A stretch of DNA of 34,740 nucleotides from positions 1 through 34,740 of the forward strand of contig CAJXNS010000015.1 in assembly GCA_913057165.1 (NCBI GenBank). Direction: 5' to 3'. The notes beneath the pieces were generated by a model. It made no database searches. It was not told the DNA's origin and worked only from the letters and a program-made list of their open reading frames with translations. Of the stretch, positions 1-34,740 are shown in pieces (positions within the stretch are counted from its first letter, which is position 1; each line of letters opens with the position of its first letter). The stretch comes from an uncultured Trueperaceae bacterium (GTDB taxonomy: Bacteria > Deinococcota > Deinococci > Deinococcales > Trueperaceae). Position numbers and translations under genes: made by a program.

Positions 1-437
1 AAGTGCACAGCCGCACCGAAAAGGCCGTTGCCGGGCTTGAAGCCGTTCAGTGGGTGGCCGCCGACGACCTCTTTCGCGCAAGCGACGTGCTGGTGCTGGC
101 ATGCCCTGAGACGCCTGATACGCGCGGGATGGTGAACGCGGAGACGCTGGCGGCCATGAAACCGTCCGCGCTACTCATCAATGTTGCGCGTGGTGGGTTA
201 ATCGTGGAAGCAGATCTGGCAGACGCCCTCAACAACGGCCGGATTGCAGGCGCTGGTGTGGACGTCTTGTCACAAGAACCGCCGGCGGCGGACAATCCGC
301 TTCTTTCGGCGCAGAACTTGACGGTCACACCCCACGTTGCGTGGGGGACGTTTGAGGCGCGGTCGCGACTGCTGCAGGAGGCAGCTGAGAACGTGCGGGC
401 CTATTTGGCGGGCGAAAGGCGCAACCGGGTGGTTTAA
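1..437 (+). CDS. D-2-hydroxyacid dehydrogenase, C-terminal part (5' truncated)
   Basis: NAD-dependent D-isomer-specific 2-hydroxyacid dehydrogenase, reducing 2-oxoacids or oxidising D-2-hydroxyacids in the cytoplasm. The gene enters from the left edge in frame 3: the visible protein begins with HSRT, which normally follows the second Rossmann strand, so roughly half the usual length of just over 300 residues lies upstream. Visible family signatures are INVARGG followed by a D/A-rich helix, GAGVDVLSQEPP, and TPHVAWGTFEAR with the catalytic His. The PHVAW form resembles glycerate/hydroxypyruvate dehydrogenases, but substrate cannot be assigned from this half. Its stop codon overlaps by four bases the stop of the convergent NADH dehydrogenase gene. 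Confidence 0.9.
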   Translation, partial: VHSRTEKAVAGLEAVQWVAADDLFRASDVLVLACPETPDTRGMVNAETLAAMKPSALLINVARGGLIVEADLADALNNGRIAGAGVDVLSQEPPAADNPLLSAQNLTVTPHVAWGTFEARSRLLQEAAENVRAYLAGERRNRVV

Positions 438-1723
438 CCTCGCGTTTCAGGCTCGTGAATCAGCCGGGCGTGCTTATCCCACGTGACGTACTCGTACGAC
501 CACCTGATGAAGGCCGAGAGTCGGTTCATGTGGCCTGGTAGGTAGATCAGGTGGATCACCAGCCAGGCGAGCCAGCCGATGAAACCGCGCATGGCGAAAC
601 CACCGAAGCGTTTTGAGAGTTCTGCGACCCCTGCATTGCGGCCGACAATGGCCATGCTGCCTTTGTCCACGTAACGAAACGGCGGCTCGGGTTTGCGGTT
701 GCCAGTCTCGCGGGACAGGATCTTGCCGAGGTATTTGCCTTGTTGGATGGCGACCGGTGCGACCTGCGGCAGCGGGCGGCCGTCCGGGCCGGGGCTTGCG
801 GCGATGTCGCCTGCGGCGTACACGTGAGGCAGGTCAAGCACTTGTAGATTACTGCCGACATTGATGCGGCCGCCGGGTCCGGTGGGGACGTCCAGGGCGC
901 CGGCCAGGGGGTGGGCTTCCACGCCTGCGGCCCACACGAGCGTGTGCGTGGGGATGCGTTCACCGTCAGCGAGGATGACGGCGTCGGATTCGGCTGCCGC
1001 CACGGCGGTGTTCATGCGGAGGGTGACGCCACGGCGTTTGAGGACGCGTTCGGCGTACCGCTGGGATTTCGCGGAGAAGCTCGGTAGCAGCGCGTCGGTC
1101 ATTTCAACAAGCTGGATGTCGACCGAATGGAGGTCAAGGTCGGGGTAGTCCTTGGGCATGGCGTGGTAGGCGAGTTCGCTCAGGGCGCCGGCCAGTTCCA
1201 CGCCCGTGGGTCCGCCGCCAACGATGACGATGCGCATGCGTCCGCTGTCACCGGAAGCGTCGGTGTGGGCGGCTTGCTCAATCTGCTTGAGCAGGTGGCT
1301 TCTGAGGCGCACCGCGTCCGAGACGCTCTTGAGGACGAACGCATGGTCTTTGATGCCCGGCACACCGAAGTCTGAGTAGACGGCGCCAGCCGCGATGACG
1401 AGGTCGTCGTACGGCAGTGTGCCACCGTCTTCAAACGTCAGCGTGTGGGCGTCAAAGTCGGCGGCGGTGACTTTGCCGTAGCGGAAGCGCGCGTGGGATC
1501 TGCCAGCGATGATGCCGCGCACATGGCGGGCCACGTCACCGGCGTCCAGTTGGGCAGCAGCGACCTGGTAGAGCAGCGGCTGGAACGTGTGGTGGTTGCG
1601 TTGGTCGATGAGGGTGGCGCGGGTGTGTTTTGGGTTGAGGTTGGCGATGAGGTTAAGGCCTGCGAAGCCCGCGCCGATGATGGCGACGTGACGTCTTGGG
1701 TCGTGCTGGGCTTCAGAGTCCAT
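434..1723 (-). CDS. ndh: Type II NADH dehydrogenase (NDH-2), FAD-dependent
   Basis: Single-subunit, non-proton-pumping NADH:quinone oxidoreductase acting at the inner face of the membrane. The 429-residue protein has two dinucleotide-binding motifs: GAGFAG at residues 17-22 for FAD and GGGPTG near residue 170 for NADH. It also has the family segments HHTFQPLLYQVA (about 44-55), VYAAGDIA, and APVAIQQGKYLGK, which lies near the quinone site. A hydrophobic, amphipathic C-terminus (about 380-400, GWLAWLVIHLIYLPG) is the usual membrane anchor. The ATG at 1721-1723 gives the normal family length. No clear Shine-Dalgarno sequence is seen; a TAGACT hexamer lies six bases upstream of the ATG on this strand, and a perfect palindrome lies just beyond it. 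The 3' end overlaps the dehydrogenase on the other strand. Confidence 0.93.
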   Translation of the reverse strand: MDSEAQHDPRRHVAIIGAGFAGLNLIANLNPKHTRATLIDQRNHHTFQPLLYQVAAAQLDAGDVARHVRGIIAGRSHARFRYGKVTAADFDAHTLTFEDGGTLPYDDLVIAAGAVYSDFGVPGIKDHAFVLKSVSDAVRLRSHLLKQIEQAAHTDASGDSGRMRIVIVGGGPTGVELAGALSELAYHAMPKDYPDLDLHSVDIQLVEMTDALLPSFSAKSQRYAERVLKRRGVTLRMNTAVAAAESDAVILADGERIPTHTLVWAAGVEAHPLAGALDVPTGPGGRINVGSNLQVLDLPHVYAAGDIAASPGPDGRPLPQVAPVAIQQGKYLGKILSRETGNRKPEPPFRYVDKGSMAIVGRNAGVAELSKRFGGFAMRGFIGWLAWLVIHLIYLPGHMNRLSAFIRWSYEYVTWDKHARLIHEPETRG

Positions 1724-1735
1724 GATTTTAGTCTA

Positions 1736-1749
1736 GTGAAAATTTTCAC
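1736..1749. promoter_or_regulatory. Perfect 14-bp palindrome upstream of NDH-2 (candidate operator)
   Basis: GTGAAAATTTTCAC is fully self-complementary. It begins 13 bases upstream of the NDH-2 start codon and would lie in the spacer of a promoter whose -10 is TAGACT on the minus strand. Position and symmetry suggest a dimeric repressor site. No regulator is assigned. Confidence 0.4.
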
Positions 1750-1840
1750 GAGCCTATGTGGTGCCCACCACCGTGGCTCTAATTTGTAGGGGGATCACGA
1801 CAAACCCATCGGCCATGAACCTTAAGATAGAGAGGTGAAA

Positions 1841-1855
1841 CTTACGGTCCGTAAG
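1841..1855. promoter_or_regulatory. 15-bp inverted repeat overlapping the kinase ribosome-binding region
   Basis: CTTACGGTCCGTAAG has perfect 7-base arms around one central T and ends eight bases before the GTG of the histidine kinase. The right arm includes the only AAGG-like ribosome-binding sequence (1853-1856). It could be a DNA operator, or in RNA a 6-bp hairpin with a three-base loop that hides the start region. A possible -10 (TAAGAT, 1824-1829) lies just upstream. Confidence 0.4.
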
Positions 1856-1863
1856 GTCAGTGC

Positions 1864-3186
1864 GTGAGCGCCGTCGCAGCGAACACCTCCCTGACCACCG
1901 CCTACCGCCATGCCGGTCGCCATAACCAAGCCCGCTTCTTCTTCGGGGTTGGTGTCGGCAACCTGCTGCTTAGCCCGCTCTACTTTGCCTTCGACGTTCG
2001 CTGGTTGAACAACCCAAACCTTGACCCCAGGCACGCCGAACGCCTGCTCATCTCGCACACCACGATCGTAGTCCTGGCAGCCATTTACGTGGCCGTGTCG
2101 CTCTTCAACCGCGCCTATCCTGGCCGCATCCCAGACGGCACCGTGCGGGTCCTGCTCGGCCTTTCAGCCGTGCTGATCGTCGCCGTTCCCGCCATGCTCG
2201 CCATTCTGAACCAGCTTCCCGGCAGCAACGGCTCCATCGTGGCGTACGTGCTGGCAATCATCGGCCTGGTCGCGTTCGCCTACGAACCGGTCGGCTTCAT
2301 CATCGCTGTGGTGCTCAGCAGTGCCGCGGCGGTCATGGCCGGCGTCGCCGTGTTTCAAGACGACCCAGCGACCACCCTGCCCAATCTGCTCAACGTCACC
2401 ACCACCGCCGTCCTCGCGACGGTCGTCTACCCCCTCTACGACCGTTTTCGCTTGCGGGAGTTCAGCGCCCAGCAGGAGGTCAAGCGACTGAGCGACTTGC
2501 GCCAGACGACCCTGCGGGCCCTTGCGCACGACGTGCGCTTGCCGATTCATACGATCCGCCGTTCATCCGCCGCGCTTGACGATCCCTCCCTTAACGACGC
2601 AGCCGCCCGCGCCGCGCTGGGTGCTGAATTGGGCGCGGCCGCAGATCAGGCGGAACGCATTGTCGACAACCTCACGTCGCTCGGACAGACGCCGCGCCAC
2701 GAACACACCGCGAGCGAGCTGGCGTTCACAGCCCTATCCGACGTGGTTGAAGCCGCCACCGAATCCGTCCGTAACGAGGCTGCGGTCAAGCACACCGCGA
2801 TTGAGGCGCAAGGCAGTTTTGACGTCCTGGTGAAAGGGCAAGGGCCGATCTTGATCGCCATCGTTCAGAACCTGCTAGCCAACGCCGTGAAATTCAGCCA
2901 CGCTGGCGGCAAGGTCGTCCTCACGTGCGACGTCACCCGCGATGAGGTGGCCCTGCGGGTGCGTGATTTTGGTCTCGGGATGAATGATGCAACCGTCGCC
3001 CGCCTCAACCGCGGTGAGGACGTCCCCAGCCAACCTGGGAGCGAAGGGGAACGCGGCGCAGGCGTGGGACTGTCGGTCGCTCGCGCGTTTGTAGATGCCC
3101 TGGGCGCCCACCTTGCGTTCGCCTCGACTGAAGGAGCTGGGACGGAAGCGACCTTGCGCATGACACGTCACCGGAGGGAACCATGA
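1864..3186 (+). CDS. Membrane sensor histidine kinase
   Basis: Sensor kinase of a two-component system, 440 residues. The N-terminal part (about 25-195) holds roughly six hydrophobic segments (for example 67-82, 97-115, 125-140, 143-163, 178-190) with little extracellular sequence, so it probably senses something within or at the membrane. The dimerisation/phosphoacceptor segment has H222 in the motif AHDVRLP (H-D-x-R-x-P). The ATPase domain shows an N box (NLLANAVKF, about 336-344), a G1 box (RDFGLGM, about 367-373) and a G2 box (GAGVGLS, about 398-404). The start is a GTG preceded by a weak AAGG. The stop overlaps the regulator's start as ATGA, so the two are co-translated. The signal is unknown. 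Confidence 0.92.
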   Translation: MSAVAANTSLTTAYRHAGRHNQARFFFGVGVGNLLLSPLYFAFDVRWLNNPNLDPRHAERLLISHTTIVVLAAIYVAVSLFNRAYPGRIPDGTVRVLLGLSAVLIVAVPAMLAILNQLPGSNGSIVAYVLAIIGLVAFAYEPVGFIIAVVLSSAAAVMAGVAVFQDDPATTLPNLLNVTTTAVLATVVYPLYDRFRLREFSAQQEVKRLSDLRQTTLRALAHDVRLPIHTIRRSSAALDDPSLNDAAARAALGAELGAAADQAERIVDNLTSLGQTPRHEHTASELAFTALSDVVEAATESVRNEAAVKHTAIEAQGSFDVLVKGQGPILIAIVQNLLANAVKFSHAGGKVVLTCDVTRDEVALRVRDFGLGMNDATVARLNRGEDVPSQPGSEGERGAGVGLSVARAFVDALGAHLAFASTEGAGTEATLRMTRHRREP

Positions 3187-3824
3187 CGTCACAACCTGCC
3201 ATTCGCGCGGTGGTGGTCGACGATCACGTCGTCACCCGCATCGGTATGAAGGCGTTGCTTGAAAGCTCCGGGCTGTTTGAGGTGGTCGGTACGTTCGAGC
3301 GGGCGGACGCCTTCATTGAGTCGTTCCCAAGCTGCCTGCCGGTCGATCTGGTGCTGTTGGACGTGAACCTGCCGGACATGTCGGGCTTTGAGTTACTCGA
3401 GCGCATGGCGGCGTGGCGCCAGCCGCCGCGGGTGCTGGTTGTGTCCATGCATGCGGAAGGCACCCACGGACAGGAGGCGCTTGACCGGGGCGCCCTTGGG
3501 TACGTCTGCAAAACCGATCCGGATGAGGTGCTCCTCAAGGCCGCCCGTGACGCAGCCAACGGGGCGGCGATGCCGTCTGCGGTGGATCCGCTTGACAAGC
3601 TCACCAACCGCGACGAACGGTTGGCAGGCTTATCCAAGCAGGAACGCCGCGTCTACCTGCTTCTCAAGCAGGGTTTAACGGTGGGTGAAATCGCGGACGA
3701 ACTACGCATCTCGAGCAATTCGGTAAGCACCTACAAGCGTCGCACCATGGACAAGTTGGGGGTCACCACGTACGCCGACCTGGTGCGTTTCGAGGATGCC
3801 GCAGGCGTCCGACTAAGCCGGTAA
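3183..3824 (+). CDS. NarL/FixJ-type response regulator (REC + LuxR HTH)
   Basis: Transcription factor partner of the preceding kinase, 213 residues. The receiver domain (about 8-120) has the acidic pair D13/D14, phosphoacceptor D60 in LVLLDVNLPDMSG, S88 and K110 (YVCKTD). The C-terminal LuxR-type DNA-binding domain (about 145-205) reads LSKQERRVYLLLKQG, then EIADELRISSNSVSTYKRR and MDKLGV, the standard recognition-helix pattern. A GGAGGGAA ribosome site (3173-3180) precedes the ATG, which overlaps the kinase stop. Target genes are unknown; a phosphorylated dimer would be expected to bind DNA. Confidence 0.94.
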   Translation: MTSQPAIRAVVVDDHVVTRIGMKALLESSGLFEVVGTFERADAFIESFPSCLPVDLVLLDVNLPDMSGFELLERMAAWRQPPRVLVVSMHAEGTHGQEALDRGALGYVCKTDPDEVLLKAARDAANGAAMPSAVDPLDKLTNRDERLAGLSKQERRVYLLLKQGLTVGEIADELRISSNSVSTYKRRTMDKLGVTTYADLVRFEDAAGVRLSR

Positions 3825-3826
3825 GC

Positions 3827-3847
3827 GGACGCGTGAAAACCACGTCC
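3827..3847 (+). terminator. Possible weak terminator after the two-component operon
   Basis: GGACG(c)GTG pairs with CACGTCC across an AAAAC loop, starting three bases after the regulator's stop. There is one bulged base and no U-run, so this is only a weak candidate. Confidence 0.25.
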
Positions 3848-3916
3848 AGGAGGGCGTTGCAACCTTCTTGTAACCCTGCTGCGTGTTTGCGTGATGCCGC
3901 CTGATAGGAGGCCACC

Positions 3917-4873
3917 ATGCTCGAGTCGACCCTGATGACGCACGTGCAGAACCTTTGCGTCCACCCCCATCGCGCCGTGGGTAGCGCCGGCCATGCTGCC
4001 GCCCAAGACCACCTCGAAAACCAACTTGCCGCCCTAGGTCTCGCCCCGCTTGAGAACAGCTTTCGCCTGCCGTATGCGTTTGACGGCATCCAATTCTGCA
4101 ACCTGGTCGGGACGGTCGAAGGCACCGATCCACGCCGGCAAGCAGCCCCGCTGGTACTTGGTGCGCACTACGACACGGTGCCCACCACGCCTGGCGCCGA
4201 CGACAACGCCGCCTCGGTTGCCGTCGCCCTTGAGGTTGCCCGGCGTGTGGTGGAGCGGCCGCTCACGCGACCGTTGTGGCTGGCGCTGTTCGATGCCGAA
4301 GAACCACCGTACTTTCACTCAAGCGCGATGGGAAGCAAGGTGTTCGTCGACGAGCAGGCGCCTGACGTTCCGTTCCATACGGCCGTCATTTTTGACCTTA
4401 TTGGGCACGACCTGCCCGTCCCGGGGCTCGGTCAAGCGATTGGGCTGATGGGCGCGGAGAGCCATATCGACTGGCTGGAGGTGGTGGAGGCCGCACGCGA
4501 TGCAGCCGGCCCCTTAAAGCCACTTTCGATCCCGAACCGGATCATGCCGGACATGAGTGACCATCACGCCTTCCGTTTGGCTGAAACGCCGTTTTTGTTC
4601 ATGACTTGCGGCGCCCACCCCGCGACGTACCACCAGCCGGCGGATACGCCTGACCGGCTCAACCCGGCGCGGTTGGTCAACACGGTCAACCTGGCAGAAC
4701 GCTTGGTGCGCCAGGCAGATACCCGCCCGTTTGGTCCGCTTGAGGAGCATGACACGACCGAGTTTGATGGGCGTAACGCACTGCGTGCTGCGGGACCTGC
4801 CAGGGTGCTGCTGGGCGGGTCGCCTGCGGTGGCGGCAAAGGCGGTGTACGGCTTGGCGTCGCAGCTGTATTAG
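3917..4873 (+). CDS. M28-family zinc aminopeptidase-like hydrolase
   Basis: Probable di-zinc exopeptidase (M28 family: aminopeptidase S/Y, glutaminyl cyclase-like), 318 residues. The metal ligands are laid out as expected: H84 and D86 region (LGAHYDT), the GADDNAAS bridge (about 93-100), the E128/E129 pair (FDAEEPP), D160 (IFDLIGHD) and H239 (ATYHQPADTPD). No signal peptide or membrane segment is visible, so it is probably cytoplasmic. A strong ATAGGAGG lies just before the ATG and fixes the start. It stands alone between the two-component system and the sulfur operon. Substrate cannot be predicted from sequence. Confidence 0.88.
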   Translation: MLESTLMTHVQNLCVHPHRAVGSAGHAAAQDHLENQLAALGLAPLENSFRLPYAFDGIQFCNLVGTVEGTDPRRQAAPLVLGAHYDTVPTTPGADDNAASVAVALEVARRVVERPLTRPLWLALFDAEEPPYFHSSAMGSKVFVDEQAPDVPFHTAVIFDLIGHDLPVPGLGQAIGLMGAESHIDWLEVVEAARDAAGPLKPLSIPNRIMPDMSDHHAFRLAETPFLFMTCGAHPATYHQPADTPDRLNPARLVNTVNLAERLVRQADTRPFGPLEEHDTTEFDGRNALRAAGPARVLLGGSPAVAAKAVYGLASQLY

Positions 4874-4911
4874 CGCTGGCGGAGGGGCGATGCGGTGTTC
4901 ACGCCTCCCCC

Positions 4912-4947
4912 TTGGACAATTATTGATAAATGATGTAATTTATCACG
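4912..4947 (+). promoter_or_regulatory. Promoter of the sulfur operon, apparently leaderless
   Basis: TTGGAC (4912-4917) and TGTAAT (4934-4939) are separated by 16 bases. The expected transcription start (about 4946-4949) coincides with the ATG at 4949, and no Shine-Dalgarno sequence precedes it, so the mRNA probably has no or almost no leader. This AT-rich island stands out from the GC-rich surroundings. Confidence 0.6.
4924..4945. promoter_or_regulatory. Inverted repeat TGATAAAT-N6-ATTTATCA over the sulfur promoter
   Basis: Perfect 8-base arms at 4924-4931 and 4938-4945 flank six bases and cover the -10 hexamer. A bound repressor would block RNA polymerase. AT-rich dyads of this type in front of rhodanese/YeeE operons are typical targets of ArsR-family sulfide-responsive repressors such as BigR/SqrR, but no such regulator gene is in the window. 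Confidence 0.55.
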
Positions 4948-4948
4948 C

Positions 4949-5623
4949 ATGTCTTTTTTGCCGTTCACCACAGCGCAGGCCGCCAGCCACAGGTTGCTTG
5001 ACGTCCGCGCGCCCGAGACCAGGCTCGACCAGCCCTTAAGTGGCGCCGAACCGCTCAACCTCAGCGACGTGGCCCACCTGCCTGCCCAGCAGGCCAGCTT
5101 GGCAGACGTTCCGCTTGACCCACCCCTCCGCCCAACCGACACCATCGTGGTCACCGACGACGCCATGGGCCAAGCTGCCGCACGCACGGCCTGGACCCTG
5201 CTGCACCTCGGCGCGCGTCACATCACCCTCTTCGATCCAGACGGCACGCACGACGCTGCGCGCCCTGCTGCAGATGGGAACCCCGTGCGCGCGGACGGCG
5301 ACTGGGTCCACGCCCACCTGCACGATCCAAACGTCGTGTTCCTTGACGTGCGCGGCGAGGTCGAACGGAACGCCGGCATGCTGCCGGGGGCGGTTGCGTG
5401 GAATTGGACGGGTGGCTTAAACGGTGCTGGTGGCTTCAACGCCAGCCAGGCCGCCCACAACGATCTGCTGCGTGCCGGCGTGCGTCAGGACGCCACGGTC
5501 GTGACGTACTGCCAATCCGGCCTGCGGGCGGCGCACACCTTCTGGCTGTTGCGCGCGCTTGGGTGGCGTGACGTCCGGCTGTACGAAGGGTCCTGGGCTG
5601 ACTGGCAGGAGCGTCAGTCGTGA
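4949..5623 (+). CDS. Rhodanese-family sulfurtransferase (cytosolic, two-domain)
   Basis: Probable thiosulfate or persulfide sulfurtransferase, 224 residues. The N-terminal half (about 14-100) has a rhodanese-like fold pattern but no active-site Cys, as in other two-domain rhodaneses. The C-terminal domain (about 125-220) has FLDVRGEVERN and the active loop TYCQSGLR with C188 as the persulfide-carrying residue, then GWRDVRLYEGSWADW. The first domain is short, so total length is below the usual 270-300 residues. No signal peptide is present, placing it inside the cell, unlike the exported rhodanese at the end of the same operon. The stop overlaps the transporter's GTG start. It could receive sulfur delivered by that transporter. 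Confidence 0.87.
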   Translation: MSFLPFTTAQAASHRLLDVRAPETRLDQPLSGAEPLNLSDVAHLPAQQASLADVPLDPPLRPTDTIVVTDDAMGQAAARTAWTLLHLGARHITLFDPDGTHDAARPAADGNPVRADGDWVHAHLHDPNVVFLDVRGEVERNAGMLPGAVAWNWTGGLNGAGGFNASQAAHNDLLRAGVRQDATVVTYCQSGLRAAHTFWLLRALGWRDVRLYEGSWADWQERQS

Positions 5624-6852
5624 GCGCCTCAGCGCCAGCGGCCGCGCCGGTGGTACCTCCAGCACGCCTGTTCACGCTCGCTGTGCTGCTCGCCTTGGTG
5701 GCGGCGGTGTACGTCCATACCGCCGGCATTGACGTCACCATGGGGCGCTTCTGGGTGCTCGGGCTCGGCTTCGGCGTGGTGCTGCAGCGCACCCGCTTGT
5801 GTTTCGCGAGCGCGTTTCGCGACGTGTTGCTGCTGGGGCACGCCCGCAACCTGAAGGGCATCCTCGTCGGAATGGCCGTCGCCACGGTCGGCTTCTCGGC
5901 GTTAATGACCCGGCAGGTGCCCAACACGGCGCTTGGCATCTTGCCTCCCGAAGCGCACGTGCTGCCGATCGGGCTGCATACCGTGGTGGGCGCGCTGCTG
6001 TTCGGTTTCGGCATGGTCATCGCGGGCGGATGCGTCTCCGGCAGCATCTACCGCATGGGCGAAGGTTACGTCGCCTCGTGGGTGGCGTTCGCCGGCATTC
6101 TGGGCGGCCTAACGGCAGCGGCCTACACCTGGAATGCCTGGTACGACCTCGCCATCGCGGGTGCGCCCCAAGTGTGGCTACCCAGCCTCATGGGGCACGG
6201 CGCTGCCGTCGTCCTCACCCTAATTCTCTTAGGTGGGCTGTTCCTTCTGGCGTCCTGGTGGGAGCACAAGAACGGCATGGACCTCCCGGAACCGGCCGGA
6301 CGTATTGCTGGCGCCGCAACCTTTCGCGGCAAGGTCGCAAACGGCCTGAAGCGGGTGTTTGTCCACGGCTGGCCGGTGCTCATCGGCGGCGCCCTGCTTG
6401 GCGGCCTGAACGTCATCGCGTTCATGACCGCCAGGCCGTGGGGTTTCACAGGTGAGGTTTCGCGTTGGGGCCTGACGTTCATGACCAGCCTCGGGGCTGG
6501 CCCGGGGGAGCTGGCCGGCGTGGGCAGCATTCCCGGTTGCGTGCTTGACCCAGGCAGCGGCGAGTTCTTAAATCCCATGCTGCTGCTGGTGACTGGCATG
6601 TTTGCAGGCTCGCTGTTCGCCGCCATCGCGGCGGGCGAATTCAAAATCCGCATCCCCAAGAAACAAAGTCGCTTCGTCCAGTCCGTTGCCGGCGGCCTGA
6701 TCATGGGGTACGGCTCCGGCACCGCGGTGGGGTGCACCATCGGCGCGTTCTTCTCAAGCGTCCCGTCGCTCGGCCTGAACGGCTGGGTGTGGGCCGTCTG
6801 CCTGCTGGCCGGCGCATGGCTGGGCACGCACGCCCTCAAACGCCTTCCCTAA
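5620..6852 (+). CDS. YeeE/YedE (TsuA)-type sulfur/thiosulfate transporter
   Basis: Polytopic membrane protein of 410 residues with about ten hydrophobic segments, matching the YeeE/YedE family, whose characterised members (TsuA) import thiosulfate. The three signature cysteines are present: C61 in RTRLCFASAFRD, C138 in GFGMVIAGGCVSG and C372 in GSGTAVGCTIGAF. In the family these line the path and handle thiosulfate sulfur. The GTG start overlaps the rhodanese stop (GTGA), so the two are translationally coupled. The TusA-like gene follows after 27 bases, which also matches the common YeeE-TusA pairing. The exact substrate (thiosulfate or another sulfur compound) is inferred. Confidence 0.9.
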   Translation: MSASAPAAAPVVPPARLFTLAVLLALVAAVYVHTAGIDVTMGRFWVLGLGFGVVLQRTRLCFASAFRDVLLLGHARNLKGILVGMAVATVGFSALMTRQVPNTALGILPPEAHVLPIGLHTVVGALLFGFGMVIAGGCVSGSIYRMGEGYVASWVAFAGILGGLTAAAYTWNAWYDLAIAGAPQVWLPSLMGHGAAVVLTLILLGGLFLLASWWEHKNGMDLPEPAGRIAGAATFRGKVANGLKRVFVHGWPVLIGGALLGGLNVIAFMTARPWGFTGEVSRWGLTFMTSLGAGPGELAGVGSIPGCVLDPGSGEFLNPMLLLVTGMFAGSLFAAIAAGEFKIRIPKKQSRFVQSVAGGLIMGYGSGTAVGCTIGAFFSSVPSLGLNGWVWAVCLLAGAWLGTHALKRLP

Positions 6853-6879
6853 ACCGTCTTGCTCTTGAAAGGAGTCCGT

Positions 6880-7110
6880 ATGTCTAAGCCCCTCGACGTC
6901 CGCGGTGAGATCTGCCCCTACCCGATGATGCAGACCGCCCAAGCCCTCAAGGCGCTCGCGCCTAGCGAGCACGTCCTTGAGGTCCTGACCGACCACCCGC
7001 CCGCGCTTGACACCATCCCCGCGCAGGCCGAACGGTTGGGGTTTTCCGCCCGTATCGAAGAAGCCGGCGCCTCTGAATGGCGCCTCACCCTCACCCGCAA
7101 CGACGGTTAA
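6880..7110 (+). CDS. TusA-like sulfur carrier protein
   Basis: Small cytosolic sulfur carrier of 76 residues. It has the defining CPxP motif with C12 as CPYPMM near the N-terminus (DVRGEICPYP), followed by the usual alpha/beta layout and a DHPPA segment. The Cys would carry persulfide sulfur from the adjacent transporter or rhodanese to acceptor proteins. The ATG at 6880 is chosen because AAAGGAGT (6868-6875) sits just upstream; a longer in-frame reading from 6859 would place that ribosome site inside the gene. It lies between the YeeE-type gene and the exported rhodanese in one operon. Confidence 0.9.
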   Translation: MSKPLDVRGEICPYPMMQTAQALKALAPSEHVLEVLTDHPPALDTIPAQAERLGFSARIEEAGASEWRLTLTRNDG

Positions 7111-7121
7111 GGAGTCCTGAC

Positions 7122-8027
7122 ATGGCCACGCCACCGAAGCCGCAAACCGCCCTCAAGACCTTGCTACTCACTATGCTTGCCGCCACGTGGCTGTCAGGCG
7201 GAGTTGCACAGACGTACCCCGAGTCGGTCCTGGTCGATACCGCCTGGCTTGAGGCTGAGAGCGCCAACGAGAACGTCCAAGCGGTGTTTGTGACCGACGC
7301 CGAAACGTTTGAGGCGGGGCATATCGCCGGCTCCGTGTTCGTGCCGCTCAACCAACTCAACAACCCAGACGATCCCGTCTCGGGTCAGATCGGCACACCC
7401 GAACAGTTTGCAGCCACCATGTCCGAGCTTGGCATCACACGGGATGACACGGTCGTGCTGTACGACGCGCGATTCAGCCTGCTTGCCGCCAGGGCGTACT
7501 GGGTGTTTTCCTACTACGGCCATGAAGACGTCCGCGTGCTCGACGGCGGCACGCAAGCGTGGCAGGATGCTGGGCTACCGCTCGCGACCGGCGCCATCAA
7601 CCCAGAAGCAAGCGCCTATCCCGTGCCGCAAGCCGACCCTGCCATCCGAACCGACCTCCAGTACGTGCTTGACCGGCTGGAGGATGAGGACGTCCAAGTC
7701 TGCGACACGCGCAGCGTCAACGAGTACATCGGTACGGACGTCCGGGCTGACCGTGGCGGGAGGATTCCTGGCGCGATCAACCTCGAGTGGGTTAATGCCA
7801 TCGATACAAGTACGGGGCGGTTTAAGGATTACGGCACGCTTGACACGCTCTTCACGCGCGCTGGGTTTGAGCGTGACAAACAGATCCTGACGTACTGCCA
7901 AACGGCCGTGCGTGGGGCGCACACGTGGTTTGTCTTGCGTGAACTGCTGGGCTACGAGGACGTGCGGGTGTACGACGGCAGTTGGGTGGAGTGGGGCAAC
8001 CAGCTGGACGTGCCGATCGAAAACTAA
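7122..8027 (+). CDS. sseA: Exported thiosulfate sulfurtransferase (tandem rhodanese)
   Basis: Thiosulfate or 3-mercaptopyruvate sulfurtransferase of 301 residues. Residues 1-29 form a signal peptide (basic start, LLLTMLAATWLSGG core, cleavage near VAQ), so it acts outside the cytoplasmic membrane. Two rhodanese domains follow: an N-terminal inactive one (about 33-155, with GHIAGSVFVP) and a C-terminal one (about 175-297). The latter holds VCDTRSVNEYIG, GRIPGAINLEW and the active loop TYCQTAVR with C259. The loop sequence resembles thiosulfate rather than mercaptopyruvate enzymes, but that is inference. The ATG at 7122 follows TAAGGAGT. Together with the cytosolic rhodanese it puts sulfurtransferases on both sides of the membrane transporter. 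Confidence 0.9.
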   Translation: MATPPKPQTALKTLLLTMLAATWLSGGVAQTYPESVLVDTAWLEAESANENVQAVFVTDAETFEAGHIAGSVFVPLNQLNNPDDPVSGQIGTPEQFAATMSELGITRDDTVVLYDARFSLLAARAYWVFSYYGHEDVRVLDGGTQAWQDAGLPLATGAINPEASAYPVPQADPAIRTDLQYVLDRLEDEDVQVCDTRSVNEYIGTDVRADRGGRIPGAINLEWVNAIDTSTGRFKDYGTLDTLFTRAGFERDKQILTYCQTAVRGAHTWFVLRELLGYEDVRVYDGSWVEWGNQLDVPIEN

Positions 8028-8057
8028 CCGCGTACCGGACGCCAACCGGCGTGCACC

Positions 8058-9608
8058 GTGGCGCGGGCCACGAACCCAACACGCGTCCTGTGGCAGCGTG
8101 ACGGCGTGCCTGACGACAACAGCCCCGTGGACGTGGTGTGGTTCAAACGCGACCTGCGCGTTGAGGACCACGCCGCGCTGCACGCAGCCGCGCAAGCGCC
8201 CGCAGCGGGGGGCACGGTCTACCTCTACGTTTACGAGCCGGATCTGCTGGCGCACGCGAGCGTGCACCCAGGGCACGTCCGCCTGGTGGGTGACGCCCTG
8301 GGTGATTTGGCGTCCGAACTGACGCAACGGGGAGGCACGCTTTGGGTGCGCTCGGGGCGCATGCCTGACGTCCTGACATCCATCGCTCGCGAGGTCGGTC
8401 CGATCCGCCGGCTGCTCTCCCACCAAGAGACCGGTCATGCTGCCAGCTTTGCGCGTGACCGGCGTGTGCAGGCGTGGTGCCGGACCCACCGCGTGTCATG
8501 GACCGAGTTCCAGCAGGACGCCGTCGAGCGTGGACTCAAGCAGCGCGACGGTTGGTCGGGTCGCTGGCGGGCGTTTATGACCCGTGAACCGTGGCCAACC
8601 CCCAGCCACCTTCCTGCCAGCCCAGCGGGTGAGCCTGGTGTCCCTCAGTCGCCAGAAGCGCTGGGGTTGCATGCGCCGGGCTTGGACCGCATCCTGCACG
8701 GCGGCAGCCGCGCGGCGCACGAACGACTTGCGTCGTTCCTGACCGAACGTGGGCGAACGTACACCAAAGCCATGGCGTTCCCGCACGCCGGTGCGCAGGC
8801 CTGCAGCCGACTGTCGGCCGACCTGGCGGTGGGTGCCCTGTCGGCCCGTACGGCCTACCAAACCGCCGGCGTGCGCCTCAGGGAGCTTGAAGGTGTTGAT
8901 GGCGTGTGGGCCCGGAGTGTGCGCTCGTTCCGCCGGCGTCTGGCGTGGCGTAGCCACTTCATGCAGAAGCTGGAAAGCGAGTGGACGCTTGAAACGCAGG
9001 CGATGAACCGTGAGCTTGATGGGGTGCACCCGCACGGAACGGACCACCCGCACTTTGCCGCTTGGCGGGATGGCCGGACGGGCTTTCCGATTGTGGATGC
9101 GGGCATGCGGGCGCTTGAGGCCACCGGTTGGGTGAACTTTCGGCTGCGGGCCACCATCGTGAGTGTGGCGACCCATACCTTAGGGCTCGATTGGCGTCCG
9201 GTGGGTGAGGTGTTAGCACGCCGGTTTTTGGATTTTGAGCCAGGCATCCACTGGTCGCAGGTGCAGATGCAAGCCAGCGTCACCGGCATTAACACCATCC
9301 GGATTTACAACCCGCATAAGCAAGCGTTGGACGTCGATCCAGACGCCACGTTCGTCCGTACTTGGGTTCCAGAATTGGCGGACGCTCCAGGCCGTGATGC
9401 CTTGCGGCCGGACCTTGCACCGCCGCTGTCGAGGGCGCTGATGGGCGATTACCCCAACCCGGTCGTGGACCAGAAAGCGGCGTACCGCACGGCCCGTGAC
9501 CGGCTCTATCGCCTCAAAGGTCACCCCGCGGTCAAGGCCGCGTCACAGCAGGTCTTGGCGCGGCATGTTGATCCGCACGACAAGCGGCCTGATGGTCAAC
9601 GCGGTTAA
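8058..9608 (+). CDS. DNA photolyase / cryptochrome family protein
   Basis: Light-dependent DNA repair flavoprotein, up to 516 residues. The N-terminal Rossmann antenna domain starts at VDVVWFKRDLRVEDHAAL (about 24-41). The helical FAD domain contains RTYTKAMAFPHAG, LSADLAVGALSARTAY, TGFPIVDAGMRALEATGW, and the adenine/lesion-contact region WSQVQMQASVTGINT with RIYNPHKQ and DPDATFVRTWVPEL. These belong to a bacterial photolyase subgroup distinct from E. coli PhrB. The start is uncertain: GTG at 8058 has no ribosome site, and in-frame GTGs at 8106 or 8129 would also leave the first beta strand intact. It begins 30 bases after the sulfur operon and may be read through from it. Tail-to-tail with the SMR gene, with one base between stops. 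Confidence 0.9.
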   Translation: MARATNPTRVLWQRDGVPDDNSPVDVVWFKRDLRVEDHAALHAAAQAPAAGGTVYLYVYEPDLLAHASVHPGHVRLVGDALGDLASELTQRGGTLWVRSGRMPDVLTSIAREVGPIRRLLSHQETGHAASFARDRRVQAWCRTHRVSWTEFQQDAVERGLKQRDGWSGRWRAFMTREPWPTPSHLPASPAGEPGVPQSPEALGLHAPGLDRILHGGSRAAHERLASFLTERGRTYTKAMAFPHAGAQACSRLSADLAVGALSARTAYQTAGVRLRELEGVDGVWARSVRSFRRRLAWRSHFMQKLESEWTLETQAMNRELDGVHPHGTDHPHFAAWRDGRTGFPIVDAGMRALEATGWVNFRLRATIVSVATHTLGLDWRPVGEVLARRFLDFEPGIHWSQVQMQASVTGINTIRIYNPHKQALDVDPDATFVRTWVPELADAPGRDALRPDLAPPLSRALMGDYPNPVVDQKAAYRTARDRLYRLKGHPAVKAASQQVLARHVDPHDKRPDGQRG

Positions 9609-9609
9609 G

Positions 9610-9933
9610 TCAGTGGGCCTTGGCGTAGAGGTTGACGAGCACGACACCCGCCACGATGAACGCCAGGCCGGTCAGGGCTGGCCAAGGTAGCGATTGGCCG
9701 TAAACCACAAAGCCGAATGTGGCGATGAGGAAGATGCCCATGCCAGCCCAGGTGGCGTACGCCACGCCGATCGGAACGGCCCCCAGCACGTGGGTAAGAA
9801 GGTAGAACGCCGCCGCGTACGCCGCGACCGTCGCCGCGGTCGGTAGCAGCCGCGTGAAGTTTTGTGTGGCCGGTAGAAGCATGGTGCCCACGACCTCTAG
9901 CACGATCGCGACGAACAAGAATCCATACGCCAT
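9610..9933 (-). CDS. SMR-family multidrug efflux protein (EmrE/Qac type)
   Basis: Small four-helix proton-coupled exporter, 107 residues from the ATG at 9933 (a TTG at 9945 would add four). The essential membrane Glu in helix 1 is present (E13 in AIVLEVVGT), as are FTRLLP and the helix-3 signature GVAYATWAGMGIFLI, which match EmrE more than guanidine exporters (Gdx/SugE). Unusual: the conserved K-x-S segment after helix 1 reads LLPATQNF, so the usual lysine is missing. It probably exports hydrophobic cations. A GC-rich hairpin (GGCGC-CTT-GCGCC at 9966-9978) lies in its leader. Confidence 0.88.
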   Translation of the reverse strand: MAYGFLFVAIVLEVVGTMLLPATQNFTRLLPTAATVAAYAAAFYLLTHVLGAVPIGVAYATWAGMGIFLIATFGFVVYGQSLPWPALTGLAFIVAGVVLVNLYAKAH

Positions 9934-10039
9934 GTTGGGGCTCAACCTTCAAGGATTTTCAGGGTGGCGCCTTGCGCCGTCCTCAGGTGTACCCCACGGT
10001 TGCGACCCGCGAATGTGCCATGAGCGTCATGCGACGGGG

Positions 10040-10429
10040 TCAGTCAAAACGGCCAAGCATCCAACTGGCCCGCACGTACAGGTCATCGTTCACGTCGTCC
10101 TCTTCTTCCTCTTCGTCCTCGTCTTCCTCGTCATCGTCTTGCCATGGATCGTCGTCATCGCTGGCCCAAAGGTCATCGCTGTCGTCGTCCTCGTCGTCAT
10201 CCAGCCAGCCGTCGTCGCTGGTCGTGTCGCTGCCGAACGGATCGGTATCAAACAGGGCCCACGTCCAGCGCCAAAGCGTTTCGTTGAGGCGTGCAGCAAC
10301 CCCAAGCAGCCGCGTGGGCGTGAGCGCCCAGTCAGGTGTCATGAAGGCCGGGAGAGCATCATGGTGGCGCGTTGTGCCAGGCACGACCACGGTGGATGGT
10401 GCATGTCCAATGGAAGGCGTAGGGATCAT
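10040..10429 (-). CDS. Hypothetical protein with extremely acidic C-terminal half
   Basis: A 129-residue protein without recognisable family. The start at 10429 (MIPTPSIGH) is set by AAAGGAGG seven bases upstream on this strand (10437-10444); a longer reading from 10474 would place that ribosome site inside the gene. Residues about 30-60 look folded (TPDWALTPTRLLGVAARLNETLWRW). From about 66 to 113 the chain is nearly all Asp/Glu, broken by single Trp residues (DDGWLDDDE, DDLWASDDDD, PWQDDDEED). It ends with DDLYVRASWMLGRFD. No signal peptide or membrane segment is present. Such tails can bind metal, bind basic proteins or mimic DNA; none is shown. It is divergent from the zincin gene. Reading frames on the other strand here encode Ser-rich low-complexity sequence and lack a ribosome site. 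Confidence 0.65.
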   Translation of the reverse strand: MIPTPSIGHAPSTVVVPGTTRHHDALPAFMTPDWALTPTRLLGVAARLNETLWRWTWALFDTDPFGSDTTSDDGWLDDDEDDDSDDLWASDDDDPWQDDDEEDEDEEEEEDDVNDDLYVRASWMLGRFD

Positions 10430-10528
10430 TTGAGGGCCTCCTTTCAAAGGCAGCATGCCGGCTGCTGACGTCACCTAAAGTCGCGTTTGAGCGTCATGGG
10501 TGGCATCCCCTCAACGGTACATTGCGGC

Positions 10529-10975
10529 ATGATCTTTGACACGTTCGAACGCACCGTCGCGGCGATGCTGGACGACGTACCAGAAGTCTTCCTCACCGAC
10601 TTGCAGGGCGTCCACGTCCTTCCCGATGCGATGCCCGAAGAAGACGGTGAGGTGTTCAGGATGGGGGAGTACCTTGACCCTGGACCGGACGCATTTCTGG
10701 GGGGCGACGAAGGCCTCGGCCGGCACGTCGCGCTTTACTACGGCTCCTTTGTTCGTGTCGCGCAGGGCGATCCCGATTTTGATTGGGAAGAGGAGATCTG
10801 GGAGACCCTGACGCATGAGCTTCAGCATCATGTGGAGTCACTGGCGGGCGACGGACGCCTGATCGAAGAGGACCTCATCCGTGACCGTGCCTTCGCAGCC
10901 ACAACCACCGACGAACACACCGAGGAACGGCCATCCGGCCCGTGGTGGCAGCGGCTTTTCCAGCGACGTCCGTAA
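10529..10975 (+). CDS. Metallopeptidase family protein (minimal zincin, HExxH)
   Basis: Small metallopeptidase-like protein of 148 residues, of the short zincin type common in Actinobacteria and Deinococcota. The zinc motif HELQH (H96, E97, H100) lies in LTHELQHHVESLAG, preceded by the typical GRHVALYYGSF strand region (about 65-75) and an acidic stretch. The usual third ligand may be the Asp/Glu-rich segment after the motif. The start is uncertain: ATG 10529 gives the usual N-terminus (IFDTFERTVAAMLDDVP), while in-frame ATG 10496 or TTG 10487 would add 11 or 14 residues; none has a clear ribosome site. The C-terminal 25 residues (TEERPSGPWWQRLFQRRP) are probably unstructured. Substrate unknown. 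Confidence 0.8.
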   Translation: MIFDTFERTVAAMLDDVPEVFLTDLQGVHVLPDAMPEEDGEVFRMGEYLDPGPDAFLGGDEGLGRHVALYYGSFVRVAQGDPDFDWEEEIWETLTHELQHHVESLAGDGRLIEEDLIRDRAFAATTTDEHTEERPSGPWWQRLFQRRP

Positions 10976-11070
10976 GGCCGTGTGCGCCCGGAGGCATTCG
11001 CCCCGGTTCGTCGGGACTAACGTGTGGGGTTCCAGGCTGTACGCATGGTCAGGGATACGGGAGGCAAACC

Positions 11071-11475
11071 ATGTCCGAAACACCGAAAATGTCCGCCTTT
11101 ATTCGCGCTGCGAGCATCGGGGGCGCTTGGGCGCTCGCCATTAATCTGGTGCTGTATTACGTGGCGGTGGCCGCTGGCTGGTGGGATACCGCGTTCATCA
11201 CACCCATGGGCGCACCGATTGTGGCGTTCAATGTGGCCCTCTTCTCGATCGCGCCAGCCCTTCTGGCCGGCGTCCTGGCAGGCTTCCTGGCCCGCAACGG
11301 ACGTCGTGGACGCAACCTCTTCCTCGGCATTGCCGCGGTCGTGTTCGTGCTGATGATCTTCCCTTCAGCCGCTATCGGTGCACCCACGTCCATGGTGTGG
11401 GTGCTTGAAATCATGCACGGGGCGGTTGCCGTACCCGTGGTGATGTCGATCGACAAGGTGTTCCCCGCCGCTTAA
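11071..11475 (+). CDS. Small four-helix membrane protein, DUF6069-like
   Basis: A 134-residue integral membrane protein. Four hydrophobic segments are visible at about residues 14-34, 50-72, 84-102 and 108-130, separated by a short basic loop (ARNGRRGRN). The arrangement and the MHGAVAVPVV motif in the last helix resemble DUF6069-type proteins. The ATG at 11071 is preceded by CGGGAGG and excludes the longer upstream reading, which overlaps the zincin gene. No function is known; it is not obviously in an operon with its neighbours. Confidence 0.7.
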   Translation: MSETPKMSAFIRAASIGGAWALAINLVLYYVAVAAGWWDTAFITPMGAPIVAFNVALFSIAPALLAGVLAGFLARNGRRGRNLFLGIAAVVFVLMIFPSAAIGAPTSMVWVLEIMHGAVAVPVVMSIDKVFPAA

Positions 11476-11515
11476 ACGCCGGGCGCATCCACACACGCAG
11501 ACGCACGACCGACCG

Positions 11516-11562
11516 CGCCGCTGCATCAAGCCCGTTGGTAGTTGGGCTTAACCACAGCGGCG
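11516..11562. terminator. Two-tier stem-loop between convergent genes
   Basis: Outer arms CGCCGCTG (11516-11523) and CAGCGGCG (11555-11562) are perfectly complementary. Inside them AAGCCC (11528-11533) pairs with GGGCTT (11544-11549) around a 10-base loop. It lies between the ends of the membrane-protein gene and the MFS gene, as expected of a bidirectional terminator, though no strong U-run follows. Confidence 0.5.
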
Positions 11563-11581
11563 TGGTTGGCGAACCACGGGC

Positions 11582-12727
11582 TTACACGGCACGACGCTGC
11601 AGCAACGCAAGACCCGCTAACAAGAGCAACCCCGCCAGAAGCCAGAGTGTCGCGGGACCAGCGAGGAACGGAACGGCGAGCAGCAAAGCGCCAGCGCCGT
11701 ACCCACCGTCACGAAAAAACCGGTAAAGCCCAAGCGCACTCGCTTGGCGGTCAGCGGCCACCCGGTCGACCGTCCACGCAATCAACACCGGGTAGCCCAT
11801 GCCCGTCCCCAGGCCAAGCACCACGGCAGCAAGCAGGGCTGGCACGAGCGTCGGTGCGACCGCGAGGCCAGCGAGGCCGCCGGCCTGAAGAAGCAGGCTG
11901 CCTAGGAGGTACGGTCGCCTGCCGTGCCGATCGGAGGCCGGGCCGAAGATCGGCTGACCGGCGGCCCACACCAAGGGGTAAAGACCAGCCACCAAACCGA
12001 TTTCAGCCACACTAAGGCCGCGGGCTGCCATCAACGGAGGGATGGCCAGCCACACAGCGCCATCCTTCATGTTCGTGAGTGCACCCAGCACACTGGGGAA
12101 TCCTGTGCCGCGCACCCAAGCGAGCGGCGGTGGACGTGTGACGTCTCCCGTTTCCGGAACCACCAAGGACAGTCCCAGTCCGACGAGGGCAACCGCCGCT
12201 CCTAGTAGGACCGGCCAAGGCTCAAGGCCCAGCTGGGCGGCCAGAAGCCCCGTACCAAACGCGCCCAACGACACACCCCCGTAACCGAAGAATTCGTTAA
12301 TGCCCGCGGCATAACCACGCCGGTCGGGTGTGGAGACGTCAATCATCATGTTGACCGTCATCGACCAAGTGAAGGCTTGACCAACCCCAAGGAGAATGTT
12401 GGCAGCGATGACCCACGACCAACTGGGGGCGAACGCCAGCATGATCGGAACCGGCATCATGACCGCCCAACCGGTCAGCAGCACCGCCCTGCGACCGTAG
12501 CGGTCGGCGGCCACGCCCGCGAGCAAATTGAAGGTGGCTTTGGCGAAACTGAAAGCCACCACAAAGCCAACCGCGGCAGCACCGAACGCCGAGCCGAATC
12601 GTGCTTCGGCTGCCAACGGCAGCACGGTGCGTTCCACACCGACCATGGCGCCCACGAAGAGGTTGATCAGCGCGAGCCACCAAAAGACAAACCTCGTTCG
12701 GTGCGACGTGTTGGGCATCAACCGCAT
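11582..12727 (-). CDS. MFS transporter
   Basis: Major facilitator superfamily permease, 381 residues, with about twelve hydrophobic segments in two halves. Family features are the loop 2-3 motif with the basic run VAADRYGRRAVLLTG (about 73-87), an N-terminal helix LALINLFVGAMVGVERTVLPL, and the equivalent second-half motif GPASDRHGRRPYLLG. The sequence pattern resembles efflux-type MFS proteins, but the substrate cannot be told. The start is the ATG at 12727; a second in-frame ATG at 12718 is possible, and no convincing ribosome site is visible for either. An inverted repeat lies 16-31 bases upstream and could be an operator. Confidence 0.88.
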   Translation of the reverse strand: MRLMPNTSHRTRFVFWWLALINLFVGAMVGVERTVLPLAAEARFGSAFGAAAVGFVVAFSFAKATFNLLAGVAADRYGRRAVLLTGWAVMMPVPIMLAFAPSWSWVIAANILLGVGQAFTWSMTVNMMIDVSTPDRRGYAAGINEFFGYGGVSLGAFGTGLLAAQLGLEPWPVLLGAAVALVGLGLSLVVPETGDVTRPPPLAWVRGTGFPSVLGALTNMKDGAVWLAIPPLMAARGLSVAEIGLVAGLYPLVWAAGQPIFGPASDRHGRRPYLLGSLLLQAGGLAGLAVAPTLVPALLAAVVLGLGTGMGYPVLIAWTVDRVAADRQASALGLYRFFRDGGYGAGALLLAVPFLAGPATLWLLAGLLLLAGLALLQRRAV

Positions 12728-12742
12728 GACGTTGCTACCGGC

Positions 12743-12758
12743 TTTGCCTTACGGCAAA
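12743..12758. promoter_or_regulatory. Inverted repeat TTTGCC-TTAC-GGCAAA upstream of the MFS gene
   Basis: Perfect 6-base arms with a 4-base centre, 16 bases upstream of the MFS start codon. The position fits an operator or a leader hairpin. No promoter hexamers are clear next to it. Confidence 0.35.
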
Positions 12759-12801
12759 CCTTGCGGCATGGACTGAGAGCACGCAGGGGTCACAGAAAGA
12801 C

Positions 12802-12816
12802 GACGCAGGCTGCGTC
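12802..12816 (-). terminator. Possible terminator of the iclR-ridA operon
   Basis: GACGCA and TGCGTC pair around a GGC triloop. Read on the minus strand the stem is followed by a T-rich GTCTTTCT. It sits about 90 bases past the ridA stop in the gap 12728-12904, which otherwise holds only the MFS-side repeat and no gene. Confidence 0.35.
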
Positions 12817-12904
12817 AACATGACGAAACGGTATCCCACGCTGGTTGGCTTTCACGGTTTAGAGCGTTTGGCTGTTAACGGCAAGCTTGTGCGTGAGCCG
12901 AAAC

Positions 12905-13285
12905 TTAGGCGTCTGGCACCACCGCGATGCAGTCAATCTCGTAATGCAGGGTGTCTGGCAGGCAACGTGAGATTGTCGTACGGGCCGGGTAGGGAGGCTT
13001 GAAGTACTCCTTGTACAACTCGTTAAACGCCGCACCGTTTTCGGGATCGCGAACGTAGTTGCGCGTTTGCACGACCCATTCAAGTCCGCTGCCTGCCTCC
13101 TCTAAGATTTTCGCTAGGTTTTCGATCGAGCGCCGAACTTCACCTTCGAAGGTGTCGGGAACGATCGTGCCTTCAGCGTCGACGGATGCTTGGCCAGAGA
13201 CGAACAGCATGTTGCCGACGCGCACCACGGGACTGAAAGGACGGTTTGAGGTGGGCATACCTTCGGTCAATGGGTAGTCGATCAT
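12905..13285 (-). CDS. ridA: RidA/YjgF/UK114-family enamine/imine deaminase
   Basis: RidA-family protein of 126 residues that hydrolyses reactive enamine/imine intermediates released by PLP enzymes or amino-acid oxidases. Family features are FSPVVRVGNMLFVSGQ (about 17-32), the conserved Arg in YPARTTI (about residue 104) and the C-terminal YEIDCIAVV. The Arg and the following Glu form the carboxylate-binding and catalytic site in active members. The start ATG overlaps the iclR stop (ATGA), so the two are translated together. In this cluster it may clear imines made by the class III aminotransferase or by the sugar dehydrogenase; that is inference. Confidence 0.92.
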   Translation of the reverse strand: MIDYPLTEGMPTSNRPFSPVVRVGNMLFVSGQASVDAEGTIVPDTFEGEVRRSIENLAKILEEAGSGLEWVVQTRNYVRDPENGAAFNELYKEYFKPPYPARTTISRCLPDTLHYEIDCIAVVPDA

Positions 13286-14052
13286 TTGGGTTGCATCTCC
13301 GTTCTCGTGCCAGCGAACGTGGCACCGTTGAGGGTTTCCGACGCGTCAAGCAACGCGTCAATCATGGACTGCTCAAGCGCGTAGTTGAGTCGCACCGTAG
13401 GTACCGAAACGCTAATACTGGCCACTGGCCGGCCGCGCTCCACAATCGGGATGGCGAAGCAAGCCACACCCACGTCGTTCTCTTCACGTTCAATGGCGAC
13501 GCCGGTCTGTTTGGCAATTTCAAGCTGACGCTTAAGGTCACGTTTACTGACGATGGTGTGATCCGTAAATGCTTCCATTTTCGCCGAAGCCAGAAGTTGC
13601 TTTTGGTCTTCCTCAGGAAGGTACGCCACGATGGCTCGGCCGAGGGCGGTTGAATGGACCGGATCAAGAACTTCGGGGGTCACGATCGAACGGAGCGACT
13701 TGGATGTCTCGAGAACCTTCAGATAACTCACATGATGGCCCTCAAGCACGCCCAGGTTCACAGTTTCTTCGAACGCCGAGTAGAGGTCTTGCATCACAGG
13801 GGTGGCGCGTTCGATCACATCTTGATACTGGGTGGCTCCCGCAAGGTTCGCAAGGCGCCGGGTGATGTAGTAGTGGCCCGAATCAAGCTCTTGTTCGACG
13901 TACCCAAGGTTGCTCAACGTCTGAAGAATGCGGTAAGCCGTCGACTTCGGCACCCCGGTCCGGTCGTGGAGGTCTTTAAGTGCAAGCGGATGACCGTGGT
14001 CAGCCATAGACTCGAGGAGTAAAAAGGTCTTCTCGACCAGGGCGGTGCTCAT
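13282..14052 (-). CDS. IclR-family transcriptional regulator
   Basis: IclR-type repressor/activator of 256 residues. An N-terminal winged helix-turn-helix (about 1-70: LALKDLHDRTGVPKSTAYRILQTLSNLGY) is followed by the GAF-like effector domain (about 80-250), which includes LEGHHVSYLKVLET, HSTALGRAIVAYL, IEREENDVGVACFAIPI and the closing ISVSVP segment. It is divergent from the seven-gene catabolic operon at 14402 and co-transcribed with ridA, the usual position for a local regulator sensing the imported compound or an intermediate. Candidate binding sites are the palindrome at 14301-14312 and the repeated motif at 14181-14193 and 25192-25204. Confidence 0.93.
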   Translation of the reverse strand: MSTALVEKTFLLLESMADHGHPLALKDLHDRTGVPKSTAYRILQTLSNLGYVEQELDSGHYYITRRLANLAGATQYQDVIERATPVMQDLYSAFEETVNLGVLEGHHVSYLKVLETSKSLRSIVTPEVLDPVHSTALGRAIVAYLPEEDQKQLLASAKMEAFTDHTIVSKRDLKRQLEIAKQTGVAIEREENDVGVACFAIPIVERGRPVASISVSVPTVRLNYALEQSMIDALLDASETLNGATFAGTRTEMQPK

Positions 14053-14180
14053 GGCTGGCCCACTGGGCGAAATGGTTGCCGCTTTTGAGGGGACACAACG
14101 TCGGCAGGTTGCGAATTGGCTCGGGAAGATGCATCCATGGCAGTCACGAGACTAGCGCATTTTTGGCACAAGCGTTTTGG

Positions 14181-14193
14181 TTGGGGCCACCCA
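14181..14193 (-). promoter_or_regulatory. Shared motif TTGGGGCCACCCA, copy 1 (iclR promoter side)
   Basis: An imperfect dyad (TTGGG-GCCA-CCCAA) identical over 13 bases to 25192-25204. On the minus strand it is followed after 16 bases by AAAAAT (14159-14164), a -10-like hexamer, so it would occupy the -35 region of the iclR promoter, the same geometry as copy 2. Confidence 0.5.
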
Positions 14194-14285
14194 AGCTATA
14201 TGAAAGAATGCGGTTTAGCACACACATTATGCGCTGAGGGCGCGCCGAAATGCCGTTTGTCTCAGCCTGCCGATCGTTAGATGTT

Positions 14286-14315
14286 TTGACAATTAAAACG
14301 CTACGGCCGTAGAAT
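14286..14315 (+). promoter_or_regulatory. Sigma-70-type promoter of the catabolic operon
   Basis: TTGACA (14286-14291) and TAGAAT (14310-14315) with an 18-base spacer. Transcription would start near 14322, giving an 80-base leader ending in AAAGGAGG. A repressor is needed to silence such a strong promoter. Confidence 0.75.
14301..14312. promoter_or_regulatory. Perfect palindrome CTACGGCCGTAG inside the promoter (candidate operator)
   Basis: A fully self-complementary 12-mer that overlaps the first bases of the -10 hexamer and the spacer of the rightward promoter. A protein bound here would exclude RNA polymerase. The adjacent IclR-family gene is the obvious candidate. Confidence 0.55.
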
Positions 14316-14401
14316 GAAACATGCAGGTGCATTTAAATACGCCCGATCGACGCGTTCACGTGAATTGAGCGGGACGTCCTGCATCCATAAAGGAGGTTGA
14401 C

Positions 14402-15697
14402 ATGTTCTCGCGAAAGTTTTCCCGTCGTCGTTTCATTCAACTGGCGGCCGCAACCGCCGCAGCAGGATCGCTTCCGGGCGTCCAGCGCGTATGGGCGCAA
14501 ACGTCCAACAACGATGCGGTCAAGCTGTTCCTCGGTTCGCACATGGACTACCTCACGAACCTGACCGGCGATTATGCCGAACTGTATGGCGTGACCCCGT
14601 CCATCGAGACCATCACGACCGCAGACCTGCCGGTGAAGCTCAACTCAACGTTTGCCGCCCGTCAATCCCCAGGTGATGTGGCCTTCCTCACGGGGGCGCT
14701 CATTTCAGGCTTCGCTGACAACGGGTGGCTTGAGGATTTAAGCGACTTTGTTGACACGACGCTGCTGCCCGCCGGCTTGCTGCAAAACGCACTCACGGCG
14801 GCAAACCACTTGGGTGGAACCTACGCCGTGCCGATCACCATCGGTGCGCCGATCATGCACTGGAACGCCGATCTGTTTGAACGCAACGGCCTAGACCCTG
14901 AAGCGCCGAAGGCGTGGCACTCGACGCCCAACTCTTGGGACACCATGGTCGATTACGCCGAAGAGATGACCGACGCGGACAACAACGTTTACGGCCTCGT
15001 GGATGCTTGGGCCGGTACCCACTCGATTTACACCTTCGGCGCCCTGCTGCAAATGCACGGTGGGCGTTTCCTTGACGACAACCTGGATCCGGTCATGAAC
15101 AGTGACGCCGGTGTCGCGGCACTCGAGAAAATGATCGATGTGCTGCACGTTCGCAAGGTCATGGACCCGGCTACCCCCACCTACACGTGGGTTTTCGATG
15201 CGTCACCGAGCTACCTCGCCGGCAACCGCGGCATCTTCTTCACCTGGCCGTTCATCGCGGGCGTCGCCAACTTCACAGAAGACTCGCAAATCCAGGGACG
15301 CAGCATGTTCGCTCCGAACCCCGCGGTCGACACGTCCGCATCGGTCGACGGTTCTGAGTACCTGGCCATCCCGAGCTTCGCGAACAACCCAGACGGCGGC
15401 CTGCAGTTCATCGAACTGGCGACCAGCCTCGACAAACAGATCCTGCAAGGCGCCGAGTCCCCGTGGGCGCCCGTACTTCAGCCAGCGCTGGACCACCCCG
15501 ACGTTGCGGCAAACCTCACCGTCGCCCCAGTGATCCGCCAGTCGTACGAATATCCCGTCGATGGTGGCTTCTCGCCCGACCGTGAACGCTGGGTTGAAAT
15601 TCTCACCAGCGAAATCGCCCTGGCGCTCAACCAAACCAAAACATCCCGTGAGGCGCTCGATGAAGCGGTACGCTTGATCCGTCAAAGCAGAAGTTGA
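14402..15697 (+). CDS. ABC transporter sugar-type binding protein (Tat-exported)
   Basis: Extracellular solute-binding protein family 1, 431 residues, delivering substrate to the two permeases that follow. The N-terminus carries a twin-arginine signal, SRRRFIQLA (S7-R10 region), then AAATAAAG and cleavage near VWAQ (about 27-30), so it is exported folded. The mature part has SBP features such as GTYAVPITIGAPIMHWNADLFERNGLDPE and GNRGIFFTWPFIAG. AAAGGAGG five bases before the ATG fixes the start. It is the first gene of a seven-gene operon. The substrate is unknown; downstream enzymes suggest a nitrogen-containing carbohydrate or amide. Confidence 0.92.
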   Translation: MFSRKFSRRRFIQLAAATAAAGSLPGVQRVWAQTSNNDAVKLFLGSHMDYLTNLTGDYAELYGVTPSIETITTADLPVKLNSTFAARQSPGDVAFLTGALISGFADNGWLEDLSDFVDTTLLPAGLLQNALTAANHLGGTYAVPITIGAPIMHWNADLFERNGLDPEAPKAWHSTPNSWDTMVDYAEEMTDADNNVYGLVDAWAGTHSIYTFGALLQMHGGRFLDDNLDPVMNSDAGVAALEKMIDVLHVRKVMDPATPTYTWVFDASPSYLAGNRGIFFTWPFIAGVANFTEDSQIQGRSMFAPNPAVDTSASVDGSEYLAIPSFANNPDGGLQFIELATSLDKQILQGAESPWAPVLQPALDHPDVAANLTVAPVIRQSYEYPVDGGFSPDRERWVEILTSEIALALNQTKTSREALDEAVRLIRQSRS

Positions 15698-15728
15698 GCC
15701 ATTCCACGCAAGGAAGGCCAGGCCCGCT

Positions 15729-16658
15729 GTGACGCAGCGTACGTCCGACCAGCGAAGTTGGAGTAATCCACTTCGCTGGTCACGCGAACAAATCATCGGC
15801 CTTTGGATGACGATCCCAGCGGTGGCTCTCGTCGCTGGGATCTACCTTTATCCTGCCATCCGAACCGTCATCCTCAGCATGTCGGAGTTTGATCTCGTCA
15901 CGCTGGAGGTTGAACGCTTCGTCGGTTTTGAAAACTTCATCAGGTTATTCCAAAGCCCCAGCTTCCTAGAGATCCTGACGCGCACGGTTTATTTCGGCCT
16001 CATGATCGTGGCCCTCACGACCGTCCTCGCATTTCTCGTGGCGCTACTGCTCAATGAACGGTTCATAGGACGCACGGTGCTGCGTGTCGCCGTGCTGCTG
16101 CCGTGGGCCATCCCACCGGTGGTCGCCGGCGTGCTTTTCGGGCAGCTGTTTCACGCCGAAATCGGTTTTGTCAACGCGATTCTCTTCCGCTTGGGGCTCA
16201 TTGACCGCTACCAAGTATGGCTGAGCGATCCAAACATCGCCCTTCACGTCATCATCATGCTCGAAGTCTGGCGTGCACTACCGTTCATGATTCTGTTCTT
16301 CTTGGCCGGACTGCAAAGCCTCCCGCACGACGTCTTTGAAGCTGCCGCCATCGACGGTGCCGGCATCCTGTCTCGCATCCGCCACGTGCTTCTTCCGCTC
16401 GTGACACCCATCGCCTTGCCACTGATGATCATCCAGTTTATTTGGGCTATGAAGGCGTTCGATTCTATTTTCGTTCTGACGCGCGGTGGGCCTGGAAGAG
16501 CAACGATGACCCTGAATTACTACGTGTATCAGCAGGGCTTCCAGAACTTTGACCTTGGACCCGCCGCGGCCGCCGCTTACGTCCTGCTTGCTGTGACCCT
16601 CGTGGTGGTCGTCACGATCATGATCATCCAGCGAATCCTGGCGAAACGGGGACTCTGA
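15729..16658 (+). CDS. ABC transporter permease, MalF/UgpA type
   Basis: Inner-membrane permease of 309 residues with six predicted helices. The first is TIPAVALVAGIYLYPAI (about 28-44). The cytoplasmic EAA loop, which contacts the ATPase, reads FEAAAIDGAGILSRIRHVLLP (about 212-232) in good agreement with carbohydrate-uptake permeases. The start is GTG at 15729 with AAGGAAGG upstream. The second permease follows two bases after its stop. No ATPase gene accompanies the system, as is common when a shared MsmK/MalK-type ATPase serves several transporters. Confidence 0.93.
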   Translation: MTQRTSDQRSWSNPLRWSREQIIGLWMTIPAVALVAGIYLYPAIRTVILSMSEFDLVTLEVERFVGFENFIRLFQSPSFLEILTRTVYFGLMIVALTTVLAFLVALLLNERFIGRTVLRVAVLLPWAIPPVVAGVLFGQLFHAEIGFVNAILFRLGLIDRYQVWLSDPNIALHVIIMLEVWRALPFMILFFLAGLQSLPHDVFEAAAIDGAGILSRIRHVLLPLVTPIALPLMIIQFIWAMKAFDSIFVLTRGGPGRATMTLNYYVYQQGFQNFDLGPAAAAAYVLLAVTLVVVVTIMIIQRILAKRGL

Positions 16659-16660
16659 CC

Positions 16661-17509
16661 ATGCTCGGACCTAGCCTTAAACGCCAGCGGCGCATCAAAC
16701 CGATCCTGCTCCAAATTGCAGCCATCGTGACGTTTGTGGCGATGATCTTTCCCATTTACGCCCTGTTTTTGACGAGCCTTCAGCCCGAAAGCGTCATCCG
16801 CTCGCGCGATGTTTCATTCTTTCCATCAACGCTCTACTTCGCACACTTCGCAGAAGTACTGAGCCCTGGACACATCGTGCCCATCGTGGCGGCGATCGGC
16901 AACAGCATGATCGTGTCCATCCTGACGGCCACCGCCTGTGTCCTTCTGGCGTTGCCTGCAGCGTATGCCCTGGCGCGCCTGCCGGTCCCCGGCGGCCGCT
17001 TCATCCTCGGCGGCCTGGTCTCCATCTACTTCTTGCCGACGATCCTGTTCATGATTCCGTTGTTCATCGCGTTCGTGAACCGAGGTTTGAACGACACATT
17101 TTTAGGCCTTGTGCTGCTCTACACCGGTTTCATCCTGCCGTTTCAAATCTGGATTTTGAGGGGCTTCATCGACCGCGTGCCTGGCGAACTTGATGAAGCC
17201 GCCAAACTGGACGGAGCAACCTACCTTCAACTGTTCGTGCGCATCATCATCCCACTCGTCAGACCGGGCATTCTGGCCGGCTACTTGTTCGCCTTTATAT
17301 TGTCTTGGATCGAGTTCCTGACGCCTCTCATCTTCACCAACAACCTCAAGGTCAGCACCGTGTCCCTCGGGCTGTACCGCAGCACGATCGACATACAGGT
17401 CGGGCAACTGGCCGCAGCAGCGGTACTGACCCTGCTACCAGTCGCGCTGCTTACCCTCATCTTCCAACGCCTTGTCACACGAGTTTTTCTCGCAGGCGCC
17501 GACAAGTAG
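16661..17509 (+). CDS. ABC transporter permease, MalG/UgpE type
   Basis: Second inner-membrane permease of the same importer, 282 residues, about six helices. An N-terminal helix (about 17-35, ATIVTFVAMIFPIYALFLT-like) is followed by the usual periplasmic loop and the EAA loop LDEAAKLDGATYLQLFVRII (about 184-203). It starts at an ATG two bases after the first permease and is followed by AAAGGAGAG for the dehydrogenase gene. It forms the channel together with the MalF-type subunit. Confidence 0.93.
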   Translation: MLGPSLKRQRRIKPILLQIAAIVTFVAMIFPIYALFLTSLQPESVIRSRDVSFFPSTLYFAHFAEVLSPGHIVPIVAAIGNSMIVSILTATACVLLALPAAYALARLPVPGGRFILGGLVSIYFLPTILFMIPLFIAFVNRGLNDTFLGLVLLYTGFILPFQIWILRGFIDRVPGELDEAAKLDGATYLQLFVRIIIPLVRPGILAGYLFAFILSWIEFLTPLIFTNNLKVSTVSLGLYRSTIDIQVGQLAAAAVLTLLPVALLTLIFQRLVTRVFLAGADK

Positions 17510-17521
17510 AAAGGAGAGACC

Positions 17522-18562
17522 GTGTCAAACCTACGCGCAACCATCGTCGGGTGCGGCTTGATCGGAAGTCTCCACGCCCAGATACTGCACGAACGATCAG
17601 GCGTAGAGCTCGTCGCCATTGCCGACCAGGACGAACAGACCGCCCAAAGCCTCGGCCAGAAATTGGGGGTGCCGTCCTACACGGACTTTGCTTCACTGCT
17701 GGCCAACCATCAAGTGGATCTGGTCGTCGTCGCGACACCGGAGCAGCACCGACTTGAACCCACGCGTTTGGCCATGGAGCATGGTGCAGCGTTGCTACTC
17801 GAAAAACCTCTTGGGACCGACTTGGCAGCTGCCGATGAGGTGATCTCCCTGCTTAACGGTTACGAACACCCTGTAGGCGTGAACTTTATTCTTCACGCCG
17901 ATGGGCGGTACGCAACCATGCGCGATCAGGTCAGGGCCGGTGCAGTGGGCCAGGTTGCAAGCACCTTCGCGAGGCGACGTGGCACGAAACTTGGAATTGA
18001 AAAGTACGCGCCATGGACCGACCTGCTCCTTTCCACAGCCATTCACGACCTTGAAATGATGCTGGCCATTAACCCGTCGCCCCTGGTGCGTGTGTACGCC
18101 GAAGGGGTGCAACGCTTGTGTGCACCGTACGGCAACGAAGACGCCGTGGTTGCCACCCTTAAGTTCGCAGACGGAGCCATTGCATCGCTTGACACCTCAT
18201 GGACACTTCCAGGCACGCAACCCGAGCCGCTCGACCCGGCGTTTCATGTGGTTGGCGACCAGGGCGGAATATTCATTGACGGCTCGTCACACGGGATGCG
18301 GGTGATCTCAGAGGACGCATACCGTCACCCAGACATGACTCACTGGCCCATGCTTCCTTACGGGATGGGTGGCGCCCTGACCAACGCCGTTCGACTTTTC
18401 GTCGAAGCCGTCCAAAATGGCAGTGCTGCAACGCCACTGACCACGCTTGCTCAGGCCCGCAGGGCCCACATGGTCGTCGACGCGCTCAAAGAGTCCCTTG
18501 CACAAGAACGGCCGGTCACGGTTGAGGACACCGGGCCTACGCAGGCAGGAGCTGGCGCATGA
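17522..18562 (+). CDS. Gfo/Idh/MocA-family dehydrogenase
   Basis: NAD(P)-dependent oxidoreductase of 346 residues, the family that oxidises or reduces sugars, inositols and their acids. The Rossmann motif is GCGLIG (G10, G12, G15). The family hallmark EKP is at 94-96 (LLEKPLG), and the catalytic His/Asp pair is in STAIHDLEMM (H175, D176). The C-terminal beta-sheet domain includes DGAIASLDTSWTLPG and the substrate-side MGGALTNAVRLFVEAV. The GTG start has AAAGGAGAG upstream, and the stop overlaps the creatininase start (ATGA). Being in an importer operon, it probably acts on the imported compound. Confidence 0.93.
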   Translation: MSNLRATIVGCGLIGSLHAQILHERSGVELVAIADQDEQTAQSLGQKLGVPSYTDFASLLANHQVDLVVVATPEQHRLEPTRLAMEHGAALLLEKPLGTDLAAADEVISLLNGYEHPVGVNFILHADGRYATMRDQVRAGAVGQVASTFARRRGTKLGIEKYAPWTDLLLSTAIHDLEMMLAINPSPLVRVYAEGVQRLCAPYGNEDAVVATLKFADGAIASLDTSWTLPGTQPEPLDPAFHVVGDQGGIFIDGSSHGMRVISEDAYRHPDMTHWPMLPYGMGGALTNAVRLFVEAVQNGSAATPLTTLAQARRAHMVVDALKESLAQERPVTVEDTGPTQAGAGA

Positions 18563-19356
18563 GCGTGCATCTAGCGGACCTCAAATGGAAAGACGTGCAA
18601 GCCCTGGTTCGTGAAGATCCCGTAGCGGTCGTCCCGATCGGCGCGTTTGAGCAACACGGCCATCATTTGCCGCTTCGTGTTGACGCGTTTCTATGCGGTG
18701 AGGTGGCCCGCCGCAGCGTCGAAGATGCGGCGTCACGGGGGGCGAAAGCGGTGGTCACGCCCACCGTATGGACCGGCTACTCCCCACATCACATGGACTT
18801 CCCTGGCACCGTCACCCTAGACGCAGAGACGTTCATGTCGCTTGTCATGCACGTCGCTCGCAGTCTGCACGCGCACGGTTTCAGAAAAATCCTGCTGCTC
18901 AACGGCCATGGGGGCAACATGAACCTCTTAAAGACCGTCGTGCAGAGGCTGCGCTTTGAGCACGATGTCGACGTCGCAGCCGCCAGCTACTGGGACTTCG
19001 CGTTGGACACCATCGCTTCATGGCGCCAGTCAGACGTGGGCGGCATCAACCATGCTGGAGAAATGGAAACCGCACTGATGTTGGCGCTTGATCCAGACGC
19101 CGTTGATGAAACGGCGCGGGAGGACTTGTACCTTGAGCGTCGCCGCCACCTACCAGCAGATCTCGCCGTCGGCGGTCCCGTGACGCGCGCCGCGACGTTT
19201 GCTGAACTGAGTTCGCACGGTGCCATTGGAGCGCCTACCTTGGCAACACCTGAGCGCGGCCAAGAGCTCCTCAAAGCCATGGTGGAGGCTGTTTCAACGT
19301 TCGTCCAAGACTTTGCTGGTTGGACCAATCGCACGAAAGGAGATGGATCCGCATGA
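18559..19356 (+). CDS. Creatininase-family metal-dependent amidohydrolase
   Basis: Member of the creatininase family (creatinine amidohydrolase, FAPy deformylase ArfB, mycofactocin MftE), 265 residues. Family metal ligands are in place: E31 and H33 in GAFEQHGHHLP, D42 in RVDAF, H117 in LNGHGGN and E168 in NHAGEMETALML. The segment PTVWTGYSPHHMDFPGTVTL also matches. These enzymes hydrolyse cyclic or formyl amides using two metal ions in the cytoplasm. It is coupled by 4-base overlaps to the genes on both sides. The presence of this enzyme in an ABC importer operon points to a lactam- or amide-bearing substrate, not necessarily creatinine. Confidence 0.92.
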   Translation: MSVHLADLKWKDVQALVREDPVAVVPIGAFEQHGHHLPLRVDAFLCGEVARRSVEDAASRGAKAVVTPTVWTGYSPHHMDFPGTVTLDAETFMSLVMHVARSLHAHGFRKILLLNGHGGNMNLLKTVVQRLRFEHDVDVAAASYWDFALDTIASWRQSDVGGINHAGEMETALMLALDPDAVDETAREDLYLERRRHLPADLAVGGPVTRAATFAELSSHGAIGAPTLATPERGQELLKAMVEAVSTFVQDFAGWTNRTKGDGSA

Positions 19357-20573
19357 GCGCACACCAGAATCTTGCACGGGGGATGTACGCCTACCCGTGG
19401 GACTTCATTGATGAAGGCATTGACACCGTCCTAGACGCGATTCAAGGACGAGGGGGTTTGGACACGGTGTACGTGACCACGTGGTACCACTCCGGGATGT
19501 TCTTTCTGCCGCACAACCCCAATCGCAAGGTGCACTTCCCTGAGCCGGGCGCGCTTTATTTTGAACCTTCCGGGTGGCATGGGGATTCCAAACTGACCCC
19601 TGCGGTGTCTAAGCTGCATGATGACTGGGGCGCCTTCTGGAAGGAGCTGCGTGCCGCCTGCGATGCGCGCGGTATGCAGCTCAGCGCCTGGATGCCGGTG
19701 CTACATAACACCGGACTAGGGAGCCGGCACCCGGAGCGAACCGTGACCAACGCTTGGGGTGACCCGATCATCCACAGCCTCTGCGCTAGCCATACAGAAG
19801 TCCAAGACGTGGTGACGAATGTGGTGCGGGACGTGGCCAACTTAGGGGTGTTTGACCGTATCCTGCTGGAGTCCATCGAATACCTTCCGCTCCAGCACGG
19901 TTTTCACCACGAAGTCATCGGGTTGCCCATCGACCCAGAAGTTGCTTTCGCCACCAGCCTGTGCTTCTGTTCCGCTTGCCAAGCCCGCGGTGAGGGGATC
20001 GGCATTGATGTGGAAGGGCTCAAGGGTTGGGTTCGAGACGCCACCCAACCCGCGTTTGACGGTAAGCCTCATCAAATCCCAAGTTCGCTTGAGGCATTCC
20101 GCGAGATTCAAGCGGGTGCGATGGGTCGCTACCTTGACCTGCGAGCAGAATCACTCACCAATGTGCTGCGCCTGAGCGGCGAAACGTTACCGAACGACGG
20201 TCCGCGCTTGGCCATCCTCGATTTTGGTCCTCTTTACCCACTGGGTCAGTTCGATGGCGTTTGGCAGAGCGGTGTGGATCTTGCCGCGCAAGGCGCCTTG
20301 GTTGATGAGATCCACCCAACCTTCTACTTTGACGATTTAGGTGTACTTGAGAACAAAGTGCGTGCTTACAAGGATGCCTTGCATCATACGGATGCGGTGG
20401 TTGTGCCAACGTTGCGGGCCATCGCCCCTCAGGTTGATGGTCCTGCGTCACTCGACGCCCAAGTCGCCGCAGTCTCAGGATTGGGAGACGGTATGTCTTT
20501 TTACAACTACAGTTTTATGCGACTTGAGACGCTTGATTGGATTCGAACTTCGGTGCAGGAGCGGTTGTCATGA
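19353..20573 (+). CDS. Uncharacterised protein, probable TIM-barrel hydrolase
   Basis: A 406-residue protein I cannot place in a characterised family. Successive strand-like segments (TVYVTTWYHSG about 38-48, MQLSAWMPVLHNT about 108-120, RILLESIEYLPL about 169-180, RLAILDFGPLYP about 285-296, MSFYNYSFM about 381-389) suggest a TIM barrel like those of glycoside-hydrolase-like proteins. E173 in LLESIEY lies where barrel hydrolases carry a catalytic acid. A C-x-C-x2-C cluster (C204, C206, C209 in SLCFCSACQ) is unusual and could bind zinc. No signal peptide. ATG 19353 is chosen: it overlaps the creatininase stop and follows AAAGGAG (19336-19342). The operon context implies action on the imported compound. 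Confidence 0.75.
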   Translation: MSAHQNLARGMYAYPWDFIDEGIDTVLDAIQGRGGLDTVYVTTWYHSGMFFLPHNPNRKVHFPEPGALYFEPSGWHGDSKLTPAVSKLHDDWGAFWKELRAACDARGMQLSAWMPVLHNTGLGSRHPERTVTNAWGDPIIHSLCASHTEVQDVVTNVVRDVANLGVFDRILLESIEYLPLQHGFHHEVIGLPIDPEVAFATSLCFCSACQARGEGIGIDVEGLKGWVRDATQPAFDGKPHQIPSSLEAFREIQAGAMGRYLDLRAESLTNVLRLSGETLPNDGPRLAILDFGPLYPLGQFDGVWQSGVDLAAQGALVDEIHPTFYFDDLGVLENKVRAYKDALHHTDAVVVPTLRAIAPQVDGPASLDAQVAAVSGLGDGMSFYNYSFMRLETLDWIRTSVQERLS

Positions 20574-21319
20574 AGCCAAGCGTCGACGTCATCATCAAAC
20601 CGGTGTGCCTTCGGTTTCGCTATCACGAAGACGAAATCGTCTACATGTTCGCCGGACACGCGGACGCGCAGCTTGACGCCATGGAACGCATGCTAGGGGT
20701 CGACCCAAATCGCGACCAGCTGTTTGACGCGAACGTCGGTTTTCTTCCCGTCGCGAGTACGGTGCTGATTCGGGGCAAAAAAACGATTCTGGTTGATCCA
20801 GGCAACCATCACGTAGGTTTCTACGGCATGCTCGGCAACGCCCTGAAGGCGCACGGCAGTTCGTTTGACGAGGTGGACATGGTGGTGACCACGCATGCAC
20901 ATGCCGATCATGCCGCCAACGTCACGATGCTTCGCGGGCGGCCTTGGGTCATGGGTGAAGGTGAGTACGCCGTGCACGAGATCCTCGAGGGTGAAGGTGT
21001 CGCACGCGAACGACGCGCCCTGATGGGTCAAGTGCATGAAATTCCGTCCGAGGGCACACACGAGCTGATGCCGGGCGTCAGCGCAGTATTTACGCCCGGT
21101 CACTCACCCGGACACATTTCACTTCTGGTGGATTCCGACCGAGGCAGGGTGTTGATCGCAGGTGACCAGACGATGACGGAAAACGAATTTCGTACGGGTC
21201 GCTTTTCGCACTGGTACTCCGACGAGCAACGCGCCCAACTCGAAGCATCCCTCGAGCGCGTGAAGGCGTGGAAACCCGACATTGTCATTCCTGGCCATGA
21301 CCGGGAGTTTGAGATTTAG
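20570..21319 (+). CDS. MBL-fold metallo-hydrolase
   Basis: Metallo-beta-lactamase-fold hydrolase of 249 residues. The di-metal motif THAHADHAAN gives H109, H111, D113 and H114; further ligands are H178 (FTPGHSPGH), D199 (LIAGDQ) and H243 (IPGHD). The order matches lactonase/glyoxalase-type members rather than true beta-lactamases. No signal peptide is present. The ATG at 20570 overlaps the previous stop (ATGA); a longer reading would intrude far into that gene. It is the last gene of the seven-gene operon and could open a lactone or ester made by the upstream dehydrogenase; that role is inference. A strong hairpin follows nine bases after the stop. Confidence 0.92.
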   Translation: MKPSVDVIIKPVCLRFRYHEDEIVYMFAGHADAQLDAMERMLGVDPNRDQLFDANVGFLPVASTVLIRGKKTILVDPGNHHVGFYGMLGNALKAHGSSFDEVDMVVTTHAHADHAANVTMLRGRPWVMGEGEYAVHEILEGEGVARERRALMGQVHEIPSEGTHELMPGVSAVFTPGHSPGHISLLVDSDRGRVLIAGDQTMTENEFRTGRFSHWYSDEQRAQLEASLERVKAWKPDIVIPGHDREFEI

Positions 21320-21327
21320 TCGCCTCT

Positions 21328-21357
21328 CCAGGCTTGGCCATCGTCGCCCAAGCCTGG
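21328..21357. terminator. Bidirectional terminator hairpin
   Basis: CCAGGCTTGG (21328-21337) and CCAAGCCTGG (21348-21357) form a perfect 10-bp stem with a 10-base loop in the 45-base gap between two convergent operons. No long U-run on either side, but position and stem strength fit a shared terminator. Confidence 0.75.
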
Positions 21358-21364
21358 TCAACAC

Positions 21365-22213
21365 TTAGTCCGTAAATGGGGTGGTCAGTCGGCCAAGATC
21401 GCCGATTTCGACGGTGTATGTATCCCCTGGCCTGACCCAAGTTTGGGGATCCATCCCCAAGACGACACCCTCTGGGGTGCCGGTACAGACCACGTCACCA
21501 GGCTCAAGCGTCATGAACCGGGAAACGTAGGCAATGATCTCCTGAACGGAGAAGATCAGGTCGGATGTGTTGCTGTCCTGCCGCAACTCATCGTTAAGCC
21601 AGCCGCGTACCCGCAAGTTTGAGGGGTCGCCGACCTCTTGGGCGGACACCAATGACGGCCCCATGGGCAGAAACCCATCGAGCGTCTTGCCGATCAGCCA
21701 CTGACCGCTACGCATCTGCAGCGCCCGTTCGGAAACATCGTTGGCGTTGGTGTAGCCGAGGACGGTGGAAAGCGCATCGCCCTCGCGAACGTTGGCCGCC
21801 TTTTCACCCATCACGAAAGCCAGTTCCGCCTCGTAATCAACCTTCTCAAGGCCACCGATTCGCACCGGTTCGTTCGGTGCCGCAATCGTGTTGCCGTATT
21901 TGCTGAAGACAATGGGTTCCTCGGGGATGGCCATTCCGCTCTCAACAGCGTGCTTGCGGTAGTTAAGTCCAATGCACACGATTTTGCCGGGCGCCGGCAC
22001 GGGCGGCGCCAATTGCACGTCGGCGCCTAAGGGTGCGCGGCCTTCTTTGTCGATGGCGGTCCACGCTCGATGCAGGTCATCCCAGAGGGCGTGCCCACGC
22101 TTCAAGAGTTGCGTGGGTTCAGCGTCAATGAACGGCCTGAGGTCATACAGGTGGCCGGCATGCTCCAACGCGGGAGCGTGCTGACCGCTGACGTTCACGG
22201 TGGTGTACCTCAT
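21365..22213 (-). CDS. Fumarylacetoacetate hydrolase (FAH)-family protein
   Basis: FAH-family enzyme of 282 residues, which hydrolyses, decarboxylates or hydrates 2-keto-type acids using Mg2+. Metal ligands are E128 and E130 in VDYEAELAFVMG and D159 in TNANDVS; K176 in LIGKTLDGF is also conserved. The lead-in PGKIVCIGLNYRKHAVE and the closing DVVCTGTPEGVVLGM are typical. An AAGGAGAGGAC ribosome site covers the end of the upstream M81 gene. This is the last gene of a three-gene leftward operon. In sugar-acid pathways such proteins act on 2-keto-3-deoxy acids or diketo acids, which would fit a late step in this cluster. Confidence 0.92.
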   Translation of the reverse strand: MRYTTVNVSGQHAPALEHAGHLYDLRPFIDAEPTQLLKRGHALWDDLHRAWTAIDKEGRAPLGADVQLAPPVPAPGKIVCIGLNYRKHAVESGMAIPEEPIVFSKYGNTIAAPNEPVRIGGLEKVDYEAELAFVMGEKAANVREGDALSTVLGYTNANDVSERALQMRSGQWLIGKTLDGFLPMGPSLVSAQEVGDPSNLRVRGWLNDELRQDSNTSDLIFSVQEIIAYVSRFMTLEPGDVVCTGTPEGVVLGMDPQTWVRPGDTYTVEIGDLGRLTTPFTD

Positions 22214-22216
22214 GAT

Positions 22217-23740
22217 TTAGTCCTCTCCTTGCGCACGGTCTCGGGAAACGCGGTGGTTATGTGGCACGTGACGGAACGGCACGCTTGTCAGATCGGCGGG
22301 GCATGGTCCAGGCGTTGCAACCCAGTACTGGGCGGCGGCAATGGGATCATAGGCACGGCGGTGTGCGACCGCGGCCTTGACGACAATCAGTTCATAGTCG
22401 GTCGGTTCAATGCCTTGGCTACGGAACTGCCCCAAGTCAAAGGGAGCGGTTTTGCGTGTGGTGAGTAGAAGGGTGATACCGCGATGTTGGACCACCGCAG
22501 TAGGCCCCATGTTGACGTGAATACCGCCCATAGAGGCCATGTGGCTGTGGCGGTCTTCTAGTTCGAAACGTCCGTCCGAGCGGCTTAGGATTTCGACGTC
22601 TAGTTCTACGGGACCCTCATCAAATTGGCTTCCTTTGCCACCGATGGCGAGGCTGACCGTGTCGCCCAAATGGGCTTGTTCGCATACTTGAACGGCGGCT
22701 GGATCGTTCATTGCGATCAGCGCCGATGGGACATCGGCGTCAAGCAAAGCACGCAACGCGCCGGTCGCGTCGCCGGGAGCGCCACCACCGATATTGTCAG
22801 CAGATTCCACCAACAGCACGGGCGAATCTGAGACGGGCAGGACGTCTTGTACGACCTCGGCCACGGGTCGGTCGGTACGAAAGCCAAGCGGTCTGACGCG
22901 TTCTGCCAGTTCGGCAAGCTGCTGAAGGGCTTCGTTGGCGCTCTGCTGACCTGCTTCGCTTGGTTCGGCAACGCACATCAACGACAGGCCAGCCACGGGC
23001 GTGTCGGCGTAAGCGAACCCAGGCACGATACTGAGTGCCCAAATGGCGTCGCTTTGGGCTTCCAGTTCTCGTGCTTTGGCTTCGAGGGTTCGCATGGGAT
23101 CGTCGTCGGTTCCCGTGCCGATGGGCGGCCAGACCGTTGCCTCCTTGCGTAGCATCAGGCGGGGCGTTACGTCGTGACGCAGGCTTCGCGCCAGCAGCTC
23201 AGCGGCCCGGACGGCACTCTCGTGGGCGTCGGTATGAGGGTTGAAGCGGTAGCCAACCAGACAGTCAGCTGAGGCGACCGTCCGCTCGTCAAGGTTGGCG
23301 TGCAGATCAAAAACACCAAAAATGGGTGGCCGCAGGCTGCTGAGTTCCGATGCGATCATCTGCAATACGTCGGCCTCCACATCAAGCCGTGACTCGCTGA
23401 CCATGGCGCCATGAAGCACGAGAAAAATGGCGTCAAGAGGGGCTTCGCGGGTGGCTTCGTGGAGATGCCGCTTCAGAGCCGCAAGGTACGTATCGACCAC
23501 ATCGTCGGCCACCATGGCGCTGGGGGAAGCGCGGAAGTCTACAGCGGGTATGACGTCCCAGTCGCCTTGTTGGTCCGCGACCTCTAAGAATCCTGCAAGT
23601 GGCGAGCCGTCACCGGAGCTGGTGAGCAGTTCCGACCCTTCGCGTTTTTGAAAGTCCTCTAGCGTGGTGAGACCATCAAGAAGCGTGTTGGTCTCGTGAT
23701 AGAGGCCCGCAAGAAGGATGCGTTTCCGCGCTTTCGTCAC
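22217..23740 (-). CDS. M81-family metallopeptidase (microcystinase MlrC-like)
   Basis: Zinc metalloprotein of 507 residues related to MlrC, the enzyme that cleaves linear microcystin products. An N-terminal DUF1485-type domain begins RILLAGLYHETNT (H15). The metal site is suggested by VLHGAMV (H110), FDLHAN (D145, H147) and FNPHTD (H169); the C-terminal domain (about 300-500) has LLVESADNIGGGAPGD. No signal peptide. It begins at GTG 23740, overlapping the aminotransferase stop. Most M81 proteins outside cyanotoxin degraders have no known substrate, and they often lie in ABC importer clusters such as this one, so an amide or peptide-like bond in the imported compound is a reasonable guess. Confidence 0.9.
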   Translation of the reverse strand: MTKARKRILLAGLYHETNTLLDGLTTLEDFQKREGSELLTSSGDGSPLAGFLEVADQQGDWDVIPAVDFRASPSAMVADDVVDTYLAALKRHLHEATREAPLDAIFLVLHGAMVSESRLDVEADVLQMIASELSSLRPPIFGVFDLHANLDERTVASADCLVGYRFNPHTDAHESAVRAAELLARSLRHDVTPRLMLRKEATVWPPIGTGTDDDPMRTLEAKARELEAQSDAIWALSIVPGFAYADTPVAGLSLMCVAEPSEAGQQSANEALQQLAELAERVRPLGFRTDRPVAEVVQDVLPVSDSPVLLVESADNIGGGAPGDATGALRALLDADVPSALIAMNDPAAVQVCEQAHLGDTVSLAIGGKGSQFDEGPVELDVEILSRSDGRFELEDRHSHMASMGGIHVNMGPTAVVQHRGITLLLTTRKTAPFDLGQFRSQGIEPTDYELIVVKAAVAHRRAYDPIAAAQYWVATPGPCPADLTSVPFRHVPHNHRVSRDRAQGED

Positions 23741-25050
23741 GACGGCGTCTGCATCTCCTTCAGGGTGGAGGCGGCAGCATCAACCACTTGATCCAAGTGC
23801 TCCGCCGTGTGCGCTGCTGAGACGTACCAAAGGCCGCGACCGATCACGCGAACGCCTCGGTCTGCCAGCCCGCGCACAAAGCGTCCGTACTTTTCGGTGT
23901 CGTAGCGGAGGACGTCACGGTACTCGCGGACCGGTCCAGGCTCCTTCAGAAATCCGGCATGGAACATCGGCCCAGGCCCTTGGACATGCCATTGGTTATC
24001 GATGGTTGACAGGGCCTGCAGGCGATCACGCAGGGTTTGGCCGGTCTTGACGATTTGGTGGTGCGTCGCTTCGTCGTTTTCTAGCAAGATGCTGAGGGTG
24101 CTCAGCGCCGCGGCCACGCAGATGTTGTTGCTGTTGAGTGTGCCGGCGTGGAAGACATCGTTTGATTCAATCGCGTCAAAGTAGCGGGCCTTGCCGACAA
24201 GGGCACTGATTGGAAGGCCTGATCCGAGTGCTTTGCCGAACACCGCAAGGTCGGGTGTCACACCGTAGTGGCGTTGTGCTCCCCCAACGTTGATACGAAA
24301 CCCCGTAATAATTTCATCGAAAATGAGGGCAGCATCGTGCTCATCACAGATGTTGCGCAGGCCCTGTAAGAATCCAGGCTGCGGTTCGATGCAGCCTTGG
24401 TTGCACATGACAGGTTCCGTGATGACGGCGGCAATATCGTCTCGATGTCGAACAAATGCGCGTTCAACGGCGTCAATGTCGTTCCATGGCAACACAATGA
24501 GATGATCGCCGCTGCCATCGGGCAGACCGCCGCTCCACGGAACGCGGTTAGGGTTCGCGCGGTCACCAAGTTGGTCAGCCGTTGGGTTCACGCTGTAGGC
24601 GACTTCATCAAACCAACCGTGATAATGACCTTCAAACTTGATGATTTTTTGCTTTTTTGTGGCGTGCCGCGCCATGCGAATCACGGCGTGATCGGCTTCG
24701 GATCCCGTGGAACTGAAGCGAATGCGCTCTGCTGAAGGAATGGTTTCGCACAGCATCTCGGCCAGGAGCACCTCTTGTTCGTGCTGCCCAGCAAACAGTT
24801 GGCCTCGGCTCATGGCGTCTTGAATGGCATCAAGGACGCGTGGCTCGGAATGCCCCAGGATCATGGGGCCTTGGGCTAAGGTGAAATCCAGGAGTTTATT
24901 TCCATCAACGTCCCACAGCCAGGGCCCCTCGGCGCGTTCGTAGAACATGGGGTGCGGCTTGGCCACGCGAAACTGGCTGCTCACGCCAGCCGAAAGGCTT
25001 TTTTTCGCTCGCTCGTACCAGGCCTTAGATGTGTCATAGCTGCGCTTCAT
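23737..25050 (-). CDS. Class III PLP-dependent aminotransferase
   Basis: Aminotransferase of 437 residues resembling glutamate-1-semialdehyde aminomutase and omega-aminotransferases. K273 (FGKALGSGLP) would hold PLP, D245 (LIFDEIITGF) contacts the ring nitrogen, and STGSEADHAVIRMAR (about 114-128) binds the phosphate. HYHGWFDE is typical of GSAM-like members. ATG 25050 (MKRSYDTSKAWYERAKK) is chosen because it gives the normal family N-terminus and has AGGGAGG upstream (spacing about 12); an in-frame ATG at 25137 would add 29 low-complexity residues. It heads the leftward operon with M81 and FAH genes. It is unlikely to be hemL because its setting is catabolic. Confidence 0.92.
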   Translation of the reverse strand: MKRSYDTSKAWYERAKKSLSAGVSSQFRVAKPHPMFYERAEGPWLWDVDGNKLLDFTLAQGPMILGHSEPRVLDAIQDAMSRGQLFAGQHEQEVLLAEMLCETIPSAERIRFSSTGSEADHAVIRMARHATKKQKIIKFEGHYHGWFDEVAYSVNPTADQLGDRANPNRVPWSGGLPDGSGDHLIVLPWNDIDAVERAFVRHRDDIAAVITEPVMCNQGCIEPQPGFLQGLRNICDEHDAALIFDEIITGFRINVGGAQRHYGVTPDLAVFGKALGSGLPISALVGKARYFDAIESNDVFHAGTLNSNNICVAAALSTLSILLENDEATHHQIVKTGQTLRDRLQALSTIDNQWHVQGPGPMFHAGFLKEPGPVREYRDVLRYDTEKYGRFVRGLADRGVRVIGRGLWYVSAAHTAEHLDQVVDAAASTLKEMQTPS

Positions 25051-25169
25051 CGGCTTTCGGAACCTCCCTGAGACGGTCGCTGCGGCGGGCGTTCGGCGGG
25101 GAGACCTTGACGTATCTTCAACCCCACCACCCGACACTTCCGTTCCGGCTAGTGAACTGACTGTTTCAA

Positions 25170-25204
25170 ATTATACATGTTGTCTGCTTGATTGGGGCCA
25201 CCCA
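25170..25204 (-). promoter_or_regulatory. Promoter of the aminotransferase operon with shared motif copy 2
   Basis: On the minus strand a consensus TATAAT (25170-25175) lies 16 bases after TGGGTGGCCCCAA (25192-25204). That 13-mer is identical to 14181-14193, has the same orientation towards its gene and the same spacing to the -10. There is no TTGACA at -35, so the motif probably binds an activator or repressor in that position. The leader to the ATG is about 110 bases. Confidence 0.65.
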
Positions 25205-25225
25205 CGGATGCAGCAACCATCGAAA

Positions 25226-25240
25226 CTGCCCGTTAGGCAG
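25226..25240 (-). terminator. Possible terminator after the PsiE-family gene
   Basis: On the minus strand CTGCC-TAACG-GGCAG is followed by TTTC. A second GC-rich stem (GGCGCG/CGCGCC, 25257-25276) lies between it and the gene's stop. Together they could end transcription before the aminotransferase promoter. The rest of 25138-25302 holds no gene. Confidence 0.4.
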
Positions 25241-25302
25241 GCACGATGCACGTATGGGCGCGCCCGAGGCCGCGCCGTAGAAATCAGGGTTTGCGCGTAC
25301 GC

Positions 25303-25746
25303 CTAAGCTTGGTTACGCACGTCGGATCGACGCCGCTCAACCTGCTGCATCGACCAAGCGAACACCCCTACCCCAACCACCAGAATGCCTAGCTCAATGA
25401 GGAGCGCATTGGGGATGTCGATGCCCGACGCGACAAAGTCGGTCACCTCAGCACTGATGACGAGCAGCCGACGGATACTGGCGATGATGCCAATGACGAG
25501 TAGCGGCTTGGGGTCAAGCTCACGGTGTTCAAACAGGGAGCCGACCGAGCTGATGATTTCGGCGATCATCAATGCCAGCAGCGCCTCGGACAGGAGTTTG
25601 GTTAGGTCGTAGCCATCTAAACCGAATCGGAACCCGTTCCATAGATGCCCGACCACGTTCACGAGTACGAGCACCACACCGAACGCAAGCACGGCAACCA
25701 CCGCTGCAGCGATGACCTGCTCTAAGAGGCGCACCACACGGGTCAC
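25303..25746 (-). CDS. psiE: PsiE-family (phosphate-starvation-inducible) membrane protein
   Basis: Integral membrane protein of 147 residues with four hydrophobic segments (about 7-32, 50-66, 78-96, 112-130). The loops EALLALMIAEIISSVGSLFEHREL and LLVIGIIASIRRLLVISAE (parts of residues 49-97) match the PsiE family. The biochemical role of PsiE is unknown. GTG 25746 is preferred because GGAGGGA lies seven bases before it; the in-frame ATG at 25761 would place that ribosome site inside the gene. It stands alone between the catabolic cluster and the FGE gene. An ATGTA-N5-TACAT repeat (25801-25815) lies upstream. Confidence 0.82.
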   Translation of the reverse strand: MTRVVRLLEQVIAAAVVAVLAFGVVLVLVNVVGHLWNGFRFGLDGYDLTKLLSEALLALMIAEIISSVGSLFEHRELDPKPLLVIGIIASIRRLLVISAEVTDFVASGIDIPNALLIELGILVVGVGVFAWSMQQVERRRSDVRNQA

Positions 25747-25800
25747 AGGCAATCCCTCCATGCCCGGTGGTCATGAAAAAGCTTCTGCGGTGAGATTTGG

Positions 25801-25815
25801 ATGTACTGCATACAT
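25801..25815. promoter_or_regulatory. Inverted repeat ATGTA-CTGCA-TACAT upstream of the PsiE gene
   Basis: Perfect 5-base arms around five bases, about 55 bases upstream of the PsiE-family start. Possibly an operator or promoter element; short arms make this weak. Confidence 0.25.
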
Positions 25816-25882
25816 CACAGTAAGCAGTGTGAACAGGCGCTGTATGTGCCCGCGACCTCAATTCACAAGCGGAAACGTTGAC

Positions 25883-26803
25883 TCAAGTGTTGTACGCCAC
25901 GCGAAATCCTGCATGCTGGGTCGCGGTTTCTGCAGAGGCGTGACTGCGCGCCGCAGGCCGGTAGCGGTCGCAGTACGAGGCATGACAAAGGAACGATCCG
26001 CCCTTTTGGGTGCGCTCCTGCGGCCCGAGGTCGACGTCAAGACGGGCGTCGAAACGATCCTCGCACCACTCCCAGACGTTGCCGCACACCTCATACAGTC
26101 CGAAGCCGTTGGCTGGGAACGACCCGACGGGCGCAACACCGGAATAACCGTCCTCAGCAAGGTCCCTCGCCGGAAATTCACCTTGCCAGACGTTCATCAT
26201 GTGCTCCCCACCCGGCGTAAGGTCGTCACCCCAAGGAAAGCGCGCGCCGTCCAGTCCACCACGAGCGGCATACTCCCACTCGGCCTCGGTCGGCAGGCGA
26301 CCGCCCACCCAGCGCGCGAACGCTTGTGCGTCGTTCCAAGACACTTGCACCACTGGGTGGTCACCACGGTCCTTAAGATCCGAACCGGGTCCTTCTGGCG
26401 CACGCCAGCTTGCCCCCGGCACGTCGCGCCACCACGGCAACCCTGGCACAACCGCGCCTGCCTCCCCACCTGCTAAATGCGCGTAAAACACGAACGCGGA
26501 GCCGATCCGTTCGGCATCGGTGACGTACCCCGTCGCCTCCACGAACGCCGCGAAACGGTCGTTGGTGACGGCATACACGTCGATCCAGAACGGCTGCACG
26601 GTCGTCTGAACGGCTGGGCCTTCGCCGTCTTGGGGGAAGGTGGGCTGGTCGCTACCCATCATGAACGTCCCACCGGGCAGGCGTACCCGTCCTTGCGCAG
26701 GTGTTTCGCCCATGAGTCCTTGCGCCTGCTGGGCTGCTGGTTGCGGTTGATCGCTTGCGTGGGACCGACTCGGGCTACAGCACGGCCGGGCTCCCTGACT
26801 CAT
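25883..26803 (-). CDS. Formylglycine-generating enzyme (FGE, SUMF1-type)
   Basis: Copper-dependent oxidase that converts the active-site Cys of sulfatases to formylglycine, up to 306 residues. After about 38 non-conserved residues the FGE-sulfatase domain runs to the end, with RLPGGTFMMGSD, FWIDVYAVTNDRFAAFV, VSWNDAQAFARWVGGRLPTEAEWEYAARGG and GLYEVCGNVWEWCED. The catalytic pair is present: C273 and C278 in GGSFLCHASYCDRYRPAARS, which distinguishes true FGE from EgtB and other relatives. No signal peptide, so it acts in the cytoplasm. The ATG overlaps the ROK gene stop (ATGA); no ribosome site is seen, implying coupled translation. Its likely client is the CSPSR sulfatase at 33437. Confidence 0.93.
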   Translation of the reverse strand: MSQGARPCCSPSRSHASDQPQPAAQQAQGLMGETPAQGRVRLPGGTFMMGSDQPTFPQDGEGPAVQTTVQPFWIDVYAVTNDRFAAFVEATGYVTDAERIGSAFVFYAHLAGGEAGAVVPGLPWWRDVPGASWRAPEGPGSDLKDRGDHPVVQVSWNDAQAFARWVGGRLPTEAEWEYAARGGLDGARFPWGDDLTPGGEHMMNVWQGEFPARDLAEDGYSGVAPVGSFPANGFGLYEVCGNVWEWCEDRFDARLDVDLGPQERTQKGGSFLCHASYCDRYRPAARSHASAETATQHAGFRVAYNT

Positions 26804-27987
26804 GGGGAGGTGAGCAGGGGCTGCCGTTCGACGGCGCGGTCTAAGTGCGCCTGCAAAAACGCGCGTGTTGCTCCGACCGCCGTGCCGTTGGTGGCCGTCA
26901 CAGCGGCAGGCCTTACGGTGAGGTGGTTGTTGATCAAGTCTGGAAGGCGCGCGCGAACACCCTGCTCAATGCGGCTCACGATCCCCTTCGGAGCGCCGGC
27001 AAGGGCACCCCCAATCACCAGCACACCGGGTTGCAGCAGATGCACGAAGGAGGCGGCCTGTGCCGCCACGAGGTCGGTCATTTTGAAGGTCAGTTCGGCA
27101 GCGTCGAGTTCGCCTGCGTCGGCCTGCCTTAAGATGCCAGCAAAGTCAGCGCGTACCGCTTGTGGCGAACGCTTGGAAGCGGCATCCGGTCCTTCAGCAC
27201 GACGTTCTAGGTACGCCGCCACCAGGCCGTGGACTTGCAGCAGCGAGCGGTCTTGGGCGTTGGATCCCTCCGCCATGAGGGGCGGGGCCACCAGACCGGC
27301 GTTGCCAAAAGGTCCGGTGTACGGCGTGCCATCGATAAAGAAGGAGAATTTAAGCCCTTCGGCCAAACCGGCGTACGCATACGTGGCGGCATGCTCAGCG
27401 AGACCGAACTCTGCTGTGGCCAAGGCGTCCATATCGTTGATCACCAGCACCGGCAGGCCGGTTTGCTCAGCAAGGCGCTCGCGTAGCGGAAGGTTACGCC
27501 AACGCGGGACGCGACCGATCGCGACGATGGTGCCCGTCAGGGCGTCGATGAACCCTGGTGTGGCCACGCCAAGTCCGATGACATCCCGGCCAGGATGGTC
27601 GTGGCGGATGTGCCTAATGAAGTCGGCAACCTCGGCATAGACCGCTTCAGGTTCGAGGTCCACGAGACCGTCTGGCACCCTTTCTTCAACAACCTGGCCG
27701 TAAAGGTCGGTCGCGACGAGCCGCATGCCAGGGTGCGCAAGGTGCACACCAACGATCGTTTTGGTTGCACGGTTCAAGCCGAAAAGGTTGGCGGGCCGGC
27801 CGCCGGTGCCGTCTTCGCGGTCGACCACCGTAAGCCATCCGTCAGACTCGAGGTCGGCCATGGCCCTTCGCAGGGTCGGCAGGCTCGCGCCGGTGGCGGC
27901 GGTGAGGTCCGCCAGGCTGGCTGGCCGTGCGGCGAGGGTGCTGAGGATTGAGCGAGGCAAATCCACTGAAGGCTCCTGACGCGTCAT
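26800..27987 (-). CDS. ROK-family transcriptional regulator
   Basis: Sugar-responsive regulator of 395 residues. The N-terminal winged helix (about 10-65: DLPRSILSTLAARPASLADLTAATG, LRRAMADLESDGWL) precedes a ROK domain with TIVGVHLAHPGMRLVATDLYG, GLGVATPGFID and LVINDMDALATAEFG. The ROK zinc motif (CxCGxxGC) is absent: the region after GPFGNAGLVAPP has no cysteines. It is therefore a degenerate ROK domain used for sensing, not a sugar kinase. ATG 27987 is preferred; an in-frame TTG at 28050 would read through the promoter region. It is divergent from the sulfated-sugar operon and shares an mRNA with FGE, so it probably represses both. Confidence 0.9.
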   Translation of the reverse strand: MTRQEPSVDLPRSILSTLAARPASLADLTAATGASLPTLRRAMADLESDGWLTVVDREDGTGGRPANLFGLNRATKTIVGVHLAHPGMRLVATDLYGQVVEERVPDGLVDLEPEAVYAEVADFIRHIRHDHPGRDVIGLGVATPGFIDALTGTIVAIGRVPRWRNLPLRERLAEQTGLPVLVINDMDALATAEFGLAEHAATYAYAGLAEGLKFSFFIDGTPYTGPFGNAGLVAPPLMAEGSNAQDRSLLQVHGLVAAYLERRAEGPDAASKRSPQAVRADFAGILRQADAGELDAAELTFKMTDLVAAQAASFVHLLQPGVLVIGGALAGAPKGIVSRIEQGVRARLPDLINNHLTVRPAAVTATNGTAVGATRAFLQAHLDRAVERQPLLTSP

Positions 27988-28014
27988 CCTACTCGGGATG
28001 ACGCCAAGGCGTTC

Positions 28015-28043
28015 TTGACACCTTTTAGAAAGAATTATATAAA
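28015..28043 (+). promoter_or_regulatory. Sigma-70-type promoter of the PHP-ABC-sulfatase operon
   Basis: TTGACA (28015-28020) and TATAAA (28038-28043) with the ideal 17-base spacer. Transcription would start near 28050, giving a leader of about 43 bases with a CAGGAGG ribosome site. On the other strand TATAAT (28034-28039) could serve the ROK gene, so the two promoters overlap. Confidence 0.8.
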
Positions 28044-28045
28044 AG
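28022..28045. promoter_or_regulatory. Inverted repeat CTTTTA-N12-TAAAAG over the divergent promoters
   Basis: Perfect 6-base arms (28022-28027 and 28040-28045) flank the spacer and -10 of the rightward promoter. Its size and AT-rich nature fit operators of ROK repressors such as NagC/Mlc/XylR, and the ROK gene lies alongside. Confidence 0.55.
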
Positions 28046-28093
28046 ACCAATCATTTCAAGGGTTGACGCCCGTTTCATCAGGAGGCCCCACCG

Positions 28094-29602
28094 GTGGACC
28101 TACCCAGCTTTGAGCCGTTCGCCGCACGCTACGGCGACCTACACAACCACAACGACCTCAGCTACGGCTCTGGCACGCCGGAACAAGCCCTCGCCAACGC
28201 CAAAATGCAGTTGGACTTCGTCAGCCTCACGGTGCACGGCGCCTGGCCCGACGTCCCCACGAACGACCCCGACCTCAGCTACCTCGTGAAGTACCACGAG
28301 GACGGCTTCGTCAAAGCCCGCGAACGCTGGGCCGACTACCTTGCCTTCACCGAACGCGCCAACGAAGAAGGCACCTTCGTCACCGTGCCGTCGTTCGAAT
28401 GGCACTCCATGCGCTACGGCGATCATGTCGTCTACCTCCGCGACGGCCAAGGCAGCGACATTCTCAGCCCACCCGACCTGCAGGGCCTACGCGATGCACT
28501 CGCAGGACGCGGCGACGGCGTCATGCTCATCCCACACCACATCGGTTACGAACGCGGCTACCGCGGCATCGACTGGAATGCGTTTGACGCCCAACGATCA
28601 CCGGTGGTGGAAACCGTGTCGTTCCACGGCAGCGCCGAAAGTTGCGACGGCCCCGTGCCGTACCTACACGCCATGGGGCCACGCGACGCCACGGGTACCG
28701 CCCGCCACGGCTGGAAGATGGGCCACCGCTTCGGCATCATCGGGTCCACCGACCACCACGCCGCCATGCCTGGCGCCTACGGGTACGGCCGGCTGGGTGC
28801 CTGGATGACGGGCTTGAACCGTGACGCCCTGTGGGAAGCCCTTCAGGCACGCCGTACCTGGGCACTCACCGGCGACCGCATTGAGCTTGCCTTCGACGTC
28901 AACGGCGTCCCCATGGGCGGCGTGGCCGAACCGGCGGACGAACGCACCGTCGACGTGCACGTGCGCGGCGGCGACGGCATCGATTACGCGGAAATTCTTC
29001 ACAACGAACGTGTGGTTCACCGCGAGAACGTCTTCCCGCAACCGCAAACCACAGGCCGCGTCAAGGTGCACATTGAGGTTGGTTGGGGTGAACGGACACA
29101 CGCGACCGACTGGGATGTTGAACTCCGCATCGAAAACGGCGCCCTGGTCGGTGTCGAACCGCGCTTTCGCGGGCCGCTTCCGAGCACACCGCCGCGAGAG
29201 GGTGAATCGCACACCCCGAACAGCCTCACCCGTCCCGACCACGAGACCGTGCGGTTTACCAGCCAAACCTGGCCCAACCCGCACTCCAGCATCGCTGCCA
29301 GCGAAGGCGTCTGCCTTGAGATGGACGTAGACGACGCCACCGTTCTGCACGCCACGATCAACGGTGAGGCCGTGACCGTGCCCGTGCGCGAACTCGCTGA
29401 AGGTTCCAAAACCCATCACATCGCCGGGTTCGTGTCACCGGCGGTGCGCTTCCGGCGCGCAATTGCCGAATCCGAATTTGCCACCCGCTTCCGCTTCCGC
29501 CACCGCCCCGGCGCCGTTGAGCACGACCTCTACCGCGTCCGTGTGCGGCAACGCAACGATCAATGGGCCTGGAGTTCACCCGTCTGGGTGGGCCCAAGCT
29601 GA
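28094..29602 (+). CDS. PHP-domain (DUF3604-like) metal-dependent hydrolase
   Basis: A 502-residue cytoplasmic protein with a PHP-type metallophosphoesterase-like barrel. Metal-binding patterns are YGDLHNHND (D15, H17, H19), SLTVHGAWPD, PSFEWHSMRYGDHVVY, LIPHHIGYERGYRG and IIGSTDHHAAMPGAYG, in the order typical of PHP proteins and DUF3604-like relatives. The C-terminal 200 residues are beta-rich, probably a carbohydrate- or protein-contact domain. Starts at GTG 28094, after CAGGAGG. No signal peptide. It is the first gene of an operon for uptake of a sugar and its desulfation, but its reaction is unknown; phosphoester, sulfoester or lactone hydrolysis are all possible. Confidence 0.78.
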   Translation: MDLPSFEPFAARYGDLHNHNDLSYGSGTPEQALANAKMQLDFVSLTVHGAWPDVPTNDPDLSYLVKYHEDGFVKARERWADYLAFTERANEEGTFVTVPSFEWHSMRYGDHVVYLRDGQGSDILSPPDLQGLRDALAGRGDGVMLIPHHIGYERGYRGIDWNAFDAQRSPVVETVSFHGSAESCDGPVPYLHAMGPRDATGTARHGWKMGHRFGIIGSTDHHAAMPGAYGYGRLGAWMTGLNRDALWEALQARRTWALTGDRIELAFDVNGVPMGGVAEPADERTVDVHVRGGDGIDYAEILHNERVVHRENVFPQPQTTGRVKVHIEVGWGERTHATDWDVELRIENGALVGVEPRFRGPLPSTPPREGESHTPNSLTRPDHETVRFTSQTWPNPHSSIAASEGVCLEMDVDDATVLHATINGEAVTVPVRELAEGSKTHHIAGFVSPAVRFRRAIAESEFATRFRFRHRPGAVEHDLYRVRVRQRNDQWAWSSPVWVGPS

Positions 29603-29679
29603 CGCCCGGAAAGGAGTACCGACCCCCTCGCCCGTCCCTACACGTCTCTTGGGGCTACCCCCCACAAAGGAGTACACGT
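29603..29679 (+). repeat. Leader with two AAAGGAGTAC copies before the binding-protein gene
   Basis: AAAGGAGTAC occurs near 29610 and again at 29666-29675. Only the second is correctly placed for the ATG at 29680; the first has no start codon at a suitable distance. The 77 bases between the genes otherwise hold no gene. Confidence 0.5.
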
Positions 29680-30972
29680 ATGAAGACCTTCTGGACCGCC
29701 CTCGCCGCCTCCGCGCTGCTTAGCGCCGGCACGGCGTTTGCGCAATCGAACGACATCGACTGCATCACCGACGAGCCCGCAACGATCACGTACGTTGGTG
29801 ATCCGGTCGGCAACCTTGCGGACACCGAGCGCGAAACGATCGCTGCGTTCGAGGCCGCCTGCCCGAACATCACCGTGGAACGCATCGACGGCCCCGCGAG
29901 CACCAGCGACCTGCTCTCGAACTACCTCACCATGTTCGAAGCGCAAAGCGGTGACATTGACGTCATGCGCGTGGACGTCATCCAGCCTGGTGTCCTCAAG
30001 GACAACCTGCTGGACATCAAACCGTTCTTCACCCAAGAAGAACTGGACGCCCACTTCCCTGGCTACATCACCAACAACGAAGTCGGTGACGAAATGGTCG
30101 CCATCGCCTTCCGTCTCGGTGCCGGCATGCTGTACTACCGCACGGATCTCGTTGAAGAGTACGGCTTCGACGGTGCCCCCGCCACCTGGAGTGAGCTTGA
30201 AGAGATGGCGCAAGTCATCCAAGACGGCGAACGCGCCAAAGGCAACGACGACTTCTGGGGCTTCGTCTTCCAAGGCAACAACTACGAAGGCCTGACCTGT
30301 AACGCCCTCGAGTGGCAAATCAGCAACGGTGGCGGCGTGATCGTCAGCCCCGAAGGCGAAATCCAAGTCAACAACGACGCCACCATTGACGTGCTCGAGC
30401 AGGTCGCCGGCTGGGTCGGCACCATCAGCCCGCCTGGCGTCGTCGGTTACGCCGAAGAGGACGCCCGTGGCGTGTGGCACGCCGGTAACGCTGCGTTCAT
30501 GCGCAACTGGCCTTACGCGTACGCCACCACCCTCGAAAGTGAAGCCATCGACGGCAACTTCGAAGTGGTCGCCCTTCCCGCCGGCGACTCCGGTTCCTAC
30601 GCCGCCACGATGGGCGGTTGGAGCATCGGGGTGAACAAGTACAGCGAGTACCCTGAAGCGGCCGCTGCGTTCGCCAAGCACTTCGCGTCCTTTGAAGAGC
30701 AGAAGCGTCGCGCCATCAACAACGCCATCAACCCGACCATCGCCGCGCTCTACCAAGATGCCGACGTGATCGAAGCGGTGCCGTTCTTCGACGGTCTTGA
30801 CGCGGTCTTCCAAGGCGCCGCCCCGCGCCCCTCGACCGTGACCGGCGAGAAGTACAACCAAGTTTCGACCCTCTACTCGACCGCCGTCCACAACGTGCTG
30901 ACCGGTCAAGAGGACGCCGAAACCGCCATGGTGCTGCTCGAGCTTGACCTAGAAGCACTCCTCGGCAACTAA
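29680..30972 (+). CDS. ABC transporter sugar-binding protein
   Basis: Extracellular solute-binding protein family 1, 430 residues. A Sec signal peptide (MKTFWTALAASALLSAGTAFA, cleavage near AFA-QS at about 21-22) has no lipobox Cys. Mature features are ERETIAAFEAACPNITVE, IDVMRVDVIQPG, ATWSELEEMAQVI, AAFMRNWPYAYA and MGGWSIGVNK, typical of disaccharide-binding proteins such as those for trehalose or maltose. ATG 29680 follows AAAGGAG; an upstream in-frame start would overlap the PHP gene and split the signal peptide from the N-terminus. High Asp/Glu content may reflect the extracellular setting. The presumed ligand is a sulfated or otherwise modified sugar, judging by the sulfatase in the operon. 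Confidence 0.93.
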   Translation: MKTFWTALAASALLSAGTAFAQSNDIDCITDEPATITYVGDPVGNLADTERETIAAFEAACPNITVERIDGPASTSDLLSNYLTMFEAQSGDIDVMRVDVIQPGVLKDNLLDIKPFFTQEELDAHFPGYITNNEVGDEMVAIAFRLGAGMLYYRTDLVEEYGFDGAPATWSELEEMAQVIQDGERAKGNDDFWGFVFQGNNYEGLTCNALEWQISNGGGVIVSPEGEIQVNNDATIDVLEQVAGWVGTISPPGVVGYAEEDARGVWHAGNAAFMRNWPYAYATTLESEAIDGNFEVVALPAGDSGSYAATMGGWSIGVNKYSEYPEAAAAFAKHFASFEEQKRRAINNAINPTIAALYQDADVIEAVPFFDGLDAVFQGAAPRPSTVTGEKYNQVSTLYSTAVHNVLTGQEDAETAMVLLELDLEALLGN

Positions 30973-30988
30973 ACCTCTCGCCCTACCT

Positions 30989-31011
30989 GGGGGTGGGCAT
31001 CGCCCACCCCC
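30989..31011 (+). terminator. Strong stem-loop after the binding-protein gene (attenuating terminator)
   Basis: GGGGGTGGGC (30989-30998) and GCCCACCCCC (31002-31011) form a perfect 10-bp GC stem with an ATC loop, followed by CTATTTT. It lies 16 bases past the binding-protein stop and 25 before the permease start. Such internal hairpins let the binding protein be made in excess over the permeases. Confidence 0.75.
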
Positions 31012-31035
31012 GCTATTTTGCTTCTGGAGGCATTG

Positions 31036-32595
31036 ATGACCGAACCTGCGACCACCGCCACCCCGCCCTCGCTAAGCGCCAAGCTTCTTGGAGGGCTGTT
31101 GGCCGTTGCAGGCTTACTGGCCATCGCCTTATTGTTCGCCTCCATCGTCGCGCACCCCGATGTGCGTGCTGGCTTTGACGCCAGCCTGGGTGACGCGCGC
31201 CCATCTTGGGTGCTCGCCATCCTTGACCGTTTCGGCCTGCTTGTACCCGCCCTGGTCTTGGGGCTGGGCGGCGTGACCGTCCGGTTGGGTACCCAGGTTG
31301 CCCGCCGGCACGCCGGCGCCATTCGCCTCACCCGGGACGTCTCGCTTTGGGCTGCCCTGTTTGCCGGTGTGATCACCATCAGCCGGGCGCTGCAAGGCAC
31401 GCCGTGGGTGAACGCCGGCGGCGACTCCGTCGCGACCGGCCTTGCAGGCGGCGTCCTCGCCGCAGGCGCCCTGACGGTCTTTACCGTCATCCTGCGGGTT
31501 GCTTTGGCGCGTCTTGCAAGCGACCCCACGCTGCCAACCGAACCCCTGCCTGCGCGGGAGATGCGTTCGGCGTGGAACCTGCTCCTGCCAGCCCTGCTGA
31601 TCTTGGTGATGGTCGCCGCCCGCCCGCTTGAAGCCACGGTTGTGACCAGCCTGACCGACAAACGCTTCGCGAGCGACCAAGTACCCAACTTCGTGGGGTT
31701 CGCCAACTACCGCGACCTACTCACCGTCAAGCTCGACACGCTGGAATGCCGGCGTGATGACGCCGGCGCATGCGAGGTTGGCCGTGACGGCCAAACCCGC
31801 TGGGAGACCCTGCCGGTTGACACCCTGCGGGAGGGCTACCGGTCGGCCTACGTCATCAACCTGCCGCTGGTCATGCCCAACGACCGGGCCGTGTCCGTCA
31901 CCGCCTTAGACGCCAAATGGGTGCGCAGTATCTGGGTAACCATCGTGTTCACCGTCCTCAGCGTCTCAGGGGAACTGCTGCTCGGGTTGTTCATTGCCAT
32001 GACGGTGCACTCAAGCTTCCGGGGTCGTGGCGCCATGCGGGCGGTGATGCTCATCCCCTGGGCGATCCCCACGGTCGTCTCCGCACGCCTGTGGGAACTC
32101 ATGCTGAAAGACACCAGCGCTGGGGTGCTCAACAGCGCCTTACTGAACTTGAACCTGATCGACCGGCCGCTCGCGTGGCTTACGACCGCCTCGCTGCAAC
32201 TACCCAGCGTGATCATGATTGACGTTTGGAAGACCGCGCCGTTCATGGCGCTCCTTATCCTGGCTGGCCTGCAGACCATCCCTAAGGAACTGTACGAGTC
32301 TGCGAAAGTAGATGGCGCAACCCCCGTACGCGAGTTTTTCGCGATTACCCTGCCGCTGCTTAGGCCCGCGATCGGTGTCGCGCTGATCTTCCGCACGCTC
32401 GACGCGCTGCGGGTGTTCGACCTGTTCCAGGTGCTGCTCGGTCGGGCGCAACAAAGCATGAGCACCTACAACTTTGACGTCCTCATTAACGACCAGCAGG
32501 CCGGTTACGCCTCCGCGATCGGGGTGCTGATCTTCCTGCTCATCTTTGCGTTCGCACTCATGTACGTGCGCGTGTTGGGGGTGAACCGCGAATGA
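31036..32595 (+). CDS. ABC transporter permease, MalF type, with long N-terminal extension
   Basis: Inner-membrane permease of 519 residues, about 200 longer than a typical MalF/UgpA subunit. The first 170 residues hold about four extra hydrophobic segments (near 17-38, 66-84, 103-120, 130-155). A periplasmic insert follows (about 205-285) with two cysteines, ECRRDDAGAC, that could form a disulfide. The canonical transport core starts near WVTIVFTVLSVSGELLLG and ends with the EAA loop LYESAKVDGATPVREFF. ATG 31036 follows TGGAGG; an upstream in-frame reading would add only six residues. The stop overlaps the next permease (ATGA). The extended N-terminus recalls the MalF of E. coli. Confidence 0.9.
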   Translation: MTEPATTATPPSLSAKLLGGLLAVAGLLAIALLFASIVAHPDVRAGFDASLGDARPSWVLAILDRFGLLVPALVLGLGGVTVRLGTQVARRHAGAIRLTRDVSLWAALFAGVITISRALQGTPWVNAGGDSVATGLAGGVLAAGALTVFTVILRVALARLASDPTLPTEPLPAREMRSAWNLLLPALLILVMVAARPLEATVVTSLTDKRFASDQVPNFVGFANYRDLLTVKLDTLECRRDDAGACEVGRDGQTRWETLPVDTLREGYRSAYVINLPLVMPNDRAVSVTALDAKWVRSIWVTIVFTVLSVSGELLLGLFIAMTVHSSFRGRGAMRAVMLIPWAIPTVVSARLWELMLKDTSAGVLNSALLNLNLIDRPLAWLTTASLQLPSVIMIDVWKTAPFMALLILAGLQTIPKELYESAKVDGATPVREFFAITLPLLRPAIGVALIFRTLDALRVFDLFQVLLGRAQQSMSTYNFDVLINDQQAGYASAIGVLIFLLIFAFALMYVRVLGVNRE

Positions 32596-33440
32596 CCGGT
32601 AAACAGATTAAGCACGTCCTGCAACGCACCGGCTTTTATGTGCTCGTCCTGATCGTAGCCGCGTACGCCCTCATTCCGTTCGTGTGGGCGATCTCCACCA
32701 GCCTGAAAAGTGAAAGCGAACTGTTCGGCTCGGCACGCCTCATCCCCCAAAACCCGTCGTTTGACAATTACGTAAACGTGCTGACGAGCGCAAGTTTCAT
32801 GGGTTCGCTTGGCAACTCGGTGATTGTCGCGGGTGGCAGCGCCATCTTGGCCCTGACGGCCGGATCGTTCGCGGCGTACGCCCTTGGGCGCCTACGGTTT
32901 CGTGGCAAGCAGACCATGCTGTACGCCGTGCTGGCCATGACGATGTTCCCGCAGATTTCGGTCCTCTCCGGCATGTACGAAAACGTCCGTAACCTCGGAA
33001 TTTTCGGGACGCAAGCCGCCATGCTGTACGCCTACCCGTTGTTCACACTGCCGTTCGCGGCGTGGGTGCTGACGTCGTTCTTCCGTGGTCTGCCGCGTGA
33101 GATCGAGGAAGCTGCCGTGGTGGATGGGGCGACCACCGCGCAGATTTTTGCGCGTATTCTGCTGCCCCTGACGGTCCCGGCGTTGGTCACGACCGGTTTG
33201 CTGACGTTTATCGTGTCTTGGAACGAGTACGTCTTCGCGCTCGCGTTCACGCTCACCAACCCATCCGCCCAAACCGTCCCGGTGGCGGTCGCGCAGTTTG
33301 CCGGGATTGTGGAGCAGCAGGAACCCATCGCTGAAATCATGGCGGCGGCGATTGTCGTCACCGTGCCACTCGTGGTGCTGGTGCTGATCTTCCAGCGCCG
33401 TATTGCCGCAGGCCTGACCGCTGGGTCGGTTAAAGGATGA
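32592..33440 (+). CDS. ABC transporter permease, MalG type
   Basis: Second permease of the importer, 282 residues, about six helices: an N-terminal helix (YVLVLIVAAYALIPFVWAIS, about 16-35), then SVIVAGGSAILALTAGSFAAY and MLYAYPLFTLPFAAWVL. The EAA loop reads IEEAAVVDGATTAQIFARI (about 175-193). It overlaps the preceding permease and the following sulfatase by four bases each (ATGA), so all three are translationally coupled. No ATPase is encoded nearby. Confidence 0.93.
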   Translation: MTGKQIKHVLQRTGFYVLVLIVAAYALIPFVWAISTSLKSESELFGSARLIPQNPSFDNYVNVLTSASFMGSLGNSVIVAGGSAILALTAGSFAAYALGRLRFRGKQTMLYAVLAMTMFPQISVLSGMYENVRNLGIFGTQAAMLYAYPLFTLPFAAWVLTSFFRGLPREIEEAAVVDGATTAQIFARILLPLTVPALVTTGLLTFIVSWNEYVFALAFTLTNPSAQTVPVAVAQFAGIVEQQEPIAEIMAAAIVVTVPLVVLVLIFQRRIAAGLTAGSVKG

Positions 33441-34740
33441 CGTCACGCCCACCCAACCTGTTGATGATCGACTGCCACGACCTGGGGCGGCACCTTGCCT
33501 GCTACGGCAACGATGCGGTTCCCAGCGACGCGATCGACGGGCTGGCTGCCGATGGCGTGCGTTTTACGCAGGCGTTCTGTACCGCCCCGCAGTGCTCCCC
33601 AAGTCGGGCGTCGCTCTACACGGGACGGCATGCGCACGATGTGGGCATGCTCGGGCTGGCGCACGCGCCCTTTAACTGGCGGCTGCAGCCGGACGCGCGT
33701 TATTTGGCGGGCGTCCTCAAGCAAGCCGGTTGGTCTACCCACCATGTGGGCGTTCAGCATGTGGCACCCGACGCCCCTGAGGAGGTTGCCGCCCTCGGGT
33801 TTGATTCCCATAGCGCTTCACACGCCCCTGCCGGCGATGTTGCCGATGCGGCCATTGCCGCACTCAACGCCGCGGAAGGGCCGTTCTTTTTGAACGTCGG
33901 CTTTGAAGAACCGCATCGCGATGCGAATGGGCGTTTCAAAGACCACCCGCCGTACGACGAGCGGGGGGTGAACATTCCGCCGTACCTACCGAACGAGCCT
34001 GAGGTGGCTAAAGAGCTGGCGGAACTTCAGGGCGCCATCTTTGCGATGGATCAGGCGGTCGGACGCATCCTTGACGCGCTCAATGCGCGAGACGACGCAG
34101 CCGACACGTGGGTGGTGTTCACCACCGATCACGGGCTCGCCATGCCGCGCGCCAAGGCAACGATGTACGACGCCGGTTTGGGTGTGGCGCTGATCATGCG
34201 CTGGCCGGCAGCCGGGTTGACCGGCGGGCGGACGCTTGAGCGCCTCACCAGCCATGTGGATATCGTCCCGACCTTGCTTGAAGGGCTCGGCGTACCGCAA
34301 CCGGACGGTCTGCACGGACGTAGCGCCTGGGGAGACCTCACGGGCGGACAGAGCCACGCGGCCGACCTTGTGTTCGCCGAGAAGACGTTCCACACGGCGT
34401 ACGAACCGATGCGCGCCGTACGCGACGGGCGTTACAAGCTGATCGCCAACCTGGAAGTCGACATCATGAACATTCCGGGTGACACGTTACGGAGTCCCAT
34501 CACGGCGTTGATGGTCGACGAAATTGCACAAGAACGTCCACCGCTCGAGCTTTACGATCTTGAGAACGACCCAGAAGAACGCGTCAACCTAGCAGGCGAC
34601 CCGACCTACGCAGCGGTGCGCCGGCGTCTCGCGGACGCTCTCACGGCGTGGATGCGTGACACGAACGATCCGGTCCTGCGTGGCCCCGTTGGCTCCCCGT
34701 ACCGGTCGGCTGCCCTCGCGTCGTTAGGACTTCAGGACTC
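33437..34740 (+). CDS. Type I sulfatase (SGSH-like), 3' end beyond window
   Basis: Formylglycine-dependent sulfatase; about 434 residues are visible and the reading frame is open at the right edge. C53 in the activation motif C-S-P-S-R (CTAPQCSPSRASLYTGRHAHD region, 48-68) is the residue modified by FGE. Metal ligands are D12 near the N-terminus (LLMIDCHD) and the TTDHG motif followed by PRAKATMYDAG, a combination like N-sulfoglucosamine sulfohydrolases (heparan N-sulfatase). The C-terminal LYDLENDPEERVNLAGDP is the usual sulfatase ending, so only a short tail is missing. No signal peptide, hence cytoplasmic. ATG 33437 overlaps the permease stop and follows AAAGG. It would remove sulfate from the imported sugar. 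Confidence 0.93.
   Translation, partial: MTSRPPNLLMIDCHDLGRHLACYGNDAVPSDAIDGLAADGVRFTQAFCTAPQCSPSRASLYTGRHAHDVGMLGLAHAPFNWRLQPDARYLAGVLKQAGWSTHHVGVQHVAPDAPEEVAALGFDSHSASHAPAGDVADAAIAALNAAEGPFFLNVGFEEPHRDANGRFKDHPPYDERGVNIPPYLPNEPEVAKELAELQGAIFAMDQAVGRILDALNARDDAADTWVVFTTDHGLAMPRAKATMYDAGLGVALIMRWPAAGLTGGRTLERLTSHVDIVPTLLEGLGVPQPDGLHGRSAWGDLTGGQSHAADLVFAEKTFHTAYEPMRAVRDGRYKLIANLEVDIMNIPGDTLRSPITALMVDEIAQERPPLELYDLENDPEERVNLAGDPTYAAVRRRLADALTAWMRDTNDPVLRGPVGSPYRSAALASLGLQD

Follow-up and report, generated by a model that had tools for sequence, protein, structure and literature searches.

At 25883–34740 of the stretch of DNA analysed here (the window, 34,740 nucleotides) we found what is very probably an inducible locus for breaking down a sulfated alpha-glycoside, which would be imported intact and desulfated inside the cell, with the maturase of the sulfatase made from the repressor's own mRNA. 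To judge by the protein families, a solute-binding protein (SBP) and two CUT1-type permeases, driven by a shared MalK-type ATPase, would import the sulfated sugar, and a formylglycine sulfatase of the S1_8/SGSH group, located in the cytoplasm, would strip off a sulfate, with position 2 as the likeliest site. The desulfated glycoside would then pass to a PfkB kinase and to a GH4 glycosidase that depends on NAD and is of the phospho-glycosidase type; because GH4 chemistry begins at C3/C2, a 2-sulfate would probably have to come off before the GH4 step. A ROK repressor would bind a CTTT-N-AAAG inverted repeat between the two arms of the locus and be released by a sugar of the pathway, and the FGE made from its mRNA would activate the sulfatase. 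In other lineages a radical-SAM anSME would replace the FGE, sometimes in the same slot.

Gene content and conservation of the locus

The window is the entire contig C15 of a Trueperaceae (Deinococcota) MAG with a size of 1.78 Mb and a completeness of 95%. The minus strand encodes a cytosolic FGE of the SUMF1 type (25883..26803; PF03781, 5e-77) and a ROK-family repressor (26800..27987; PF00480, 2e-18), which overlap via ATGA. The plus arm starts with a PHP-type metallohydrolase of the CehA/McbA, DUF3604-like type (28094..29602; DUF3604 3e-5, NCBIfam CehA/McbA 9e-20), a gene absent from the list of the initial annotation. It is followed by the SBP (29680..30972; PF01547, 7e-27), the 525-aa MalF-like permease 1 (31018..32595; PF00528, 3e-15, MalF-type model best), the MalG-like permease 2 (32592..33440; PF00528, 1e-14, MalG-type model best) and an S1_8-like, predicted cytoplasmic sulfatase (33437..34740; PF00884, 7e-35; SGSH_C, 3e-15). 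The FGE, ROK, SBP, permease and sulfatase genes named in that annotation were thus recovered with their Pfam matches, coordinates and overlaps, including the 4 bp shared by permease 2 and the sulfatase. A hairpin with a T-rich tail in the gap between the SBP and permease 1 genes (30988..31012, plus strand) is a weak candidate of the attenuation or mRNA-stability type, as hairpin-type sites in the region were no more numerous than expected by chance.

The sulfatase gene runs off the contig end about 5 codons short of the expected stop. The operon extends beyond it into PfkB and GH4 genes, which are absent from the window contig itself and were read on the 3.2 kb contig C93 (locus L005), where a near-copy of the sulfatase is followed by the PfkB kinase and then the GH4 glycosidase. 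Over the overlap the two sulfatases are 88.7% identical in DNA and 91.8% in protein; C93 could stem from a strain variant binned with this genome or could represent a second copy.

The importer is a CUT1 ABC sugar importer by its signal-peptide-bearing SBP, its MalF/MalG-type permeases and a MalK-type ATPase encoded elsewhere. No ABC ATPase gene lies within the locus, and the genome encodes a single MalK-type ATPase, unlinked on contig C9, which by its family would be the shared energiser. The longest SBP open reading frame begins at 29563, and the start at about 29680 carries the signal peptide MKTFWTALAASALLSAGTAFAQ. The nearest PDB entries of the SBP (377 bits) belong to the 6j9w/6jai series, which we take to be the Thermus alpha-glycoside-binding protein, followed by binders of maltose/trehalose and of sulfoquinovosyl-glycerol. 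The PHP protein has no signal peptide, and AGGAGG precedes its GTG start. A Foldseek search with its AF2 model matched PHP phosphoesterases (2anu); no solved relative was found by sequence, and the fold gives PHP only. Distant PHP paralogues were also found without sulfatases. Marks of GH4 phospho-alpha-glycosidases are a Cys/His metal site, an NAD domain, a CD-x motif as in GlvA and a TRA motif. The GH4 protein on C93 is of the NAD type (PF02056/PF11975) and aligns over its full length mainly with 6-phospho enzymes; CDQ and GLNH are conserved where read, with CDM (CDMP) in GlvA at the CDQ position.

Calling a locus where the PHP profile scored above about 700 bits with ROK or sulfatase adjoining, we found it in 16 genomes (11 Trueperaceae, Deinococcota; 5 Anaerolineae, Chloroflexota), either whole or truncated at a contig end. 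Relatives show the unbroken order ROK / PHP - SBP - perm1 - perm2 - sulfatase - PfkB - GH4. In one genome, G113 (L015), GH4 is gone and so is most of PfkB; a search of that genome also found no maturase, as if the pathway were decaying there. A locus of this kind could instead scavenge sulfur from sulfate esters rather than carbon. Cytoplasmic arylsulfatase and ABC import do supply sulfur in Pseudomonas aeruginosa, and the window contains a sulphur transporter and rhodaneses at 5.0–8.0 kb, though 20 kb away. The ROK regulator, PfkB kinase and GH4 glycosidase of the conserved core indicate sugar catabolism, and we consider sulfur supply a very improbable purpose compared with the catabolic one.

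Divergent arms are separated by a promoter/operator-like element (28006..28055, plus strand; TTGACA-CCTTTTAGAAAG-AATTATATAAAAG) that is common to 16/16 loci. Its layout is TTGAC(A) - CTTT-N3/4-AAAG - TATA-like - AAAG in every locus, with single-base departures in some, so that the inverted repeat sits between the -35-like and -10-like boxes; in the Anaerolineaceae locus of G112 the centre is a perfect palindrome, CTTTTATAAAAG. A standard sigma-70 scan of the region returned no promoter because the -10 box is imperfect. The ROK protein combines an N-terminal winged HTH (matches over residues 25-78) with the ROK domain, and orthologues 34-52% identical hold the same position in the 15 other loci. 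TTG 28050 opens the longest reading frame, but the protein probably starts at ATG 27987, since the promoter-like element occupies 28006-28055. The element is placed only between ROK and PHP: a search with its profile gave no further site below E ~0.07 in any of the loci examined, including upstream of unlinked maturases. Profiles built from one phylum reached the other only via G100, the sole bridge between the GC-rich Trueperaceae and the Chloroflexota sites, which the operator model otherwise did not cross-detect by E-value. From this arrangement we infer that ROK represses both arms through the predicted element.

Probable cytoplasmic desulfation and an exchangeable maturase

The sulfatase is a type I (formylglycine) S1 sulfatase, with CSPSR at C53, a PF00884 domain and an alkaline-phosphatase-superfamily fold (AF2 model: pLDDT 86, pTM 0.90). 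C53 and R57 were invariant across 13 aligned relatives, the motif reading CCPSR in one and CSASR in another. The initial annotation had proposed that neither sulfatase nor FGE carries a signal peptide and that the sugar therefore enters intact. For the sulfatase, ATG 33437 is the sole start downstream of an in-frame stop, and as this stop immediately precedes it, export from an upstream start was ruled out. In close relatives the first catalytic strand (PNLxxIDCHDLG) comes as early as residue 2-10, and by inspection of starts and upstream stops neither the sulfatase nor its relatives from several phyla could accommodate a signal peptide. Signal-less sulfatases 40-47% identical to it occur in Deinococcus deserti, Streptomyces, Natrialba, Halocatena and Halomontanus, with matching start positions in the first four. 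The absence of a signal peptide from the FGE held as well; it is unremarkable, because prokaryotic FGEs are cytosolic (PMC4505483). Since the sulfatase lacks a signal peptide, the SBP has one and PfkB and GH4 depend on ATP and NAD, desulfation following import is strongly favoured on sequence grounds. Entry of the intact sugar was thereby supported, also by the overlap of importer and sulfatase genes.

The FGE aligns over its full length with solved FGEs (349 bits), and its active-site Cys pair is intact in GGSFLC(273)HASYC(278). The genome encodes no other PF03781 protein. PF00884 had three matches, namely the locus sulfatase, the C93 copy and a protein on contig C68; the latter is a distant type-I phosphodiesterase, and other sulfatases as the true clients of the FGE were rejected. 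The genome thus holds one type of sulfatase, served by a single maturase. The same was observed in G100, a Trueperaceae genome of 100% completeness: its sole PF00884 protein and its sole anSME are both encoded in the locus, which there lies on two contigs.

As a separate observation, the FGE bears CCSPSR ahead of the catalytic domain, and the pentapeptide CSPSR within it is identical to that of its client. A CC or CGC motif was present in 18/19 distinct sequences that carry the Cys pair of FGEs, by one scoring pattern and in a sample somewhat biased because it was partly chosen from matches whose alignment already reached the motif, and in 1/5 FGE-domain proteins without the pair. The N-terminal variant lies about 160 residues before PTEAEW (CCSPSR, CCAPSR, CGCAPS), and an alternative variant lies in the loop before the active site (PCCIPSNPR). 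The motif spans bacteria and haloarchaea, and some annotated starts leave it out. An N-terminal extension with C50/C52 has been called unique to higher eukaryotes in a review (PMC7279497). The motif might serve in copper handling or in substrate mimicry.

The maturase is exchangeable by lineage between two unrelated enzymes. Among Trueperaceae with the locus, six genomes have FGE but no anSME (G000, G075, G081, G103, G105, G106) and four have anSME but no FGE (G085, G086, G087, G100); neither was found in G076 (85% complete), and the two never occur together. In G086 the FGE query gave weak matches only (E 6e-7), which we attribute to other proteins of this domain family. Counted by genus, the split is three with FGE versus two with anSME, which is suggestive and not a statistic. 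Four Anaerolineae carriers have anSME (G111, G112, G370, G433; the FGE search covered the first two of these).

A maturase is linked to the locus in 6/16 cases. The FGE directly follows ROK in the window and in G103, G105 and G106 (two genera); in G112 (L014) an anSME above the TIGR03942 cut-off fills the slot after ROK; in G100 the anSME follows GH4 at the end of the catabolic operon. It had been suggested that placing the maturase on the repressor's mRNA ties maturation capacity to substrate. The linkage itself recurs, with FGE in two genera and with anSME in another phylum; the tie to substrate is the weaker part of the suggestion, as most loci have no linked maturase. The maturase might on the other hand be an accidental neighbour of ROK outside its regulon: in 10/16 loci the stretch examined held no maturase (several being cut by contig ends), unlinked maturases showed no second operator, and genus g1 preserves the order FGE-PsiE, as is common for neighbouring genes. 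We regard this as unlikely, given the recurrence after ROK of FGE in two genera and, in another phylum, of anSME in that slot, the anSME that closes the operon in G100, and the co-occurrence of ROK, FGE, sulfatase and importer in Deinococcus deserti and Streptomyces. Coupling of maturation to the sulfatase operon is directly testable here, as two unrelated maturases swap in one regulatory slot.

Nature of the substrate

We infer the substrate from the relatives of the sulfatase, SBP and GH4. The putative S1_8 placement of the sulfatase follows nearest sequence and predicted fold: SGSH/S1_8 members are closest, with human sulfamidase as the closest solved structure by sequence (141 bits) and the nearest fold to the model (TM 0.85), followed by S1_8A/B/C. 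The clade differs by its HDLG metal-site variant and the missing signal peptide. In the cited work all characterised S1_8 enzymes have position 2 as their site of action, with N-sulfoglucosamine, xylose-2-sulfate and galactose-2-sulfate as targets (PMC12549532; PMC10154612). An earlier suggestion of an N-sulfated or similar amino sugar was accordingly right in so far as SGSH is nearest and S1_8 enzymes act on O- or N-sulfates at position 2; the SBP and GH4 point instead to an alpha-glucoside. Because the sulfatase is closest to S1_8 and the SBP to an alpha-glycoside-binding protein, a 2-O-sulfated alpha-glucoside appears to fit better than an amino sugar.

The proximity to human sulfamidase in both sequence and fold would also agree with a true sulfamidase acting on an N-sulfated glucosamine glycoside of the heparan type. 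We think this improbable: S1_8 also includes the galactose-2-sulfate and xylose-2-sulfate O-sulfatases (PMC12549532), the locus holds no genes for uronic acid, lyase, deacetylase or GlcN handling, the SBP and GH4 relatives are of the glucoside type, and several carriers come from soda lakes.

For the preferred 2-O-sulfated alpha-glucoside, the leading specific candidate is tentative: the locus could be a dedicated 2-sulfotrehalose pathway, with alpha-glycoside-type import, cytoplasmic 2-O-desulfation and cleavage by kinase and GH4, though we would not call this probable. 2-Sulfotrehalose carries its sulfate on C2 of one glucose and ranks among the major solutes in Natronococcus and Natronobacterium (PMC1224877); it has also been detected in Natrialba magadii (PMC3403918). 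In N. magadii a 40% identical signal-less sulfatase adjoins a gene for ADP-dependent glucokinase/phosphofructokinase. The record names of several carriers of the locus point to soda lakes: CSSed stands for Cock Soda Lake, and GEM and PLM likewise denote soda-lake origin. Marine and other carriers exist too. If 2-sulfotrehalose were the substrate, the locus would be a catabolic sink by which bacteria consume a soda-lake osmolyte.

Comparison with known systems

Import followed by desulfation, with linked maturase and ROK-type regulator, is already known from the ats2 cluster of Bifidobacterium breve UCC2003, where GlcNAc-6-sulfate is imported and desulfated intracellularly. The ats2 cluster likewise comprises a sugar transporter, an intracellular sulfatase (atsA2), a linked maturase (atsB2, an Fe-S oxidoreductase) and a NagC/XylR-type (ROK) regulator (PMC7326374, PMC5144078). 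It differs in its monosaccharide substrate 6-sulfo-GlcNAc, its maturase of the anSME type only and its other sulfatase activity, and the PHP-PfkB-GH4 set present in the Trueperaceae locus is not reported there. For the locus studied here, the S1_8-like predicted fold argues for position 2.

The S1_8 sulfatases nearest by sequence and fold (SGSH, lambda-carrageenan S1_8A/B/C, Phep_2826) are exported or lysosomal, unlike the signal-less HDLG clade of the locus. Deinococcus deserti plasmid 3 (ROK-SBP-perm-perm-sulfatase-DUF2270-FGE) and Streptomyces sp. NBC_01727 (SBP-perm-perm-ATPase-sulfatase-ROK-FGE) share the ROK, ABC importer, FGE and signal-less sulfatase (44-47% identical) but lack PHP, PfkB and GH4, and the Streptomyces importer belongs to another type and comes with an ATPase of its own. 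Pseudomonas aeruginosa AtsA/AtsRBC and the choline sulfatase BetC are also importer-fed cytoplasmic sulfatases; they differ in supplying sulfur or an osmolyte and in having no ROK-controlled sugar pathway.

Our search of open-licence papers returned no description of the locus. As far as such papers show, the gene set, the cytoplasmic S1_8-like sulfatase clade and the exchange of FGE and anSME in one regulatory slot are new, and the locus would provide a case, conserved in two phyla, of a sulfated sugar desulfated only after import by a single sulfatase with a single maturase.

Neighbourhoods of related genes

Distant paralogues (36–41% identical) of the PHP protein, the CehA/McbA-type metallohydrolase encoded at 28094-29602, adjoin sulfatase genes in the compared loci L060, L061, L064, L066 and L067, and some of these neighbourhoods also contain ROK and ABC permease genes. 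These paralogues point to a broader PHP-sulfatase association.

In the locus of genome G113 (L015 / L167) PfkB was truncated, GH4 was absent and the sulfatase motif read CCPSR. A maturase was searched for in the G113 genome and none was found. Possibly this locus is a decaying copy.

On Natrialba magadii pNMAG01, the stretch L216 9001-12906 holds a sulfatase homologue (40% identical) without a signal peptide, near an ADP-dependent glucokinase/phosphofructokinase gene. Natrialba magadii is a maker of 2-sulfotrehalose.

Other gene sets of the contig

The contig also carries a rhodanese - sulphur transporter (Sulf_transp) - rhodanese set (4949-8027) and a separate cluster (13282-25137) comprising an IclR regulator, an ABC importer, a Gfo/Idh/MocA oxidoreductase, creatininase-like, FAA hydrolase and M81 peptidase (MlrC-like) genes and a class III aminotransferase.

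Twin-cysteine motif of the FGE

The N-terminus of the FGE (26764-26803, minus strand) contains a twin-cysteine motif, CC-x-P-S-R, which matches the enzyme's own sulfatase target sequence and recurs in loci L194-L213 and L143. Counting CC or CGC, 18 of 19 sampled bacterial and haloarchaeal FGEs contained the motif, a fraction somewhat biased by partial selection through motif-reaching alignments; it lay either N-terminally or in a loop ahead of the active site. In the plasmid FGE genes of L198 and L203 an in-frame CC motif precedes the annotated start codons, and therefore database FGEs may be N-terminally truncated. A cysteine-bearing N-terminal FGE extension has been described as unique to higher eukaryotes (PMC7279497).
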